Positions 1 through 64,000 of a stretch of 64,000 nt of DNA are shown one piece after another. The notes below the pieces were generated by a model. The model searched no databases and was not told where the DNA came from. It saw only the letters and a list, made by a program, of their open reading frames with translations. The DNA is from Polaromonas sp. 39-63-25 (GTDB taxonomy: Bacteria > Pseudomonadota > Gammaproteobacteria > Burkholderiales > Burkholderiaceae_C): the NCBI RefSeq assembly GCF_002278925.1, contig NZ_NCJH01000008.1:124001-188000 (forward strand). Reading direction: 5' to 3'. A program made the position numbers and the translations under genes. Numbering within the stretch: position 1 is the stretch's first letter; each line of letters starts with the position of its first letter.

Positions 1-752
1 TTGACCTGCATGGCCGGCGGCAGGTCGGCAATTTCATCAAGAAAAATCGTGCCCCGGTCGGCACTGGAGAACAGGCCCACACTGTCACGCACCGCGCCGG
101 TGAAAGAACCTTTCACATGGCCAAACAGCTCGGACTCGACCAGGTTCTCCGGGATGGCGCCACAGTTGACCGCCACCAGGGCTTGGGCGGCGCGGGCGCT
201 GGAGGCGTGCAGGGCACGCGCCAGCAGCTCCTTACCGGTTCCGCTTTCGCCGTGGATCAGCACCGAGGCATCGCTCTGGGCCATGAGCCTGGCCTCGGCC
301 AGCAGCTTTTCCATGCGCGGACTGCGCGTGACAATCGCCTGCCGCCACGCTTCGCCCGGCTGCTCGCCCGGCATGTCGGCGCCGAGTGCGGACGAGACCT
401 CCAGCGCGCGATCCACCTCGCGCATCAGGTCCACCCCCTCAAAAGGCTTGGTGATGTAGCCAAACACACCGCGTTGCATGGCCTGCACCGCATCGGGAAT
501 GGTGCCGTTGGCGGTCAGCATCAAAACCGGCAGCAGGGGGTAGCGCCGGTGCACGGCTTCAAACAGTTGCAGCCCGTCCATGCCCGGCATGCGCAAGTCG
601 GTGATCAGGATGTTGGGCAGTTCGTGATCGAGCCTGGACAGGGCGGCAGCGCCACTGCCGGCTTCGATGGTGCTGTGCCCCTCGTAGTGCAGGCGCAAAG
701 ACAGCAGCCTCAGCAGGGCCGGGTCATCGTCAACGATCAGAATACGCGCCAT
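1..752 (-). CDS. Sigma-54-dependent response regulator (partial, C-terminus beyond left edge)
   Basis: The minus strand reads from an ATG at 752 off the left edge, giving about 250 residues. It starts MARILIVDDD, with phospho-acceptor D52 in ITDLRMPG and the receiver lysine in ITKPFEG. A linker leads into an AAA+ sigma-54 activation domain with Walker A GESGTGKE, a GSFTGA loop (the usual form is GAFTGA) and Walker B FLDEIADLP. The Fis-type DNA-binding end lies outside the window. Proteins of this layout (GlrR/QseF/AtoC type) activate RpoN promoters once phosphorylated. The divergent PAS histidine kinase is the obvious partner. The exact subfamily is not resolved. Confidence 0.93.
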   Translation of the reverse strand, partial: MARILIVDDDPALLRLLSLRLHYEGHSTIEAGSGAAALSRLDHELPNILITDLRMPGMDGLQLFEAVHRRYPLLPVLMLTANGTIPDAVQAMQRGVFGYITKPFEGVDLMREVDRALEVSSALGADMPGEQPGEAWRQAIVTRSPRMEKLLAEARLMAQSDASVLIHGESGTGKELLARALHASSARAAQALVAVNCGAIPENLVESELFGHVKGSFTGAVRDSVGLFSSADRGTIFLDEIADLPPAMQV

Positions 753-971
753 GGTTGCCCGTCCGGTTCAGCACTTGCCGCTGCAGGTGGCGGTGGCGCG
801 GCTGTGGTCCGGAGAATTCTATAAGCAAAAACACCGGCGCCAGGCCAAAGCGGCAGCCACCGGCCAGCCCGCTTTTGATTGACCGATCTCATGGGCATCG
901 CAGAGAATGCGCGCAGCACAGCCCGCTTCCGGGGCCTGCCGCGCAGACTCAACACTCTTCAACTGACCGCC
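753..971. promoter_or_regulatory. Divergent intergenic region between response regulator and kinase
   Basis: About 220 bases separate the two divergent signalling genes. The kinase reading frame stays open back to a TTG at 879 and an ATG at 891, so part of this stretch may be coding. I see no clear -24/-12 element and no strong inverted repeat. Confidence 0.4.
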
Positions 972-3284
972 ATGAACACAGACCCTGAACCGCCTGAAGT
1001 GTTGACTGCGCCGCCTTTCGCCTCGAACACCCCCGGTGTGGAGGCCGACCCGGTCAAAGTGATCCGCGCGCTCGAAGCCCGGCAGCGGCACATGGTGAGC
1101 TTGCTGGCATCAGCCCGCGACGCGGTGCTGGAAATGAACGCGCAGGGGCTGATCACCAGCTGGAATGCCAGCGCCGAGCGCATGTTGGGCTGGACCGCCT
1201 CTGAAGCGCTGGGCCAGAACATGTGCCGGCTGATTGTGCCGCCCCAGCACCGGCAGGCGCATGAAGCCGGGCTGGCCCGCTACCTGCAGAGCGGCCAAAG
1301 CCAGCCCGTGAACCGCCTGCTGGAAATTGAGGCCTTGCACAAAAGTGGTGCGCTGGTCGCCATCGAGCTGTCCATCTTCAGCGTGGTGGTCGATGAAGAA
1401 ATCAATTTCGGCGCCTTCATCCGCGACATCTCCGGCCGCCGCTCGGCCGAGCAGGCCTTGCGCCTGTCGCAGGAGAGGTACCGCGCGGTGATCGAACATG
1501 TCAGCGAGGGCATGATCGTCATCAAGGACCAGCGTGTTGCGTTTGCCAACCCGCGTGCCGCAGAACTGGCCGGCATGTCGCTGGAAGAGATGCAGCAGAT
1601 CGGCTTCCTGCACCGTGTGCACCCCGATGACCACGCGCTGGTGCTGGACCGGCAGAACCGGCGCCTGGCGGGTGAAGCGGTGCCCAGCCGTTATGAGCTT
1701 CGCCTGCTGATGCCCGACGGTGAAGTCCGCTGGATAGGCATCAGCGTGACCGTGGTTCCCTGGGACGGCGAGCAGGCCACACTGACTTTCTTCTCGGACA
1801 TCAGCAGCCGGCGAGCCCTGGAAGAAAAGTTGCGTGACACCTTGCAGGAGCGCGAGACCGTTCTTGAAAATTCCCTGGTGGGCATTGCCTTCCTGACACC
1901 GGAAGGTGCGTTTCGCTGGTCCAACCGCGCGCTGGCCAAAATGTTCGGCCTGGCGCCCGAAGCCGGCGGGCCGACCGACTGGCGCGCGCTGTTTGCCTCA
2001 CCCGACGAATACCTGCGCGTGGCCAAGGATATAGCCGCTTGCAACCGCGAAGGCCGCATCTACCAGAGTGACCTGGAGATGCGCAAGACCGATGGCAGCC
2101 TGTTCTGGGCCACGGTGTCCGGCAAACCGGTGAGCGTGATCGACCAGACTCAGGGCAGTGTCTGGGCGGTGATGGACATCTCGCCGCGCAAGGCGCTGGA
2201 GGTCGCGCTGGCACGCGCTTCGTCCGAGCGCGAGGCCATTTTCAACAGCGCCCTGGTGGGCATCAGCTACAACGTCGGCCGGCGCATGCAGTGGGTCAAT
2301 GACAAATATGTCGAGATGACGGGTTATGCCCGCGAAGAACTGGTGGGCCGTTCGACCCGGCTGTTTTATGCCGACGACCAGACCTTTGAGGCGCACGGCA
2401 GCGAAACCCTGGCGGCGCTGATCCGCGACGGGGTCTATGTGGAAGAGCGGCGCCTGCTGCGGCGCGACGGTGAAACTTTGTGGGTGCAGCTGGCCGGCCG
2501 CTGCGTCAGCCCGAACAACCCGGCCGCCGGCGTGATCTGGACGCTGCTGGACATCACCGACCGGCGCCGCGCAGAAGACAACATCCGGGCCGCCCTGCAG
2601 CGCGAGAAAGAGCTCAATGACCTGCGCTCGCGTTTTGTCTCCATGACCAGCCATGAGTTTCGCACCCCGCTGGCGGCGATTTTGTCTGCTTCAGAACTGC
2701 TGCGCGAGTACAGCGACCGCATGCCGGAAAGCGAAAAAGCGGAAATCCTGGAAAGCATAGGCGCCGGTGTGCAGCGCATGACCCGCATGCTGGACCGCGT
2801 GCTGCTGATCGGCCAGGTCGACGCCCAGATGCTGGAGTTTCGCCCGCAGGAGCTTGATTTGCCTGCGCTGTGCCACGCCATCGTGGACGAGGCGCGCCTG
2901 CAGTCCAAAGGCGCTTGCACGGTGACCACGCAATTTTCACCACGGGTGGCCACCGGTCTGTTTGACGCCAAGCTGCTGCGCCACATCTTTGGAAACCTGC
3001 TGTCCAACGCCATCAAGTATTCACCGCGCGGCGGGCAGGTGGCTTTCACCATTTCAGACAGGGCGGGGCGCACCGTGTTTGAAGTGGAAGACCAGGGCAT
3101 TGGCATTCCCGCTGAAGAAATGCCGCATCTGTTCGAGTCGTTTCACCGCGCCAGCAACGTTGGCGATATCCCCGGCACCGGGCTGGGTCTGGCGATTGTG
3201 AAGACCGCCGTCGATCTGCACGGCGGCAGCATCGAGGTGCAGAGTAATCCGGGGCGGCGTACTTCGTTTGTTGTGACCCTTTAA
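972..3284 (+). CDS. Multi-PAS sensor histidine kinase
   Basis: This is a cytoplasmic kinase of about 770 residues with no membrane segment. Four PAS domains lie in tandem at roughly residues 38-160, 170-290, 297-420 and 425-545. They are followed by a HisKA dimerisation domain whose phospho-accepting H561 lies in SHEFRTPL. A HATPase domain completes it, with N box NLLSNAIKYS, G1 DQGIGIP and G2 GTGLGLAI. The ATG at 972 begins the conserved-looking part. Earlier in-frame starts are TTG 879 and ATG 891, and none has a good ribosome site. It lies back to back with the response regulator, so a two-component pair sensing an internal redox or ligand signal is likely. The ligand is unknown. Confidence 0.9.
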   Translation: MNTDPEPPEVLTAPPFASNTPGVEADPVKVIRALEARQRHMVSLLASARDAVLEMNAQGLITSWNASAERMLGWTASEALGQNMCRLIVPPQHRQAHEAGLARYLQSGQSQPVNRLLEIEALHKSGALVAIELSIFSVVVDEEINFGAFIRDISGRRSAEQALRLSQERYRAVIEHVSEGMIVIKDQRVAFANPRAAELAGMSLEEMQQIGFLHRVHPDDHALVLDRQNRRLAGEAVPSRYELRLLMPDGEVRWIGISVTVVPWDGEQATLTFFSDISSRRALEEKLRDTLQERETVLENSLVGIAFLTPEGAFRWSNRALAKMFGLAPEAGGPTDWRALFASPDEYLRVAKDIAACNREGRIYQSDLEMRKTDGSLFWATVSGKPVSVIDQTQGSVWAVMDISPRKALEVALARASSEREAIFNSALVGISYNVGRRMQWVNDKYVEMTGYAREELVGRSTRLFYADDQTFEAHGSETLAALIRDGVYVEERRLLRRDGETLWVQLAGRCVSPNNPAAGVIWTLLDITDRRRAEDNIRAALQREKELNDLRSRFVSMTSHEFRTPLAAILSASELLREYSDRMPESEKAEILESIGAGVQRMTRMLDRVLLIGQVDAQMLEFRPQELDLPALCHAIVDEARLQSKGACTVTTQFSPRVATGLFDAKLLRHIFGNLLSNAIKYSPRGGQVAFTISDRAGRTVFEVEDQGIGIPAEEMPHLFESFHRASNVGDIPGTGLGLAIVKTAVDLHGGSIEVQSNPGRRTSFVVTL

Positions 3285-3667
3285 GCCGGACTTCTTCTGT
3301 GAGTGAGTTTGGAAGATGCTATTGATTTAGTAGCTATTTACGCTTGTGTAATAAGGACTGCAGGCCGAAAATGCATAAAATTCAGAAGCGGCCGGCACGC
3401 TGAAATGCTTGTCAAAATGAAGTCCGAAAATGGGACTGTGACTGCTGCACCGGGGTTGTTGCTTGGGACGGCATTTGCAAAGAAACCATAACTATCGAGA
3501 ATATGTAGTTATCGGTAGTCAGTAGCCCTTGCGCGATAGACACAACCTCCGTTGCAGGATGTCTGTTATGGGCCCTTTGCGGTCGGTTGGGCTCATGGAG
3601 AGCGGACGCTCTATTTGTAATCGACGATCTACAAAAACTGCCTGCGGTAAGCAGCCCTACTCTAGTG
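3285..3667. other. Intergenic stretch with one repeat copy
   Basis: Apart from an AGCTAT-family repeat copy near 3315-3352, I see no gene here. GC content falls relative to the kinase, and the stretch leads into the lower-GC HEPN/Toprim gene. Confidence 0.5.
3315..3352 (-). repeat. AGCTAT-family interspersed repeat, divergent copy
   Basis: Read on the minus strand it contains a short stem built on TAGCTA...ATAGCAT after a GCGTAAA stretch. This resembles the family seen at nine other places in the window, but it is one of the most diverged copies. Confidence 0.5.
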
Positions 3668-5026
3668 CTAGCTAACGCCATAGTATTCTGTGGGACGCTT
3701 GCAGATAGCGCCCCTGTTCTTTTCCTCGAAAGCAGAAAACAGTACCCTAAACACGGCCCTAAGGCCGTCCCAGTCTGGCCCTGCCGGGCCGCTGTGGCGA
3801 GATAGTTTTTCACGAAAACGCGCTTGCACTTTAGACTTTTCTAGAAGTTCGCCTTGGTACTGATTCACAGATTTTTCGTATCCAGTCCACTGAACTACCG
3901 CAAGATTCCCGCTGTCTAATCTCAACACATCCTCACCCAAGTAAAGTTCAATGCTGGCTGCAATTCCATTGACATCTAATTTTGCTGCGCCGGTTGGTCC
4001 TATCGTCGGATAATTTTCTAGAAAATCGAGCTTCGGTAGCTGTCGAATCACAATATTCGCTGGCAAAGCAATCTTCTCGATCGCTTTGCACGCTGCTGCT
4101 GCAGCGGTGTCGTTGTCGAACAAAGCCACAACGTTATTCACGATCCCAGCTCCGGCGAAAGCCTTTACGACATTGGCCAAGTTACCTACCCCGCCGCCGT
4201 AGCCAGTGCTTTCAAAATCCAAGAACGAGAAGTAGTCTTGCAGATGCGGATACAAAACCTTAAAAGACTCGCTGAGAATCCAAGCATCGGTTTTACCCTC
4301 TGTCAAGACTATGGTTTTAGCCATCGAGCTGTATTCAGCTGCGGAAACGCCTAGACCAAATTCGACGAAGTCTTCCCCTTCGTCGAAATTGGAAGACCAT
4401 ACCAAGTCAGTCAAATCGTAGATTAAGTCCCCGTCGTCCCCGAATGCCTCGATGGCGAGCCTCAAAGGCACGAAGACGTCATAACCAGGGAAGCCATACC
4501 ATTCATTGGAAAGCATGTACCCGATCAGCGTTCCTTTATGGGGACCTTCAAATCGGGCGTGATAGCTGGTTTCCAATTCGGACGACCGGATCATTTTTAG
4601 ACCCTCTATCCAACTACGGGGTGTTACCGACGCCAATATCTCGGCATCGGTGCGGTAATGATCCTCCATGAGCTTCCGAGTTTCTGAGTCCTGTTCAGCC
4701 CACACTTTCATTGATTCGATTTTTTGCGCATGCTCACCTTTGACCCACTCTCTAAACGCATCCTCAACGGTAGTTATGGTGTATCCAAGGACTTCAAGTC
4801 GGTCGCGTACCACATTAACTGGGACCTGGTAGTAGACGAGTTTGAGGTCGCTGTCCTCCTCTAGCGACTCTCGATAGTGCTCAAGGCTCGCCGGAAGCTT
4901 GTGAAACGGAGCAGACAGGACGACTTTGTCCTGTTGACGAAATAGAGAAATCAGGTTTGGATCTATTTCATTCCTGCTAGAGCCGACATTAAGGTCGCCT
5001 AGCCAGCATTTAGCGTAACTACCCAC
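3668..5026 (-). CDS. HEPN/Toprim-associated domain protein, putative defence nuclease
   Basis: The start is a GTG at 5026 behind a strong AGGAAGGA site, giving 452 residues. The N-terminus MGSYAKCWLGDL is the signature opening of the HEPN/Toprim N-terminal domain family. Near residue 240 a Toprim-like fold begins, with IVLTEGKTDAWIL carrying the metal-binding Glu and Asp, and VALFDNDTAA carrying the DxD motif. Family members are predicted nucleases often seen in phage-defence or conflict loci. Codon use is markedly less GC-rich than in the flanking genes, and the gene stands alone with no partner, which suggests acquisition. The substrate and any anti-phage activity are unproven. Confidence 0.8.
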   Translation of the reverse strand: MGSYAKCWLGDLNVGSSRNEIDPNLISLFRQQDKVVLSAPFHKLPASLEHYRESLEEDSDLKLVYYQVPVNVVRDRLEVLGYTITTVEDAFREWVKGEHAQKIESMKVWAEQDSETRKLMEDHYRTDAEILASVTPRSWIEGLKMIRSSELETSYHARFEGPHKGTLIGYMLSNEWYGFPGYDVFVPLRLAIEAFGDDGDLIYDLTDLVWSSNFDEGEDFVEFGLGVSAAEYSSMAKTIVLTEGKTDAWILSESFKVLYPHLQDYFSFLDFESTGYGGGVGNLANVVKAFAGAGIVNNVVALFDNDTAAAAACKAIEKIALPANIVIRQLPKLDFLENYPTIGPTGAAKLDVNGIAASIELYLGEDVLRLDSGNLAVVQWTGYEKSVNQYQGELLEKSKVQARFREKLSRHSGPAGPDWDGLRAVFRVLFSAFEEKNRGAICKRPTEYYGVS

Positions 5027-5221
5027 GTTATCCTTCCTGCGCGTTTGCTTTGCGATCTTGGAGAGAATTCTTTGCCTGAACTATATCCCCCAAATAGAGG
5101 ATGACTGTCCGCTATCGGGAGCTTTCGCCAATGTCTGGTGTTGGCCGATAACCGACATAGCCAACCAAACGCAGATTGCTATCGATAACTACATATTGCC
5201 GTTAGCCAGCAACGCCAATCA

Positions 5222-6316
5222 TCACAACCGCAACACCCCCGCATACCCCGTCATCTCCAGGTACCCACGCCCGACGCGTTTGCCATTGCTGTCTATCAGC
5301 TCGCTCAGGCCTTCCCAGTAGATGGCGCCGGTGGACTGGCGGCTGTCGAGTTCCTGGTTGTCGATGACGGCGCGCACGGTGTAGATGTCGGCCGGGGTGC
5401 GCACCAGCCACTCGACCGGGTAGCTGGCCTGGCTCAGCGGGCTTTTCCAGCGGCGCACGGGTTTGAAGATCACTTCGCCGCGGCTGAAAGAATACACATC
5501 GCCTGTGGCAGAACGGAACGAGCCGCCGTCCCACAAGGTGTTGCCGGCCTTGTCGCGCAGCCGGAAGGCGGTCAGGGCGCTGCCGTCGTCGAAGTTCATG
5601 CCAATCCAGTCCCAGCCTGCGGCGCTGGGGTGCAGTATCTCTTCACTCCACTCGTGGTCCAGCCAGGCCTTGCCGCTCACGCTGAAGTTTTGGCCCTTGA
5701 CCTGCAGGCTGCCGCTGGTGGCCAGTTGCGGCAGGCTGTAGTAGTAGCTGGCCTGTTTTTCTTCCGGCCCTTTGCGCGACAGGCCCTGCTTGCCCTGCAG
5801 CAGCACGGGCTGGGTTTCGGTGAACTGCAGGTTCAGCGCAAAGTCGGTGGCGGGCAGGCGGGCGCTGTGCGTGCGCCCCTGGCTTTGCAGCGACCAGTCG
5901 CGCAGTTTCAGGGCCATGCCCTGCGTGCTGGCGCTGGCAATGTCAAAACCTTCGCGGGCAATGCGCTGGTCGTGCCAGAGTTTGTTGCCCGCCACGTCGG
6001 TGACGGCCGCATGCGCGAAGATCAACTGTTTGGCGGCGAACTTCGACGCCATACCCTGCGTGCCGTCCACGCGCGAGCGAAAGAACGTGAGCTGGAAACC
6101 AAACTCGCGCGCGCCCGAGTTGGCGTGGCCGGTGATGTACCACCACTCGGTGCGAAAGTCGGGGTGTGCACCAAAGTCGCGCGGAAACTGCAGCACCCTG
6201 GCGGGCAGCGCGAAGGCTGGGCCGGCGCCGGCCGCCATGCCCGCCGCCAGTGCCTGCAACAGGCGGCGGCGCACCGGGCTGGGCGCATGAAGGGCAGGCG
6301 TGGCGTGTGGGCGCAT
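5222..6316 (-). CDS. AttH/CrtC-type lipocalin-like secreted protein
   Basis: This encodes 364 residues from ATG 6316; the longer open frame upstream overlaps the UspA gene and is unlikely. The N-terminus has a VRRRLLQALAAG stretch that looks like a Tat or Sec signal, ending near AFA. The mature start contains EWWYITGH, the hallmark of the AttH / carotenoid 1,2-hydratase-like family. Homologues usually sit beside an FtsX-type permease and a LolD-like ATPase. Such genes are present here at 8661-11234 and 12972-13619 on the same strand but not adjacent. No carotenoid genes are visible, so a hydratase role is unlikely; an envelope lipid or lipoprotein role is the better guess. Confidence 0.82.
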   Translation of the reverse strand: MRPHATPALHAPSPVRRRLLQALAAGMAAGAGPAFALPARVLQFPRDFGAHPDFRTEWWYITGHANSGAREFGFQLTFFRSRVDGTQGMASKFAAKQLIFAHAAVTDVAGNKLWHDQRIAREGFDIASASTQGMALKLRDWSLQSQGRTHSARLPATDFALNLQFTETQPVLLQGKQGLSRKGPEEKQASYYYSLPQLATSGSLQVKGQNFSVSGKAWLDHEWSEEILHPSAAGWDWIGMNFDDGSALTAFRLRDKAGNTLWDGGSFRSATGDVYSFSRGEVIFKPVRRWKSPLSQASYPVEWLVRTPADIYTVRAVIDNQELDSRQSTGAIYWEGLSELIDSNGKRVGRGYLEMTGYAGVLRL

Positions 6317-6443
6317 CGAATCATTCTCGCAGCAAGCACGGCCGGTGTGCGGGACAACACCGGGTTGCGAGGGCCGGGTGTAAGGTCTATCCTTGAAGCG
6401 TTGATGAAACCCTTTCCTTTGACTCTCTGCAGGAGATGCACCC

Positions 6444-6881
6444 ATGTACAAGCAAATTTTGTTGGCGTATGACGGCTCCAAGGCGGGGCAGAAGGCGCTG
6501 CTGGACTGCCAGGAGATTGCGCAGTGGAGCCAGGCCTCGCTGACCCTGATTGCCGTGACGCCGCTCTACATGGACCTGATCGGTGTGGAAGGCGGTGTGT
6601 ACGACAGGAGCCTGGCCGAACACGAGAAGGAAAAGTACACCGCCATTCTGGATGAGGGCTTGCGTCAGCTTGCCGACGCAGGCCACCAGGCCAAGGGCGA
6701 GGTGGTGGTGGGTGAAACCGTTGACGAAATCACCAAGTACGCGAAAAAGATCAGCGCCGACCTGATTGTGGTGGGCCATAAACATCTCGATGGCTGGGCG
6801 GCGCGCTGGTGGCGTGGTTCGGTGTCCAAGTCGCTGATCGAACACGCGCCCTGCAGCGTGCTGGTGGCCATCACCCACTGA
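6444..6881 (+). CDS. Universal stress protein, UspA family
   Basis: This is a single-domain 145-residue protein. It begins YKQILLAYDGS and ends with the ATP-binding pattern GHKHLDGWAARWWRGS followed by SKSLIEHAPCSVLV, matching G-x2-G-x9-G(S/T) of nucleotide-binding UspA proteins. An AGGAG site sits about 9 bases before the ATG. Members act in the cytoplasm in stress and starvation survival. It is divergent from the AttH-like gene and has no operon partner. Confidence 0.93.
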   Translation: MYKQILLAYDGSKAGQKALLDCQEIAQWSQASLTLIAVTPLYMDLIGVEGGVYDRSLAEHEKEKYTAILDEGLRQLADAGHQAKGEVVVGETVDEITKYAKKISADLIVVGHKHLDGWAARWWRGSVSKSLIEHAPCSVLVAITH

Positions 6882-6906
6882 CCGGCCGCCGGGCCGACGC
6901 CGGCCA

Positions 6907-7134
6907 TCAACAGTGCCTGTCCCTGCGCCAGCCCGCCGGGTCATCGAGCAGGGCGGGAATGTCGCCGCGGCTGATGCCCAGGTCGTTCAGCTCCCGCGCG
7001 CTCATCTGCGCCAGCTCGGCGCGGCTTTGCCGCAAGCCCTTGTCCTGCACCGCCCCGCGTGGTTTGGGCTGCAGCCGCTGAGCAAGTCCGCGCGCCAGCG
7101 CGGCGAAAGGGAGGACGAGGGTCTTGTGCAACAT
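6907..7134 (-). CDS. DUF1127 small basic protein
   Basis: This encodes 75 residues starting at ATG 7134, chosen because CAGGAG lies six bases upstream; a longer frame to 7209 would run into the LysR promoter. The C-terminal half has the YjiS-like core AQMSARELNDLGISRGDI followed by PALL, typical of DUF1127. Short DUF1127 proteins are arginine-rich, and some bind RNA and affect phosphate and carbon metabolism. It is divergent from the LysR gene with about 90 bases between the starts, so LysR may control it. Confidence 0.82.
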   Translation of the reverse strand: MLHKTLVLPFAALARGLAQRLQPKPRGAVQDKGLRQSRAELAQMSARELNDLGISRGDIPALLDDPAGWRRDRHC

Positions 7135-7226
7135 GGCGGTACTCCTGAGGTGGAAGTCCCCGATGGTGCGGTGGATCGTGGTATTGTGGAAGTTGAGTTT
7201 TCTGATCAAAATTATCAGGATTTCTG

Positions 7227-8114
7227 ATGCGCGAACTGAACCTTGACCAACTCCGCACCCTGGTGGCCATCACCGACCTCGGCACTTTTTCGGCGGCGGC
7301 GCGCGCGCTGCACTTGGCCCAGCCCACCGTGAGCCTGCACATCAGCGAGCTGGAAAGCCGGCTCGGGGCAACGCTGGTGCTGCGCGGCGGCAGAAAGGTG
7401 GAGCCCACCGCGGCCGGTGTGGTGCTGGTCGAGCGCGCCAGGCGCCTGCTGCGCGATGCCGACGATGCGGTGGACGCGGTGCAGCGCCACGTCGAGGGCC
7501 GCACCGGCCGCGTGCGGCTGGGCAGCTCGACCGGCGCGCTGGTCTACCTGCTGCCCAAGGTGCTCAAGGCCATGGAGCGCGCCCACCCGGACATCGATGT
7601 CGAGGTCAGCATCCTGGGCTCGGCGCAGTCCATGGAGCGGCTGGGCCAGGGCACGCTGGATGTGGGGCTGGTCGCCCTGCCGCAGACGGAGCGGCCCGGC
7701 ATTGTGCTCACGCACTGGCGCAGCGACCCGATGATGGCCTTTGTGCCCCAGGCATGGGCGGTACCCAAACGCATCACGCCGCAATGGCTGGCCGCGCGGC
7801 CGCTGATCTTCAACGACTCGACCACGCAGATGTACCGCCTGACCATGGAGTGGTTTGCCGACGCGGGCCTGAGCCCGCGCACCCGCATCGAGCTCAACTA
7901 CAACGAGGCCATGAAAAGCCTGGTGGCCGCCGGTTACGGTGCGGCCTTGCTGCCGCTGGAACACGCCGGTGAGCAGTTGCACCAGGGCGTGCAGGTGGTT
8001 CCGCTCAAGCCAGCCTTGACGCGCCACACGGCGGTGGCGCACAGGCCGCTGGAAGCGGTGGACGGCGCCACGCGCAACCTGCTGCTGACGCTGGCGCAGT
8101 TCCGCCAGGTGTGA
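7227..8114 (+). CDS. LysR-family transcriptional regulator
   Basis: This 295-residue protein has an N-terminal winged helix-turn-helix (LDQLRTLVAITDLGTFSAAA, then LAQPTVSLHISELESRLG). A type 2 periplasmic-binding-like effector domain follows from about residue 92. It is divergent from the DUF1127 gene, and the gap contains AT-rich T-N11-A type sequence next to the start. The effector is unknown. It most likely regulates itself and the DUF1127 gene. Confidence 0.92.
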   Translation: MRELNLDQLRTLVAITDLGTFSAAARALHLAQPTVSLHISELESRLGATLVLRGGRKVEPTAAGVVLVERARRLLRDADDAVDAVQRHVEGRTGRVRLGSSTGALVYLLPKVLKAMERAHPDIDVEVSILGSAQSMERLGQGTLDVGLVALPQTERPGIVLTHWRSDPMMAFVPQAWAVPKRITPQWLAARPLIFNDSTTQMYRLTMEWFADAGLSPRTRIELNYNEAMKSLVAAGYGAALLPLEHAGEQLHQGVQVVPLKPALTRHTAVAHRPLEAVDGATRNLLLTLAQFRQV

Positions 8115-8120
8115 GAAGGA

Positions 8121-8290
8121 TTAGGGAAGCGCTGAAGGAGTCCTTGCGGAGGCGCGGCAGCCGGATCGGGATGGGATGCAAGGCGGATTTCGCAGCCAAT
8201 AGCTGGCTATTGGCAAGAAATTCAACGCCGCAGACCGCCCGAGCCCGGCTGATCGCGCGCCGCAGGGGACTTGTTCAGCGCTTCCTTAGT
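8121..8290. repeat. MITE-like element with 17-bp terminal inverted repeats
   Basis: The 170-bp element is bounded by ATTAGGGAAGCGCTGAA at the left and the reverse complement of ACTAAGGAAGCGCTGAA at the right, 15 of 17 positions matching. The similarity continues inward with mismatches. The middle holds a palindrome CCAATAGC-TG-GCTATTGG at about 8198-8215. It has no coding capacity. Its right end supplies the TAA stop of the small gene at 8286-8492. Confidence 0.7.
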
Positions 8291-8492
8291 GCGTCGGCGC
8301 AGTCTGGAAAACAATTTCGCCGCTGGGGACGTGCACCACGCGGATGTCCTGGCAGGTCGGGTCGGCAAGGCTTTTGACCGCCACGGCCACGGCCAGAGAG
8401 CGGTCTGTGTAGAGCTGCCTGAGGGCGTTGTTCGGGAGCAGGCTGCCCCGCAGCGTGTTCCTGCTTTCAATGCGGTATTGAGCGGGCGCCAT
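8286..8492 (-). CDS. Small hypothetical protein (68 aa)
   Basis: Starting at ATG 8492 with an upstream AAGG, the frame gives MAPAQYRIESRNTLRGSLL and ends QTAPTH. I do not recognise a family. The stop codon lies within the terminal inverted repeat of the adjacent MITE-like element, so the natural C-terminus may have been altered. Later residues (DIRVVHVPSGEIVF) look like a small beta-rich fold. The gene could be a remnant; codon position bias is only moderately convincing. Confidence 0.45.
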   Translation of the reverse strand: MAPAQYRIESRNTLRGSLLPNNALRQLYTDRSLAVAVAVKSLADPTCQDIRVVHVPSGEIVFQTAPTH

Positions 8493-8660
8493 GGTGAATG
8501 CCTTGTTGAAGTGATGTGCCCATCGTAGGCAGATCATGCGGCGTTGTGATGACAATGCCGCATTCAAAGCGTCATCTTGGTAAGCAAAAGAAAGCGCGCA
8601 TCGTCCACTGTCGCTGCATAGCCGGCAGCAAACCGCCGGCCGCAAAGCTGGCGAATCGGC

Positions 8661-11234
8661 TTACCAGTCTTCCTTGACGGCAAGCACCGCGTCCTTGCCC
8701 GCCGCTGCGCGCCCGGCCAGCCAGGCGGTGACGGTGCCCGCCAGAATGACCGCCGCGCAAAGCGCCAGCAGCCGCGCCCAGGGCAGGGCCAGGTCCATGG
8801 TCCAGTGAAAACTCTGCGGGTTGACCACGTGCACCAGCACCAGCGACACGGCCAGCCCCAGGCCCAGGCCGGCCAGCGCGCCGGCCAGCGTCCAGGCGGC
8901 GCCTTCGCCGGCGACCAGCGTGAGGATTTGCCGCCGCGTCAGCCCCAGGTGGGCCAGCAGGCCAAACTCCTTGCGCCGCGCCAGCACCTGCGCGCTGAAG
9001 CTGGCCGCCACGCCGAACAGGCCGATCGCAATCGCCACCGCCTGCAGCCAGTAGGTCACGGCGAAGCTGCGGTCGAAAATGCGCAGCGAGGTGGCGCGGA
9101 TCTGGCCACTCGACGCAAACTCGATCAGCTCGCCCGAGCCCGTCTGCGCCTGCGCCAGCGCGCGCACGGCCTGCTGCAGTTGCGCGTCGCCCGCGCCGGG
9201 GGCGCGCCACAAGGCGATGTCGTTCACGCGCCGGTCGCCGGTGAGGGCTTCAAAGTCGCGCCTGTCCATGGCGATGGCGCCGAACTGGCGCGCGTAGTCC
9301 CGCCAGACACCGGCCACGTAGAACTTGGGGTTAGCCTGGGATGCTCCTGAATTCATAGCTCCTCGCGCCCGTCCATCAAGGGCCAGAGCCTCAAAAGACC
9401 CTGAAAGTTGGGAAAACACGGTGCCCGGGCGGGCACCGTACAGATCGACCATGGGTTCACTCACATAAATCGCCACGTGACCGGCCGGTACCGGCAGCGC
9501 GCTGCCCACCAGCGGCAGGCTGCCGGCGGGGTCCTGCAGGTCGCGCGCAATCAGCGCCACCGCGGGCTGGTTGGGGTCCAGCAGCAGGGAAGTCACGCGC
9601 AGCGTGTTCAGACGCGCCACGCCGGGCAGCTGCGCGAGCGCCTGCACAAACGCGGGCGAGAAAAACACCGTGTCGCTGGCGGCGGTGGTGCCGGCGGTGC
9701 GCACGTACAGGTCGGCCGGCAGCACCACGTCCAGCCAGTGGGTGACCGAGTCGCGAAAACTCGCCACCATCACCGTCAGCGCCACGGCCAGGCTCAGCGA
9801 GGCGACCACGCCGCTGACGGCCACCGCCGCACTGCCGCGCACACGCCGCGCCCGTTCCACCGCCAGCAGCGGCAACAGGCGGTGCGACACGTGCGGGGCG
9901 ATGCGGTCGTACAGCAGGGCGATCAGCCAGGGCAGCGCACTGATGCCGCCGACCAGCAGCAGCCCGACCGACAGGTAGGCGCCGAGTGCGATGCCAAAGA
10001 CCGGCGGCGTCAAGGCCAGCAGGCCGGCAGCGACCATCAGCAGCAGGCTGAGCCGGTAAGGCGTACCGCCGGCCGGCGGCGCGCCCAGGCCCTTGAGGGT
10101 TTGCGCTGGCGGCAACTTTTGCGCGGCGCGCGCTGGCCACCAGCCGCCGACCAGCGCCGCGGCCACGCCGAGCAGGCCATACACCGCGGCCGCGCCCGCA
10201 TTCCACTGCAGGGCCGGGGCCACGCCGGAAAAGTAGCCGCCGCCCAGGTCGCCACCCAGCACCCTCAACGCCAGCGCGGCCAGTGCCGTGCCCAGCGCAA
10301 TGCCGGCGACGCTGCCGACCGTGCCCAGCAGCGCCGACTCCCAGAGCACCAGGCGCAGGCGTTCGCGGCCGGTCAGGCCCAGCACGCCGAGCAGGGCAAA
10401 CTGCTGCGCGCGTTTGGCCACGCTCAGCGACAGCACTGAAAACACCAGGAAGGCGCCGGTGAACAGCGCCACCAGCGCCAGCACCGTGAGGTTGACGCGG
10501 TAGGCCCGCGACAGGTTGCTCACGCGCTGCGCGTCGTCGCCCGGCTCGGTGGCGGTGATGCCGGCCGGCAGTTGCAGCGAGCTGATGAAGGCGGCGCGGT
10601 CGGCGCCGGCCTGCAGGCGGATGTCGATGCGCGAGAGCTGGCCGAGCCGGCCGAACAGTTCCTGCGCCGCGCCTATGTCCATCACCGCCAGCGCGGCGCC
10701 CTCGGCGCTGACTCTGCCGGCCACCCGCGCGTCCAGCAACTGCAGCCCGCTTTGCAACTGCAGCCGATCGCCGGGCAGGCTTTGCCGCGCGGCCGCGTTG
10801 AGGAAAACCGCACCGGGGGCGAGCAGGGCCAGGCGTTCGGCCCCGGCCGAGGGCACGGGCATCAGGGCCGGCGCCAGCGAGGCGACCACCAGCGCATCGA
10901 CACCCACCACGCGCAAGGCGACCCGCTGGCCGCCGGGGGCGACGGCGAAGGTGCTGAACTCCAGCACCGGGCTGGCCAGCGCCACCTGCGGGTGGTTGGC
11001 CACGCGCGCGTAAACCGCTTCGTCAAACCCGCCGCGCACCGCGCGCAGCTCCAGGTCGGGCTGGCCGTTGACCGAACGCACGGCCTGCGAGAACTCGCTG
11101 AGTGCCGAGGCATTGATCAGCTGCACCGAAAACGCCAGCGCCACACCCAGCATGACGGCCACCACGGCCGCCGCGTTGCGCCACTTGTGGTGCAGCAGCT
11201 CCTGCCAGGAGAAGGTGGAAAGAAGGGCGAGCAT
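8661..11234 (-). CDS. FtsX/MacB-type ABC transporter permease (AttG/LolCE-like)
   Basis: This encodes 857 residues with the duplicated layout of the large FtsX permeases. There is a first membrane helix at about 20-42, then a periplasmic MacB-like domain. Three helices lie around 250-370 and further helices around 390-445. A second periplasmic domain follows, and a terminal FtsX triad ends the protein. Such permeases move lipids or lipoproteins across the envelope with a LolD-like ATPase; a candidate ATPase is at 12972-13619 and an AttH-like partner at 5222-6316. An AGCTAT-family repeat at about 9346-9402 lies inside the coding sequence in the second periplasmic domain, read through in frame (residues GRARGAMNSG). 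Confidence 0.9.
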   Translation of the reverse strand: MLALLSTFSWQELLHHKWRNAAAVVAVMLGVALAFSVQLINASALSEFSQAVRSVNGQPDLELRAVRGGFDEAVYARVANHPQVALASPVLEFSTFAVAPGGQRVALRVVGVDALVVASLAPALMPVPSAGAERLALLAPGAVFLNAAARQSLPGDRLQLQSGLQLLDARVAGRVSAEGAALAVMDIGAAQELFGRLGQLSRIDIRLQAGADRAAFISSLQLPAGITATEPGDDAQRVSNLSRAYRVNLTVLALVALFTGAFLVFSVLSLSVAKRAQQFALLGVLGLTGRERLRLVLWESALLGTVGSVAGIALGTALAALALRVLGGDLGGGYFSGVAPALQWNAGAAAVYGLLGVAAALVGGWWPARAAQKLPPAQTLKGLGAPPAGGTPYRLSLLLMVAAGLLALTPPVFGIALGAYLSVGLLLVGGISALPWLIALLYDRIAPHVSHRLLPLLAVERARRVRGSAAVAVSGVVASLSLAVALTVMVASFRDSVTHWLDVVLPADLYVRTAGTTAASDTVFFSPAFVQALAQLPGVARLNTLRVTSLLLDPNQPAVALIARDLQDPAGSLPLVGSALPVPAGHVAIYVSEPMVDLYGARPGTVFSQLSGSFEALALDGRARGAMNSGASQANPKFYVAGVWRDYARQFGAIAMDRRDFEALTGDRRVNDIALWRAPGAGDAQLQQAVRALAQAQTGSGELIEFASSGQIRATSLRIFDRSFAVTYWLQAVAIAIGLFGVAASFSAQVLARRKEFGLLAHLGLTRRQILTLVAGEGAAWTLAGALAGLGLGLAVSLVLVHVVNPQSFHWTMDLALPWARLLALCAAVILAGTVTAWLAGRAAAGKDAVLAVKEDW
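9346..9402 (-). repeat. AGCTAT-family repeat inside permease gene
   Basis: The complement reads GGCCCTTGATGGACGGGCGC followed by GAGGAGCTATGA. It matches the intergenic copies at 36179 and 42622, but here it is translated within the ABC permease. Confidence 0.65.
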
Positions 11235-11328
11235 GCGCCTGATTGTGCCTTTCGGGGTGCTGGCGGTGATGACGGTCAGGTTCTAGGCTATCGTTGTTCA
11301 CCAACCCTTGAATGAAAGCCCCCTCGCC

Positions 11329-12237
11329 ATGCAGCTCCCTACCTACGACGATGTTGTTGCCGCCGCCGCGCGGATAGCAGGCCATGCGCACCGCACACCG
11401 GTGCTGCGGTCGGCCACTGCCGATGCGCGCTGGGGTGCGCAGTTTTTCTTCAAGTGCGAGAACTTCCAGCGCATGGGTGCTTTCAAGTTCCGCGGGGCCT
11501 TCAATGCGCTGTCGCATGCGCAGGCGGTCGCGCTGTCGGCACGGCTGCTGGGCATGCCGGCGCTGATTGTGATGCCCCAGGACGCGCCGGCAGCCAAGCT
11601 GGCGGCCACACGGGGCTACGGCGCCGAGATGGTGCTGTACGACCGCTTCACCGAAGACCGCGAGGCATTGACGCTGCGGCTGGCGGCGGAGCGCGGCATG
11701 ACCTTGATTCCGCCCTACGACCACCCCGATGTGATTGCCGGCCAGGGCACGGCGGCGAAGGAACTGTTCGAGGAAACCGGACCGCTGGACTGCCTGTACG
11801 TGTGCACCGGCGGCGGCGGGTTGACCAGCGGCTCGGCGCTTGCCGCCCGCGCGCTGGCGCCGCAGTGCAAGGTCTATGGCGTGGAGCCCGAAGCCGGCAA
11901 CGACGGGCAGCAGTCGCTGCGTGCCGGCCGCATCGTGCACATTCCCGTGCCCCAGACCATTGCCGACGGCGCGCAGACCCAGCACCTGGGTGAGTACACC
12001 TTCGGCATCATCCGCCGCGATGTGGACGACATCCTGACCGTCAGTGATGCGCAGTTGGTGGAAGCAATGCGCTTTTTTGCAGAGCGCATGAAGATGGTGG
12101 TGGAGCCGACCGGCTGCCTGGCGTTTGCCGGCGCCTGCACGGACGCGGCGGCGATCAAGGGTGCTCGCGTCGGCGTGATCGTGAGCGGGGGCAATGTGGA
12201 TCTGGCGCGTTACGCCGATCTGCTGGTTGGGCGTTAA
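11329..12237 (+). CDS. Threonine/serine dehydratase-like PLP enzyme with a deleted PLP-site motif
   Basis: This encodes 302 residues of fold-type II PLP family (IlvA, serine racemase or hydroxyaspartate ammonia-lyase-like). The PLP lysine is present in GAFKFRGAFNAL, and the phosphate-binding glycine loop is CTGGGGLTSGS. In relatives the sequence between the lysine helix and HAQA includes a Ser-Ser-Gly-Asn-His segment contacting PLP. Here FNALS runs directly into HAQAVALSARL, so roughly 20 residues including SSGN are missing in frame. The enzyme is therefore probably impaired or inactive, unless this is a sequencing or assembly error. I chose ATG 11329 over TTG 11308. Confidence 0.8.
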   Translation: MQLPTYDDVVAAAARIAGHAHRTPVLRSATADARWGAQFFFKCENFQRMGAFKFRGAFNALSHAQAVALSARLLGMPALIVMPQDAPAAKLAATRGYGAEMVLYDRFTEDREALTLRLAAERGMTLIPPYDHPDVIAGQGTAAKELFEETGPLDCLYVCTGGGGLTSGSALAARALAPQCKVYGVEPEAGNDGQQSLRAGRIVHIPVPQTIADGAQTQHLGEYTFGIIRRDVDDILTVSDAQLVEAMRFFAERMKMVVEPTGCLAFAGACTDAAAIKGARVGVIVSGGNVDLARYADLLVGR

Positions 12238-12243
12238 GCAGGG

Positions 12244-12906
12244 TCAGGCCGAACGCCAGAAGCGCAGCGGCACGCAGGTCTGCAACCGGTGCACGGCCTG
12301 CGCCATCAGTGCGGGGTGCAGCTCGTGGCCGATGCTCGAAGCGATGTCGCAGGTGGCGTCGGCGCCCAGCGCCATCAGTTCGGCATAGGCCTGCTGGGCC
12401 AGCCGCGCCGGTACCACGGTGTCGAGCTGGCCATGCAGCAAATGAATGGTCGTGAGCGCAGGGGCCTTGTCGGGCCAGGCCGCATAAGGCCCTGAAAAAG
12501 CCAGCACGCGACCGACCAGGCCGTCGTGCTGATCGCTGAGTGCCAGCGCCAGGGTGGCGCCCTGCGAAAACCCGGCCAGCGCGGTGTCGGACTGCAGGAT
12601 GCCAAAACGCTCCTGCTGCTGGCGAATGAAGGCCGCCAGGGTCGGCACCGCCCGGGCCACGCGTTCCGGGTGGTTGGCGTCGGTCAGTTCAAAGGTCGGG
12701 AACCACTGCCGCTCGGTCTTGCCCAGGTGGATGGATTCGACGCCTTCCGGCATCACGACGGCCGCTTCACCGAAGGACTCGCCGAGCAGTGTGGCCAGCT
12801 CCATCATGTCCATGGCCGAACCGCCAGCGTCGTGCAGCAGCACAAACAACTGGCGCGGCGCCGTTGCGGGGAGCAACTCCAGGGTTTCAAAGGATGAGGC
12901 GTTCAT
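12244..12906 (-). CDS. YpfH-like carboxylesterase / phospholipase family protein
   Basis: This 220-residue cytoplasmic alpha/beta hydrolase lacks a signal peptide. The nucleophile serine lies in GFSQG, the acid in LLHGQLDTVVP and the histidine in GHELHP. The N-terminal HDAGGSAMDM provides the oxyanion region. The family hydrolyses short acyl or thio esters; the natural substrate is unknown. It ends seven bases from the convergent dehydratase-like gene. Confidence 0.88.
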   Translation of the reverse strand: MNASSFETLELLPATAPRQLFVLLHDAGGSAMDMMELATLLGESFGEAAVVMPEGVESIHLGKTERQWFPTFELTDANHPERVARAVPTLAAFIRQQQERFGILQSDTALAGFSQGATLALALSDQHDGLVGRVLAFSGPYAAWPDKAPALTTIHLLHGQLDTVVPARLAQQAYAELMALGADATCDIASSIGHELHPALMAQAVHRLQTCVPLRFWRSA

Positions 12907-12971
12907 CAGGATTCAGTTGGGGCTGATGGAGACTTTGACAAGTCATTGTCTTCGGGAAGGTCTGCCTGGCG

Positions 12972-13619
12972 TCAGCCCGTGATGCCTTCGCTGCTCAGAT
13001 GCAACACACGGTCGGCGCGCGCGGCAGCGGTTTCCGAGTGGGTGACCAGCACCAGCGCGGCGCCGTGTTCACGGGTTTGCGCCACCAGCGCATCCATGAC
13101 CCTGGCGGCGGTGGTGGGGTCAAGGTTGCCGGTCGGTTCGTCGGCCAGCAGCAGGCTGGGCCGGTGGATCAGGGCGCGCGCGATCGCCACGCGCTGCAAC
13201 TGTCCGCCCGAAAGCTGCTGCGGCAGGCGCGTGCCCAGGCCTTCCAGCCCGACGGCGGCCAGCATGGCCTGCACCCGATCGTCGTCGTGCTGGCCGAGCA
13301 GCAACAGGGGCAGGGCGACGTTTTGCGCGACGTCCAGGTGCGGCAACACATGAAAGGCCTGGAAGACGAAGCCGACTTTTTGGCGGCGCAGCAGGGCGCG
13401 CTGGTCGTCGCTGAGCGCGCCCAGGTCCACGCCATCGAGCGACACCGAACCCGCGTCCCAGCTGTCCAGCCCGGCCATGCAGTTGAGCAGCGTCGATTTG
13501 CCGACACCCGACTCGCCGACGATGGCGACAAACTCGCCGGGTGCGACCTGCAGAGAGACGTTGCTGAACACCACGACGTCGCCGTAGTGTTTGCTGAGGT
13601 TCTGGACGACGAGGCTCAA
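12972..13619 (-). CDS. LolD/AttF-like ABC transporter ATPase
   Basis: This is an ABC ATPase of about 215 residues. It has Walker A GESGVGKST, Q-loop VFQAFHVLPHL, signature LSGGQLQRVA, Walker B LLLADEPTGNLD and switch histidine VTHS. The sequence around DEPTGNLDP places it in the MacB/LolD/FtsE group that pairs with FtsX permeases, so it likely energises the permease at 8661-11234. The start is taken as TTG 13619 because GGGAG lies seven bases upstream; GTG 13625 and TTG 13637 are alternatives. Confidence 0.9.
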   Translation of the reverse strand: MSLVVQNLSKHYGDVVVFSNVSLQVAPGEFVAIVGESGVGKSTLLNCMAGLDSWDAGSVSLDGVDLGALSDDQRALLRRQKVGFVFQAFHVLPHLDVAQNVALPLLLLGQHDDDRVQAMLAAVGLEGLGTRLPQQLSGGQLQRVAIARALIHRPSLLLADEPTGNLDPTTAARVMDALVAQTREHGAALVLVTHSETAAARADRVLHLSSEGITG

Positions 13620-13645
13620 GCACACGCTCCCATGCAATGTAGATT

Positions 13646-13734
13646 TGTCATTGCGGGCCTGACCCGCAATCCATGCTGCGCAAGCTGCTGACGTGGTTCA
13701 TGCGGCATGGATCCCGGATCGAGTCCGGATGACA
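13646..13734. repeat. Imperfect inverted repeat of a widespread proteobacterial type
   Basis: The left arm TGTCATTGCGGGCCTGACCC continues to CGCAATCCATGCTGC. The right arm GGCATGGATCCCGGATCGAG continues to TCCGGATGACA, and the two are imperfectly inverted. This resembles the dispersed ATTGCGGGCCTGACCCG elements known in many proteobacterial genomes. It lies between the ABC ATPase start and the end of miaA. Confidence 0.55.
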
Positions 13735-13769
13735 GCGCAGGCGCTGCAGGTCTGAAAAAGTTGCTGGCA

Positions 13770-14723
13770 TCAAGTTGCACTGAACGCGGCCACCGTATCA
13801 AGCACCTGCTGCACCGCGTCTGCTGCGTCACAGGCGACCACCTGGCGCTCGGGCATGGAGCGCAGCCAGGTGATCTGGCGCTTGGCGAGCTGGCGCGTGG
13901 CGGCAATGCCCCGCTCGCGCAGTTCGCTCATGGGGAAGGCGCCGTCCAGGGCTTCCCAGGCCTGGCGGTAACCGACGCAGCGCATGGACGGCAGGTCGGG
14001 GTGCAGGTCGCCGCGCGCACGCAGGGCCCGCACCTCGTCGAGAAAACCGGCGGCCAGCATGGTGTCAAAGCGCTGGGCGATGCGTTCGTGCAACCAGGCG
14101 CGGTCTTGCGGTTCAAGGGAAATCAGGGCTCCAGCCCTTATGGGATGTGCGCCACCAGCTACTTTTTCGATAGCATTTTTTTTCTGGAACGACGACAGCG
14201 GCAGCCCGGTCAGGCGAAACACCTCCAGCGCGCGGGAAATACGCTGCGAGTCATTGGGCGCCAGCCGCGCGGCGGTCACAGCATCCACCGCGGCCAGCTC
14301 CGCGTGCAGCGCGGGCCAGCCTTTCTCGCCCGCTTCGGCCAGCAGCGCGGCGCGAATCGCCGGGTCGGCTTTGGGCATGTCGTCGAGCCCGTCGAGCAGG
14401 GCCTTGAAATACAGCATGGTGCCGCCCACCAGCAGCGGCAGCTTGCCGCGCGCTGCGATGTCGTCGATCAGGCGCGTGGCGTCGGCAACAAACTCGGCCG
14501 CGCTGTAGGCCTGCAGCGGGTCGCGGATGTTGATCAGGTGGTGCGGCACGGTAGCGAGTTCGACGGGTGTTGGCTTGGCCGTGCCGATGTCCATGCCGCG
14601 GTAGACCAGCGCTGAATCGACGCTGATGATTTCCACCGGGTGGCGCCCGGCAATGGCGAAGGCCGCGGCGGTTTTGCCCGACGCGGTGGGTCCGGCAAGG
14701 CCGATCCAGCGGGGTTTGGTCAT
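13770..14723 (-). CDS. miaA: tRNA dimethylallyltransferase
   Basis: This is a 317-residue enzyme that adds a dimethylallyl group to A37 of tRNAs reading U-starting codons. The P-loop is [11 protein letters not shown], followed by the conserved [16 protein letters not shown], and later [24 protein letters not shown] and [13 protein letters not shown] 14723 overlaps the stop of the MFS pump gene as ATGA, indicating translational coupling. An AGCTAT-family repeat at 14129-14175 is translated in frame (around [20 protein letters not shown]), in a region of the protein that tolerates length variation. Confidence 0.96.
14129..14175 (+). repeat. AGCTAT-family repeat inside miaA
   Basis: The sequence CTCCAGCCCTTATGGGATGT, then GCGCCACCAGCTACTTTTTC and GATAGCA, matches the family core (CAGCCCTT, GCGC, CAGCTA, GATAGCA). 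It lies wholly within the miaA coding region. Confidence 0.7.
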
Positions 14724-15991
14724 GGCCGCTGGGGCAGGCCCGGCGTTGCAGGGTCGCCGTGTTTTTGAACCAGTGTCCAGGCGACCGCGGAAATGCACAC
14801 GCTCCAGAACAACACGCCATAAGCCAGCGGGAACACCGTGCCGTCCAGGTGGCTGCCCAGCCAGCCGCCCATGGCAAAGGCCGCCAGCATCATCAGAAAG
14901 CCGTTCAGTGCCGAAGCTGCGCCGGCCGCACCCGGAAAGGGGCTGACGGCGCCGCTCTGGCTGCAGGGCTGGTGCACACCGTGCGCAAACACAAACAGGT
15001 AATAGGGCAACAGCAGGGCCCAGACGTTATGGACGCCGGCCCAGGCCAGGGTACTGATCAGCAGGCCGCCGCTGAGCGTCAGGACGCCGGCAATCGCCAC
15101 CGAGCGCCGCACCCCAAAACGCGGCAGCAACCGGCGGCACCAGAAGGTGCCCAGCACATAGACAAAGGACATCGAAAACATCACCAGGCCGTACTGCGTC
15201 TTGCTCAGCCCCAACACGCCGATAAACACAAAGGACGAGGCGGCCAGAAAGGTGAACAACCCGCCGTAGGAAGCCGTGGACAGCGCCGAAAAGGCCACAA
15301 AGGTCGGGTTGCGCACAATCGTCCACCAGGTGCGCACCAGCGTGGCCGGCTCCAGCGCGCGCGGGTTTTTCAGCGTCAGGGTTTCCTTGAAGCGCAGCGC
15401 AATCATGGCCAGCGCTACGGCGCCGAACACGGCCAGTGCCAGCAGCGCCGCGCGCCAGTTGAAAACGTCCGAGAGCAGGCCGCCAAGCGGCGCGCTCAGG
15501 CAGGCAATCACGCCCAGGCCGCTCAGGCCGCGGGACATGGCGCGTGCGGCGGCCACCGGCGTGTAGAGGTCGCGCACGATGGCGCGCGCGCACATGACGG
15601 CCGCCCCCATGGCCGCGCCCTGCACGATGCGCCAGGTGATCAGCAGCGCCATGGACGGCGCGAGCGCGGCGCCTATGGCCGCGAGCACGTAGGCGCCCAG
15701 GCCCCACAGCAGGATGGGCCGGCGGCCAAAACGGTCGGACAGCGGGCCCCAGAAAAGCTGGGAAACGCCAAACGCCAGCAGCAGCCCGGTGAGCGTGAGC
15801 TGGGCCTGCGCCATCGGCGCCCCAAAACCTTCCGTCAGGGCGGGCAGCGCCGGCAAATAGAGGTCGGTGGTGATGGGCTGGATGCCGAGCAGCAGGGTCA
15901 GCACCAGCACAATCAGCGCGGGCGACATGGCTGGCGGTTCGGCGGTCACCGCGGGGGCGGCGGAGTCAGGAGCAGGGGGTGTGGCGGACAT
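14720..15991 (-). CDS. Bcr/CflA-family MFS drug efflux transporter
   Basis: This 423-residue transporter has about 12 hydrophobic segments. It carries the MFS signature [14 protein letters not shown] between helices 2 and 3, and [15 protein letters not shown] typical of Bcr/CflA (DHA1) antiporters. Members export bicyclomycin, chloramphenicol or sulfonamides by proton antiport; the substrate here is unknown. It is the first gene of a coupled pair with miaA. Confidence 0.9.
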
Positions 15992-16059
15992 TGATCTGAG
16001 CGTATCAGATCGCTGCGCGCCGGGTGGCTGCGCGGAGCGGGTGCCTTGCCAGCGCTGGG

Positions 16060-16911
16060 CTATTTCAGGCTGAACAGCTGCGTCAGCGCCTGGCGGTACT
16101 GCGCCTGGCCGACGGAGTTGGTGTTGTGGTGCGATCCGCCCTCGACCAGCATGAACAGCTTGGGCTGCGCGGCGGCCTCGTACAGCTTGCGCCCGAGGTC
16201 GGGGGCGATCAGCCGGTCTTCACCGCCGTGCACCACCAGCAGCGGCGAGCCGATCTTGCCGACCTTGCGGGCGGCCTCGAAACGCTGGGTGATCAGCAGC
16301 GACACCGGCATCCAGCCCCATTTGGAGGTGCTGACCACGTCGGCAATGGAGGTGAAGGTGCCTTCGACAATCGTGCCGCTTTCGTCGTTGACCTCGGTGG
16401 CGAGGTTGATGGCAATCGGGCCGCCCAGCGAGTGGCCAAAGACATAACGGGGGCGGTCGGGATATTTCTTGGCGAGCCAGTCCCAGGCGGCGCGGGCATC
16501 CTCGTAGGCGGACTCTTCCGAGGGCAGGGCCTGGGTGCTTTTGCCGAAGCCACGGTAGTCCACGCCCAACACCGAAAAGCCCAGCTCCTGCATGCGGCGC
16601 ATGCGCGGGGCCGAGCCGGTCACATTGAAGCGGGCACCGTGCAGATAAAGCAGCACGGGGGCCTTTGGCTGTTCGGCGGGCAGCCACAGCCCGTGCAGGG
16701 TGGCCTGTTCGTCACCGCTGGCTTTGGCCTTGAACCCTATCCAGACGTCTTCCATGCCTTCGGCAGCGGCCAGGCCGCCGCTCCAGCTGCGGTCGCTGGG
16801 CTGGAAGATCCAGGCGCGCTGCCGCTCGTCGAGCGTGGCGCAGCCCGCGAGAACGGCAATGCCGAGAGCCAGTACGGTGGCGGCGAGCAGGGTCCAGCGT
16901 TTCATAAGCAT
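16060..16911 (-). CDS. Lipoprotein alpha/beta hydrolase
   Basis: About 283 residues start at ATG 16911 (a second ATG is six bases downstream). The N-terminus MKRWTLLAATVLALGIAVLA is followed by a cysteine (LAGC lipobox), so the mature protein should be anchored to a membrane. The nucleophile is in FGHSLGGP, with an Asp in VVHGGEDRLIAP and a His in VEGGSHHN. It belongs to the COG1073-type serine hydrolases. The substrate is unknown. Confidence 0.88.
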   Translation of the reverse strand: MLMKRWTLLAATVLALGIAVLAGCATLDERQRAWIFQPSDRSWSGGLAAAEGMEDVWIGFKAKASGDEQATLHGLWLPAEQPKAPVLLYLHGARFNVTGSAPRMRRMQELGFSVLGVDYRGFGKSTQALPSEESAYEDARAAWDWLAKKYPDRPRYVFGHSLGGPIAINLATEVNDESGTIVEGTFTSIADVVSTSKWGWMPVSLLITQRFEAARKVGKIGSPLLVVHGGEDRLIAPDLGRKLYEAAAQPKLFMLVEGGSHHNTNSVGQAQYRQALTQLFSLK

Positions 16912-17104
16912 GACTGAGTGGCCAGAGAGGTAAAAAGTTCGCGTTATCAGGAATTTTCTACGGCAAGCAGGCTTTCTGCCGTGTCTATCGTGTGAAGCTC
17001 CCGCAAAGCCGGCGGCAAGGTGCGGGATAAGCCCTTGCAACAGCGCTTCATCAAACCGTCACTTGCATGCACCATAGTGGGACATTCATTCACGGAGACG
17101 ACCC

Positions 17105-18286
17105 ATGGTTTCATTGCGCATCCTCGCGGCCGGTCTGGCCGCTGTCGGCCTCCTGGGCCTGGCCGCCTGTGCCGGCGGCTCGACCACCGCTGCAACGGGT
17201 CGTTATCCCACGCTGGACGGCAAGGCGCCGCTGGTCATCGGGCATCGCGGCGCCAGCGGTTATCTGCCGGAGCACACGCTGGAATCGTACAAACGCGCCA
17301 TCGAGCTGGGCGCTGATTTCATCGAGCCCGATGTGGTGGCCACCAAAGACGGTGAACTCGTGGTGCGGCACGAGCCCAACATCACGGCCACCACCGACGT
17401 GTCGACCCGGCCCGAGTTTGCGAGCCGCAAGACCACCCGGCAGGTCGATGGGGTGGCGGAAACCGGCTGGTTCACCACCGACCTGACGCTGGCCGAGATC
17501 AAGACCCTGCGTACCCGGCAGCCCATGGCCGAGCGCGACCAATCCCACAACGGTAAATACGCGATCCCGACGCTGCGCGAGGTGCTCGAACTGGCACGCA
17601 CCGAAGGCGCACGCGCCGGCCGCACGGTCGGTGTCTACCCCGAGACCAAACACCCGACCTACCACGTGAACGCCGGGCTGGCGCTGGAAGACCGCTTGCT
17701 CGCGCTGCTGGCCGAGTACGGCTACACCACGAAAAGTTCGCCGGTCATCGTGCAGTCGTTTGAAGTGGCCAACCTGAAATACCTGCGCAGCAAGACGTCC
17801 GTGCGTTTGGTGCAGCTGATCGACGGCGACGGGGTGAACGCCCAGGGCCAGGTCACGCTCAAGCCGCCGTTCGACAAGCCTTACGACTTCGCCCTTGCCA
17901 ACAACAGCCGCACTTTTGCCGACCTGCTGACGCCCGCCGGCCTGAAGGAGATCAAAACCTACGCCGACGGCATCGGCCCCTGGAAGGCCTACCTGTTGCC
18001 CGCGCGGCAGGTGGACGCCAACGGCGACGGCAAACCCGACGACCTCAATGGCGACGGCCTGACCGACGAGCGCGACCGCGTGTTGCTGCCGCCCACGCCG
18101 GTGGTGAAAGACGCACACGCTGCGGGCCTGTTCGTGCACCCGTTTACCTTCCGCAGCGAGGCCAAACGCCTCGTGTCCGACTACCGCGGCGATGCGGTGG
18201 CCGAGTACCGGAAGTTTTTCGAGATGGGCGTGGACGGTGTGTTCAGCGACTTTCCGGACGCGGCCGTGAAGGCGCGGGCGCGCTGA
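17105..18286 (+). CDS. glpQ: Periplasmic glycerophosphodiester phosphodiesterase, lipoprotein
   Basis: This 393-residue protein is preceded by GGAG ten bases before the ATG. The signal LGLAACAGG has a lipobox-like LAAC. The catalytic start [19 protein letters not shown] holds the first active-site His and Arg, and [20 protein letters not shown] supplies metal-binding Glu/Asp and the second His. It hydrolyses glycerophosphodiesters to glycerol-3-phosphate and alcohol. Around residues 303-325 an Asp-rich insert with two DxNxDGxxDD-type loops resembles a calcium-binding loop, consistent with a calcium-dependent GlpQ. Confidence 0.93.
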
Positions 18287-18320
18287 GGCTGCTTCGTGTC
18301 AGGTGCGGCGGTCTGCCCGG

Positions 18321-19094
18321 CTACCTGGCATCGAGCAGTTTGATTTCATTTATCTCAAGGTTGGGCGGTTGCACAAGCAGGGCGCTGTCCAGCCATTGCA
18401 GCAGGCGGTCGCCATACACGTGGCACTTCTTTCGTTCCAGCTTGGCTATGCAGCGCTCGCCCTCCAGCACAATCAATCCGCGCACGATGGATTCGCGCGT
18501 CGTGCCCAGGAGTTCGGCCAAGGCGGTGTGCGTGGGTAACTGGACGACGGGACTGCCCTGAACGTCGCTCAGGAGTAACAGGGTGTAGGCGAGCTGCTTG
18601 ACCAGCGTGCGCAGGCGCATGGCGGCCGACCAATCGGCTGTCAGCCCGAAGGAGTGTATGCAGCCGTTGATCAGATGCTCGCGAAACGAGTCAGCCCAAG
18701 GGGCTTTCTCTTCCAGATGCTGAATGGAAAGTTCACAGTAACGACCCGCCGATACCGCAACCCCCGATACCTGGTTGTGCCGTCCAAAGCAGCTGTACAT
18801 CCCAAATACCGATCCGCGGCCAGCGATGCCGATAGGGCGACGGCGGCCATCCTTGCCGGTACGGTAACCAAACACGGTACCCACCTTGACGATCTTCACA
18901 CTGGATGCCATTTCTCCTTCCGGGGAAATTTCGTCTCCATTGCGGAATGCACTCTCGCGAACCAGGGGTGAAGCAATTGCAAAGTCTTCGGGCGCCAGCA
19001 TTCCCACGATGCAGTTCGATCGGGTCGCGCAGGCCATGCAGTTGGTGTGGCCGGGCTGCCCGGTCGGGCTTGTATTTTTGGGGGAGCGACTCAT
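18321..19094 (-). CDS. FNR-like Crp-family regulator with four cluster-type cysteines
   Basis: This 257-residue protein has N-terminal C19-x2-C22-x5-C28, the same spacing as FNR C20, C23 and C29. C120 in GRYCELSIQHLEE aligns with FNR C122 in its SMVCEIPFE region. This predicts an oxygen- or NO-sensitive [4Fe-4S] cluster. The cNMP-like barrel spans about 36-130, and the winged helix is near 190-250. The recognition helix reads TTRESIVRGL. It keeps Glu and Arg but has the Arg-Glu order of CRP and lacks the FNR Ser-Arg pair, so its operator may not be a classical FNR box. It lies divergent from the GTPase/roadblock/globin operon and is its likely regulator. Confidence 0.88.
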   Translation of the reverse strand: MSRSPKNTSPTGQPGHTNCMACATRSNCIVGMLAPEDFAIASPLVRESAFRNGDEISPEGEMASSVKIVKVGTVFGYRTGKDGRRRPIGIAGRGSVFGMYSCFGRHNQVSGVAVSAGRYCELSIQHLEEKAPWADSFREHLINGCIHSFGLTADWSAAMRLRTLVKQLAYTLLLLSDVQGSPVVQLPTHTALAELLGTTRESIVRGLIVLEGERCIAKLERKKCHVYGDRLLQWLDSALLVQPPNLEINEIKLLDAR

Positions 19095-19508
19095 GGGGCC
19101 TTTTTTTTCCGCAATCCAAATAGCTAAGTAGCCGACCCTGATGGCGTGTATTTGTAATTATTTTTACATCAATTTACCTTGATGTCTGGATGCTGCTGTT
19201 GAAAATGTGACCAATCCGACAGTTTGAAAGCTTTTTGCCGCACGCGTGCGGACGTCGATGCTGATCGCGTTGCGTGCCGGATACGAAGCTGCCCCGTGAT
19301 CAGCTTGCCGCTTCGCAAAAAAACGCTTGATTGCTCACAGTGGTGTTCTTTTCTCCGCCGGGTCACGGCCGATGAGCTCCGCAACGCAATGCTTTAGGCG
19401 TCAAATGATTACAAATTGAGATAGGTCAAAAAACTTTCCCTGGATAAGTGCTTTGGAATCTGTATCCGTTGCGGACGCATGTGCTTCGTAAAAATTGGAA
19501 ACATGGTT
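19095..19508. promoter_or_regulatory. Divergent control region of FNR-like regulator and GTPase/globin operon
   Basis: This is an AT-richer 410-bp gap. Two dyads stand out. CATCAA-N6-TTGATG is at 19167-19184. TTGAG-ATAG-GTCAA is at 19416-19429, matching 8 of 10 FNR/DNR-type positions and lying about 80 bases before the chosen operon start. No ORF here looks real. Confidence 0.55.
19416..19429. promoter_or_regulatory. Candidate FNR/DNR-type operator
   Basis: TTGAGATAGGTCAA is close to TTGAT-N4-(A/G)TCAA. It sits in the promoter zone of the operon starting at 19509. The regulator's altered recognition helix makes the match suggestive only. Confidence 0.4.
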
Positions 19509-20144
19509 ATGAAAACACGATCGCCCTTAAGCAACGCGCTTCACCAGGCAGCGAATCACGCCGTACCCAGCCTGTTTCAGATTGATGGCTGCGGCAGCGT
19601 TTCGGTCTATCCGGAGCAGCGCTGCTATGTGACGGACATCCAGAACTGGGATGCGGCCTATCAGTCCCATCCCGAGCGGATCACGATCAAGTCGGTAGCT
19701 TGGGGCCAGCCGCCAAGCGGCGCCTTGCCGCTGATGGAGTTGCAGTGGCGTGCGGCCTACCACTGCGCGCTGCAGAGTCAACAGTCCGAGGTGGAAGTCA
19801 ATGATCTGATCCGGCTTCGGTCCTGGCCCAACCTCACGAGGTTGCCGATTGAGCTGGTGGCGCCGGTGACGCAGATCTGCGCGCTGTTGTGGCGCAAGCC
19901 TGCGGTTGGATACCTGATCCCGCGGGTGCTCGATGCCGATGCAACGCAGGTTCGCGCCTTGCTGGAAGTTCTGCAGGGCTTTGGTCATATCAAGGTGTCC
20001 AGGACGGTGCTGGGTCCACAGCCTGCGGCATCTCCAGACGCCGGAGAAAGCTTGCTGGACACCGGGGATTCGCAGGGTGATCACATGGCCCAGCCTGCCG
20101 GCACGCTGGTCGGCAAGTTATGGCGCCGGCTGGTCGGCCATTGA
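19509..20144 (+). CDS. Operon gene 1: unknown protein, possible winged-helix C-terminus
   Basis: About 211 residues start at ATG 19509 with GGAA eight bases upstream; ATG 19479 and 19503 are alternatives. I do not recognise a family. There is no signal peptide or membrane helix. Residues about 118-165 (VAPVTQICALLWRKPA, then LDADATQVRALLEVLQGFG) look like a helical or winged-helix module, similar in pattern to the N-terminal part of operon gene 7. It is followed after 11 bases by the GTPase gene, so it is probably a partner of the GTPase/roadblock complex. Confidence 0.75.
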   Translation: MKTRSPLSNALHQAANHAVPSLFQIDGCGSVSVYPEQRCYVTDIQNWDAAYQSHPERITIKSVAWGQPPSGALPLMELQWRAAYHCALQSQQSEVEVNDLIRLRSWPNLTRLPIELVAPVTQICALLWRKPAVGYLIPRVLDADATQVRALLEVLQGFGHIKVSRTVLGPQPAASPDAGESLLDTGDSQGDHMAQPAGTLVGKLWRRLVGH

Positions 20145-20155
20145 GAGGTATCGTC

Positions 20156-20746
20156 ATGGAATGGGCAATCCTCTTTGTGGGGCCGGTAGGCGCGGGCAAG
20201 ACGCAGGCCATACGGACCATCAGCGACATCGACGTCGTCGATACCGAGGCGGACGCGACTGACGAGACCGCGCTGCTCAAGCAAAACACCACCGTGGCCA
20301 TGGACATGGGTGTGATGCTGCTGGGCACGCATGACAAGGTGCGGCTTTATGGGGCGCCCGGGCAGGACCGTTTCGACTTCATGTGGGACATTCTTCTAGA
20401 GCAGTCCAGGGGGGTGGTTTTGTTCATCGATCACAGCCGCCCGAATCCCGTGAACGATCTCGCGTATTACATGGAGCAACTGACCCGGCGCATGGAGGGC
20501 CGGGTTCTTCCTGTGGTCATCGGCGTGACCCACACAGACATGGGTAGACCAGCCAATCTCGATGTCTATCGCGATTTCCTGGCAGAGCCCGCTTCGATCA
20601 CTCGCCGACAAGCCGTGCCCGTGCTGGAGACCGATGCCCGCAGCCTGCACGACGTGAAAACGCTGCTGTTGGCACTGACCTCCATGCTGGACATGAATGA
20701 GCGCTTCCCCGTGCGGTCATCGGCTGGCGGGGGGCTGCATGCCTGA
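20156..20746 (+). CDS. Operon gene 2: COG2229/MglA-like small GTPase
   Basis: This encodes 196 residues with an AGAGG site seven bases before ATG 20156. The P-loop GPVGAGKT is at residues 9-16. A DxxG-equivalent region is YGAPGQDRF, and the G4 position reads GVTHTD in place of NKxD. This matches bacterial COG2229 GTPases, relatives of MglA that pair with roadblock/LC7 proteins acting as GTPase-activating or scaffold subunits. Four roadblock-like proteins are encoded downstream. The gene overlaps the next one by eight bases. Confidence 0.88.
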   Translation: MEWAILFVGPVGAGKTQAIRTISDIDVVDTEADATDETALLKQNTTVAMDMGVMLLGTHDKVRLYGAPGQDRFDFMWDILLEQSRGVVLFIDHSRPNPVNDLAYYMEQLTRRMEGRVLPVVIGVTHTDMGRPANLDVYRDFLAEPASITRRQAVPVLETDARSLHDVKTLLLALTSMLDMNERFPVRSSAGGGLHA

Positions 20747-22115
20747 TCCCGGCATTCTCGAACTGGTGGACTATGGCGTGGCGTTTGGTGACCGCGCGGT
20801 TCTGCGCTCTGTCAGTTTTTCTATGCCGGTGCTGGGCTGCACGGTGTTGCTCGGGCCTTCGGGAACGGGGAAGTCCACACTGCTGCGCACCCTGGCGGCC
20901 TGCAACCACGCCAACCCGGCGCTGCGTACCTGGGGCGCTGCGCGCTACAAGGCGCAGCCCTGCACGGCGGACCATCACCCGACCCTGATGATGCAGCGTT
21001 CCAGGCTGCTGGTGTCGAATGTTCTCGAAAACCTCGTGTGTGAACTTCCCGGCCGTTCATCACTGACCCGCTCGATGCAGGTGGAGATGGTGGCAGAGAT
21101 GCTCACCCGCTATGGCCAGAACCACTTGCTCGACGCCTTGTCCCAGAAGGTGATAGAGCGCAGTCTCGGCGAGCAGCGCGTGGTTTCCCTGCTGCGCATG
21201 CTGATGGCCAATCCCCCGCTTTTGATGGTCGATGAACCGACCACCGAACTCGATGCGGACGCCGCCGAGTCGGTACTCGGGCTGCTCGAGCAGCTGTCCA
21301 CCGAACGCGCCGTTCTTGTCGTGCTGCACCACCTGCAGCAAGCCAGGCGGCTGGCCGGGCAAGTCGTACTGCTGGCCAATGGCGTGGTCGAAGAGGCTGC
21401 GCCGGGTGAAGGCTTCTTCTCAGCGCCGCGCAGCGAGTGCGCCAGGGCGTTTTTGCGTACAGGGTCCTGCCCCGAGTTTGATGGCGCGGCGCTGGTGGCT
21501 CAGGCCGGGCCTGCTCCGGTCGAGCCGGCCTTCACCGAAGCGCCGCCAGCGCTACATCCCCGCAGCGCGGCCTATGGCCCGCGTGGCTTTCTCTGGCTCC
21601 TGCCTGGCCATCTCGCGGGGACGCCCTGGCCCGGTGTGGTGCATGACGTTCGTTATGACCTCGAGGCCTTGCGCTCTGTGGGCGTCACTCGCCTGATCAC
21701 GCTCACCGAGACACCCTTCGACGCGACGCTTGCTGGCGAATATGGCATCGCCTGCACTTTCAGTCCGATGCCGGACATGGCGCCGCCTACGCTGTCACAA
21801 GGCCTTGACCTGTGCCGGCAGATTGACGCCTGCATCACGCGGGGCGAGGTGGTTGCCGTGCACTGCCGTGCCGGACTGGGGCGAACCGGGACCGTGCTCG
21901 CCGCCTACTGGTTGTGGCGCGCCGCCGGACGTATTGATGCACCGAAGGCGCTGGACGATGTGCGCCGCATTCACGCGGGCTGGGTTCAGTCCAGCGCGCA
22001 GGTTGAATTTCTGGAGAAGTTTGCACTGGTCGTTGCAAACGCGGATTCCACCCCGGATTCCGTTGACGACCCGAGCTCGGCGCGAGACGTCGCCGGACTC
22101 GCCATTCACTGTTAG
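20739..22115 (+). CDS. Operon gene 3: ABC ATPase fused to a tyrosine/dual-specificity phosphatase
   Basis: This is a 458-residue fusion. The N-terminal ABC ATPase (about 1-235) has Walker A GPSGTGKST at 39-47, Walker B LLMVDEPTTELD and switch His in VVLHH. The signature is degenerate, RSLGEQR instead of LSGGQ. From about residue 285 a phosphatase domain follows, with the P-loop HCRAGLGRTG (nucleophile C376, R382) and a likely general acid D346 in PMPDMAPP. No transmembrane partner is encoded nearby, so the ATPase half probably is not a transporter. It may act as a regulatory ATPase linked to protein dephosphorylation. Such a fusion is unfamiliar to me. Confidence 0.87.
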   Translation: MPDPGILELVDYGVAFGDRAVLRSVSFSMPVLGCTVLLGPSGTGKSTLLRTLAACNHANPALRTWGAARYKAQPCTADHHPTLMMQRSRLLVSNVLENLVCELPGRSSLTRSMQVEMVAEMLTRYGQNHLLDALSQKVIERSLGEQRVVSLLRMLMANPPLLMVDEPTTELDADAAESVLGLLEQLSTERAVLVVLHHLQQARRLAGQVVLLANGVVEEAAPGEGFFSAPRSECARAFLRTGSCPEFDGAALVAQAGPAPVEPAFTEAPPALHPRSAAYGPRGFLWLLPGHLAGTPWPGVVHDVRYDLEALRSVGVTRLITLTETPFDATLAGEYGIACTFSPMPDMAPPTLSQGLDLCRQIDACITRGEVVAVHCRAGLGRTGTVLAAYWLWRAAGRIDAPKALDDVRRIHAGWVQSSAQVEFLEKFALVVANADSTPDSVDDPSSARDVAGLAIHC

Positions 22116-22148
22116 GCAACGTCAAACCACCCAAAAGGAAAATTTGCA

Positions 22149-22550
22149 ATGAGCTTAGATAATGCGCTTCAGAAGGCCGTGACGGCCGTGCCCGAATGTG
22201 TGGCCGCCGGGTACGTGGATCTTTCGTCCGGCATGCTGTTGGGCATCAAGTCGGTTGACTCCCATCCCAGCCAGGTTATCGAACTGCTCGCGGCCGCGAC
22301 CGCCGACCTGTTTCAGGGGCCGAACGTGCAGGCGATTGAGAAACTGTTCAGGTCTGCCCGTGGCGTGCCGGAAAACGGCCAGCACTACTTTCAGGAAATC
22401 ATTGTCAACAGTGACAACCTGATCCACGTCTTCCTGCGCGGCAAGAAGCAGGAACAGGTGGCGACTTTCGTGTGCCGCAAGGGCGCCAACCTGGGCATGG
22501 TGCTCACCAAGGCCCGCTCCATCATGGTTGAAATTGAAGCTTCCTTTTAA
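22149..22550 (+). CDS. Operon gene 4: small protein, probable roadblock-like fold
   Basis: This encodes 133 residues with an AAAAGGAAAA site upstream. The order of predicted elements fits the roadblock/LC7 fold by pattern: a helix, two strands (GYVDLSSGMLLGIKS), a long helix (VIELLAAATADLFQ), two or three strands (QEIIVNSDNLIHVFLR, VATFVCRKGANLG) and a terminal helix. It lacks strong sequence identity to MglB that I can see. It probably binds the operon's GTPase. Confidence 0.7.
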   Translation: MSLDNALQKAVTAVPECVAAGYVDLSSGMLLGIKSVDSHPSQVIELLAAATADLFQGPNVQAIEKLFRSARGVPENGQHYFQEIIVNSDNLIHVFLRGKKQEQVATFVCRKGANLGMVLTKARSIMVEIEASF

Positions 22551-22586
22551 TCGGGACCGCAGCCTGCGGCCCTGACCGAAACACCC

Positions 22587-22606
22587 GCGCCGCAAAACTG
22601 CGGCGC
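22587..22606. other. Intercistronic stem-loop
   Basis: An 8-bp perfect stem GCGCCGCA / TGCGGCGC encloses an AAAC loop in the 75-bp gap between operon genes 4 and 5. There is no T-tract, so it is more likely an mRNA stability or processing element than a terminator. Confidence 0.5.
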
Positions 22607-22625
22607 AGTTCGAGGACACCATGTC

Positions 22626-23039
22626 ATGACGATGGATGCCGATAAATCCCCCGCGGAACAGTTCGCGCACAAGGCCCGTGGGCTGTTGCGAGGGCTGCAG
22701 GGCGCTTCAGACAGCGTGAGATCCTGCGCGTTGGTCTCCTACGACGGCTTGATAGTCGCGTCTGTGCTTGCCGAAGGTGTGGATGCGGATCGCTTCGGTG
22801 CCATGTGTGCTTCGCTATTGGCCTTGTCCACCCGCGCAGCCAAAGAAGTGGAGCGAGGCGTGTTGCGCCAGATCATTCTGGATGGGGAGCACGGGCCCGT
22901 GCTGCTCACGCGGGCCGGGGCCAGTGGGGTGCTCGCGGTTGCGGCCGATCCCACCAAGAACCTTGGAAAACTGATTCTGGATACCCGGACGACGGCCAGT
23001 GCGCTGGCCAGCCTGCAACTGGGGGGAATGGCGGCATGA
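22626..23039 (+). CDS. Operon gene 5: roadblock/LC7 domain protein
   Basis: This 137-residue protein has a recognisable MglB-like roadblock pattern. After an N-terminal helix comes SCALVSYDGLIVASVLAEG, then helix ADRFGAMCASLLALSTRAAK, strand GVLRQIILDGEHGPVLLTRA and VLAVAADPTKNLGKL. GAGGA lies about nine bases before the ATG. In other systems such proteins act as GAPs or scaffolds for small GTPases. Its stop overlaps the next start as ATGA. Confidence 0.85.
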   Translation: MTMDADKSPAEQFAHKARGLLRGLQGASDSVRSCALVSYDGLIVASVLAEGVDADRFGAMCASLLALSTRAAKEVERGVLRQIILDGEHGPVLLTRAGASGVLAVAADPTKNLGKLILDTRTTASALASLQLGGMAA

Positions 23040-24232
23040 CTGAAGCTGTTCCTGTCCATATCGACGGCGTCGAGTTGACGCTGCGCGCGAACGAAAATCT
23101 TCTCGATGCCTGCCAGCGCAGCGCGATCGAGCTGCCGTTTTCCTGCCGTGCCGGCAGCTGTCACACCTGTCTGTTGCGCTGCACCGAGGGTGTGGTGCCC
23201 GCGCAGGCGCAGCGCGGGCTCCGGCCCTCGCTGCGCAGCCTGGGCTATCTGCTGGCATGTCAGTGCCGGCCAACGGGTGCCATGACGCTGACGCGTCCCA
23301 GCCAGGCCGACATGGTCACCTCGTGCCAGCTGCTGACATCTGCGGGGACCGACGCATCCTTCCGATTCATGCAATTCGAAACCGCCCGGCTGCTGACCTG
23401 CCAGCCGGGTCAGCGCCTGCTGCTGGTGACCGACGCGGAGCCCGCCCCATTGATCGAGGTCACGGCGACCTGTCCCGAGACGCACATGGTCGATGCGCTC
23501 ATGCATTGCCCGCCGGGTGGCATCTTCCCGTCCTGGCTGGATGCAGCCGACGCCTTTGGCCATGAGTTCGAAGTGCGCGGTCCGGTCGACGGCGCGGGCG
23601 ATGGTCTCGCGGGGAAGGCCGATGTGCCGGTGGAGTCGCCGGCGCCAGCGCCTGACCCGGCGCTCTGGACAGAGCTCGATGGCGGTGCCACTGTCAGGGC
23701 AGTGCTCGAGGATTTCTACGGCCAGGTTTATGAGGATCCGCTGCTGGCCCCGTTTTTCCAGAAGGTCACGCGGGATCGTTCCATAGACAAACAATATTCT
23801 TTTCTCAAGCAGCTGATGACAGGTGAACGCGTGTATTTCGGCGACCGGCCGCGCAACGCCCACCACTGGATGGTAATTTCGAATGAGCTTTTCGACTACC
23901 GGCAGGCGCTCATGGTCCGCACCCTGGAAAAGCATGGCCTGACTGCGCTGCAGATCGCGCGCTGGACACGCCTGGAGCTGCATTACCGGCGCGATATCGT
24001 CAAGTCCGCTGCGTGGCCGCGCCATGTGAACGGGGTGGACCTGCCGCTTGACGGCTACGCCAACGAAACACTTTCGGCCGGCACCTTGTGCGACCACTGC
24101 GGGGCCGTGATCGACGCCGGCACCCTGGTGAAATACCATGTGCGGTTGGGCCATATCAGTTGCCCGGGCTGTGCTTCAGGCGGACCGCAGGCGCTTGCCA
24201 GCAGCCACGGCGCATGTGATGCAGCCGCCTGA
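23036..24232 (+). CDS. Operon gene 6: [2Fe-2S] ferredoxin - degenerate FAD barrel - truncated globin - zinc ribbon fusion
   Basis: This is a 398-residue multidomain sensor or oxidoreductase. Residues 1-90 form a plant-type ferredoxin, with cysteines 37, 42 and 45 (CRAGSCHTC) and a fourth at 75 or 77 in LACQC. Residues about 95-190 follow the pattern of an FNR-type FAD barrel (CQPGQRLLLV, then PPGGIFPSWL), but the RxYS flavin motif is absent. Residues about 215-325 match a truncated haemoglobin (VLEDFYGQVYEDPLLAPFF), with likely proximal His 276 in AHHWMVISNELF. The C-terminus has two CxxC pairs (CDHC, CPGC). No NAD-binding domain exists, so electrons may come from a separate reductase, or the protein may only sense O2, NO or redox state. 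Confidence 0.87.
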   Translation: MTEAVPVHIDGVELTLRANENLLDACQRSAIELPFSCRAGSCHTCLLRCTEGVVPAQAQRGLRPSLRSLGYLLACQCRPTGAMTLTRPSQADMVTSCQLLTSAGTDASFRFMQFETARLLTCQPGQRLLLVTDAEPAPLIEVTATCPETHMVDALMHCPPGGIFPSWLDAADAFGHEFEVRGPVDGAGDGLAGKADVPVESPAPAPDPALWTELDGGATVRAVLEDFYGQVYEDPLLAPFFQKVTRDRSIDKQYSFLKQLMTGERVYFGDRPRNAHHWMVISNELFDYRQALMVRTLEKHGLTALQIARWTRLELHYRRDIVKSAAWPRHVNGVDLPLDGYANETLSAGTLCDHCGAVIDAGTLVKYHVRLGHISCPGCASGGPQALASSHGACDAAA

Positions 24233-24800
24233 AACGCTTCGCTTCATCAGGGTCACCGCGACGGGTGTGCTGCATTGGCTGGCGCAGCCCGACGCAGGGC
24301 CGGAGCGCGCGGTGATCGAATGCCTGCTGTCCATGAATGACCGGCATCCGGTCAATTTGCACGCCATGAGCGCCAGCCTGTCCTGGCCCGTGGCACAACT
24401 GGCCAGGGTGCTGTTTTCCCTGAATCGCTCACAGGGAATTCAGGTTGGCACGGATGTCCCCCTGCGAGATGAATCTGGTGGCGACGCGCTGGCCGGCCTG
24501 GACGACGATCTGCAGACGCTGGCGGGCAGCGGCCTGCGGGCATTGCTGGCCAGCAATGACGGACTTTGCCTGGCGGCCGTTGGATGGTCTGATGAAGAAG
24601 CTGAGCAGATGGCCGGCAGGCTTGCTTCTGGGAGCGGGCAGGCAAACTCCGCACCAGTGCTGACCTGGTTTTTTGGACGCGAGCGCGTGCTGCTTTGCAC
24701 CGATGCAGGTGTCGGTCAGCGTGATCCCGCCTGGGTCGGTGTGGCACGCCGGCTGTTGCGGGCCTGTGGCCCCCTGGGGCTTGAGCCCGGGCTCGCCTGA
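24219..24800 (+). CDS. Operon gene 7: winged-helix-like plus roadblock-like protein
   Basis: This encodes 193 residues from ATG 24219, overlapping gene 6 by 14 bases. The N-terminal 85 residues look helical and winged-helix-like (ERAVIECLLSMNDRHPVNL, VAQLARVLFSLNRSQGI). The C-terminal part resembles a roadblock domain (LRALLASNDGLCLAAVGW, then DEEAEQMAGRLA and VLLCTDAG). I recognise no named family. The stop and the next start overlap by one base. Confidence 0.75.
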   Translation: MQPPETLRFIRVTATGVLHWLAQPDAGPERAVIECLLSMNDRHPVNLHAMSASLSWPVAQLARVLFSLNRSQGIQVGTDVPLRDESGGDALAGLDDDLQTLAGSGLRALLASNDGLCLAAVGWSDEEAEQMAGRLASGSGQANSAPVLTWFFGRERVLLCTDAGVGQRDPAWVGVARRLLRACGPLGLEPGLA

Positions 24801-25204
24801 TGGCGTCGGATGAATTCCGCGCGGCATGGGCGCGCCTGAATGAGGACTGCCCGCAGGTTCAGGGGGCCGTTCTGGCCACCCGCGAGGGGCTGCTGCTGTC
24901 TGCGAGCGGATGCCTTCAAGACGAAGTGTCGGCGGCCAGCGCTGCCGACCTGGCCGAGCGTGTGGAGCAGAATCTGTCTCTCATGGTTTCGACGCAGTGT
25001 TCCGAGCTGCTGATCTGGGCCGCCCCCTCGGTCTGGTACCTGACACGGCTGGCGGTACCTTGCGTGCTGATGGTCTGCGCTACGCCGGCATGTCGCACGG
25101 GCGCGCTGCGGCTGGCCGGACAAAACGTCGCCCGCCAACTGTCGCAGCTCCTGGTTCAGGCCGAGCTCAGCGCCCGCGAAGAAAGAGACTGTCCAGCTCC
25201 CTGA
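24800..25204 (+). CDS. Operon gene 8: roadblock/LC7-like protein
   Basis: This 134-residue protein has the roadblock pattern. It shows VQGAVLATREGLLLSASG, helix ADLAERVEQNLSLMV, strand CSELLIWAAPSVWYLTRL, VPCVLMVCATPACRTGAL and a terminal helix. It begins at the last base of the gene 7 stop. Its 3' end overlaps the convergent mutL gene by 38 bases. It closes the operon. Confidence 0.78.
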   Translation: MASDEFRAAWARLNEDCPQVQGAVLATREGLLLSASGCLQDEVSAASAADLAERVEQNLSLMVSTQCSELLIWAAPSVWYLTRLAVPCVLMVCATPACRTGALRLAGQNVARQLSQLLVQAELSAREERDCPAP

Positions 25205-27089
25205 TCGTGAGCTGGCGCCAGGTCGGGCGGCCGTGGTTGCACTGGTCGGAACGGTCGGTCGCTTCCATCTGGCGCAACAGGCCGTTCATTTCATCGATGG
25301 TGAGTTTGCGGTTGGCGCGCACCGCGCCGTGGCAGGCCATGGTCGAGAGCAACTCGTTTTGCGCGCGCTGGATCACCGTGCTGGCGTCGTGTTGCGCCAG
25401 CTCGGCCAGCACGCTGCGCGCCAGTTCCACCGCATCACCCTGCGCCAGGCTGGTCGGCACGGCACGTACCGCCAGCGTGCGCGGCGAAAAGGGCGTGATT
25501 TCCAGACCCAGCGCTTTCAGGGTGTCGACATGCGCCTCGGAGGCGGCGACTTCCTGCGGCGTGGCGGCAAAGGTGGCCGGTATCAGCAAGGGCTGGCTGG
25601 CAATGCTGGCGCTGTCCATCTGGTTTTTGAGCCGCTCGTAGACGATACGTTCATGGGCGGCGTGCATGTCCACAATCACCAGACCCTGGGTGTTTTCGGC
25701 CAGGATGTAGATGCCCTGCAGCTGGGCGACGGCGCGGCCCAGCGGCCATTCGCCGGGGGGCAGATCGGTGTTGTTCGGGCCTGCATTTTCCGTTTGCCCT
25801 GAGCCTGTCGAAGGGCCGTCCGGTGAGGCACCCTGAGTCCCAGTGGCCATTCCAACCTGCGTGTTTTGCGGTCTGACGGGCCACATCGCCTCAAAGTCAG
25901 AGACACGCGGGTCCTGGCGGTAAGCCTGATGCGCTCCAAAATTGATAGCTGGTTGCGCCCAGGGGGAAAGGGCTGGTGGCTGATTTGATTCAAAATTTTG
26001 TGCAGGCGTGCCGCTGGCCGCTGCCAATGCGGCTGCGGCCGCGCGCGGTGCCGCCAGGGCGTTCTCGACCGCGTGCCGCACCGCCTGGTGCACTTCCCGG
26101 CTGTCACGAAAACGCACCTCGATCTTGGTCGGGTGCACATTGACGTCCACCCGCGTCGGGTCCATGGTGACGTAGAGCGCGTAGACCGGCTGGCGGTGGC
26201 CGTGCAGCACGTCCTCGTAGGCGCTGCGCGCGGCGTGGGTCATCACCTTGTCGCGCACATAACGGCCGTTGACGTAGGCAAACTGCTGGTCGGCGCGCGA
26301 ACGCGCCGCATCCGGAATGCCGGCGCGGCCGGTCACGCGCAGGGCGCCGGCGCTGTAGTCCACCGCCACGCTCTGCTCCAGCAATTCGCTGCCCAGCACA
26401 TCGGCCAGGCGCTGGTCGTGCGCAGCCTCGCCGCTGCAGGCGCGCCACTGCTCGACGAGTTTGCCCTCGTGCCAGATCGCAAAACCCACATCGGGCCGCA
26501 CCAGCGCGTGGCGGCGCACGGCTTCAATGCAGTGCGCCAGCTCGGTCGCGTCGGTTTTCAGAAACTTGCGTCGTGCCGGCGTGGCATAAAACAGCTCGCG
26601 CACCTCCACCGTCGTGCCGCGCGCGCGCGCGGCCGGTGTCAGTTCGCCGGAGCGGCCGTCGAGCTGCCAGGCATGCGCCGCGTCGCCGCTGGCCGAGGCG
26701 TCGGAACTGCGCGACAGCAGGCTCATGTCGGCAATCGAATTGATGGCGGCCAGCGCCTCGCCGCGAAAACCCATGGTGCCCACGGATTCGAGGTCCTGCA
26801 GCGAGGCGATCTTGCTGGTGGCGTGGCGGCGCAGCGCAATCGCCAGTTCCTCGCGCGGAATGCCCAGGCCGTCGTCCTCGACGGAAATCAGCCGCACGCC
26901 GCCGGCCAGCAGCCGCACCGTGACCTGCGTGGCACCGGCGTCGAGCGCGTTGTCGACCAGTTCGCGCACGACGGAGGCCGGGCGCTCCACCACCTCGCCG
27001 GCAGCAATCTGGCTGACGAGTTCGTCGGGCAGTTCGCGGATGGGGCGGCGGGGGGCTGGCAGGGGGGTGAGGGGGGTGGCAGGGGTCAC
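25167..27089 (-). CDS. mutL: DNA mismatch repair protein MutL
   Basis: This encodes 640 residues. The GHKL ATPase head carries IAAGEVVERPASVVRELVDN (catalytic Glu and Asn), DDGLGI, TSKI and GFRGEAL. The dimerisation domain lies after about residue 440. MutL couples MutS mismatch recognition to downstream repair. There is no DQHAxxE endonuclease motif (the equivalent reads VIVDMHAAHE), as expected in bacteria that use a Dam/MutH-independent or non-nicking MutL; I cannot tell which applies. The linker between domains contains two translated repeat copies (25791-25822 and 25934-25976), an evident site of tolerated insertions. Confidence 0.95.
   Translation of the reverse strand: MTPATPLTPLPAPRRPIRELPDELVSQIAAGEVVERPASVVRELVDNALDAGATQVTVRLLAGGVRLISVEDDGLGIPREELAIALRRHATSKIASLQDLESVGTMGFRGEALAAINSIADMSLLSRSSDASASGDAAHAWQLDGRSGELTPAARARGTTVEVRELFYATPARRKFLKTDATELAHCIEAVRRHALVRPDVGFAIWHEGKLVEQWRACSGEAAHDQRLADVLGSELLEQSVAVDYSAGALRVTGRAGIPDAARSRADQQFAYVNGRYVRDKVMTHAARSAYEDVLHGHRQPVYALYVTMDPTRVDVNVHPTKIEVRFRDSREVHQAVRHAVENALAAPRAAAAALAAASGTPAQNFESNQPPALSPWAQPAINFGAHQAYRQDPRVSDFEAMWPVRPQNTQVGMATGTQGASPDGPSTGSGQTENAGPNNTDLPPGEWPLGRAVAQLQGIYILAENTQGLVIVDMHAAHERIVYERLKNQMDSASIASQPLLIPATFAATPQEVAASEAHVDTLKALGLEITPFSPRTLAVRAVPTSLAQGDAVELARSVLAELAQHDASTVIQRAQNELLSTMACHGAVRANRKLTIDEMNGLLRQMEATDRSDQCNHGRPTWRQLTIRELDSLFLRGR
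25791..25822 (+). repeat. CTGAGCCTGTCGAA-family repeat inside mutL linker
   Basis: CCCTGAGCCTGTCGAAGGGC is the core shared with copies at 44801, 49771 and 54211. On the mutL strand it is translated as GPSTGSGQTE. Confidence 0.75.
25934..25976 (-). repeat. AGCTAT-family repeat inside mutL linker
   Basis: The complement reads CCAGCCCTTTCCCCCTGGGC, then GCAACCAGCTATCAATTTTG, matching the family core. It is translated as part of the low-conservation linker (PPALSPWAQPAINFGAH). Confidence 0.7.
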
Positions 27090-27169
27090 CTTGTGATTCT
27101 AGAGGGAAGTGTTTTTGCGGGCTTATGGGGTGGCTTCTGGGTGATTTGGTTTGCCTGGGCCTGCTGGCC

Positions 27170-27380
27170 GGGGTTGCCCGGCGGCAAGTAACTTTCTTTT
27201 GCGTCGCCAAAAGAAAGTCACCAAAGAAAAGGCGACCCTGCTGTCTGCGACCCCTGCGCTACGCTCCGGGGCAACCTGCGGTGCTCGGTCCAGCCGGGGC
27301 CGGGCTCGAACTCGCTTCGCTCAGACAATCGCCCGTCCTTGTCCGTCTGGACCTCCGCTCCTCGGCGCAGCCAGAAGGGG
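27170..27380 (+). repeat. ~210-bp interspersed repeat, copy A
   Basis: It begins GGTTGCCCGGCGGCAAGTAA, runs through CGTCGCCAAAAGAAAGTCAC and GGGGCAACCTGCGGTGCTCG, and ends near GCTCCTCGGCGCAGCC. It matches copy C at 32325 closely and copy B at 27470 in inverted orientation. Open frames through it (VTFFCVAKRKSPKKRR) are typical spurious genes in this bacterial family. Confidence 0.75.
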
Positions 27381-27420
27381 GGTGGGGTCGGGTGCGGGTT
27401 CGGATCCGCAATCGGGTTCC

Positions 27421-27447
27421 GGCGAGGACGCGCAAAGCGCGTCCTCG
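27421..27447. other. Perfect hairpin between repeat copies A and B
   Basis: A 12-bp stem GCGAGGACGCGC / GCGCGTCCTCGC with an AAA loop sits midway between the two inverted copies. There is no T-tract. It may be the centre of a larger palindromic mobile unit. Confidence 0.6.
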
Positions 27448-27469
27448 CCTCCCTGCACCCGCACCTGAA

Positions 27470-27710
27470 TTCATTCCCCCACCCGTTAGGCTGGGCCGAG
27501 GAGCGCAGGCACAAGCGGATCAGGGCTCGCGATTGTCTGAGCCGAAGGCGAGTTCGAGCGAGACCCCGCTTTTGCCGAGCACCGCAGGTTGCCCGCAGCG
27601 AAGCGGAGGGACCCAGACTGTCGGGTCGCCTTCTCTTTGCTTACTTTCTCTTGGCGACGCAAGAGAAAGTGAGTCGCCCGCCGGGGCGAGTCCCGGCCAG
27701 CAGGCAGACT
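27470..27710 (-). repeat. ~210-bp interspersed repeat, copy B (inverted)
   Basis: The complement contains CTTGCGTCGCCAAGAGAAAG, GGGCAACCTGCGGTGCTCGG and CTGCGCTCCTCGGCCCAGCC, the landmarks of copies A and C. With copy A it makes a roughly 540-bp inverted pair in the 660-bp gap between mutL and the DedA gene. I see no real gene in the gap. Confidence 0.72.
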
Positions 27711-27750
27711 GAAGGGGGTCGATGCAAACCACCATGTCAAAATCACCCCC

Positions 27751-28404
27751 ATGGAACTACTTGCTTTTCTGATGGACTTCATCCTTCATGTGGACAAACA
27801 CCTGGAGGCTTTTACACAAAGCTACGGAACCTGGGTTTATGCCTTGCTCTTCCTCATCATTTTTGTGGAAACCGGCGTGGTCGTCATGCCTTTCCTGCCC
27901 GGCGATTCCCTGTTGTTCGTGGTGGGCGCCCTCTGCGGGGTGGGCCTGCTGAGCCTGCCGATGGCCATCGCCGTGATGCTGGTGGCAGCCATCCTGGGCG
28001 ACCAGTGCAACTATTCGATAGGCCGGCACTTCGGGCCCAAGGTGTTCCAGTGGGAGCAATCGCGGTTTTTCAACAAGCGCGCGTTCAACCAGGCGCACGA
28101 GTTTTACGAGCGTTATGGCGGCGTCACTATCATCATTGCGCGCTTCATGCCTTTCATCCGCACGTTCGCGCCTTTTGTGGCGGGCGTGGCCGAGATGGGC
28201 CGCACCAAGTTCACCGCCTACAACGTGATCGGCGCGCTGATCTGGGTGGTGGGCCTGTGCACGGCCGGTTATTTCTTCGGCAACCTGCCGTGGGTGCAGG
28301 CCAACCTGAGCAAGATCATCTGGGCCATGATCCTGATTCCCGGGCTGTTTGTGTTGTACGGCGCCTGGAAAGCCAGCCGGTCTGCCCGGCAATCGGCCCA
28401 CTGA
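27751..28404 (+). CDS. DedA family inner-membrane protein
   Basis: This 217-residue protein has about five hydrophobic segments. It carries the DedA landmarks FVETGVVVMPFLPGDSLLF, GDQCNYSIGRHFG and the amphipathic RFMPFIRTFAPFVAGV motif with its conserved arginines. DedA proteins (YqjA/YghB/UptA group) flip undecaprenyl phosphate or phospholipids and support proton-motive-force homeostasis. It is about 100 bases upstream of the acyl-CoA synthetase on the same strand. Confidence 0.92.
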   Translation: MELLAFLMDFILHVDKHLEAFTQSYGTWVYALLFLIIFVETGVVVMPFLPGDSLLFVVGALCGVGLLSLPMAIAVMLVAAILGDQCNYSIGRHFGPKVFQWEQSRFFNKRAFNQAHEFYERYGGVTIIIARFMPFIRTFAPFVAGVAEMGRTKFTAYNVIGALIWVVGLCTAGYFFGNLPWVQANLSKIIWAMILIPGLFVLYGAWKASRSARQSAH

Positions 28405-28501
28405 CGGGTTTTTTTACCCGCTGTATTGACCCAGGGCAGGGCGGGCGCGTCTGCGCGGTGCACATTGCCTTGGAGAACTCCCCGTTTCCAACAAGCTGCC
28501 C

Positions 28502-30355
28502 ATGACTGTCACCGAGATCGATTTTTCCACCGTCCGTACGCTCCCCGAGCTGCTGGCCTTTCGTGTGGCCCACAGCCCGCAAGCCGAGGCCTATCGCGAA
28601 TTTGATGCCGGCGCCGGCCGCTGGGTCGCCACCACCTGGGCGCAGGCCGGCGAGCGTTTTGCCCAATGGGGCCAGGCGCTGGCAGCCATGCGTTTGCCGA
28701 ACCATGCCAGCATTGCCATCCTGCTTCCCAACGGACTGGATGCCGTCAGCCTCGACCAGGCGGCCCTGGCGCTCGGCCATGTGCCGGTGCCGCTCCACGC
28801 GCTGGACAACCCGGGCAGCATTGCCTACATCCTGGCGGACTGCGAGGCCGCGCTGCTCATGGTCTCGTCCCTGGCGCAGTGGCATGCGATCAGAGCGCTG
28901 GGTGTGGCCATGCCGGCGCTCAGGCGCGTCGTGGTCAGTGGTGAAGCCGTGGCACCCGATGCAGGCGGCGCGGACGTGCCCGTGTGTTCGCTGGCCGACT
29001 GGCTGGCCGCCGGGCAGGGCGCGGATGGCGCTTTTGTGCCGCCATCCGGGGACGACCTGGCCGCCATCGTCTATACATCAGGCACCACCGGCAAACCCAA
29101 GGGCGTGATGCTCACGCACCGCAACGTGATGGCCAATGTGCAGGCCATCCTGGCGCGCGTGGTCCCCACGCTGGACGATGTGTTCCTTTCGTTTTTGCCG
29201 CTGTCCCACACCTTTGAACGCACCGCGGGCTACTACCTGCCGATGGCGTCCGGAAGCTGCGTGGTCTATGCGCGTTCGGTGTCCTTGCTGGCCGAAGACC
29301 TGAAAACCGTGCGCCCCACGGTGCTGATCTCGGTGCCCCGCATCTACGAGCGGGTGTTTGCCAAACTGCAGGAAACGCTGGCCACCTCGCCATTGAAGAC
29401 CCGTTTGTTTGAGGCCACCCAGGCCGTGGGCTGGCGGCGTTTTTGCCGGTCGCAGGGGCTGCCGCTCGCCGCGGGCGAGGGGAGTCGCTGGGCCTGGCTG
29501 GACCCGCTGCTGAGGCCCTTGCTGGACCGCCTGGTGGCGCGCACCCTGCGTGCGCAGTTTGGCGGGCGGGTGCGGGTGGCTGTCAGCGGCGGTGCGCCGC
29601 TGTCACACGCGGTGGCCCGCTGCTTCCTGGGGCTGGGCCTGCCGCTGCTGCAGGGTTACGGCATGACGGAAACCTCGCCGGTGGTGGCCGCCAACGGCGT
29701 GGAAGACAACGACCCGGCCACCGTGGGCCGCGCCTTGCCGGGGGTGGAGGTGCGCTTGGGCGAGAACCGCGAACTGCAGGTGCGCGGCCCATCGGTGATG
29801 CGGGGCTACTGGAAACGGCCCGAAGACACGACGCGGGTGCTGACGCCCGATGGCTGGCTGTCCACCGGCGACCAGGCGGACATCACGGACGGGCGCATCC
29901 GCATCATGGGCCGCATCAAGGAAATCATCGTCACCTCGACCGGCGAGAAGGTGCCGCCGGGCGACCTGGAACTGGCGATCGCGGTCGATCCCCTGTTCGC
30001 ACAGGTGTTTGTGGTCGGCGAGAACCAGCCTTTCATCGCCTGCGTGGCGGTGGTGAACCCGGCCGAATGGCGCCGGCTGGCCGAGGCGCTCGGGGTCGAC
30101 CCGGATGACGCGGCCAGCCTGAACCTGCCGGCGGTGCACCAGGCTGCGCTCAAGCGCATGGCGGCCCAGACCGCGAATTTTGCGCGTTACGCCATGCCGC
30201 GCGCCGTGCTGCTGACGACGGAGCCGTGGACGGTCGAAAACGCGCTGATGACCCCGACGCTCAAGCTCAAGCGCAACAACCTGATGAAGCGTTTTGCGCA
30301 GGAGATCGAGGCCATGTACCAGCCGCAGGCGCGGCGCAACAGCGGATCCGCATAA
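28502..30355 (+). CDS. Long-chain fatty-acid-CoA ligase / AMP-forming synthetase
   Basis: This is a 617-residue adenylate-forming enzyme. Motifs are the P-loop IVYTSGTTGKPKGVML, FLPLSHTFER, GYGMTETSPV, STGDQADI and the hinge GRIKEIIVTSTGEKVPP. The layout with SHTFER and LSVPRIYERV-like sequence is that of FadD15/ACSL-type synthetases. It activates fatty acids with ATP and CoA; chain length is not predictable. It precedes the ring-hydroxylating oxygenase but is not visibly co-transcribed with it. Confidence 0.92.
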   Translation: MTVTEIDFSTVRTLPELLAFRVAHSPQAEAYREFDAGAGRWVATTWAQAGERFAQWGQALAAMRLPNHASIAILLPNGLDAVSLDQAALALGHVPVPLHALDNPGSIAYILADCEAALLMVSSLAQWHAIRALGVAMPALRRVVVSGEAVAPDAGGADVPVCSLADWLAAGQGADGAFVPPSGDDLAAIVYTSGTTGKPKGVMLTHRNVMANVQAILARVVPTLDDVFLSFLPLSHTFERTAGYYLPMASGSCVVYARSVSLLAEDLKTVRPTVLISVPRIYERVFAKLQETLATSPLKTRLFEATQAVGWRRFCRSQGLPLAAGEGSRWAWLDPLLRPLLDRLVARTLRAQFGGRVRVAVSGGAPLSHAVARCFLGLGLPLLQGYGMTETSPVVAANGVEDNDPATVGRALPGVEVRLGENRELQVRGPSVMRGYWKRPEDTTRVLTPDGWLSTGDQADITDGRIRIMGRIKEIIVTSTGEKVPPGDLELAIAVDPLFAQVFVVGENQPFIACVAVVNPAEWRRLAEALGVDPDDAASLNLPAVHQAALKRMAAQTANFARYAMPRAVLLTTEPWTVENALMTPTLKLKRNNLMKRFAQEIEAMYQPQARRNSGSA

Positions 30356-30437
30356 ACCCTGTTTTCCGGAATTGATAAGTAAGCTTATGATTATCGGATG
30401 AACCACAGGCCGGACAGCCGGTCGGGAAGATGCTTGC

Positions 30438-31757
30438 ATGATGGCTGATCAATCCCTTTCCCGCTGGAGCGAACCAGGCTCCAGCCGCGTCCCCTTCTGG
30501 GCCTACACCGACGCCCAGCTTTACCAGCGCGAACTCGAGAAGATTTTCTACGGCCCGCACTGGTGTTATGTCGGGCTCGAAGTCGAGATTCCCAATCTCG
30601 GCGACTTCAAATTAAGCCACGTCGGTGAACGCCAGGTCGTGATGGTGCGCGACCGGGTGGCGCCCAGGGACCGGGAAACCGACCACGGCATCCGCGTGGT
30701 CGAAAACCGCTGCGCCCATCGCGGCGTGCGCTTTTGCCAGAACGGGCAGGGCAATGCCCGCAGTTTTGTCTGCCCCTACCACCAGTGGACCTACAAGCTC
30801 AATGGCGACCTCGCCGGGTTGCCCTTCAAGGACGGCGTCAAGGAGGGCGACTGCATCAACGGCGGCATGCCCGAAGGGTTCGATCTGAAAGACCACGGCC
30901 TGACCAAGCTGCGTGTGGCCGTGCTGCACGGGCTGGTGTTTGCGACCTTCAGCGAGGCGACCGAGCCGCTGGAAGATTACCTGGGCCCCCAGGTGATGCC
31001 CTGGCTGGACCGCATCTTCAAAGGCCGGCAGCTCACCTTGCTGGGCTACAACCGCCAGCGCATTCCGGGCAACTGGAAGCTGATGATGGAAAACATCAAG
31101 GACCCCTACCACCCCGGTCTGCTGCACACCTGGTTTGTCACTTTCGGCCTGTGGCGCGCCGACCAGAAAAGCCGCATGGTGATGGACGCACACGGCCGCC
31201 ACGCAGTGATGATCTCGCGGCGCAACGAGGGCGGGCAGAACGCTGCCGTGACCGAGGGCGTGACCTCGTTCAAGGCCAACATGGCGCTGCACGACGACCG
31301 CCTGCTCGACGTGGCGCCGGAAGCCTGGTGGAAGGTCGATGATCCCTCGAACCCCGGCACCGACATCACGCCGACCGTGACCATGATCACGCTGTTTCCC
31401 AGCCTCATCATCCAGCAGCAGGTCAACTCGCTGAGCACGCGCCACATCGTGCCGCGCGGCGAGGGCGAGTTTGATTTTGTCTGGACCCATTTCGGTTTTG
31501 CCGACGACACGCCCGAGATGACGCGGCGGCGCCTGCGCCAGGCCAACCTGTTCGGGCCGGCGGGCTTTGTCAGCGCCGACGACGGCGAGGTCATCGAGTT
31601 CAGCCAGGACGGTTTCCGCCAGGGCGGGGAATGGCGTTCGACGCTGTGTGAACTGGGCGGTACCGGCACCGAGGCGACCGAACATATGGTGACCGAAACG
31701 CTGATCCGCAGCATGTATGCCTACTGGAAGAAAGTGATGACGGAGGTGGCGCCATGA
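30438..31757 (+). CDS. Rieske ring-hydroxylating oxygenase large subunit, NagG (salicylate 5-hydroxylase)-like
   Basis: This 439-residue catalytic subunit closely resembles NagG as I remember it (GSSRVPFWAYT, LTLLGYNRQRIPGNWKLMMEN). The Rieske cluster ligands are C92/H94 and C112/H115. The mononuclear iron is bound by H225 and H230, with bridging D222 in NIKDPYHPGLLH. Salicylate 5-hydroxylase or anthranilate dioxygenase (AndAc) are the best functional guesses. The stop overlaps the small-subunit start as ATGA. No ferredoxin or reductase gene is adjacent, so electrons must come from elsewhere. Confidence 0.88.
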   Translation: MMADQSLSRWSEPGSSRVPFWAYTDAQLYQRELEKIFYGPHWCYVGLEVEIPNLGDFKLSHVGERQVVMVRDRVAPRDRETDHGIRVVENRCAHRGVRFCQNGQGNARSFVCPYHQWTYKLNGDLAGLPFKDGVKEGDCINGGMPEGFDLKDHGLTKLRVAVLHGLVFATFSEATEPLEDYLGPQVMPWLDRIFKGRQLTLLGYNRQRIPGNWKLMMENIKDPYHPGLLHTWFVTFGLWRADQKSRMVMDAHGRHAVMISRRNEGGQNAAVTEGVTSFKANMALHDDRLLDVAPEAWWKVDDPSNPGTDITPTVTMITLFPSLIIQQQVNSLSTRHIVPRGEGEFDFVWTHFGFADDTPEMTRRRLRQANLFGPAGFVSADDGEVIEFSQDGFRQGGEWRSTLCELGGTGTEATEHMVTETLIRSMYAYWKKVMTEVAP

Positions 31758-32242
31758 GCAGTGCGACGCTGGAACGGCTGGTGCTTCAGTTCGATATCGA
31801 CCAGCTCAACGCGGCTTATGCGGCCGTGCTGGACGAGAAACGTTTTGATGCCTGGCCGGAGTTTTTCCTCGAGGACGGCCGTTACACCGTGCAGGCACGC
31901 GAAAATTTCGACCGCGGCCTGCCGCTGGCCCTGATGGACCTGGAAAGCCGCGGCATGATGAAAGACCGCGTCTACGGCATCACGCAGACGATTTACCACG
32001 GGCCGTACTACATGCGGCACGTCATCGCGCCGGCGCAGGTCTTGTCGGTTGAGGGCGATGTCATCACGGCGCAGGCGAACTACGCGGTGTTTCGCACCAA
32101 GCCGGCAGGTGTCAGCGAGGTCTACAACGTGGGGCGTTATGCCGACGAGATCGTGCGGACGGGCGAGGGCCTGAAGTTCAGGCGCCGGCTGTGTGTGTAC
32201 GACAGCGAGATGATTCTCAACTCGCTGATTTATCCGGTTTGA
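31754..32242 (+). CDS. Ring-hydroxylating oxygenase small (beta) subunit, NagH-like
   Basis: This 162-residue subunit has the SnoaL/NTF2-like cone fold of aromatic dioxygenase beta subunits. It includes FLEDGRYTVQARENFDRGL, DRVYGITQTIYHGPYYMRH and FRRRLCVYDSEMILNSL, all typical of the family. It is translationally coupled to the large subunit. It stabilises the alpha3beta3 oxygenase and has no redox centre. Confidence 0.9.
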   Translation: MSSATLERLVLQFDIDQLNAAYAAVLDEKRFDAWPEFFLEDGRYTVQARENFDRGLPLALMDLESRGMMKDRVYGITQTIYHGPYYMRHVIAPAQVLSVEGDVITAQANYAVFRTKPAGVSEVYNVGRYADEIVRTGEGLKFRRRLCVYDSEMILNSLIYPV

Positions 32243-32777
32243 TTGCCAACGGCGCTTTGCCGTTGTGCTTCAGGTCTGTAGAAGCTGCCTTTTCCTCATG
32301 CGCCGGGGGTTTACCAGCAAGCCGGGGGTTGCCCGGCGGCAAGTAACTTTCTTTTGCGTCGCCAAAAGAAAGTCACCAAAGAAAAGGCGACCCGATGGTC
32401 TGGGTCCCTTCGCTTCGCTGCGGGCAACCTGCGGTGCTCGACAAAAGCGGGGTCTCGCTCGAACTCGCTTCGCTCAGACAATCGCGAGCCCTGATCCGCT
32501 TTTGCCTGCGCTCCTCGGCCCAGCCCGACGGGTGGAGGAATAAATGCGGGTTCGGGGGACATGACGCGCGCAGCGCATCATGTCGGACTCACGGGACTGT
32601 CATGTATGCACGCGGGTGCAGCACACGTTGCCAAATGAAGTCCCCCTCCATCGCCCAGCGGGGCGAGGGCAGGGGTTAGGGGTGGGAGTGGGGAGTTACG
32701 CCTACTGTCCGGAACAAACCACCGACGCAGCGCGACGCCTGATGTCTTCTGCGGGCCTCCAAGCCACCCGAATCGTC
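32243..32777. other. Intergenic region dominated by repeat copy C
   Basis: Besides the long repeat, the tail CATGACGCGCGCAGCGCATC ATG forms an imperfect hairpin near 32561-32583, comparable to the hairpin beside copies A and B. I see no gene. Confidence 0.5.
32325..32545 (+). repeat. ~210-bp interspersed repeat, copy C
   Basis: It is nearly identical to copy A over its first 70 bases (GGTTGCCCGGCGGCAAGTAA to AAAGAAAAGGCGACCC). It is closer to copy B in the second half (GACAAAAGCGGGGTCTCGCT, CTGCGCTCCTCGGCCCAGCC). Confidence 0.75.
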
Positions 32778-33002
32778 TTAGCGCTTCTCGTCCTGACGCT
32801 TGCCGACTTCGTTGCCGATCAAGGCGCCGGCTGCTGCGCCGCCCACGGTGCCCAGTGTGCCGCCGCCCAGGGCGCTGCCCGCCGCACCGCCGAGCACGGC
32901 GCCTGTGGCGGTGCCGATTTGTGCATTGGTCGGGTTGGTGCTGCAGCCGGTCAGGGCGATCAGGGAGGCTGCTGCGACTGACATCAATAGTTTCGTGTTC
33001 AT
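32778..33002 (-). CDS. Glycine-zipper lipoprotein (YMGG/2TM-like)
   Basis: This encodes 74 residues. MNTKLLMSVAAASLIALTGC is a lipoprotein signal with lipobox LTGC. The mature part is a glycine-zipper repeat (GTATGAVLGGAAGSALGG, GTVGGAAAGALIGNEVG) ending in charged residues. Such small outer-membrane lipoproteins resemble OsmB or the SlyB/17-kDa antigen core. ATG 33005 is an equally good start; AAAGGTG lies just upstream. Confidence 0.85.
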   Translation of the reverse strand: MNTKLLMSVAAASLIALTGCSTNPTNAQIGTATGAVLGGAAGSALGGGTLGTVGGAAAGALIGNEVGKRQDEKR

Positions 33003-33163
33003 CATGTTCACCTTTATGGAAGTCCAGGCATGTCGCATGAGGCTTGAGATGAAGCTTTGCCGCCTGTGATTCACAGGGTAGGCTGGTGAGCGATTTCACC
33101 CTGTAGGAGAGGGTCCAGCCTGCCTGTCAGGGCCCCGCGGGATTGCGCGGGGCGTGTCCGCAC

Positions 33164-34582
33164 CTACAGCGGACGGTTGCGCGCCAGCGGCGGGTTCTTG
33201 GCGAAGTAGCTGCCGATGCCGCGCATCAGCGCGTCGGCCAGCTGCACCTGGTAGGCCTCGCTGCGCAGCTTGGCCTCTTCGTCGGGATTGCTGATGAAGG
33301 CAGTCTCCACCAGCACGCTGGGAATGTCGGGAGCCTTGAGCACGGCAAAGCCGGCCTGTTCGACGCGCGGCTTGTGCAGCTTGCCGACGTTGCCGATCTC
33401 GCCGAGCATGGCGCCGCCGAGCTTGAGGCTGTCGTTGATCTGGGCGGTCGTGCTCATGTCGAGCATGGCGCGTTGCACCTGCGCGTCCTTGGCCTTCACG
33501 TTGACACCGCCCACCAGGTCGGCGGAGTTTTCCTTGTCGGCCATCCAGCGCGCCGAGCTGCTGGTCGCGCCTTTTTCGCTGAGCGCAAACACGCTGGCTC
33601 CCTGCGGCCGGGGCGTGAAGAAGGCATCGGCATGGATGCTGATGAACAGGTCGGCCTGCACGCGGCGGGCCTTTTGCACGCGCACATGCAGCGGCACAAA
33701 AAAATCGGCATCCCGCGTGAGGAAGGCGCGCATGTTCGGGATGTTGTTGATGCGTTCGCGCAAGCGCAGGGCGATCTGCAGCACCACGTCTTTTTCGCGC
33801 GTGCCGCCGGGTCCGATGGCGCCCGGGTCCTCGCCGCCGTGGCCGGGGTCCAGCGCCACGATGATGAGTCGGTCGGTCTTGTTGCGGGCACCTGCGCCCG
33901 CGCCCACGTTTTCGGACGGCGCCTGGGCGACGGGCGGGTTGGCGCTGGTCGCCGGGCTTTTGTCCGCACCCGCGATCGGAGCTGCCGGGGCCGCAGGGGC
34001 GGGCGCCGGATGGCCGGCAGCGGGTTTGCCGGCCGGGGGCCGGGTCGTCTGCCGCGCCAGCAGCTCACCGATGGCATCGGGCGCGGCACCCTGATCCGGC
34101 TTGTCCTTGAGCCGCTCGGCAATCAGGGCCTCCAGCGGGTCCAGCACCTGGGTCGGGTAGAGGTCGAACACCAGCCGGTGCTGGTAGGCAGCCACCGGCG
34201 GCAGGGTGAACACCTGCGGCAGCATGTGTTGCTTGAGGTCGACGACCAGTCGCACCACGCCGGGTGCGTTTTGCCCGACCCGTATGCCGGAGATGTTCGG
34301 GTCGTCGGGCTTGACCTTGGCCACCAGCTCGCGCAGCGCGGGGATCAGGTCGATGCCTTCGATGTCCACCGCCAGGCGCGGCGGCTCGGCAATAAAGTAG
34401 GTCTTGGTTTTCAGGCCGGTGTCGGACTCGATGGTGACGCGGCTGTAGTCCTTGGCCGGCCAGACCCGCACCGCCAGAATCGTCGCGCCGCGGGCAATCT
34501 GCTGCACGCCCAGCAGCAGGACCAGGCTGCCCATTTGCAGCGCGCTGCGCCGGCTGACAGTGGAAGACGACTTGCTGCTCAT
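33164..34582 (-). CDS. amiC: N-acetylmuramoyl-L-alanine amidase with AMIN domain
   Basis: This encodes 472 residues. The N-terminus contains SRRSALQMGSLVLLLG, a Tat-type signal. An AMIN domain at about 35-140 targets the septum or peptidoglycan. A Pro/Ala-rich linker follows, then an Amidase_3 domain. Its zinc and catalytic residues lie in DPGHGGEDPGA (His), REKDVVL (Glu), SIHADAF (His) and VLVETAFISN (Glu). It cleaves the septal peptide cross-bridge to separate daughter cells. It is coupled to tsaE by a 4-base ATGA overlap. Confidence 0.95.
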   Translation of the reverse strand: MSSKSSSTVSRRSALQMGSLVLLLGVQQIARGATILAVRVWPAKDYSRVTIESDTGLKTKTYFIAEPPRLAVDIEGIDLIPALRELVAKVKPDDPNISGIRVGQNAPGVVRLVVDLKQHMLPQVFTLPPVAAYQHRLVFDLYPTQVLDPLEALIAERLKDKPDQGAAPDAIGELLARQTTRPPAGKPAAGHPAPAPAAPAAPIAGADKSPATSANPPVAQAPSENVGAGAGARNKTDRLIIVALDPGHGGEDPGAIGPGGTREKDVVLQIALRLRERINNIPNMRAFLTRDADFFVPLHVRVQKARRVQADLFISIHADAFFTPRPQGASVFALSEKGATSSSARWMADKENSADLVGGVNVKAKDAQVQRAMLDMSTTAQINDSLKLGGAMLGEIGNVGKLHKPRVEQAGFAVLKAPDIPSVLVETAFISNPDEEAKLRSEAYQVQLADALMRGIGSYFAKNPPLARNRPL

Positions 34583-35088
34583 GGCAGCAACGCCGCGCCG
34601 GCGTCTGTGTGGGCGGTCAGCGTGACGGCGCGCGTCTCGCTGGCCAGCATCTCGATGTGGATGTCCAGATCCGCCGGGGGCAGGTGGCTGCCGGCTTTTT
34701 CGGGCCACTCGACGAGTTTCAGCCCGGGGCTGGCGAAGATGTCGCGAAAACCGGCTTCTTCCCACTCGTCGGGATCGTTGAAGCGGAAAAAATCGAAATG
34801 CCAGATGGACAACACACCGTCCGCCGCGGCCGGGTCGGCCACGCTGTAAGGCTCCACCACCGCATAGGTCGGGCTTTTGACGCGGCCCGTCACGCCCAGG
34901 GCTTTGAGCAGATGCCGGGCAAACGTGGTTTTGCCGGCGCCCAGATCGCCATGCAGCTCGATCAGCGCGTTGGCGCCCGTGGCACTGGCGCGCAGTTTCC
35001 CGGCCAGGGCTTCGGCAAAGGCCTGGGTCTGGGCTTCGCTGTCCCAGGCCATCCTTTTTACAATGTGTCGGTGATCTTCAATAGCCAT
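34579..35088 (-). CDS. tsaE: tRNA threonylcarbamoyladenosine biosynthesis ATPase
   Basis: This encodes 169 residues from ATG 35088; ATG 35052 is possible but would trim the first strand. The P-loop is ELHGDLGAGKTTFAR, then VKSPTYAVVEPY and HFDFFRF, the classic TsaE/YjeE signature, with LVEWPEKAG. It assists TsaB/TsaD in t6A37 formation on ANN-decoding tRNAs. Its start region overlaps the divergent queG start by about 24 bases if both long starts are used. Confidence 0.94.
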   Translation of the reverse strand: MAIEDHRHIVKRMAWDSEAQTQAFAEALAGKLRASATGANALIELHGDLGAGKTTFARHLLKALGVTGRVKSPTYAVVEPYSVADPAAADGVLSIWHFDFFRFNDPDEWEEAGFRDIFASPGLKLVEWPEKAGSHLPPADLDIHIEMLASETRAVTLTAHTDAGAALLP

Positions 35089-36174
35089 CAATTCGTTTCT
35101 CAAATTCAAACATGGGCGCGCGAGCTTGGATTTTCGCAAATTGGCATTGCGGGTGTGGACCTGTCATCGGCGGAGCCGGGCTTGTCGGCCTGGCTGGCGG
35201 CGGGCTTCCATGGTGACATGAATTACATGGCGGCGCACGGCCTCAAGCGGGCGCGGCCGGCCGAACTCGTGCCCGGCACGGTCAGCGTGATCACCGCGCG
35301 CATGGACTACCTGCCGGCGTCCACGCCCGCCCAGCCGGGGCAGTGGCAGGCTGCGGAGCTGGCGCGTCTGCAGCGGCCCGGCGAAGCCATCGTGTCGGTG
35401 TATGCGCGGGGACGCGATTATCACAAGATCATGCGGGCGCGCCTGCAAAAACTCAGCGAGCGCATCGAAACCGAGGTGCACGCGCTGGGTCACCGCGTGT
35501 TCACCGATTCGGCGCCGGTGCTCGAAGCCGAACTCGCTGCGCGCAGCGGCCAGGGCTGGCGCGGCAAACACACGCTGCTGCTCAACCGCGAGGCCGGGTC
35601 CATGTTTTTCCTCGGCGAAATTTATGTCGATCTGGCCCTGCCGCCCAGCGAGCCCGTCAGCGACCACTGCGGCAGCTGCAGCGCCTGCATCACGATTTGC
35701 CCGACGCAGGCCATTGTGGCGCCGCTCAAGCTCGATGCACGGCGTTGCATCTCTTACCTGACGATTGAACATGCGGGCTCGATTCCGCTGGAACTGCGGC
35801 CGCTGATCGCCAACCGCATCTACGGCTGCGACGATTGCCAGCTGGTCTGCCCCTGGAACAAGTTTGCGCAGCGCAGTGCCTTGCCCGACTTCGACGAGCG
35901 CCAGGGCCTGACCGGCCAGCAACTGACGACGCTGTTCGCCTGGACCGAAGAAGAGTTTCTGCGCTACACCGAAGGCAGCGCCATCCGCCGCATCGGCCAC
36001 GAGCGCTGGCTGCGCAATATCGCCGTGGCGCTCGGCAATGCCCTGCGCGCCGGTGCGGACGACAGCCTGCGCAGCGCCTTGCTGGCGCGGCGCGAACATG
36101 GCAGCGAGGTGGTCAGGGAACATGTGGCGTGGGCGCTTGATCAGGCGCCCCTCCTGGAGTTGTCCATAAAATAG
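35065..36174 (+). CDS. queG: Epoxyqueuosine reductase
   Basis: This encodes about 369 residues from a GTG at 35065 (GTG 35071 is an alternative). After the cobalamin-binding N-terminal domain (LGFSQIGIAGVD, HGDMNYMA) come two [4Fe-4S] motifs, CGSCSACITICPTQAI and CDDCQLVCPWNKFAQ. The C-terminus is HEAT-like. It performs the last step of queuosine synthesis, reducing epoxyqueuosine in tRNA. It is divergent from tsaE with overlapping 5' ends. Confidence 0.94.
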   Translation: MSVIFNSHQFVSQIQTWARELGFSQIGIAGVDLSSAEPGLSAWLAAGFHGDMNYMAAHGLKRARPAELVPGTVSVITARMDYLPASTPAQPGQWQAAELARLQRPGEAIVSVYARGRDYHKIMRARLQKLSERIETEVHALGHRVFTDSAPVLEAELAARSGQGWRGKHTLLLNREAGSMFFLGEIYVDLALPPSEPVSDHCGSCSACITICPTQAIVAPLKLDARRCISYLTIEHAGSIPLELRPLIANRIYGCDDCQLVCPWNKFAQRSALPDFDERQGLTGQQLTTLFAWTEEEFLRYTEGSAIRRIGHERWLRNIAVALGNALRAGADDSLRSALLARREHGSEVVREHVAWALDQAPLLELSIK

Positions 36175-36178
36175 GCGT

Positions 36179-36228
36179 CCGGCCCTTGACGGGCGGGCGC
36201 AGTCAGCTATTCATTTTGTAGCAGTATA
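36179..36228 (+). repeat. AGCTAT-family repeat
   Basis: GGCCCTTGACGGGCGGGCGC, then AGTCAGCTATTCATTTTGTA GCAG, is a good family copy. It lies just downstream of queG. Confidence 0.72.
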
Positions 36229-36297
36229 GGCGGGGCCAAGCCCCATCGTCCAGCCCCGCCGGCAAAGCCCGTCAGCGGCGCTCCTTATAATCACGCT

Positions 36298-36675
36298 GTG
36301 TCCAACACTCCGTCCTGTCGCCCTCTGTGGGCCCGCTTCGCCGCGTGGCTGGGGTTTCTGGCCGTCTTTTCGGCGCTGCTGGCGCCCGTGTCCATGCTGG
36401 CCGAGGACATGCGGACTGGCAAGCTGGGCGGTCTTTGCACCGTGGCCAGCGGCGCATCGTCCGCTGCGGCCGGGGACTTGTCGGGCGATGACCAGTCTTC
36501 ACCGGCTGCCGCGCATTGCGACCTCTGCGGCTCGACCGGGCCCGGTTTGCCGCCGTCCTGGCAGGCCGGCGTTTTTCCCGCACCCATCACCGCGATGGTT
36601 GCCGTCTTCCAGGATGCCGTCCGCCCGGCGTCTTTGCCGGGGCTGCCCTTCAGCCGCGGCCCGCCTGCACTTTGA
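36298..36675 (+). CDS. DUF2946 family protein
   Basis: This encodes 125 residues from a GTG. It has one hydrophobic N-terminal segment (AAWLGFLAVFSALLAPVSML) and the small metal-type motif HCDLCGS typical of DUF2946. Such proteins commonly lie next to copper-related genes, as here (PCuAC at 36930). Function is unknown; a copper-handling role is inferred from context. Confidence 0.72.
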   Translation: MSNTPSCRPLWARFAAWLGFLAVFSALLAPVSMLAEDMRTGKLGGLCTVASGASSAAAGDLSGDDQSSPAAAHCDLCGSTGPGLPPSWQAGVFPAPITAMVAVFQDAVRPASLPGLPFSRGPPAL

Positions 36676-36755
36676 ACTGAAGCGCCTCTGACGAGGTTTT
36701 CCGCGCGTGGGCCTGACCGCCCGCGTGCTTGTGTTCATTTCAATGTGTGGGTTCC

Positions 36756-36878
36756 ATGAAATTTTCATCAGCTATCAAAAAGATAGCGTTATGCGGAGCC
36801 GTGACGGGCGCTGCGCCCGCTTTTCCTCATATTTCCCTGGCCGAGGGTCAGGCCCCGGCCGGACAGCACCATCACTGA
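36756..36878 (+). CDS. Possible 40-residue secreted peptide ending in three histidines
   Basis: A small frame starts MKFSSAIKKIALCGAVTGAA and ends AGQHHH. The N-terminus looks like a signal peptide, and the His tail could bind copper or zinc. An AGCTAT-family stem (36768-36788) lies within its first codons. It sits between DUF2946 and PCuAC genes in the position where relatives may carry a longer secreted protein, so it could be a remnant. It lacks a strong ribosome site. Confidence 0.35.
   Translation: MKFSSAIKKIALCGAVTGAAPAFPHISLAEGQAPAGQHHH
36768..36788 (+). repeat. AGCTAT-family repeat, core stem only
   Basis: TCAGCTATCAAAAAGATAGC is the family's terminal stem-loop (GCTATC / GATAGC) without the GC-rich left half. 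Confidence 0.6.
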
Positions 36879-36929
36879 CACTGACCACTTTTTTTCGACT
36901 CATCCTCATTTTTTTAACGAAAGCTATTC

Positions 36930-37412
36930 ATGAAAACAAAAGTTATTGCCGCCCTGTTGGTACTTTCCGCCGGCGCTGTGTTTGCCCAGACGGTCGAGGT
37001 CAAGGACGCCTGGGTGCGCGCCGCCGTGCCCGGCCAGTCGGGCACCGGCGCCTTCATGAACATCACGGCCAAAGACGGCGCAAAGCTGGTGGGCGTGTCG
37101 TCCCCGGTTGCCGGCGTGGCGGAAGTCCATGAAATGAAGATGGACAACGACGTCATGCGCATGCGCGCCATCCCCGCGCTCGACTTGCCCGCCGGCAAAA
37201 CCGTGGCGCTCAAGCCCGGCGGTTACCACGTGATGCTGATGGAGCTGAAGCAGGCCCTGCCCAAGGGCAGCACGGTGCCGCTGACCCTGATACTGCGGGA
37301 CGCCAAAGGGCAGGAAAGCAAGGTGGAGCTGAAGTTGCCGGTGGCCGCTTCCATGCCGGGTGCGGGCATGCCGGCATCGGGCATGCCCGGCGCCATGCAC
37401 CCCAAGCACTGA
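36930..37412 (+). CDS. Periplasmic copper chaperone PCu(A)C
   Basis: This encodes 160 residues with the signal MKTKVIAALLVLSAGAVFAQ. The mature domain has VKDAWVRAAVPGQSGTGAFM, HEMKMDNDVMRMR and GGYHVMLMELK, the His/Met ligands of the H(M)x10Mx21HxM copper site. A Met/His-rich tail (MPGAGMPASGMPG, MHPKH) adds ligands. It delivers Cu(I) to the CuA/CuB sites of cytochrome oxidase together with Sco. The DUF2946 gene upstream fits a copper context. Confidence 0.93.
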   Translation: MKTKVIAALLVLSAGAVFAQTVEVKDAWVRAAVPGQSGTGAFMNITAKDGAKLVGVSSPVAGVAEVHEMKMDNDVMRMRAIPALDLPAGKTVALKPGGYHVMLMELKQALPKGSTVPLTLILRDAKGQESKVELKLPVAASMPGAGMPASGMPGAMHPKH

Positions 37413-38549
37413 CTATTTGGATTTGCCGCCCAGACGGCGGTAGACGGTGGCGCGGCTGATGCCGAGCGCCTGCGCCGCTTTCATGACGTTGCCCCGGGCT
37501 TCGTTGACCGCCTTGCGGATCAGCGCCGTTTCGACGTCCTTGAGCGGAAGGGCCGGCCCCGCCGCCGCCCGGCCGCTGAACCGGCCCGGTGCGGCCGCGC
37601 GGCCGCGCAGCAGCGGCATGACGTGCAGGCGCAGTCCGGACCACAAGGGCACTTCCATGGCTTGGGGGTTGCCCGCGGCGTCGCTCCTGGCGGCGTCGAA
37701 CAGCATCTCGTAAGGCACGGCAAACAGCTCGTTGCAGTGAACCGCCGCCGGGCTGCCGGCCTGCAGCGCCGGCACCATCTGCCGCGCCGCCGGGTTGGCC
37801 CCCAGCACCCAGCCGTCCGGGTCCAGGCTGACCAGCCCGTCGCTGTCTTCTCCCAGGCTGTGGCTGGACCAGTTCAGCCGTATCAGCAGATCGTGCGGCC
37901 GGCTCTGGATCAGGGCGTTTTCGATGCTGCGGGCCGACTGCACCACCAGGTGTTTGAGCTCGGGGCGCTCGACCGTGTCCACACCGGTCAGGTCCAGCAT
38001 GCCGGCGCAGCGGCCGTCCGGCCCGAACAGCGGCGCACCGGCGCAGCTGTAGGCCGAGTTGGCATTGAAAAAATGCTCGCCGCGGTGCAGCCAGACGGGC
38101 TGCAGCTCGGTCAGCGCCGCACCGATGGCGGTGGTGCCCACACTTTGTTCGGACAGGTCCACGCCGATGCGCGTGATCAGGTCGGCGCGCCGGTCACGCC
38201 GGTCGATGGCGCCGTTGACATCGACCACCACGCCCTGCGCGTTGGTCAGGATGGCGAAATAACGCGTGCTGGCAATCGCCGCGCCCAGTTTTTCGAGCAC
38301 CGGCCGCGCCGCCTGCACTAGCACGTGGTTGGCTTCTTCGGTGCGGCGCAGCGCCTGGGCCGACAGCACGTCGAAACCGACCTCCTGCTCGGGTTTTTTG
38401 CCGCTGGCCAGGCAGCGCTGCCAGGAGCGCTCAATCCACGATTCGGCCAGCAGGCCGGGCTGGCTCCGGCCGTCCCGCAGCACGGCCTGGCGCGCTTGCG
38501 CGATCTGTTGCAGGCGCTGTTCGGGGGAGGAGGGAAGGACGGTCAGCAT
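37413..38549 (-). CDS. GAF/Fis-type transcriptional regulator (AcoR-like, lacking the AAA+ domain)
   Basis: This encodes 378 residues. An N-terminal AcoR-type GAF region spans about 75-220 (GVDLSEQSVGTTAIG, HRGEHFFNANSAYSCAGAPL). A PAS-like segment follows (GLVSLDPDGWVLGANPAA). The C-terminus is a Fis helix-turn-helix (LPLKDVETALIRKAVNEARG, AAQALGISRATVYRRL). The central sigma-54 ATPase domain of AcoR proteins is absent, so it should work through sigma-70 or as a repressor. It is divergent from the CoxSLM operon and is its likely regulator. Confidence 0.88.
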   Translation of the reverse strand: MLTVLPSSPEQRLQQIAQARQAVLRDGRSQPGLLAESWIERSWQRCLASGKKPEQEVGFDVLSAQALRRTEEANHVLVQAARPVLEKLGAAIASTRYFAILTNAQGVVVDVNGAIDRRDRRADLITRIGVDLSEQSVGTTAIGAALTELQPVWLHRGEHFFNANSAYSCAGAPLFGPDGRCAGMLDLTGVDTVERPELKHLVVQSARSIENALIQSRPHDLLIRLNWSSHSLGEDSDGLVSLDPDGWVLGANPAARQMVPALQAGSPAAVHCNELFAVPYEMLFDAARSDAAGNPQAMEVPLWSGLRLHVMPLLRGRAAAPGRFSGRAAAGPALPLKDVETALIRKAVNEARGNVMKAAQALGISRATVYRRLGGKSK

Positions 38550-38794
38550 GGGTGGTCAATGCTCTTGAAGGCGGCTGTCTGCGGGAGGATGCCCGCGGTG
38601 GCTGCAGCGTAGCAGACCTCGCGCCGACGCGCTGAAGGCCTGTCAGCAACTGTTCCATTTTGAGAATTTAACCGGGCTTTGGCAAGCTCCTAGGGTTTAA
38701 CCTAGGCCCCTGCGGGGTCGCCACTTCAACAATGACCCTTGTTCCGTCCGTAGCCAAACCCGTCGTCAAAAAATAGCCAACTGGAGACAAGCCC
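38550..38794. promoter_or_regulatory. Divergent control region with CCTAGG dyad
   Basis: Between the regulator and CoxS lies CCTAGG-GTTTAA-CCTAGG at 38689-38706, a strong dyad and a good operator candidate. I find no convincing -24/-12 sigma-54 promoter, in keeping with the missing AAA+ domain. Confidence 0.5.
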
Positions 38795-39262
38795 ATGCAA
38801 GTTCAATTCAAAGTCAACGGAAAAGCCAAAAGCGTTGAAACCCCGCCCAACACCCTGCTGGTGCAGGTGCTGCGCGAACAGCTGAAGATGACCGGCACCC
38901 ACGTCGGCTGTGACACCGCCCAGTGCGGCGCCTGCACGGTCATCATGAACGGTCGCGCGGTGAAGTCCTGCAACATCCTGGCCGCCCAGGCTGAGGGCAG
39001 CGAGATCACCACCATCGAGGGCCTGGCAGCCGCCGACGGCACCATGCACCCGATGCAGGCCGCCTTCAAGGAATGCCACGGCCTGCAATGCGGCTTCTGC
39101 ACGACAGGCATGGTCATGAGCGCGGTGGACCTGTGCAAGCACCACCCCAAGGCCAGCGAAGGCGAAATCCGCGAGCTGCTCGAGGGCAACATCTGCCGAT
39201 GCACCGGTTACCAGAACATCGTCAAGGCGGTGCAGCAGGGCGCTGCCGCCATGGCGACCTGA
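38795..39262 (+). CDS. coxS: CoxS-like [2Fe-2S] subunit of molybdenum hydroxylase
   Basis: This 155-residue subunit has two [2Fe-2S] clusters. The plant-type cluster uses [12 protein letters not shown] plus a later cysteine. The C-terminal helical cluster uses CGFCTTGM and [10 protein letters not shown]. It passes electrons from the molybdenum site to FAD. It is the first gene of the S-L-M-D-E-G-F operon. Confidence 0.93.
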
Positions 39263-39356
39263 ACCACCGCGCTGACCTCTTTTTCCGGCGCCGCCATCGG
39301 GCGGCCGCTGGCAACCCTGTCAAACAGTTTTTTTCCAAATTTTCAGGAGTACACAC

Positions 39357-41732
39357 ATGGGTGCATCCGATTTCGTCAACCTGCCAAACATTGGCACCTC
39401 CGTCCGCCGCAAGGAAGATTACCGCTTTCTCACCGGCGGCGGGCAATACACCGATGACATCACGCTGGCCAACCAGAGTTATGCGGTGTTCGTGCGTTCG
39501 CCGCACGCCCACGCCAGGATCAACAGCATCAACACCGCCGCCGCCAAGGCCGCGCCCGGTGTGCTGGACGTGTTTGTCGGCGAGGATGTGGCGGCCGACA
39601 AGATCAATGGCCTGCCTTGCGGCTGGCTGATCACCTCTACAGACGGCAACCCGATGAAGGAGCCGCCGCACCCCATCCTGGCCCAGGGCAAGGTGCGTTA
39701 TGTGGGCGACCATGTCGCCATGGTGGTGGCCGAAACGCTGGAGCAGGCCAAAAACGCCGCCGAGCTGGTCGAGGTGGATTACGAGGTGCTGAGCGCCGTG
39801 GTCCGTGTCACCGACGCCGCCAAGGCAACGGCCCTGCATGACGCCGCCCCCGACAACCATTGCTACAAATGGGCCATCGGCGACAAGGGCCAGGTGGACG
39901 CGGTCTTCGCCACTGCCGCCCATGTGACCAAGCTGGATCTGACCAACAACCGGCTGATTCCCAATGCCATGGAGCCGCGCGCGGTGATCGGCTCCTACAG
40001 CCGCGCCACCGATGAATACGTGCTCTATGTCTCCAACCAGAACCCGCACGTCGAGCGCCTGCTGCTGACAGCGTTTGTGATGGGCCTGCCCGAGCACAAG
40101 GTGCGTGTGATCGCCCCTGACGTCGGCGGCGGCTTCGGTTCCAAGATCTATTTGTATGCCGAAGACGTGTGCCTGACCTGGGCGTCCAAAAAGCTCAACC
40201 GCAACATCAAGTGGACGGCCGACCGCAGCGAGGCTTTTGTCAGCGACGCCCATGGCCGCGACCATTCCAGCCACGCCGAAATGGCGCTGGACAAGGACGG
40301 CAAGTTCCTGGCCATGCGCGTGCACACCGACGCCAACATGGGCGCCTACCTCTCGACCTTTGCACCGGCCGTGCCAACCATCCTGTATGCCACCCTGCTG
40401 GCCGGCCAGTACACCTGCCCGCAGATCTACGTCGAGGTTGATGCCTGGTTCACCAACACCGCCCCGGTCGATGCCTACCGCGGCGCGGGTCGTCCCGAGG
40501 CGACCTATCTGCTGGAGCGGCTGGTTTCGCGCGCCGGCTGGGAGCTGGGCCTGGCGCAGGACGAAATCCGCCGTCGCAACTTCGTGAAAGACTTTCCTTA
40601 CCAGACGCCGGTGGCGCTGCAGTACGACGTGGGCGACTTCCATGCCCTGCTCAAGCGCGGCAACGAGCTGGCCGACGTGGCAGGCTTTGAGAAACGCAAA
40701 ACCGCATCGGCGGCCAAAGGCCTGCTGCGCGGCATGGGTTACTCCTGCTACATCGAGGCCTGCGGCCTGGCGCCCAGCAATATTGCCGGTGCGCTTGGGG
40801 CGCGTGCCGGCTTGTTCGAATGCGGCGAGGTGCGGGTGCACCCGACCGGCAGCGTGACGGTGTTCACCGGTTCGCACAGCCATGGACAAGGCCATGAGAC
40901 CACCTTTGCGCAGGTGGTGGCGGCGCGGCTCGGCATTTCGGTGGACCAGGTCGATGTGGTGCATGGCGACACCGGGCGCGTTCCTTTCGGCATGGGCACC
41001 TATGGTTCACGTTCGCTGTCGGTCGGCGGAACGGCCATCATGAAGGCGCTCGACAAGATCGAGACCAAGGCCAAGAAGATTGCCGCGCACCTGATGGAAG
41101 CCAGCGATGCCGACGTCGAGTTTGCCAACGGCGAGTTCACCATCAAGGGCACCGACAAGAAGGTGACCTTCGGCCAGGTGGCGCTGACGGCCTATGTGCC
41201 ACACAACTACCCGCTCGACAAGCTCGAACCCGGCCTGAACGAAACCGCGTTTTACGACCCGACCAACTTCACCTTCCCTGCCGGCACCTACATCTGCGAG
41301 GTCGAGGTGGACCCGGCCACCGGCCAGGTGCGCGTGGACCGCTTCACCGCGGTGGACGATTTCGGCAACATCATCAACCCGATGATTGTCGAAGGCCAGG
41401 TGCATGGCGGGCTGGTGCAGGGCATCGGCCAGGCGCTGCTGGAGAACTGCGTGTACGACCCCGAGTCCGGCCAACTGCTGACTGGCTCCTTCATGGACTA
41501 CACCATGCCGCGTGCCGATGACATGCCCAACTTCACGCTGGACACCTTGTGCACGCCGTGCAGCCACAACCCGCTGGGCGCCAAGGGCTGCGGCGAGGCC
41601 GGTGCCATCGGTTCGCCGCCGGCGGTCATCAATGCCGTGCTCGACGCCCTCAAGCCGCTCGGCGTGACTGACTTCGACATGCCAGCCTCTCCCGGCCGCG
41701 TCTGGGAAGCCATCCAGTCGGCCAAGAAATAA
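39357..41732 (+). CDS. Form II CoxL-like molybdopterin-binding large subunit
   Basis: This is a 791-residue catalytic subunit of the xanthine oxidase family. The active-site loop near residue 373 reads AYRGAGRPE. This is the form II signature; the true CO dehydrogenase form I has AYxCSFR. Other landmarks are VGGGFGSK for cofactor binding, [14 protein letters not shown] and the catalytic Glu in [12 protein letters not shown] near 745. Form II enzymes oxidise other small substrates, and CO oxidation is not established for them. AGGAG lies upstream of the ATG. Confidence 0.92.
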
Positions 41733-41757
41733 ACAGCTATCCAAGGAGAAACCCACC

Positions 41758-42549
41758 ATGTACCCATTCACCCTGGAACGTCCCACCTCCCTGGCTGCCG
41801 CCGCGCAGCTCACGGCCGACGGCGCCAAAGCCCTGGCCGGCGGCCAGACCCTGTTGGCGTCGATGAAACTGCGCCTGTCCAGCCCGGACCAGCTGGTGGA
41901 CCTCAGCGGCATCAAGGAGCTGACCAGCATCAAGCGCGAGGGCAATGCCTTTGTGATCGGCGCCATGACGCGCCACGCCGACGTGGCGACCAACGCCGAG
42001 CTGAAGGCAGCGCTGCCCGCGCTCGCCGACCTGGCCGCCAACATCGGCGACCGGCAGGTCCGCGCCATGGGAACGCTCGGCGGCTCGGTCGCCAACAACG
42101 ACCCTTCGGCCTGCTACCCGAGTGCGGTGCTGGCGCTGGGCGCGACCATCCACACCACCAAGCGCAAGATTGCCGCAGACGACTTTTTCCTCGGCATGTT
42201 CGCCACCGCGCTGGAAGAGGGCGAGCTGATCACCGCGATCAGCTTCCCGATTCCGAAGCGCGCGGCCTACATGAAGTTCAAGCAGTCGGCCTCGCGTTTT
42301 GCGCTGGTTGGCGTGTTTGTGGCGCAGTTCGATGCCGGCGTGCGTGTGGCCGTCACGGGCGCCTCCAGCGGCGTGTTCCGTCACGCGGGGCTGGAAGCGG
42401 CGCTGAGCAAGAGCTTCACACCCGAAGCGGCCGCGGCGGTGAAAATTGACGCGACGGACCTCAACAGCGACATCCACGCGACGGCGGCTTACCGCGCCAA
42501 CCTGATCAGCGTGCAGGCCCAGCGCGGCGTGGCGAAGGCGCTGGCCTGA
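41758..42549 (+). CDS. coxM: CoxM-like FAD-binding medium subunit
   Basis: This 263-residue subunit has FAD motifs AGGQTLLASMKLRL and TLGGSVANNDPSACYP of the family (32-AGGHS-36 and 111-TIGG-114 type in CoxM). It accepts electrons from CoxS and passes them to quinone or another acceptor. AAGGAG lies eight bases before the ATG. A repeat copy separates it from the MoxR gene. Confidence 0.92.
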   Translation: MYPFTLERPTSLAAAAQLTADGAKALAGGQTLLASMKLRLSSPDQLVDLSGIKELTSIKREGNAFVIGAMTRHADVATNAELKAALPALADLAANIGDRQVRAMGTLGGSVANNDPSACYPSAVLALGATIHTTKRKIAADDFFLGMFATALEEGELITAISFPIPKRAAYMKFKQSASRFALVGVFVAQFDAGVRVAVTGASSGVFRHAGLEAALSKSFTPEAAAAVKIDATDLNSDIHATAAYRANLISVQAQRGVAKALA

Positions 42550-42621
42550 CAGTGTCCAACCGTCCGGACTGGGCCCGCCCCGGGCCCGGTCTGAACGGTT
42601 TGAAGCCTTTGATGTCTTTTA

Positions 42622-42671
42622 GGCCTCCCGCCCTTGATGGGTGGGCGCAAGCAGCTATTGAATAGATAGCA
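42622..42671 (+). repeat. AGCTAT-family repeat (good copy)
   Basis: GCCTCCCGCCCTTGATGGGT, then GGGCGCAAGCAGCTATTGAA and TAGATAGCA, shows the family consensus: GC-rich left half, GCGCAAGCAGCTAT, and a terminal stem with ATAGC. It lies between coxM and the MoxR-type gene. Confidence 0.78.
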
Positions 42672-42688
42672 ACAGGTACACTGATCCG

Positions 42689-43594
<906 letters not shown>

Positions 43595-43611
43595 AGCGGG
43601 CGAGGTAGTCC

Positions 43612-44796
43612 ATGTTATTGGGTGACGCCAGAGCGGGCAAACTCGCCGACAACATCGCCGGCTTCGGCCGCGCCCTGCGCCGCGCGGGTGTCAAGGTGGA
43701 CAGCCAGCGCATTGCCCTGGCCAAGGAAGCCGCACTCGCCGTCGGCATCAGCGAAAGGGAAGACCTGAGCGCTGCTTTTGAAGCCGTGATGGTCAGCCGC
43801 GAGCAGGACCGGCTGGTCTTCCGCGAACTGTTCGACGTGTATTTTCAGGACCCGAAAGTCGCCAACAAGCTGCTCGCGCAACTGCTGCCCAGTGCCGAGG
43901 GCAAGGCCGAGCCCAGCAAGCGCCGCCCGCGTGTGCGCGAGGCGCTGGCGCCGCAAAAAGCGTTTGGCCAGCCGGCAAAACCGACGACGGAAGACCAGAA
44001 GGTCGAGTTCGACGCCGCCATGACTGCCAGCGACATCGAGCGTCTGCAGCATGCCGACTTCAATGCGCTGTCGGCCACCGAGTACCGGCTGGTCGAGCGG
44101 CTGGCGCGCGACATCAAGCTGCCCTTGCCGATGTTTGCCTCGCGGCGCAGCCGGCCGGCCGCCAGTGGCGCGCGCATGCACTGGCCGGGCGTGATGCACC
44201 AGGCCGCACGCACCGGCGGCGAGTTGATGCACCTGCCGCGGCTGCAGCGGCGCGAGCAGGCCCTGCCTTTGCTGGTGCTGGTCGATGTGTCGGGGTCGAT
44301 GGAGCGTTATGCGCGCCTGCTGCTGGCCTTTCTGCACGCCGCCACACGGCGCCACCCGCATCGCGATGTGTTCGCCTTCGGCATGCACCTGACCGATCTG
44401 ACGCAGGCCTTCCGCCAGGCCGACACCGACGAGATGCTGGCCCACGCCAGCCTGGCGATCGAAGACTTTGCCGGCGGCACCCAGCTCGGCGCGTCGCTGG
44501 CCACCTTGCGCGAACGCCATGCGCGCCGCCTGGTCGGCCGGCGCACCATCGTGCTGGTCATCACCGACGGGCTGGACACCGGCGAGCCGGCCGACCTGGC
44601 CCGCGAACTGGCTTGGCTACGCCGGCGCAGCCGCCGCCTGCTGTGGCTCAACCCCTTGCTGCGCTTTGACGGCTACGCGCCGCTGGCGCGGGGCGCGGCG
44701 GTGCTGCATGCCCATGCGCACGGCATGCTGGCGGTTCACAATCTGGCCAAGCTCGAGGAACTGGCAGCCAGCCTGGCGGCTCTGATGAAGAAATAA
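43612..44796 (+). CDS. coxE: VWA-domain protein, CoxE-like
   Basis: This 394-residue protein has a C-terminal VWA domain carrying a MIDAS motif, VLVDVSGSMERYARLLL, with ITDGLDTGEP downstream. The N-terminal half is helical and charged. MoxR-VWA pairs act as metallochaperones for large metalloenzymes; here the client is the CoxSLM-like hydroxylase. Confidence 0.92.
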   Translation: MLLGDARAGKLADNIAGFGRALRRAGVKVDSQRIALAKEAALAVGISEREDLSAAFEAVMVSREQDRLVFRELFDVYFQDPKVANKLLAQLLPSAEGKAEPSKRRPRVREALAPQKAFGQPAKPTTEDQKVEFDAAMTASDIERLQHADFNALSATEYRLVERLARDIKLPLPMFASRRSRPAASGARMHWPGVMHQAARTGGELMHLPRLQRREQALPLLVLVDVSGSMERYARLLLAFLHAATRRHPHRDVFAFGMHLTDLTQAFRQADTDEMLAHASLAIEDFAGGTQLGASLATLRERHARRLVGRRTIVLVITDGLDTGEPADLARELAWLRRRSRRLLWLNPLLRFDGYAPLARGAAVLHAHAHGMLAVHNLAKLEELAASLAALMKK

Positions 44797-44800
44797 CTCA

Positions 44801-44850
44801 CCGTTCGGGCTGAGCCTGTCGAAGCCTTTCTTCAGGCTCAAGGCGAACCG
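44801..44850. repeat. CTGAGCCTGTCGAA-family repeat forming a hairpin
   Basis: CCGTTCGGGCTGAGCCTGTC GAAG is followed by the imperfect inverse CTTCAGGCTCAAGGCGAACC G. The stem-loop lies in the 100-bp gap between coxE and coxG. Confidence 0.68.
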
Positions 44851-44897
44851 ATACCAGGCACACAACAAGCTCAATACCAAAAGAAAAGGAAAAAAAC

Positions 44898-45476
44898 ATG
44901 GACATGCAAGCAAGCCGCCAACTGGCTGTGACACAACAACAGGCCTGGGACGCGCTGAACGACCCGGTCGTGCTCAAGGCCTGCATTCCGGGCTGCGACA
45001 AGGTGGAGCCCACCGGCGAGAACCAGTACGCCATCGGCATGGCGCTGAAAATCGGCCCGGTCTCGGCCAAATTTTCCGGCAAGATCACGCTCACCGACAT
45101 CAACCCGCCGGCCAGCTACAAGCTGTCGTTTGACGGGCAGGGCGGCGTGGCCGGCTTCGGCAAGGGTAGCGCCGCGGTGACGCTGGCGCCCAATGCCGAC
45201 GGGTGCGAACTCTCCTACACCGTGCATGCCTCGGTCGGCGGCAAGATCGCCCAGCTCGGCCAGCGCTTGATCGATGGCGCCGCCAAGTCCATGGCCGAAG
45301 ATTTTTTCAAGCGCTTTGACGAGGAAATGCAGCGCCAGCACCCCGAAAGTTATGCGGCCAAAATGGTCATGGGCGATGTCTCGGCGGAGCCGGCCGCCGG
45401 TGGAGGCATCCCGATGTGGGTCTGGATCGTGGGTGCCGCCGTGCTGATTGCCGGCGCGGTCTGGCTGGCACGTTAG
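44898..45476 (+). CDS. coxG: CoxG-like SRPBCC protein with C-terminal membrane anchor
   Basis: This encodes 192 residues. The START/SRPBCC fold of the CoxG family spans about 1-145 (VTQQQAWDALNDPVVLKACI, PGCDKVE). A tail with one transmembrane helix (MWVWIVGAAVLIAGAVWLAR) follows. CoxG recruits the hydroxylase to the cytoplasmic membrane, allowing electron transfer to quinones. AAAAGGAAAAAAAC precedes the ATG. Confidence 0.93.
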   Translation: MDMQASRQLAVTQQQAWDALNDPVVLKACIPGCDKVEPTGENQYAIGMALKIGPVSAKFSGKITLTDINPPASYKLSFDGQGGVAGFGKGSAAVTLAPNADGCELSYTVHASVGGKIAQLGQRLIDGAAKSMAEDFFKRFDEEMQRQHPESYAAKMVMGDVSAEPAAGGGIPMWVWIVGAAVLIAGAVWLAR

Positions 45477-45512
45477 GCCGCCAAGTCAGAAAGGTCAGAA
45501 AGGAGACAGGCC

Positions 45513-46601
45513 ATGGAAAACCTCGATGTGATGGTTCTGCGAACCCTGCGCGACTGGCGCATGGCGGGCAAGCGCGCCTTGCTCGCCACCGTGGTGCGCA
45601 CCTGGGGCTCGTCGCCGCGTCCGGTCGGCTCCATCATGGCGCTGTGTGAAGACGGCGCGGTGGTCGGCTCGGTGTCCGGCGGCTGTATTGAAGACGACCT
45701 GATCTACCGCCACACCCAGGCTTACGCATCGACGTCGGCGTCGGCGCCCGCGCAGGGCGGCGGCAACACCATTCCCTCGGGGCCGCCGACCTTTGTCAAA
45801 TACGGCATCACTGCCGACGAAGCCCACCGCTTCGGTTTGCCCTGCGGCGGCACACTGGAGCTGCTGCTCGAATACGACCCCGACGCCGCGGCGTTGGCGC
45901 AGCTGGTGCAGGCGCTCGAAGCCGGGCAGTTGATGCAGCGCACGGTGCGCCTGACCGACGGCGCGGTCACCCTGGTCACGGCCAGGGCCCCGGCCGAGCT
46001 CAGTGTCTCGTCCGTCGAACTGGTCAACACCTTCGGACCCGAGTACCGCATGCTGCTCATAGGCGCGGGCCAGCTCACCGAATACCTCGCGACCATGGCC
46101 CTGTTCAGCGGTTTTGCCGTCACCGTGTGCGACCCGCGCGAGGAGTACCGCAGCGCCTGGTCGGTTGCGGGCGCCAAAGTGCTCAGCGACATGCCGGACG
46201 ACGTGGTGGTCGCCTTCAAGCCCGACCGGCGCAGCTGCGTGATCGCGCTCACCCACGACCCCAAGCTCGACGACCTGGCGCTGCTCGAAGCGCTGGCCAC
46301 CGATGCGTTTTACGTAGGCGCCATCGGCTCGCGCCGCAACAACGACGCGCGCCATCAGCGTATGGCCGAGCACTTCGGCCTCAACGAAGCCGCGCTGGCC
46401 CGCTTGCGCGGCCCCATCGGCATCTACATCGGCAGCAAGACGCCCCCCGAAATTGCCGTCAGCGTGATGGCCGAGGTGCTGGCCGTGAAAAACGGCGTGG
46501 TCCTGCCGCGCGACATGGAAGTCGCGCAGGCCAAGAACGAACGTGCGGTGCTGGCCAATGAGCCGGGTGATCTGGTGTGCGGGGTGGCGCGTAGTTCTTG
46601 A
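45513..46601 (+). CDS. coxF: XdhC/CoxF family molybdenum cofactor maturation protein
   Basis: This 362-residue protein has an N-terminal XdhC domain (TWGSSPRPVGSIMALCEDG, SVSGGCIEDDLI) containing the conserved cysteine. The C-terminal Rossmann domain has LLIGAGQLTEYLATMA and GAIGSRRN. XdhC proteins bind and sulfurate the molybdenum cofactor before insertion. AAAGGAGAC precedes the start. It closes the cox-like operon. Confidence 0.92.
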   Translation: MENLDVMVLRTLRDWRMAGKRALLATVVRTWGSSPRPVGSIMALCEDGAVVGSVSGGCIEDDLIYRHTQAYASTSASAPAQGGGNTIPSGPPTFVKYGITADEAHRFGLPCGGTLELLLEYDPDAAALAQLVQALEAGQLMQRTVRLTDGAVTLVTARAPAELSVSSVELVNTFGPEYRMLLIGAGQLTEYLATMALFSGFAVTVCDPREEYRSAWSVAGAKVLSDMPDDVVVAFKPDRRSCVIALTHDPKLDDLALLEALATDAFYVGAIGSRRNNDARHQRMAEHFGLNEAALARLRGPIGIYIGSKTPPEIAVSVMAEVLAVKNGVVLPRDMEVAQAKNERAVLANEPGDLVCGVARSS

Positions 46602-47020
46602 GGGGATCAGTCCGATGGAGTGGCTGCAATGCGGCTAATGCAGCCGGTCGTCGGACTCAAATGAAAAGCCGTTTTCGGCCAGAAGCGGCCGTTAGCGTCA
46701 CACCAATTGACCGTCTGCTTCAGACCCATATGAGTCATTCAACACTTGAAACAGGTCGCCCGAAAGCGGGCACATGCTGACTTTGCCCCGTGACTGTTGG
46801 CGCGTACGTCAATTTCGACTGGCCAGTGACTTTGCTTCTGCAACTCGCAAATACATTCAGACTTCCCCGTACTTTGGGTGATCCCTGAGTTCCGGCACAA
46901 CTGGTCACATTGGCGTCGGCAGCAACTGCCGGCAAGGACTCGTTATGTATCAGTTTGCAGCCAAGCGTATCGGGCAGATTCCTCCAGTACCGGAACTGCC
47001 AACAACTTGACAGTGGATTG
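46602..47020. other. Gene-free, lower-GC intergenic region
   Basis: I see no credible ORF. A nested hairpin lies just after the coxF-like stop (46609-46657). The remainder, including GCCGTTTTCGGCCAGAAGCG GCC, resembles decayed repeat or remnant sequence. Confidence 0.45.
46609..46657. terminator. Nested hairpin downstream of the cox-like operon
   Basis: The outer stem AGTCCGA / TCGGACT encloses an inner stem GGCTGCA / TGCAGCC. It begins eight bases after the stop codon. It lacks a U-tract, so it may be a processing or partial terminator structure. Confidence 0.35.
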
Positions 47021-47923
47021 TCAGCGAGGTCCTTCCACCGGGCGACCTCGGTAGGGGTGGTTCTTCAGGCGGGTATCGCTGCGTTGATGTGGGTTGACAA
47101 CGACTTTGCTCGGGTCGATCCAGTCTTCCCACTTGAAGTTTTCGATGACCTGCGCTTGGTAACTCTCGGCAAGCGGTCGATCGAGTATGTCGTTGACATG
47201 CACCCATTGTTGATAACGCATCAAGTCCACTTGGTAGGGTGTCGGGTTGCCGCCCGCCAATTTCACGACTGCCTTGAGCGCCTCGACGTCCTGCATGGTG
47301 ACTTTGGGTTTCCAGGTGATCTTGCCAGGCAACATGACCGGCTCGCCCGGAATGTTGTTGACACCTTCCTTCCAGGTAGCTAGTACGGCAATTTTTGTGT
47401 CTTCGCGGTACAGGACGATGGCGTGGCTATAACGTTTGTCCTTAAAAAACCCAAGGTTGCCATACTGCAGACGAGTACCACTGAGAAATGCCACAGCGTC
47501 CGACCAGCAGGGCGACTCGCCGCTGATGCCCCACAAAAGGCTGCGATCAATGATGCCATCCGGAAACAGGATCTTGAAAGCCATCCACGCAGAGCTGGCC
47601 GCCGTGGTAGTCCCCTCGCAGTCGTGACCATGAAACCGGATCACGTCCTTCAGTGTGACGGGATAGGTATAAGGGTAGTACCGCCCCTGTGTGCCCTGGG
47701 TAGCCAGCATCTCAAACACAGGCGCATAAGGCTTGGCCACGATGGACGCGTACCAAGTTGGAGTGCGGTCAGGAGCTTCTACCCCGGTCTCGACGAATAT
47801 CGTTTCACCCTCTTTGTATGTGGGCTCCGCAGCGTTGGTACCTGCACCAGCAGCCAAAGCCAAGCCTCCAAAGGTGAGGCCGACAGCCATCGCTAACGTC
47901 GCTGAAATAAGTGTCATTTTCAT
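47021..47923 (-). CDS. Secreted FmdE-like protein
   Basis: About 300 residues start at ATG 47923, with GGAG six bases upstream. The N-terminus (MKMTLISATLAMAVGLTFGG LALAAG) is a Sec signal. Near residue 97 is FHGHDCEGT, the His/Cys motif of the FmdE/FwdE family, followed by a second Cys in GESPCWSDAV. FmdE is best known from formylmethanofuran dehydrogenase, but isolated periplasmic homologues occur in bacteria with unknown, possibly metal- or heme-related, roles. Composition is less GC-rich than neighbours, and no partner gene is adjacent. Confidence 0.8.
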   Translation of the reverse strand: MKMTLISATLAMAVGLTFGGLALAAGAGTNAAEPTYKEGETIFVETGVEAPDRTPTWYASIVAKPYAPVFEMLATQGTQGRYYPYTYPVTLKDVIRFHGHDCEGTTTAASSAWMAFKILFPDGIIDRSLLWGISGESPCWSDAVAFLSGTRLQYGNLGFFKDKRYSHAIVLYREDTKIAVLATWKEGVNNIPGEPVMLPGKITWKPKVTMQDVEALKAVVKLAGGNPTPYQVDLMRYQQWVHVNDILDRPLAESYQAQVIENFKWEDWIDPSKVVVNPHQRSDTRLKNHPYRGRPVEGPR

Positions 47924-48779
47924 GCCATTCTCCATTTTCGAAGAAAAACTAAACCCTCTATCAATACTTATTGCGCACACTTTCAAAGCGCGTGAAAATA
48001 AGCCCGATGGGCAAAGTATAGGAATCGGCGTTGGGTAGTCGTTGACAATTCGCATTGATGATGAATATGAACACCGGAAATCTTCAAGTCAGACGGTGAT
48101 ACGGCAAACGACTTGATTCAGCTCCAGGCTCCACTCATCTTCTGTAAGGTAAAAGCTGCCATGCGCATCGGTGCAATGCGCTTTATCCGTCGTTTTGACT
48201 TCAGCCAAATTGACAATCTACATTTCTAAGCTGTGCAGTGGATAAGGTGTTAAAACCGTTGCGAGTGGTGCGGATGCCAACCCAGCAACACAGCCGCACG
48301 GCATCGTTCACCGGTCAAAGGGCACGACGCCGTTGCTGTCGCCAAACTGCATGCAAGCTGTTTCAATTGAGGTTCCAGGAAGCGGGCGTTGGCACCGACT
48401 CGTTGCGCTACGAAGCAGTCATCGGCTCTTGACGACCGTAGGACTGCATTGGGCCCATAGCGGTCGATCGGGCAAACATCCGAATGGCCGCTTCCAGTCT
48501 GATTCCGACCACGAACTAGGCCTTCATGTTGCTCGACACTCCGCATCGGCAGCTCTTTGAGATGCAAACAGGCATCCAGCCCTTATGCAGAAAGCGCAAG
48601 CAGCTATCAAAACAAGAGCAACTCAGCTGATTCAACCTGGCCAGCCAAGCAGGCATGAGGTGCGGGCCGCACCCCGGCGACCACCCCCAAAGTTACCCCC
48701 ACGCCCTGTTGCCTAGGCTGTGGATAAGAACCTGAACAACCCGGAAATGCCGCGCCAGTGCTGGCGATGCCGGGCATGC
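47924..48779. other. Long intergenic region with two repeat copies
   Basis: This 850-base stretch has short overlapping frames on both strands without recognisable similarity or ribosome sites. An AGCTAT copy (48574-48620) and a DnaA-box-containing repeat (48677-48790) occupy its right end. The rest looks like degraded sequence. Confidence 0.45.
48574..48620 (+). repeat. AGCTAT-family repeat
   Basis: CCAGCCCTTATGCAGAAAGC, then GCAAGCAGCTATCAAAACAA GAGCA, is a full-length family copy. Confidence 0.72.
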
Positions 48780-48790
48780 TCAAGAAACAG
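48677..48790 (+). repeat. 115-bp intergenic repeat, copy 1, with DnaA box
   Basis: Landmarks are AGTTACCCCCACGCCCTGTT, GCCTAGGCTGTGGATAAGAA and ATGCCGCGCCAGTGCTGG. It matches copy 2 at 57056 at most positions. CTGTGGATAAG is the complement of the DnaA box TTATCCACA. It overlaps the last codons of the D-carbamoylase gene. Confidence 0.75.
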
Positions 48791-49742
48791 GCAGGTGCAG
48801 CGGTGAGCCGTCGGCGGCCAGCGTTTCGCCCTTGCGCTCTACGATCAGGCCGTAGGCGTGCGGCTGGCGGTGCAGGTCGAAGTTGAAGGTGGTGCGTTTG
48901 TAGACGGCGCAAAAGTCCAGGTCGCAGCGGGCGATGGCCATTTCGTCGTCTTTGGTCAGGCAGCGCGCCACCACCTCGCCGGACGGGGCGACGATGCAGC
49001 TGCCGCCTATGCTGTCCACGCCTTCTTCCAGACCGGCCTTGGCCACGCCCACCACCCAGGTGCCGTTCTGGTAGGCGCCGGCTTGCATGGACAGCTGGTT
49101 CTGGAACAGCGACAGGTCGTCATGCGCCGGCGCCGGCGCGTTGTGCACCGGGGTGTTGTAGCCGATCAGCACCATCTCCACACCTTGCAGGCCCATCACG
49201 CGGTAGGTCTCGGCCCAGCGCCTGTCGTTGCACAGGGCCATGCCCAAAACGCCGCCAAAGGCCTGCGTCACGCCCCAGCCGGGGCCGGGGGTGAAGTAGC
49301 GCTTTTCCAGGTGCTGGAAGCGCCGCCAGGGTTCGTGCTCCTTGTGGCCCGGCAGGTGCACCTTGCGGTACTTGGCCACGATGTGGCCGCTGCGGTCCAC
49401 CAGGATGGAGGTGTTGTAGCGCACCGCACCGGTGGCCTCCTGCGCCAGCTCGGCGTAACCCAGGTAGAAGCCCACACCGAGTTGGCGCGACAGGTCGAAC
49501 AGCGGCTGCGTGGCGGCGTTGGGCATGGACTGCTCGAAGAAGCTGTTGATCTCGGCCTCGTCCTCGATGTACCAGCGCGGGAAAAACGTGGTCAGTGCCA
49601 GTTCGGGAAACACAATGAGCTGCGCGCCCACGGCGTGGGCCTGGCGCATGAGATCACACAGGCGGGCCACCACCTGGGAGCGCGAGTCGGCGCGCTGGAT
49701 GGGGCCGAGCTGGCCGAGGGCGACGTTGAGATGGCGTGGCAT
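48780..49742 (-). CDS. N-carbamoyl-D-amino acid hydrolase, nitrilase superfamily
   Basis: This 320-residue enzyme has catalytic triad E47 (FPELALTTFFP), K127 (KYRKVHLPG) and C171 (MALCNDRRWAETYRV). These spacings and the CNDRRW motif are those of D-carbamoylases. It hydrolyses N-carbamoyl-D-amino acids to D-amino acid, CO2 and ammonia. It lies downstream of an M20 amidohydrolase and diaminopropionate ammonia-lyase on the same strand. A CTGAGCCTGTCGAA-family repeat separates it from the M20 gene. Confidence 0.92.
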   Translation of the reverse strand: MPRHLNVALGQLGPIQRADSRSQVVARLCDLMRQAHAVGAQLIVFPELALTTFFPRWYIEDEAEINSFFEQSMPNAATQPLFDLSRQLGVGFYLGYAELAQEATGAVRYNTSILVDRSGHIVAKYRKVHLPGHKEHEPWRRFQHLEKRYFTPGPGWGVTQAFGGVLGMALCNDRRWAETYRVMGLQGVEMVLIGYNTPVHNAPAPAHDDLSLFQNQLSMQAGAYQNGTWVVGVAKAGLEEGVDSIGGSCIVAPSGEVVARCLTKDDEMAIARCDLDFCAVYKRTTFNFDLHRQPHAYGLIVERKGETLAADGSPLHLPVS

Positions 49743-49770
49743 AAGTGGACAGGTAAAAGTTGATGGAAGG

Positions 49771-49800
49771 CAGGCTTCGACAGGCTCAGCCCGAACGGAG
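49771..49800 (-). repeat. CTGAGCCTGTCGAA-family repeat
   Basis: CAGGCTTCGACAGGCTCAGC CCGAACGGAG is an inverted-orientation copy between the M20 amidohydrolase and D-carbamoylase genes. Confidence 0.75.
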
Positions 49801-49823
49801 GGAGGAGGGCATGGTTGCCGGCA

Positions 49824-51059
49824 TCATGCGGGGCGATTGGCCAGCGCCAGCACCACTTGCAGCAGCAGCTGTGCGCCGCGCTGCAGGTCGGCAGGTTCGG
49901 TGTGCTCGCGCACGTTGTGGCTCAGGCCGCCCGCGCTGGGCACAAAAATCATGGCGCTGGGGCAAATGCGGGCCAGCATCTGCGCGTCGTGCCCGGCGCC
50001 GCTGGGCATGCGCTGGTGGCGGCAGCCCAGGGCCTGCGCCTGCTGCTCCACCAGGTTGACCACCGCGGGGTCGAAGTCCACCGGCTCAAAACGGGCCAGT
50101 GCGCGCGAGCTGATGCGCACGCCTTCGGCCTCGGCCACTTGTTGTACATAGGCATGCAGGTCCGTTTCGGCCCGTGCCAGCGCGGCGCTGTCGGTGTTGC
50201 GCAGGTCCACGGTGAACACGGCTTTTTGCGCGATGACGTTGACCAGGTTCGGGCTGAGCCGCAGCGCGCCTACGGTGGCCAGCTGGCGGCCGCCCATGCG
50301 TCTACTCAGTTCACGCACGAACACCGCCACTTGCGCAGCCACCAGCGCGGCGTCGTGGCGCAGGGCCATGGGGGTGGTGCCGGCGTGGTTGGACTGGCCT
50401 TCCACCGTGAACTCGGTCCACGAGATGCCTTGCACACCTTCGACCACGCCGATCTGCAAGCCCATCTGTTCCAGCACCGGGCCTTGTTCGATGTGCAGCT
50501 CCACAAAGCTGTCCACCACCGGCATACCCACCGGGGCCGTGCCCTGGTAACCGATGCGCTGCAGCTCGGCCTGCACCGACACGCCATCGGCATCACAGGT
50601 GGCCAGCGCCTCCTGCAGCGGCTGGCCACCCACGTAGACCAGGCTGCCCATCATGTCGGGCTGGAAACGCGCGCCTTCCTCGTTGGTGAACACGGCCACG
50701 GCCAGCGGTCGGCGGGTTGGCAGGCCAGCCTCGCGCAACGTGGCCACCACTTCCAGACCGGCCAGCACACCGTAGTTGCCGTCGTACAAGCCGCCGGTGC
50801 GCACCGTGTCGATGTGTGAGCCCATCATCACCGGGGGGCCATCCTCGGTGCCGGGGAAGGTGGCAATGATGTTGCCAATCGCATCCACCTCCACGCGCAT
50901 GCCCAGCGCACGCATGCGCGCCGCCGTCCAGTCGCGGCCCGCGCGGTCGGCATCGGTCAAGGCCAGGCGATTCACGCCGCCACCGGGCAGCGCGCCGATC
51001 TGCCCCAGCGCCTGCAGGCTCTCCAGCAGGCGCGGGCCGTTGATCTGTGGGGCGCTCAT
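49824..51059 (-). CDS. M20-family Zn-dependent amidohydrolase (L-carbamoylase / allantoate hydrolase type)
   Basis: This encodes 411 residues. Zinc ligands lie in MMGSHIDTVRTGGLYDGNYG (His, Asp), FTNEEGARF (Glu), ELHIEQGPVLE (His) and GAGHDAQM (His). The family cleaves N-carbamoyl-L-amino acids, ureidoglycine or allantoate. YgeY-like peptidases next to diaminopropionate ammonia-lyase belong to the same fold. Its ATG overlaps the end of the dpaL gene by four bases, showing coupling. The substrate is uncertain. Confidence 0.9.
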   Translation of the reverse strand: MSAPQINGPRLLESLQALGQIGALPGGGVNRLALTDADRAGRDWTAARMRALGMRVEVDAIGNIIATFPGTEDGPPVMMGSHIDTVRTGGLYDGNYGVLAGLEVVATLREAGLPTRRPLAVAVFTNEEGARFQPDMMGSLVYVGGQPLQEALATCDADGVSVQAELQRIGYQGTAPVGMPVVDSFVELHIEQGPVLEQMGLQIGVVEGVQGISWTEFTVEGQSNHAGTTPMALRHDAALVAAQVAVFVRELSRRMGGRQLATVGALRLSPNLVNVIAQKAVFTVDLRNTDSAALARAETDLHAYVQQVAEAEGVRISSRALARFEPVDFDPAVVNLVEQQAQALGCRHQRMPSGAGHDAQMLARICPSAMIFVPSAGGLSHNVREHTEPADLQRGAQLLLQVVLALANRPA

Positions 51060-52288
51060 GCGGCCGCTCCGTCCTGCAGCACCTGGGCGGCGCTGCGGCC
51101 CACCAGTTGCTGGTACAGGGCGGGGTCGGTGTCGCTCTCGCTGCCGAACAGCAACACGCGGCTGTCCGGCCCCAGGCCCAGCGTTGCGCGGGCGGCGAGG
51201 TCTTGCGCGGCGAGCAGCGCAGCGGCCAGGCCCGCCACGGCAGACTCACCGGCGACGATGACCGGGTCACCCGTCTGCGGGCTGGCCAGCAGGCGCATGA
51301 CATCGACAGCGGCGGCATCGGGGATGGTGCAAAACGCATTGGCGCCGGTAGCCAGGAAGTCCCAGGCCAGCAGGGAGACCTCGCCGCAGGCCAGGCCGGC
51401 CATCAAGGTGTCCAGATCGCCCTTGACTGCCACCACGGCGCCGGCACGCGCGCTTTGCAGCAGGCAGTCGGCACGTTCGGGTTCCACCACCACAAACACC
51501 GGGCGCTGCGCGGTGTCGCGCTCCCAGAAATACGCACACACGGCCGCCGCAAAACCACCCACGCCCGCCTGAACGAAGACGTGGGTGGGCCACTGCGGCA
51601 GGGCGCTGACGGCCTCGTGCACCATGAGCTGGTAGCCCTGCATCACGTCGCGCGGAATGTCCATGTAGCCGGGGTAGGAGGTGTCGGAGATCACAAACCA
51701 GCCATTGGCCCTGGCATCGCGGTCGGCCTGTTGCACCGCATCGTCGTAATTGCCGCTGGTGCGCACCACCTGCGCGCCGTAGCGGGCAATCGCTGCTTTG
51801 CGCCCCTCGCTGACAGTGGCATGGATGTAGATGACACAGCGGCAGCCCAGCATCTGCGCGCCCCAGGCAACCGAGCGGCCGTGGTTGCCGTCGGTGGCGC
51901 AGGTGACGGTGATGTCGGCACAGGCCTGGCGCAGCGCGGGCTCGCTTTGCAACTGCGTGTGGCTGACACTGCGGCCCAGGCGCTGGCCGAGTTCGCGGCA
52001 CAGCAGGCGCGCCACGGCGTAGGCCCCGCCCAGCGCCTTGAAGCTGCCCAGACCAAAGCGCGAGCCTTCGTCCTTGTAGTGGACGCTGGCCACGCCTGCG
52101 GATTGGGCGAGGCTGGACAGGGAACACAAGGGCGTGACCGCGTAGCCGGACCAGGAGGTGATGACGGCGCTGGCTTGCTCCAGGGCCGCCGTGCTGAGCA
52201 GGGTGCTGCGGTGCGCACCATAGGGCTCGCCGGGTTCAAAGCGGGGATTGGGCAGCAGCGTGAAAGGGTGTTGGGTGAAGGCGTTCAT
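51056..52288 (-). CDS. dpaL: Diaminopropionate ammonia-lyase
   Basis: This 410-residue fold-type II PLP enzyme has Schiff-base Lys in RFGLGSFKALGGAYA. The intact PLP segment is ATDGNHGRSVAWGAQ and the glycine loop is VQAGVGGFAAAV. It converts 2,3-diaminopropionate (D or L) to pyruvate and two ammonia. It leads a three-gene minus-strand group with the M20 amidohydrolase and D-carbamoylase, comparable in content to E. coli ygeX-ygeY-hyuA. The RpiR-type regulator is immediately upstream. Confidence 0.92.
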   Translation of the reverse strand: MNAFTQHPFTLLPNPRFEPGEPYGAHRSTLLSTAALEQASAVITSWSGYAVTPLCSLSSLAQSAGVASVHYKDEGSRFGLGSFKALGGAYAVARLLCRELGQRLGRSVSHTQLQSEPALRQACADITVTCATDGNHGRSVAWGAQMLGCRCVIYIHATVSEGRKAAIARYGAQVVRTSGNYDDAVQQADRDARANGWFVISDTSYPGYMDIPRDVMQGYQLMVHEAVSALPQWPTHVFVQAGVGGFAAAVCAYFWERDTAQRPVFVVVEPERADCLLQSARAGAVVAVKGDLDTLMAGLACGEVSLLAWDFLATGANAFCTIPDAAAVDVMRLLASPQTGDPVIVAGESAVAGLAAALLAAQDLAARATLGLGPDSRVLLFGSESDTDPALYQQLVGRSAAQVLQDGAAA

Positions 52289-52311
52289 GAGGTGGGATGG
52301 TTCAGAGAGGA

Positions 52312-53169
52312 TCAGAGAGGAGGTTCGAGGTCGGCCAGTTGCGCATGGACCTGTTCGATGGCGGCCATGCGCGTGCGTGCCTTTTTGGGCAACTGGGCCA
52401 GGGTGGCGGTGGCCAGGTAGTTGATGAGGCTGATGGCGCTCACATAGGAGTCAAAAATCGGCTCGTCCAGCGGCGGGCAGATGAACAGGGCCTGCGCCCG
52501 CGCTGCCAGCGCCGACACGCGGGCATCGCTGACCAGCACCAGTGCGGCACCGGCATCACAGGCGATGCCCACCACCTGGGACAGGCGGTGGGTGCGGCGG
52601 CGAAAGTCCATGGCCAGCAGCACGTCATTTGGCTGGATTTCCGCCAGCAGTTCAGCCTCTTCACCGGCGCCCTCGTTGAGCAGATGGACCTCGGCGCGCA
52701 TCTGCGACAGCAGCGCCCGCGCATAAGACGCCGCCATGTAGCCGTTGCGGTAACCCACCACCCAGACGCGGCGCGCGCCTGCCAACAGCCTGGCTGCCTG
52801 CTGCACGCCCTGGTCGGTCACGCTGTCGGCCAGGGCCTGCAACTGCCGGGCGTCTTGCGCCAGGTGGTGTTGCAGCGGGCTGGCGCTGGTGCCCTGCTGC
52901 GCCATGCGGTGCAGCGGCGAGGGCTGGGGTGTGCCATTGCGCTGGTGCTGCCGGAAGGCCTGGAAGTCGGCAAAGCCCAGGCGCTTGAAAAAACGCGCCG
53001 TGCTGGCCTTGGAGACACCGGCCAGCGCCGCCAGCTCGGTGGCGCTGTAGGCCAGCAGGTCTTTTTCACGGGCCAGCACCACGTCGGCCAGTTTGCGGTC
53101 GACCAGGGACAGCGCAGCGTACTGAACCTGAATCCGTTCGCGCAGGGTGATGGTTTTGGACTTGGTCAT
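52312..53169 (-). CDS. MurR/RpiR-family transcriptional regulator
   Basis: This encodes 285 residues from ATG 53169. The N-terminal HTH_6 domain includes YSATELAALAGVSKASTARF. A C-terminal SIS domain (about 120-250, with RVWVVGYRNGYMAASYA and DVLLAMDFRRRTH) binds a phosphosugar or related effector in the family. It is divergent from the amino-acid transporter genes and upstream of dpaL, so it likely controls both directions. Two TGAAA...TTTCA dyads lie in the gap. Confidence 0.9.
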   Translation of the reverse strand: MTKSKTITLRERIQVQYAALSLVDRKLADVVLAREKDLLAYSATELAALAGVSKASTARFFKRLGFADFQAFRQHQRNGTPQPSPLHRMAQQGTSASPLQHHLAQDARQLQALADSVTDQGVQQAARLLAGARRVWVVGYRNGYMAASYARALLSQMRAEVHLLNEGAGEEAELLAEIQPNDVLLAMDFRRRTHRLSQVVGIACDAGAALVLVSDARVSALAARAQALFICPPLDEPIFDSYVSAISLINYLATATLAQLPKKARTRMAAIEQVHAQLADLEPPL

Positions 53170-53378
53170 GGCAGGGCGGCTGAGAGGTTTTGGTGCGGAT
53201 ACGCCCAAAAGAGAGCATGCGCACCACTATGAAACATATTTTTCATGAATTTATGTTCGAGAAACACATATTTCATATTGTCCGTCATCTGTTTGCAAGG
53301 GCAATGCCATGCAAAACAGGTGGCACACATTTTGCGAAAGAGTTGGTGTCTCCCCCTCATCTTCACAGGAACCCTTCC
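53170..53378. promoter_or_regulatory. Divergent operator region with two TTTCAT dyads
   Basis: TGAAACATATTTTTCA at 53230-53245 and GAAACACATATTTC at 53261-53274 are similar AT-rich dyads about 30 bases apart, centre to centre, or three helical turns. They fit RpiR-type operators (GAAA-Nx-TTTC). Both lie between the regulator and the substrate-binding protein gene. Confidence 0.6.
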
Positions 53379-54176
53379 ATGAAATTCAAAGCACTCTCCA
53401 CCCTGGCTGGCCTGGTTGCCAGCGCCGTCCTGGCCGTGGCCGCGCCGGCCCACGCGGCCGATGAATCCCTCTCGGCCGTGCTGGCCAAGAAATCGATTGC
53501 CCTGGGCGTCGCCTCCGACTTTCCGCCTTACGGCTACATGGGCCCGGACTTCAAACTCACCGGCGTGGACGTGGCCACAGCGCAGCTGATCGCCGACAAG
53601 CTGGGTGTGAAGGCCGAGTTTGTGCCGGTCAGCACACCCAACCGCATTCCCTATCTGCAGACCAAGAAGATCGACCTGATCGTCTCGGCCCTGGGCAAGA
53701 ACCCCGAGCGCGAGAAAGTGATCGACTTCACCGTGGCCTACGCCCCGTTCTTCCAGGCCGTGTTCGGCCCCAAGGCGCTGAGCATCAAGAGTTTTGACGA
53801 CCTGGCCGGCAAGAGCATTGCCGTGACCCGCGGCACCATCCAGGACGACGTGCTGCAGAAAGTGGCCCCGCCCACGCTGAAAATCCAGCGCTTCGAGGAC
53901 GACTCCACCACCGTGGCCGCCTTCATCTCGCAGCAAACCCAGTTGCTGGCCACCGGCGCCGCCGTGGCCGCGGCTGCCGTGCAGAAGAACCCCCAGGTGC
54001 AGGCCGAGTACAAGCTGCTGCTGAAAGACTCGCCCAACTTCATCGGCGTGCGCAAGGGTGAAACCGCGTTGCTGAACAAGGTCAACGAGATCCTGCGCGC
54101 CGCCAAGGCGGATGGCACGCTGGAGCAGTATTCGCAAAAATGGCTGGGCCGCGGCACCGGCGTGTTGCCTGATTAA
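53379..54176 (+). CDS. Polar amino-acid ABC transporter substrate-binding protein
   Basis: This encodes 265 residues from ATG 53379 with AGGA upstream. The signal peptide ends at AHAAD. It is a type 2 periplasmic binding fold of the SBP_bac_3 family (LGVASDFPPYGYMGPD, GVDVATAQLIADKLGVKAEF, DLIVSALGKNPEREKVIDFT). With two permeases and an ATPase downstream it forms an amino-acid importer. Context suggests diaminopropionate, carbamoyl amino acids or related compounds as substrate. Confidence 0.93.
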   Translation: MKFKALSTLAGLVASAVLAVAAPAHAADESLSAVLAKKSIALGVASDFPPYGYMGPDFKLTGVDVATAQLIADKLGVKAEFVPVSTPNRIPYLQTKKIDLIVSALGKNPEREKVIDFTVAYAPFFQAVFGPKALSIKSFDDLAGKSIAVTRGTIQDDVLQKVAPPTLKIQRFEDDSTTVAAFISQQTQLLATGAAVAAAAVQKNPQVQAEYKLLLKDSPNFIGVRKGETALLNKVNEILRAAKADGTLEQYSQKWLGRGTGVLPD

Positions 54177-54210
54177 GGTTGTTGAGCGCTTCCAAACCTT
54201 TACTCAACAT

Positions 54211-54284
54211 CCGTTCGCCCTGAGCCTGTCGAAGGGCCCTTCGTCCAGTTCAGGACAGGCTTCGACAAGCTCAGCCCGAACGGA
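54211..54284. repeat. Inverted pair of CTGAGCCTGTCGAA repeats
   Basis: CCGTTCGCCCTGAGCCTGTC GAAGGGCCC is followed by the inverse GGCTTCGACAAGCTCAGCCC GAACGG. It makes a long hairpin between the binding protein and permease genes, where such structures often lower expression of the membrane components. Confidence 0.8.
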
Positions 54285-54319
54285 GCGGGGCATCACTTCG
54301 GCAGCATTCCTGACTCATC

Positions 54320-54982
54320 ATGATTGAATTCAACTTTCTCACCGTGCTGGCCCAGTGGCCCATGCTGCTGCGCGGGTTGGGCCTGACGGTGGCGCTCACC
54401 GCCGTTTCGGCGGTGCTGGGTGTCGTGGTGGGCACGGCGTGTGCCTGGGCCCGGCTGCATGGCGGCACGTTCCTGAAACGGGGGGTGGGTGCCTATGTGG
54501 AACTGATGCGCAACACGCCCTTCATCATCCAGCTGTTTTTCATTTTTTTCGGACTGCCCTCGCTGGGACTGCGGCTGTCGGTCGAGGTGGCGTGTGTGCT
54601 GGCCATGGTGCTCAACCTGGGCGCCTATTCGTGCGAGATCGTGCGCGCCGGCCTGCAGACCACACCCAGGGGGCAGCTGGAAGCCGCCATGAGCCTGGCG
54701 CTGACGCCCTGGCAGGTTTTCTCGCGCGTGGTGTTGCCGCCGGCACTGGCGCGCATCTGGCCCGCGCTGGTGAGCCAGATCATCATCGTGATGCTGGGGT
54801 CGGCGGTGTGCGGGCAGATCTCGGCGGAAGAACTCTCGCAGGCGGCCAACCTGATTTCCAGCCGGACTTTCCGCAGTTTTGAGTCTTACATCATCGTCAC
54901 CGCGATCTACCTGCTGCTGGCGATTGGCGTGCGGCAGTTGCTGTACTGGGTGGGGCCGCGCTTCATCTTTTCCAGTCGTTAA
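54320..54982 (+). CDS. Amino-acid ABC transporter permease 1 (HisM/GltK type)
   Basis: This 220-residue permease has about five membrane segments. The N-terminal scaffold is VELMRNTPFIIQLFFIFFGLP, and the EAA loop (EAAMSLALTPWQVFSRVVLP) couples to the ATPase. It pairs with the next gene as a heterodimer. Confidence 0.92.
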   Translation: MIEFNFLTVLAQWPMLLRGLGLTVALTAVSAVLGVVVGTACAWARLHGGTFLKRGVGAYVELMRNTPFIIQLFFIFFGLPSLGLRLSVEVACVLAMVLNLGAYSCEIVRAGLQTTPRGQLEAAMSLALTPWQVFSRVVLPPALARIWPALVSQIIIVMLGSAVCGQISAEELSQAANLISSRTFRSFESYIIVTAIYLLLAIGVRQLLYWVGPRFIFSSR

Positions 54983-54993
54983 CGGGAGCCACC

Positions 54994-55638
54994 ATGGTTC
55001 AGTTTTCTCTCTGGGACATCTTCAGCTTTCTGCTGGGCGCCGCGCGCTGGACGGTGGCGCTCTCGCTGATTGCCTTTGTCGGTGGCGGGTTGGTCGGTTT
55101 GGGCCTGCTGTTGCTGCGGTTTGCCAGGGTGCGCGGTGCGGCCACGGCGGTGGCCTGGTATGTGCAGATTTTTCAGGGCACACCGCTGCTGATGCAGCTG
55201 TTTCTGGTGTACTTCGGCCTGGCCCTGCTGGGCATGGACACCTCGCCGCTGGTGTCGGCGGCGATTTGCCTCACCCTGTATGCGAGCGCCTACCTGACGG
55301 AAATCTGGCGCGGTTGTGTCAACGCCATCCCGAAAGGCCAGTGGGAAGCCTCCACCACCCTGGCGCTGAACTTCACGCAGCAGATGCGCCATGTGATCCT
55401 GCCGCAGGCGCTGCGTGTGGCCATTGCGCCCACGGTGGGCTTTCTGGTGCAGATCATCAAGGGCACGGCGCTGGCCTCGGTCATCGGTTTTGTCGAGCTG
55501 ACCAAGGCCGGCCAGATGATCTCCAACGCCACCTACCAACCCTTTCTGGCCTACACCTTTGTGGGCCTCCTGTACTTTGCCCTGTGTTACCCGCTGTCGT
55601 GGTGGAGCCAGCGGCTGGAAAACCGCCGCCTGGCCTGA
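54994..55638 (+). CDS. Amino-acid ABC transporter permease 2 (HisQ/GltJ type)
   Basis: This 214-residue permease starts with a good GGGAG site. It has VQIFQGTPLLMQLFLVYFGL and the EAA loop EASTTLALNFTQQMRHVILP. It ends four bases before the ATPase start, consistent with tight co-translation. Confidence 0.92.
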   Translation: MVQFSLWDIFSFLLGAARWTVALSLIAFVGGGLVGLGLLLLRFARVRGAATAVAWYVQIFQGTPLLMQLFLVYFGLALLGMDTSPLVSAAICLTLYASAYLTEIWRGCVNAIPKGQWEASTTLALNFTQQMRHVILPQALRVAIAPTVGFLVQIIKGTALASVIGFVELTKAGQMISNATYQPFLAYTFVGLLYFALCYPLSWWSQRLENRRLA

Positions 55639-55641
55639 TTT

Positions 55642-56403
55642 ATGACCCAACCATCATCCACCCCCCCGTTTGCGCTGGTCGACATCCGTGGCCTGCACAA
55701 GAGTTTTGGCGCCACCGAAGTGCTCAAGGGCATCGACCTGCAGGTCGGGCGCAAGGAAGTGGTCTGCATCATCGGCAAGAGCGGCTCGGGCAAGAGCACC
55801 TTGCTGCGTTGCATCAACGGGCTGGAGACCTTCGAGCGCGGCAGCCTGGCCGTGGATGGCCAGGCCCTGCAACATGGCGATACCAACGCCATGCGCGAGC
55901 TGCGCCAGCAGGTCGGCATGATTTTCCAGAGCTTCAACCTCTTCCCCCACCTGAGCGCCGGGCGCAACGTGATGCTGGCGCCTACGCTGGTCAAGGGCTT
56001 GCCGAAGGAAGAGGCGCGCACGCGTGCCCAGGCGCTGCTGGAGCGCGTGGGACTGGGCAGCCTGTTTGACCGCATGCCCGATCAACTCTCGGGCGGACAG
56101 CAGCAGCGCGTGGCCATTGCCCGCGCGCTGGCCATGGACCCCACGGTGCTGCTGTGCGACGAGATCACCTCCGCCCTGGACCCGGAACTGGTGGGCGAGG
56201 TGCTGCAGGTGGTGGAAATGCTGGCCAACGAGGGCATGACGCTGATCCTGGTCACCCATGAAATGGCCTTTGCCCGCAAGGTGAGCGACCGCGTGGTGTT
56301 CATGCACCAGGGGCTGATTCACGAAGCGGGCACACCGGACGAAATTTTCAACCGCCCCCAGACGCCCGAGCTGCGGCAGTTTCTGGCTGTCCTGAACGAC
56401 TGA
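55642..56403 (+). CDS. Amino-acid ABC transporter ATPase (GlnQ/HisP type)
   Basis: This 253-residue ATPase has Walker A IGKSGSGKSTLL, Q-loop FQSFNLFPHL, signature LSGGQQQRVAIARAL, Walker B VLLCDEITSALDPEL and switch VTHEMAFARKV. It is a complete polar amino-acid type ATPase, last gene of the import operon. Confidence 0.94.
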   Translation: MTQPSSTPPFALVDIRGLHKSFGATEVLKGIDLQVGRKEVVCIIGKSGSGKSTLLRCINGLETFERGSLAVDGQALQHGDTNAMRELRQQVGMIFQSFNLFPHLSAGRNVMLAPTLVKGLPKEEARTRAQALLERVGLGSLFDRMPDQLSGGQQQRVAIARALAMDPTVLLCDEITSALDPELVGEVLQVVEMLANEGMTLILVTHEMAFARKVSDRVVFMHQGLIHEAGTPDEIFNRPQTPELRQFLAVLND

Positions 56404-56493
56404 ACCCCAGGCTCGGCACGGACGGCGGCGTCCCATGGTCTTGCGCTGGACTACAGTTCAGGCCCTGCCATCCGAATATCGAGAGGTGTTGTC

Positions 56494-57036
56494 ATGCGTG
56501 AGCTGGACCTGAACAAGGCCTTCACCCTGATCGAACCAGGGCCTGTGGTGCTGGTGACGACCCATGACGGGAAGAAAGACAACATCATGACGATCTCCTG
56601 GACCATGGTGATGGATTTCACGCCGGTGTTTGCCATCACCACGGGACCATGGAATCACTCTTACGCGGCCTTGCGGAAAAGCAGGGAGTGCGTCATTGCC
56701 ATTCCCACGGTGGACATGCTGGACAAGGTGGTCGGCATAGGGACCTGCTCCGGGAAAGACACCGACAAGTTTGGCCAGTTCAAGCTCACCCCTGTGCCGG
56801 GAAAAGTCGTCAGGGCGCCCCTGATCAAAGAGTGCCTCGCCAACATCGAATGCACGGTCATCGACATCGTCAAAAAGCACAACATCGTCGTGCTGGAGGC
56901 GGTGGCCGCCTGGGTCGATACCACGCGCAAGGAGAAGCGCATGGTTCATGCCGTGGGCGACGGAAGCTTCATGGTGGACGGGCGCAAGCTGGACCGCAGG
57001 AAGATGATGGCCTCCAGGCTCCCCGACGGCGTTTAG
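56494..57036 (+). CDS. Flavoredoxin-like / flavin reductase family protein
   Basis: This 180-residue protein has the FMN-binding split-barrel pattern of the flavin-reductase-like family. It includes GPVVLVTTHDGKKDNIMTIS, PVFAITTGPWNHSYAALRKS, ECVIAIPTVDMLDKVVGIG and NIECTVIDIVKKHNIVVLEA. Homologues bind FMN and serve as flavoredoxins or NADH:flavin reductases. A physiological partner is not evident. Confidence 0.87.
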   Translation: MRELDLNKAFTLIEPGPVVLVTTHDGKKDNIMTISWTMVMDFTPVFAITTGPWNHSYAALRKSRECVIAIPTVDMLDKVVGIGTCSGKDTDKFGQFKLTPVPGKVVRAPLIKECLANIECTVIDIVKKHNIVVLEAVAAWVDTTRKEKRMVHAVGDGSFMVDGRKLDRRKMMASRLPDGV

Positions 57037-57055
57037 CGTTTGATGGCCGGTTTCG

Positions 57056-57172
57056 GCGACCACCCACCGGAAGTTACCCCCACGCCCTGTTGCCTAGGCT
57101 GTGGATAAGGGGGTGAACAACCCCGAAATGCCGCGCCAGTGCTGGTTCTGCCGGGCTTGCTCAAGAAAGAGG
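57056..57172 (+). repeat. 115-bp intergenic repeat, copy 2, with DnaA box
   Basis: AGTTACCCCCACGCCCTGTT, GCCTAGGCTGTGGATAAGGG and ATGCCGCGCCAGTGCTGG are shared with copy 1 at 48677. As in copy 1, it abuts the 3' end of a minus-strand gene, here the LysR at 57181. Confidence 0.75.
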
Positions 57173-57180
57173 CAGTGGGC

Positions 57181-58131
57181 CTAGTCCTTCAGGTCCGGCA
57201 TCAGGGCAGCCAGCTTTTCATGATCGAGTTCAAGGCTGCCAGGCTGCAGCAGCGACTGCATCTGCCGCCGGATCGGTTCGGCCAGGGCATCGGCCGCGGC
57301 GGAGGGCGTGCGTCCCTGCGCCCGCAGCAGAAACACCTCGCGAACAATGCCGGGTGCGGCCAGCTGCTTGATGGCGAGCTGGCTGCTGCTGAAGTGCGAC
57401 AGCGTCAGGCTGGGCACCAGGCTGATGCCGACCCCGCTTTCCACCAGGCCGCGCACCGCCTCCAAGCGCTCGACCTCCATCACCGTGTTGGGCTTGTGCG
57501 GTCGCAAGGCCGCATCGATCTGGTGGCGCAGGCGGGTGGTCGTTGTGAAGTGAATGAACGGGAACTGCACCAGCTCTTCAATCGTGATGGCCGCCTTGCC
57601 GGCGAGCACATGGTCTTTCCGGCAGACGACGTAGAAGCGGTCCAGGCACAGCAGTTCCTTGTGGATGTCGGCATCTTTCGCGTCGATGGTGGACAGGGCC
57701 AGGTCCACCTTGCCTTCCCGCACCAGGTCCACACAGGGTTGGGGCAGCGCATCGATCACCTCGATGTCGATGGCCGGGTGTTTGCGCCGGTAGTCGGCCA
57801 CCACCACCGGCAGGAAGCGGGCGCACAGCGAGGGGATGCCGGCCACCGCCACGCGGTCCACGATGCTGAGGTCGCGGCAGACCGCGCCCATGACATTGTC
57901 GAAGTGCGACACCACCTCGCGCGCGGCGCGTTCAAAGCGCCGGCCGGCTGCGGTCAGGTCGACTTTGCGCGTGTCGCGGTCAAACAGCCTGGCGGCCAGC
58001 GTGTCTTCCAGCGAACGAATCAGGGAGCTGAAGGCGGGCTGGGACAAATGCATCTGCTCGGCGGCGCGTGTGAAGCTGCGCAGGTCCGCCAGTGCCAGGA
58101 AAGCACGCAGTTGGCGTGTGGACAGGTTCAT
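57181..58131 (-). CDS. LysR-family regulator of the AtuA-like locus
   Basis: This encodes 316 residues from ATG 58131; the longer frame to 58920 overlaps the divergent AtuA gene and is not credible. The HTH is LRAFLALADLRSFTRAAEQM then LSQPAFSSLIRSLEDTLAAR. An effector domain follows from about residue 90. CATCCG-TG-CGGATG spans its own start codon, suggesting autoregulation. It is divergent from the AtuA-family gene. Confidence 0.92.
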   Translation of the reverse strand: MNLSTRQLRAFLALADLRSFTRAAEQMHLSQPAFSSLIRSLEDTLAARLFDRDTRKVDLTAAGRRFERAAREVVSHFDNVMGAVCRDLSIVDRVAVAGIPSLCARFLPVVVADYRRKHPAIDIEVIDALPQPCVDLVREGKVDLALSTIDAKDADIHKELLCLDRFYVVCRKDHVLAGKAAITIEELVQFPFIHFTTTTRLRHQIDAALRPHKPNTVMEVERLEAVRGLVESGVGISLVPSLTLSHFSSSQLAIKQLAAPGIVREVFLLRAQGRTPSAAADALAEPIRRQMQSLLQPGSLELDHEKLAALMPDLKD

Positions 58132-58216
58132 CCGTGCGGATGATACCCAAGGATGTCCTCGGCCCGCCGGGCCGATGGATCCGGATTGATCCGGTTTTCC
58201 TTTGAGTCTCATCCGG
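58129..58216. promoter_or_regulatory. CATCCG/ATCCGG motif cluster between LysR and AtuA genes
   Basis: CATCCGTGCGGATG (58129-58142), GATCCGGATTGATCCGG (about 58178-58194) and CATCCGG (58210-58216) are related motifs in the 180-bp divergent gap. They are candidate LysR binding sites. Confidence 0.5.
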
Positions 58217-58314
58217 AATTTCGAATTCACAGGCGGTCCGGCTTGCTCCATAGTCCGTCTGGTGTGCCCCGTCACTCCTTGCTTCAACATCGCGTTCCCT
58301 GTGAAAGCCCCTTC

Positions 58315-59652
58315 ATGAAGATCATCCGCATCGGCGCCGGCGCCGGCTACTCGGGCGACCGCATTCCCCCCGCCGTGGAGCTGGCGGAAAAGGGCGACCT
58401 CGACTACCTGGTGTTCGAGTGCCTGGCCGAGCGCACCATCGCCCTGGCCCAGCTCGAGCGCAGCAAGGACGCGCGTCTGGGCTTCGACCCGCTGCTGCGG
58501 GACCGCATGGAGGCGGTGCTGCTGGCCTGCGCTGGCAGGGGCGTGAAAATCATCACCAACATGGGCGCCGCCAACCCGCAGGCGGCCGGTCAGGAAGTCA
58601 TCCGCATCGCGCGCGAGTTGGGGCTGGACCGCCTGAAGGTGGCGGTGGTGCAGGGCGACGACGTGTTGCCCGGCCTGCAGGACCAGGACCTGACCCTGCT
58701 GGAAAGCGGTGCACCGCTGCAGTCCCTGGGCAGCGCTGTGTTGTCGGCGAATGCTTATCTCGGCGCCGAGGCGCTGGTGCGGGCGCTTCGTCTGGGCGCG
58801 GACGTGGTCATCACCGGGCGTGTTGCCGACCCGGCCCTGTTTCTTGCGCCGCTCATCCATGCGTTCGACTGGTCCATGTCGGACTGGCAGAAGATGGGTC
58901 AGGGCACGGTGGTGGGCCATCTTCTGGAATGTGCCGGGCAGGTCACCGGCGGGTATTTTGCCGACCCTGGTTACCGCGATGTGCCCGACCTCGCCAACCT
59001 GGGTTTTCCGCTGGCGGAAGTGTCGGCCGACGGGAGCGCCGTCATCACCAAGGTGGCCGGTTCGGGCGGCTGCGTCACCACCGCCACCTGCGCGGCGCAG
59101 CTTCTGTATGAAGTTGAAAACCCCGCCAGCTACCTGCAGCCTGATGTGGTGGCGGACTTTTCAAATGTCACGCTGACCCAGGTAGGCCCTGACCGCGTGC
59201 GTATCGAAGGGGCCAACGGCCATCAGCGCCCGGCGACACTGAAAGTGACCGTGGGTTACCGCGACGGTTTCATCGGGGAAGGGCAGATTTCCTATGCCGG
59301 CCTGGGCGCCGAGGCGCGGGGCCGGCTGGCGCTGGACGTGCTGAAGCAGCGCCTGGAGACTTCGGACATCCATGCGCTCGACAGCCGTTATGAACTCATC
59401 GGGGTCAACGCCATGCATGGCGAGACCCTGTCCGCGGGCCACACGCCTTACGAAGTGCGCGCGCGTGTGGCCCTGCGTGTTCCGACCCTGAAAGAGGCCG
59501 AGCGGGTGGCCAACGAGGTCGAGGCCATGTACCTTAACGGGCCGGCCGGGGGGGGCGGCGTCACCAAGTCGGTCCGCGAGGTGATCGCCGCGGCGTCCAC
59601 CCTGGTGCCGCGCAATCTGGTTCAGACCTCAGTCACCATGATGGAGATTTGA
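58315..59652 (+). CDS. AtuA/DUF1446 family protein
   Basis: This encodes 445 residues from ATG 58315. The DUF1446 (acyclic terpene utilisation AtuA) family is recognised by IRIGAGAGYSGDRIPPAVEL, YLVFECLAERTIALAQ, NMGAANPQAA, VITGRVADPALFLAPL and GSGGCVTTATCAAQLLYEV. The biochemical role of AtuA-family proteins is unsettled. It is followed after three bases by the small AtuA-associated protein and then by a TctC-type receptor, so together they probably form a catabolic uptake locus. Confidence 0.9.
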   Translation: MKIIRIGAGAGYSGDRIPPAVELAEKGDLDYLVFECLAERTIALAQLERSKDARLGFDPLLRDRMEAVLLACAGRGVKIITNMGAANPQAAGQEVIRIARELGLDRLKVAVVQGDDVLPGLQDQDLTLLESGAPLQSLGSAVLSANAYLGAEALVRALRLGADVVITGRVADPALFLAPLIHAFDWSMSDWQKMGQGTVVGHLLECAGQVTGGYFADPGYRDVPDLANLGFPLAEVSADGSAVITKVAGSGGCVTTATCAAQLLYEVENPASYLQPDVVADFSNVTLTQVGPDRVRIEGANGHQRPATLKVTVGYRDGFIGEGQISYAGLGAEARGRLALDVLKQRLETSDIHALDSRYELIGVNAMHGETLSAGHTPYEVRARVALRVPTLKEAERVANEVEAMYLNGPAGGGGVTKSVREVIAAASTLVPRNLVQTSVTMMEI

Positions 59653-59655
59653 AAA

Positions 59656-59958
59656 ATGATATTGCGCGACATTGCCCACACCCGTACCGGCGACAAGGGA
59701 AACCGGTCCATCATTTCCGTCATCGCCTACGACCTCAAGGACTTCCCGGCGATCGAGCGCGCCGTCACCGCGGAACGGGTGCGTGCGTATTACGCGGACA
59801 CCGTCAAGGGCGAGGTCGAGCGTTATGTGGTGCCGCATCTGGGCGCCCTGAACTTCGTGCTGCACGACGCGCTGGGCGGGGGTGTGACCCGGTCCCTGGC
59901 GCTGGACGCCCATGGTAAGTGCCTGAGCTCCGCCATTCTCGGCATGGCCATCGAATAA
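59656..59958 (+). CDS. AtuA-associated small protein
   Basis: This 100-residue protein starts MILRDIAHTRTGDKGNRSI and includes YVVPHLGALNFVLHDALGGG. This short domain is found either fused to the C-terminus of AtuA-like proteins or encoded directly after them, as here. Function is unknown; obligate partnership with the AtuA protein is inferred. Confidence 0.88.
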   Translation: MILRDIAHTRTGDKGNRSIISVIAYDLKDFPAIERAVTAERVRAYYADTVKGEVERYVVPHLGALNFVLHDALGGGVTRSLALDAHGKCLSSAILGMAIE

Positions 59959-60010
59959 GCTAGACGGTTTGCTGGATATATTCAACAATTTTTAAACAGG
60001 AGACATCAAC

Positions 60011-60970
60011 ATGAAGTGCAAGTCGATTCTTTTCCTGGCTGCGGCCAGTTTGTCTTTCGCCGCGTTCGGCCAGGCGTATCCGAACAAGCCGATCAAGGCC
60101 ATCGTGCCCTTTGCCGCGGGCAGCGCCACCGACCAGATCGGGCGTGCTTTCGCGGCCAAGATGTCGGAAACGCTGGGGCAGACCATCGTGGTCGAGAACA
60201 AGGCCGGGGTCAACGGCATGCTGGGGGCCGATGCTGTCGCCAAGTCTGCACCCGACGGCTACACCATCCTGATCGGGACCAACAGCACCAACGCTGCGCT
60301 CAAGAGCCTGATGAAAAAGCTCCCCTACGACCAGGACACGGCCTTTGCGCCGCTGGGCTACATGGGGTCGGTGCCGCTGATCGTGGCCGTCAACAACGAC
60401 GTGCCGGCCAAAAACCTCCGCGAATTCGTGGACATCGCCAAGGCCAAACCGGGCCAGGTCACCTTTGCCAGCGCCAGCACCTCGCAACTGGTGTCGTCCG
60501 AAATGATGGCCGGCATGGTGGGCATCCAGATGACCAACGTGCCTTACAAAAGCGGCCCTGCGGCCATGACCGACCTCATCGGCGGCCAGGTGATGATGTT
60601 CACCGCCGACTTTGCCGTCATGCTCCCGCAGGTCAAGGGCGGCAAGGTCCGCGGCCTCGCGGTGACGTCAAGCAAACGCTCCCCAGCGGTGCCTGAACTG
60701 CCGACGGTCAACGAAGCCCTGGGCCTGAAGGACTACGAACTGATCGCCTACTTCGCCATGTTCGCACCGGCCGGCACGCCGCCCGACATCATTGCCAAAC
60801 TGAACCAGGCCATCAACGCCGCGGCACAGAGCAAGGACCTGCAGGAAAAATTCGCACCGATCGGCTTCCTGGTCGAGCCCGGATCATCAGAAGCCCTGGC
60901 CCAGCGCAGCAAGCTGGAAACCGCCAAGTGGGCCAAGGCGATCCGCGACGCGAAGATCGAGCCGCAATAA
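60011..60970 (+). CDS. Bug/TctC-family tripartite tricarboxylate-type substrate-binding protein
   Basis: This encodes 319 residues with the signal MKCKSILFLAAASLSFAAFG. The mature protein has the Bug landmarks YPNKPIKAIVPFAAGSATDQ, VVENKAGVNGMLGADAVAKS, PDGYTILIGTNSTNA and LPTVNEALGLKDYELIAYFA. Such periplasmic receptors are abundant in Comamonadaceae and bind carboxylates. No TctA/TctB membrane genes are adjacent. AGGAGAC lies upstream. Confidence 0.93.
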   Translation: MKCKSILFLAAASLSFAAFGQAYPNKPIKAIVPFAAGSATDQIGRAFAAKMSETLGQTIVVENKAGVNGMLGADAVAKSAPDGYTILIGTNSTNAALKSLMKKLPYDQDTAFAPLGYMGSVPLIVAVNNDVPAKNLREFVDIAKAKPGQVTFASASTSQLVSSEMMAGMVGIQMTNVPYKSGPAAMTDLIGGQVMMFTADFAVMLPQVKGGKVRGLAVTSSKRSPAVPELPTVNEALGLKDYELIAYFAMFAPAGTPPDIIAKLNQAINAAAQSKDLQEKFAPIGFLVEPGSSEALAQRSKLETAKWAKAIRDAKIEPQ

Positions 60971-61304
60971 ATCGTCGAACCGGAACACCCCGGCCCGCCT
61001 GCGCTGCGTGAGCGCGGTCAGCGCGGGTTGAGGTGGATGTGGCCGGGCTGGCACTCGGTTGAATGGAGTAATCGGCCTCCAGCCATTGTCTGACGGGCAC
61101 AAGCAGCTATAAAAGATATAGCGGGTTCAGGGCTGGCCCTGTGCACGGTCGGCGATTTGGCCGTTTTCAACAGCGCTGTTCACTTGCGCCTGTCGCTGGG
61201 GTAAGCTTTAAAAAGTATGAAGAATTTAGAAATACTTCAGCCATTTTTTTTGCCGGGCGCCATGTGATTCTGCGGTTTTGCGGGATACATCAAAATTGGG
61301 CGCC
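60971..61304. other. Intergenic region with one repeat copy
   Basis: Apart from the AGCTAT-family copy at 61091-61123 I see nothing that I can name. GC content falls towards the HEPN-like gene. Confidence 0.45.
61091..61123 (+). repeat. AGCTAT-family repeat
   Basis: TGACGGGCACAAGCAGCTAT AAAAGATATAGCG has the core and terminal stem but a shortened left half. Confidence 0.65.
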
Positions 61305-61829
61305 ATGACCACATTCTCACCCCACGAAACTAGCTACGTTGCATGGCAGAACCGGGCTACCGATTTCTACCTCGCAAGCCGTCGCTTGTATCAGTCCGAT
61401 CTTTTACGCCCCGCTGCCTATTGTGCGGTGATGGCGCTTGAACTACTGCTTAAAGCAACGTTGGTGTACTGGGACAGGAAATTTGATCCTGAGGCCGCAG
61501 GGCATGCTATGGCGAAACTCGCGCGGATGGTGGGGAATAAGGTCCCCAACTCAGAAGATATAGAAATTCCGGAGTACTTCTACTTCGACCAACGCTACCT
61601 TACTGCTTCACGATACCCACGAGGCACCAAAGGCATCGGCATTCCCAGCTCTTTTCTTCCCGACCTCGATCACATCTACGCGCAGCTTGTGGCCACAGTG
61701 CCGTTCCAGTACAACACGGAATTAAAGCGCATTCTCGCTGGCCGAAGTCGTACAAAACTAAACGATCTTCGCCGAAATAATCGTGCTCTCCGAACGCTAC
61801 GGCGATATCTAAAGGTGTCGATCAAATGA
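61305..61829 (+). CDS. HEPN-like hypothetical protein
   Basis: This encodes 174 residues from ATG 61305. The N-terminal helical part (AWQNRATDFYLASRRLYQSD, RPAAYCAVMALELLLKATLV) resembles HEPN helical bundles, with a late His in AAGHAMAKLARMVG. The C-terminus is basic. Codon use is less GC-rich than in flanking genes, as in the HEPN/Toprim gene at 3668-5026. No toxin-antitoxin nucleotidyltransferase partner is adjacent. HEPN assignment is by pattern only. Confidence 0.65.
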   Translation: MTTFSPHETSYVAWQNRATDFYLASRRLYQSDLLRPAAYCAVMALELLLKATLVYWDRKFDPEAAGHAMAKLARMVGNKVPNSEDIEIPEYFYFDQRYLTASRYPRGTKGIGIPSSFLPDLDHIYAQLVATVPFQYNTELKRILAGRSRTKLNDLRRNNRALRTLRRYLKVSIK

Positions 61830-61915
61830 CGCCCAACCAATCGATCAAGAGGGACGCTCCTCCGGCAAGCTGGCTCCGCGCTCCTTACCTCAAACGCTAA
61901 CCGTTAGGAGCCCCC

Positions 61916-62572
61916 ATGCAGCTGCCCTTCACCATTGAGCAGTTTTTTGGCGTCTTCCGGCTGTACAACAGCACCGTCTGGCCGGCACAGGTTCTTCTTG
62001 TCCTGCTTGCGGTGCTCGCCATCGTCTTCATTGCGCTTCGGCGCCCCTGGTCCGGCGCGGCCGTGTCAGCCATTCTGGCTTTGCTCTGGGTTTGGCTTGG
62101 CGCCGCCTACCACCTGGCGTTTTTCGCGCGCATCAATCCTGTGGCCTACGGGTTCGGCGCGCTGTCCATCGCCGGAGGTCTTCTGTTTGCCTGGCATGGC
62201 GTGATCTGCCGCCGATTCGAGTTTGCTTTTGACAGGAGCTTTCGGACGGGTCTCGGGGTAGCCCTGCTCGCCTTCGCACTCGTCGTTTATCCCGTCTGGT
62301 CCACGCTGGCAGGGCATGGGTATCCGGAGCTGCCCACCTTTGGTCTGCCGTGCCCCACCACCATCTTCACGATCGGTGTGCTCGCGCTCGCGTCGGGCAC
62401 GCGCCTGCGCACAGTCCTCGCTGTGCCCATTCTTTGGTCCCTGGTGGGCAGTCAGGCCGCCTTCCTCCTGGACGTCAAACCCGACCTCGGTTTGCTCGTA
62501 GCCGGTGTCGCAGCGGCGGGGCTGTTTATCTGGCCTGCTCGCGTCGGTAAGGCCCCGTCCGTCAGCCTGTGA
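61916..62572 (+). CDS. DUF6064-family membrane protein
   Basis: This encodes 218 residues with about six hydrophobic helices. The opening MQLPFTIEQFFGVFRLYNST, then VWPAQ, and the later PTFGLPCPTTIFTIGVLA are features I associate with DUF6064. TTAGGAG precedes the ATG. Function is unknown. Confidence 0.78.
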   Translation: MQLPFTIEQFFGVFRLYNSTVWPAQVLLVLLAVLAIVFIALRRPWSGAAVSAILALLWVWLGAAYHLAFFARINPVAYGFGALSIAGGLLFAWHGVICRRFEFAFDRSFRTGLGVALLAFALVVYPVWSTLAGHGYPELPTFGLPCPTTIFTIGVLALASGTRLRTVLAVPILWSLVGSQAAFLLDVKPDLGLLVAGVAAAGLFIWPARVGKAPSVSL

Positions 62573-62689
62573 AATTGAGGGTTATGCCGTCACGCAAGCG
62601 GACACGTCCCGGTGCAAGCCGCCAACCGCGCCCGCTTCACCGTCCGGTGTGGCGCCAAGTGCAGCCATGCATCTTTTAGTATAAAAAAA

Positions 62690-62739
62690 GCCTCCATCCC
62701 TTACACGACGTGCGCAAGCAGCTATCAAAAGCAGAGCAT
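62690..62739 (+). repeat. AGCTAT-family repeat
   Basis: GCCTCCATCCCTTACACGAC, then GTGCGCAAGCAGCTATCAAA AGCAGAGCAT, is a full-length copy just before the 3' end of the TPR-like gene. Confidence 0.72.
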
Positions 62740-62741
62740 AT

Positions 62742-63392
62742 CTACTTGTTCAGTTTCGCCAGCAACGCCTGGATTTCCTGCTTGCGGCCGCTGTCGGCCA
62801 GTTCGCGGCCCGGGCGTGGCGGGGCCTTCAGTGCGGCTTCCAGGTGGGTGCGGGCTTCGGCATGGCGGTCGCGGCCGAGCAGGTACTCGCCGTAGAAGAA
62901 GTTCGCGTCGATGCCGGTCGGGTTGATGACCAGCGACTTCTTGAACAACTCTTCGGCCTTGTCCTTGTTGCCAAAACCGACCGGCCAGCCCGGCACCTGG
63001 GCGTACAGGGTGGCCAGGCTGGTGTAGGCTGAACCGGCGAGCGCCTTGTCGTTGATCTTCAGCGCTTCCTCGAAGCGCAGCTTGGCCTCCTTGGCCAGCG
63101 ACAGCGCGCCCAGGCCGCCCTTGGCGCCGGCTTCGCTGGAGACCACGATGCCTTCCCAGATCAGCGCCTCGGCGCTGGCGGGGTTGGCTTCAACAATCTT
63201 GTGCACCTGCTGCGCCAGGGCGTGGTACAGATCGGCCTGCTGTTTTTCAGGCTGGCGGTACTTGATCTCGGCCCACTGGTCCTGGATGGGGCGTATCAGT
63301 TCTTCCGGGGTGGCCGCGGCGGCAAAGCCGGCGAAGGAAAGCAGAAGGGGCAGGATGAGGACAGAGAGGAGGGAGCGTGAAACGGGGTGCAT
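62742..63392 (-). CDS. Periplasmic TPR-like protein
   Basis: About 216 residues start at ATG 63392 with AAAGG upstream; ATG 63407 overlaps the SDR stop and is the alternative. The signal peptide LLSVLILPLLLSFAGFAAAA precedes a helical protein with TPR-like repeats (AKLRFEEALKINDKALAGSA, AEELFKKSLVINPTGIDANF). It resembles small TatT/TPR periplasmic proteins of Burkholderiales. It is downstream of the SDR gene and probably co-transcribed. Confidence 0.82.
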   Translation of the reverse strand: MHPVSRSLLSVLILPLLLSFAGFAAAATPEELIRPIQDQWAEIKYRQPEKQQADLYHALAQQVHKIVEANPASAEALIWEGIVVSSEAGAKGGLGALSLAKEAKLRFEEALKINDKALAGSAYTSLATLYAQVPGWPVGFGNKDKAEELFKKSLVINPTGIDANFFYGEYLLGRDRHAEARTHLEAALKAPPRPGRELADSGRKQEIQALLAKLNK

Positions 63393-63403
63393 GGAAAGGC
63401 CTT

Positions 63404-64000
63404 TCATGGCTGTTCAGAAGAGGGGGCGTGTTGCTTGATGATGGCCAGCTGGCCGGCCAGGCCGCGGTCTATCAGTGAGGGGGCGAAACCGTTGAGCCAG
63501 GCAAACAGGCGTTCCGGAAAACCGAAATGGTGTTCTCCCTTGCCGTGGCGCAGGGCCGCGACAATCTGCCGCGCGACGGCCTGGCTGCTGTCGCTGTTGT
63601 TCTTCAGCGCGCGGTTGAGCTGGTTGACGGCTTCGGTGTTGAGCGGCGTATCGATGACGCGCGGCGCGATATGGATGACAGCCACCGGGGTGTCGGCCAG
63701 TTCGCGGCGCAGCGCCTGCGAAAAACCGCGCAGGCCCGCCTTGGCGGCGGAATAAGCGGCAAAGCCGGGATAGGGCAGGCTGCCGAACATGGAGCCGACG
63801 TTGACGATGGCGGCGGTCGGCTGCGCCTTCAGCCACGGCAGCAGGGCCTGCGTCAGGCGCAGCGGTGCCTCGAGGTTGGTGGCCAGCACCTGTTCGACGG
63901 TGGGCCAGGCCTGCTGGTCGAACAAACCAAAAGAGCCGACGCCGGCGTTGTTGATCAGCACATTGACACCGAAGGCGCGGGCGGCGGCGTTTGCTGCGGC
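63404..64000 (-). CDS. Short-chain dehydrogenase/reductase (partial, N-terminus beyond right edge)
   Basis: The frame is open to the window edge, so the N-terminal TGxxxGIG cofactor loop is missing. What is present includes NVLINNAGVGSF, the catalytic serine in IVNVGSMFG, and YSAAK with the Tyr and Lys. The C-terminal part is about 60 residues longer than a minimal SDR, as in the DltE/YqjQ-type group. It uses NAD(P)H to reduce an unknown carbonyl. It overlaps the following TPR-like gene's earliest start by four bases. Confidence 0.9.
   Translation of the reverse strand, partial: AAANAAARAFGVNVLINNAGVGSFGLFDQQAWPTVEQVLATNLEAPLRLTQALLPWLKAQPTAAIVNVGSMFGSLPYPGFAAYSAAKAGLRGFSQALRRELADTPVAVIHIAPRVIDTPLNTEAVNQLNRALKNNSDSSQAVARQIVAALRHGKGEHHFGFPERLFAWLNGFAPSLIDRGLAGQLAIIKQHAPSSEQP

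What the first reader, a model, noticed from the sequence alone, without database searches (positions are those of the whole stretch)
18321..25204. Candidate new signalling system: FNR-like regulator facing a GTPase / roadblock / ABC-phosphatase / ferredoxin-globin operon
Eight tightly packed genes (overlaps of 1-14 bases at four of the seven junctions) combine a COG2229/MglA-like GTPase, four roadblock-like proteins, an ABC ATPase-phosphatase fusion, a ferredoxin-globin-zinc-ribbon fusion and one unknown protein. GTPase plus roadblock pairs are known from MglA/MglB polarity control and Streptomyces conservons. I know of no described system that adds a globin-ferredoxin and a phosphatase-coupled ABC ATPase. 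With a four-cysteine FNR-like regulator divergent, a model is that O2, NO or redox state is read by the globin/ferredoxin and passed to the GTPase switch and to dephosphorylation. Domain calls are seen; the shared pathway is inference.
Basis: partly seen in the sequence, partly recalled or inferred. Interest (0 to 1): 0.92.

Follow-up and report, generated by a model that had tools for sequence, protein, structure and literature searches.

The report
Globin-linked MglA-type GTPase signalling operon
This is a real, conserved bacterial operon in which a Ras-like switch protein and its regulator-type partners are packed with a phosphatase and a haem-type globin, which looks like a way for the cell to let oxygen, nitric oxide or redox state act on a GTPase switch, although this has not been tested.

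Summary
RB3 and RB4 are only weak roadblock matches.

The base is already described: it fits the beta/gamma-proteobacterial "Group 3 MglA" systems (receiver/winged-helix protein, MglA-type GTPase, MglB-type roadblocks; PMC4316618). New is the elaboration. RB1, a conserved roadblock-fold protein that Pfam misses, sits beside an ABC-ATPase/phosphatase fusion in 35 of 53 loci. A globin-Zn-ribbon protein was found only in RB1-bearing genomes: 7 of 7 among 200 family genomes (16 have RB1), five with the gene away from RB1; 4 of 4 among 61 genus genomes (5 have RB1). Five relatives of the globin protein carry a full FAD/NAD reductase. The window copy lacks its motifs, and one relative keeps only globin plus Zn ribbon, which points to sensing rather than catalysis.

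An FNR-type operator (19416-19429) is conserved in three Polaromonas genomes; the divergent regulator was not seen beyond them.

Verdict: a new variant of a known kind, with an inferred gas/redox input and no biochemistry.

The parts
18321..19094 (-). Crp/FNR-type regulator, four FNR-spaced cysteines (C19, C22, C28, C120; spacing of FNR recalled)
   Evidence: Pfam cNMP_binding, HTH_Crp_2; NCBIfam FixK and FnrL models match only far below their cut-offs; the four cysteines are kept in L046 and L047, the fifth (C102) is not kept in L047
19416..19429 (.). FNR-type operator TTGAGATAGGTCAA, 73 bases before the U1 start codon
   Evidence: 8 of 10 consensus positions; aligned boxes in L046 and L047 have 9 of 10; the only TTGA-N6-TCAA in the 64 kb window, though 29 sites there reach 8 of 10 by the looser count
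19503..20144 (+). U1: shortened relative of the Group 3 MglA partner protein, C-terminal winged-helix-type part
   Evidence: No Pfam or NCBIfam match; AF2 model mean pLDDT 79.4, helices 116-131, 138-143, 147-159 and strand 163-166; longer homologues have an extra N-terminal part that looks receiver-like by sight
20156..20746 (+). MglA-type small GTPase (G1 GPVGAGKT, G2 TTVAMD, G3 GAPGQ, G4 THTD, G5 DAR)
   Evidence: one match in the genome at E<=0.001
20739..22115 (+). ABC ATPase with degenerate signature fused to a DSP-type phosphatase (HCRAGLGRTG)
   Evidence: HCX5R in 35 of 35 and LSGGQ in 0 of 35 RB1-adjacent relatives
22149..22550 (+). RB1: highly conserved roadblock-fold protein, common element of the locus family
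   Evidence: AF2 model and Foldseek; 66-95% identity to 13 of 15 relatives, the other two 58 and 28%
22626..23039 (+). RB2: MglB-type roadblock protein
   Evidence: Robl_LC7 5.2e-16
23036..24232 (+). FGZ: [2Fe-2S] ferredoxin, remnant stretch, group 1 truncated globin, Zn ribbon
   Evidence: CX4CX2C, HHWM with the proximal-type His, two CXXC pairs; FAD and NAD motifs not found
24219..24800 (+). RB3: N-terminal part of unknown kind plus roadblock-like C-terminus
   Evidence: Weak Robl_LC7 0.053; homologues in 6 of 53 loci
24800..25204 (+). RB4: roadblock-like protein
   Evidence: Weak Robl_LC7 0.0047; RB4 or an RB2-like gene follows RB3 in those 6 loci

Best explanation
This is a Group 3 MglA-type GTPase/roadblock system that has been extended by a phosphatase output and a haem-globin input. 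Shown by sequence and co-occurrence: a small GTPase with Group 3 motifs, MglB-type RB2, roadblock-fold RB1, a phosphatase with intact catalytic motif fused to an ABC ATPase without the canonical signature, and a globin-Zn-ribbon protein found only where RB1 is. Inferred: RB1 and RB2 are the platform and GAP-like partners that set the GTPase state; the globin binds O2 or NO, with the ferredoxin keeping its haem reduced, and changes that platform; the GTPase state and nucleotide on the ABC part gate dephosphorylation of an unknown phosphoprotein, while the winged-helix-type protein U1 carries the output to transcription or to a polar machine such as type IV pili. In Polaromonas a divergent FNR-type regulator would place expression under oxygen control.
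For: Group 3 hallmarks in the GTPase: G4 THTD without lysine, G5 DAR, G2 threonine, G3 xxPGQ (definitions). Order U1>GTPase>ABC/PTP>RB1 in 16 loci plus one cut by a contig end, of 53. The globin-Zn part is in 7 of 200 family genomes at E<=1e-25, all among the 16 with RB1 (hypergeometric 5e-9, genomes treated as independent), in five of them away from RB1 (G755 by about 46 kb, the others further or on another contig); 4 of 61 genus genomes, all among the 5 with RB1; 4 of 339 class genomes, all with RB1. ABC/PTP in 14 of 200 family genomes at E<=1e-40, 13 of them with RB1. Reductase motifs are present in 5 FGZ relatives and absent in the window and 10 other distinct copies; L105 keeps only globin plus Zn ribbon, between RB1 and RB2. 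Precedent for a globin fused to a roadblock: HGbRL (PMC4476040, passages read). Conserved FNR-type operator.
Against: RB1 often occurs without the globin (9 of 16 RB1 family genomes had none at E<=1e-25; G832 in the genus has none). ABC/PTP-RB1 stands without a GTPase within 7.5 kb in 16 of 53 loci, so gating of the phosphatase by the GTPase is not general. G679 has the ABC/PTP but no RB1 match. The divergent regulator was seen only in Polaromonas, in 3 of the 5 RB1 genomes of the genus. A sequence search of the GTPase profile against solved structures gave eukaryotic Rab, Sec4 and Ras chains; no MglA was among the 60 of 306 shown, so MglA kinship rests on motifs and operon context. No interaction, ligand or substrate has been tested, and co-occurring genomes are not independent.
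Confidence: 0.5

Rival explanations
1. FGZ is a detoxifying enzyme (NO dioxygenase or similar) that is an output of the signalling system, not its sensor. The reductase-bearing form works like a rearranged flavohaemoglobin, and the window form uses a separate reductase.
For: Five relatives carry FAD (RSYSL) and NAD (GTGTGLAP-type) motifs; in L056 the reductase part matches BenC, MmoC and flavohaemoprotein models; ferredoxin-reductase-type donors for truncated globins are discussed in PMC3820574 (passages read).
Against: The FAD and NAD motifs are missing in the window and ten other distinct copies, L105 has no ferredoxin either, while the globin histidine and the Zn-ribbon cysteines are in every copy not cut by a contig end. 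This pattern suits a sensor better than an enzyme.
Confidence: 0.25
2. The ABC/PTP-RB1 pair is its own phosphatase module, and the GTPase operon merely neighbours it; there is no single pathway.
For: ABC/PTP and RB1 stand without GTPase in 16 of 53 loci, in six of them beside HtrA and two-component genes (HtrA identity checked in L013 only).
Against: The GTPase keeps one fixed place beside ABC/PTP-RB1 in Comamonadaceae, Collimonas, a Rhodocyclaceae and a Nitrosomonadales genome, and RB1 is also beside GTPase-RB2 in 11 loci that lack the ABC/PTP.
Confidence: 0.15
3. An ordinary Group 3 MglA motility/polarity system whose extra genes are accessory, with type IV pili as target.
For: In Snodgrassella, whose mglA is Group 3, a mutation in the orphan mglB-3 gave motile flares on soft agar and better colonisation (PMC11112851, passages read); in L118 receiver, CheW and MCP genes lie beside U1; the window's genome has four PilT-family genes over cut-off.
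Against: No pilus gene was seen by sight among the ORFs of 15000-29000; only L118 was checked for chemosensory genes by Pfam, L120 shows two receiver genes; phosphatase and globin are tied to RB1 too closely to be incidental.
Confidence: 0.1

Closest known systems
Group 3 MglA systems of beta/gamma-Proteobacteria (Wuichet and Sogaard-Andersen, PMC4316618)
   Same: Unknown receiver/winged-helix protein, MglA-type GTPase and MglB-type roadblock encoded together; G4 without lysine, G5 DAR
   Different: Window adds ABC-phosphatase, roadblock RB1, globin protein, RB3 and RB4; its U1 is shorter and lacks the N-terminal part of the longer homologues
mgl genes of Snodgrassella (PMC11112851)
   Same: A Group 3 mglA with several mglB; a motility and colonisation effect of an mglB allele
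   Different: The allele is in an orphan mglB; no phosphatase or globin mentioned in the passages read
HGbRL of Methylacidiphilum (PMC4476040)
   Same: A globin coupled to a roadblock domain, proposed as a sensor
   Different: One polypeptide and a globin related to HGbI; here separate genes and a group 1 truncated globin
Flavohaemoglobin
   Same: Globin with flavin/NAD reductase in the reductase-bearing relatives
   Different: Order reversed, ferredoxin added, truncated globin, Zn ribbon; window lacks the reductase motifs
Streptomyces conservons (Group 2 MglA)
   Same: GTPase plus roadblock plus a protein of unknown function
   Different: No histidine kinase here

Membership tests
Group 3 MglA system | G4 motif without the conserved lysine and G5 DAR | tested here: met
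   THTD and DAR in the window; definition from section 15 of PMC4316618. Relatives vary at G5 (DAR, DGR, DPR, DVR)
Group 3 MglA system | G2 threonine in place of the arginine finger, G3 of GTPGQ type | tested here: met
   TTVAMD and GAPGQ (A for T at one place); many relatives GTPGQ
Group 3 MglA system | Partner protein with receiver-like N-terminus and winged-helix C-terminus | tested here: inconclusive
Group 3 MglA system | One or two coupled MglB proteins | tested here: met
   RB2 Robl_LC7 5e-16; RB1 roadblock fold
Group 3 MglA system | GTPase falls in the Group 3 clade of an MglA tree | not tested
   The paper's sequences were not at hand; no MglA chain among the 60 of 306 solved-structure matches shown
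Group 1 MglA | Arginine finger in G2 and TVPGQ in G3 | tested here: not met
   TTVAMD, GAPGQ
Conservon (Group 2) | Histidine kinase CvnA in the operon | tested here: not met
   No histidine-kinase family listed for the nine proteins
Flavohaemoglobin | Globin followed by FAD and NAD domains in one chain | tested here: not met
   No FAD or NAD motif in the window FGZ, and the globin is C-terminal
Globin-coupled sensor of HGbRL type | Globin and roadblock in one polypeptide | tested here: not met
   Separate genes
FNR regulator | Four cysteines with FNR spacing (spacing recalled) | tested here: met
   C19, C22, C28, C120 in the window, kept in L046 and L047
FNR regulator | DNA-recognition residues of FNR | tested here: inconclusive
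   Recognition helix reads RESIVR in the window against RETISR in E. coli FNR (recalled)
FNR regulator | [4Fe-4S] cluster and O2 response | not testable with these tools
   Needs spectroscopy
ABC transporter | LSGGQ signature and a partner permease | tested here: not met
   LSGGQ in 0 of 35 relatives; no permease family among the nine genes
Known anti-phage defence system | Several proteins matching one system in PADLOC | tested here: not met
   Eight proteins scanned: only the ABC/PTP protein matches, in its ABC part (best mad3 1e-18, then AriA, mad8, ATPase-Toprim, PtuA); the other seven none at 0.001

The most novel reading that the evidence does not exclude
A gas/redox-gated Ras-like signalling pathway of bacteria: a truncated globin reads O2 or NO, roadblock proteins pass the signal to an MglA-type GTPase, and the GTPase and a non-transport ABC ATPase gate a fused dual-specificity-type phosphatase. 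RB1 would be a general roadblock adaptor that different lineages pair with different GTPases (MglA-type here, dynamins in Ruegeria) and different phospho-signalling partners.
Probability: 0.3. Interest if true: 0.88.

Novelty: new variant of a known kind. Interest (0 to 1): 0.7.

Why it matters
I know of no bacterial small-GTPase switch with an established gas or redox input (recall, not a search result), and little function has been assigned to Group 3 MglA systems in the papers I read. The loci found here make it testable: natural variants keep the globin with reductase, with ferredoxin alone, or alone with a Zn ribbon, and other natural variants lack GTPase, phosphatase or globin. If the globin does act on the roadblock/GTPase platform, it would show how a haem protein can control a Ras-like switch without being fused to it, and it would give an RB1/ABC-phosphatase module a first role.

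Tried and rejected
Wholly new system: rejected for the base, because the Group 3 MglA literature covers U1-GTPase-MglB. Defence system: in PADLOC only the ABC part matches. ABC transporter: no permease, degenerate signature. Chance assembly: rejected by gene order and co-occurrence. A search with whole FGZ was uninformative because ferredoxin domains ring widely (222 of 250 genomes); I replaced it by the globin-Zn part (alignment A6). In one search, 10 of 23 RB1 genomes matched A6 at E<=1e-10; I count only three (G058, G231, G613) as FGZ, because the other seven match over little more than the globin or through broken frames. G613 was not among the matches; I cannot tell whether it was among the 339 genomes drawn there. 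Rows dropped: L121 as the record of L051; the RB1 matches in G313 and G593 and the short contig of G052 were not fetched or classified. L120's and most neighbours' names are by sight. Literature: searches listed no paper that I could see to describe the ABC-phosphatase/globin extension; most subscription papers are not held and supplements could not be opened.
Full report
Observation. The nine genes are present at the stated coordinates, and four of the seven junctions overlap by 8, 4, 14 and 1 bases. Pfam supports the regulator, GTPase, ABC plus phosphatase, RB2 and ferredoxin-globin calls; RB3 and RB4 match Robl_LC7 only weakly, and U1 and RB1 match nothing. RB1 has the roadblock fold in an AlphaFold2 model; the best PDB matches are a Streptomyces roadblock domain (E 6e-7, probability 1.00) and then MglB, MglC and Ragulator chains. 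dN/dS of the eight operon genes is 0.06 to 0.39 against L047 and 0.10 to 0.54 against L046, RB3 being the loosest; the regulator has 0.26 and 0.61. The window lies in a 4.83 Mb genome.

Gene order elsewhere. I searched RB1 in 250 order genomes (8 with a match, own included), 369 class genomes (23), 200 family genomes (16), 61 genus genomes (5) and by one scan of genome contigs (11 loci). These draws overlap. From, 54 loci were read around RB1 with profiles made here; L121 repeats L051, leaving 53. By my reading: 17 have ABC/PTP>RB1 with U1 and GTPase before them (16 complete, L049 cut by a contig end); 16 have ABC/PTP and RB1 without GTPase within 7.5 kb (in four of them RB1 comes first); 11 have U1>GTPase>RB2>RB1 without ABC/PTP; two are mixed (L014, L106); seven show RB1 alone (L115 is cut by a contig end; the genomes of L123 and L135 have a second RB1 locus with ABC/PTP). 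The globin protein is adjacent in 10 of 53, RB3 in 6, a YkgJ-like CxxCxxCC protein in 4. All eight genes in the window's order, counting an RB2-like gene in the RB4 place, are seen in L046, L047, L055 and L103 (with an extra YkgJ-like gene in L103). L170 has seven, without the globin.

Co-occurrence. The globin plus Zn-ribbon part (alignment A6) was found in 7 of 200 family genomes at E<=1e-25, all among the 16 with RB1, and in seven different genera. In G632, G699, G736, G755 and G790 it stands away from the RB1 locus, with none of the other operon genes recognised beside it (only generic ABC matches); in G755 the distance is about 46 kb. In G622 two halves lie at contig ends, one of them beside RB1. 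In the genus it is in 4 of 61, all among the 5 with RB1. In the class it is in 4 of 339, all with RB1. Of 23 RB1 genomes searched by handle, three have a strong match: G231 beside RB1, G058 and G613 on another contig. The ABC/PTP protein was found in 14 of 200 family genomes at E<=1e-40, 13 with RB1; G679 is the exception (only eight candidates per genome were scored). Hypergeometric values are 5e-9 (family globin), 1e-5 (genus globin) and 9e-17 (ABC/PTP); they treat related genomes as independent.

What the globin protein shows. The best solved relatives are group 1 truncated haemoglobins. L011, L055, L056, L101 and L103 carry ferredoxin, the FAD motif RSYSL, an NAD motif, globin and Zn ribbon. 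The window and ten other distinct copies keep ferredoxin and globin but show neither motif. L105 has only globin and Zn ribbon, between RB1 and RB2. The HHWM histidine and the four Zn-ribbon cysteines are in every copy that is not cut by a contig end. I read this as loss of catalysis with the haem site kept; it is an inference, and the direction of change was not tested with a tree.

What the phosphatase shows. HCX5R is intact in 35 of 35 RB1-adjacent copies; LSGGQ is present in none of 35. A phosphatase with intact catalytic motif and an altered, non-transport-looking ABC part is the plain reading.

The regulator. Four cysteines at FNR spacing (spacing recalled) are kept in L046 and L047. TTGAGATAGGTCAA at 19416-19429 is the only TTGA-N6-TCAA in the window and is aligned with 9-of-10 FNR boxes in L046 and L047; by the looser 8-of-10 count the window holds 29 sites. 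Of 11 other full loci examined upstream, only L104 holds such a box. The regulator was not seen beside the operon in L170 and L171, further Polaromonas, nor, as a close relative, in the other loci (L108 and L136 have weak matches of 22 and 23 bits to other Crp-type genes). So oxygen control by this gene is at most a Polaromonas trait.

What it is. Wuichet and Sogaard-Andersen describe Group 3 MglA systems of beta/gamma-Proteobacteria: an unknown protein with receiver-like and winged-helix parts, MglA, and one or two MglB, with G4 lacking lysine and G5 DAR (PMC4316618, sections 15 and 18 and passages read). The window GTPase meets these motifs, and U1 has the winged-helix-type part. Against this, the GTPase profile's best solved matches are eukaryotic Rab and Ras chains and no MglA is among the 60 of 306 shown; the clade was not tested. 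In Snodgrassella, with a Group 3 mglA, an orphan mglB allele changed motility on soft agar and colonisation (PMC11112851, passages). HGbRL links a globin to a roadblock in one chain (PMC4476040, passages). Searches listed no report of the phosphatase or globin extension.

How it may work. Shown: parts, order, co-occurrence, intact motifs. Inferred: globin senses O2 or NO, acts on the roadblock platform, sets the GTPase, and gates the phosphatase and the winged-helix output. Against: each of globin, GTPase and phosphatase is missing from some RB1 loci, so the full chain cannot be the general rule. RB1 is the common element; in the two Ruegeria plasmids read it lies among dynamin-type GTPase genes, a protein kinase and an FHA gene, which fits a role as GTPase-associated adaptor.

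Noticed in passing
L184:3907-16369 and L185:3742-16366 (Ruegeria megaplasmids): RB1 relatives (40-43% identity) lie among four annotated dynamin family genes, a protein kinase and an FHA gene; five Ruegeria plasmids have the RB1 relative, two were read.
   Followed up: partly
L108:7443-8957 and similar genes in L110, L111, L112, L113, L115, L116, L119: In eight gamma-type loci a gene with a C-terminal metallophosphatase (Pfam checked in L108 only) and a kinase-like N-terminus by sight lies beside RB1.
   Followed up: partly
L108:2439-15539: By sight, this RB1-RB2-GTPase-U1 locus lies between cbb3-oxidase-like and FNR-like genes on one side and hemN-like and copper-ATPase-like genes on the other, an oxygen-related setting.
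   Followed up: no
L118:2270-6396: Receiver, CheW and MCP genes (pilHIJ-like by sight) stand divergent from U1-GTPase-RB2-RB1; one receiver protein has an N-terminal part that resembles U1's by sight.
   Followed up: partly
L012, L013, L124, L128, L130, L132: ABC/PTP-RB1 pairs stand near an HtrA protease and a response regulator/histidine kinase pair (HtrA checked in L013).
   Followed up: no
L011:10179-10550, L056:13001-13366, L101:8263-8664, L103:7921-8367: A YkgJ-like CxxCxxCC protein accompanies the reductase-bearing globin protein in four of five such loci (Pfam checked in L011).
   Followed up: partly
L107, L109, L056: RB1 is present twice, in tandem.
   Followed up: no
window 18001-20000: G+C is 0.588 here against about 0.65 around, but four other 2 kb bins of the window are as low, so it is weak as a sign of transfer.
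   Followed up: no
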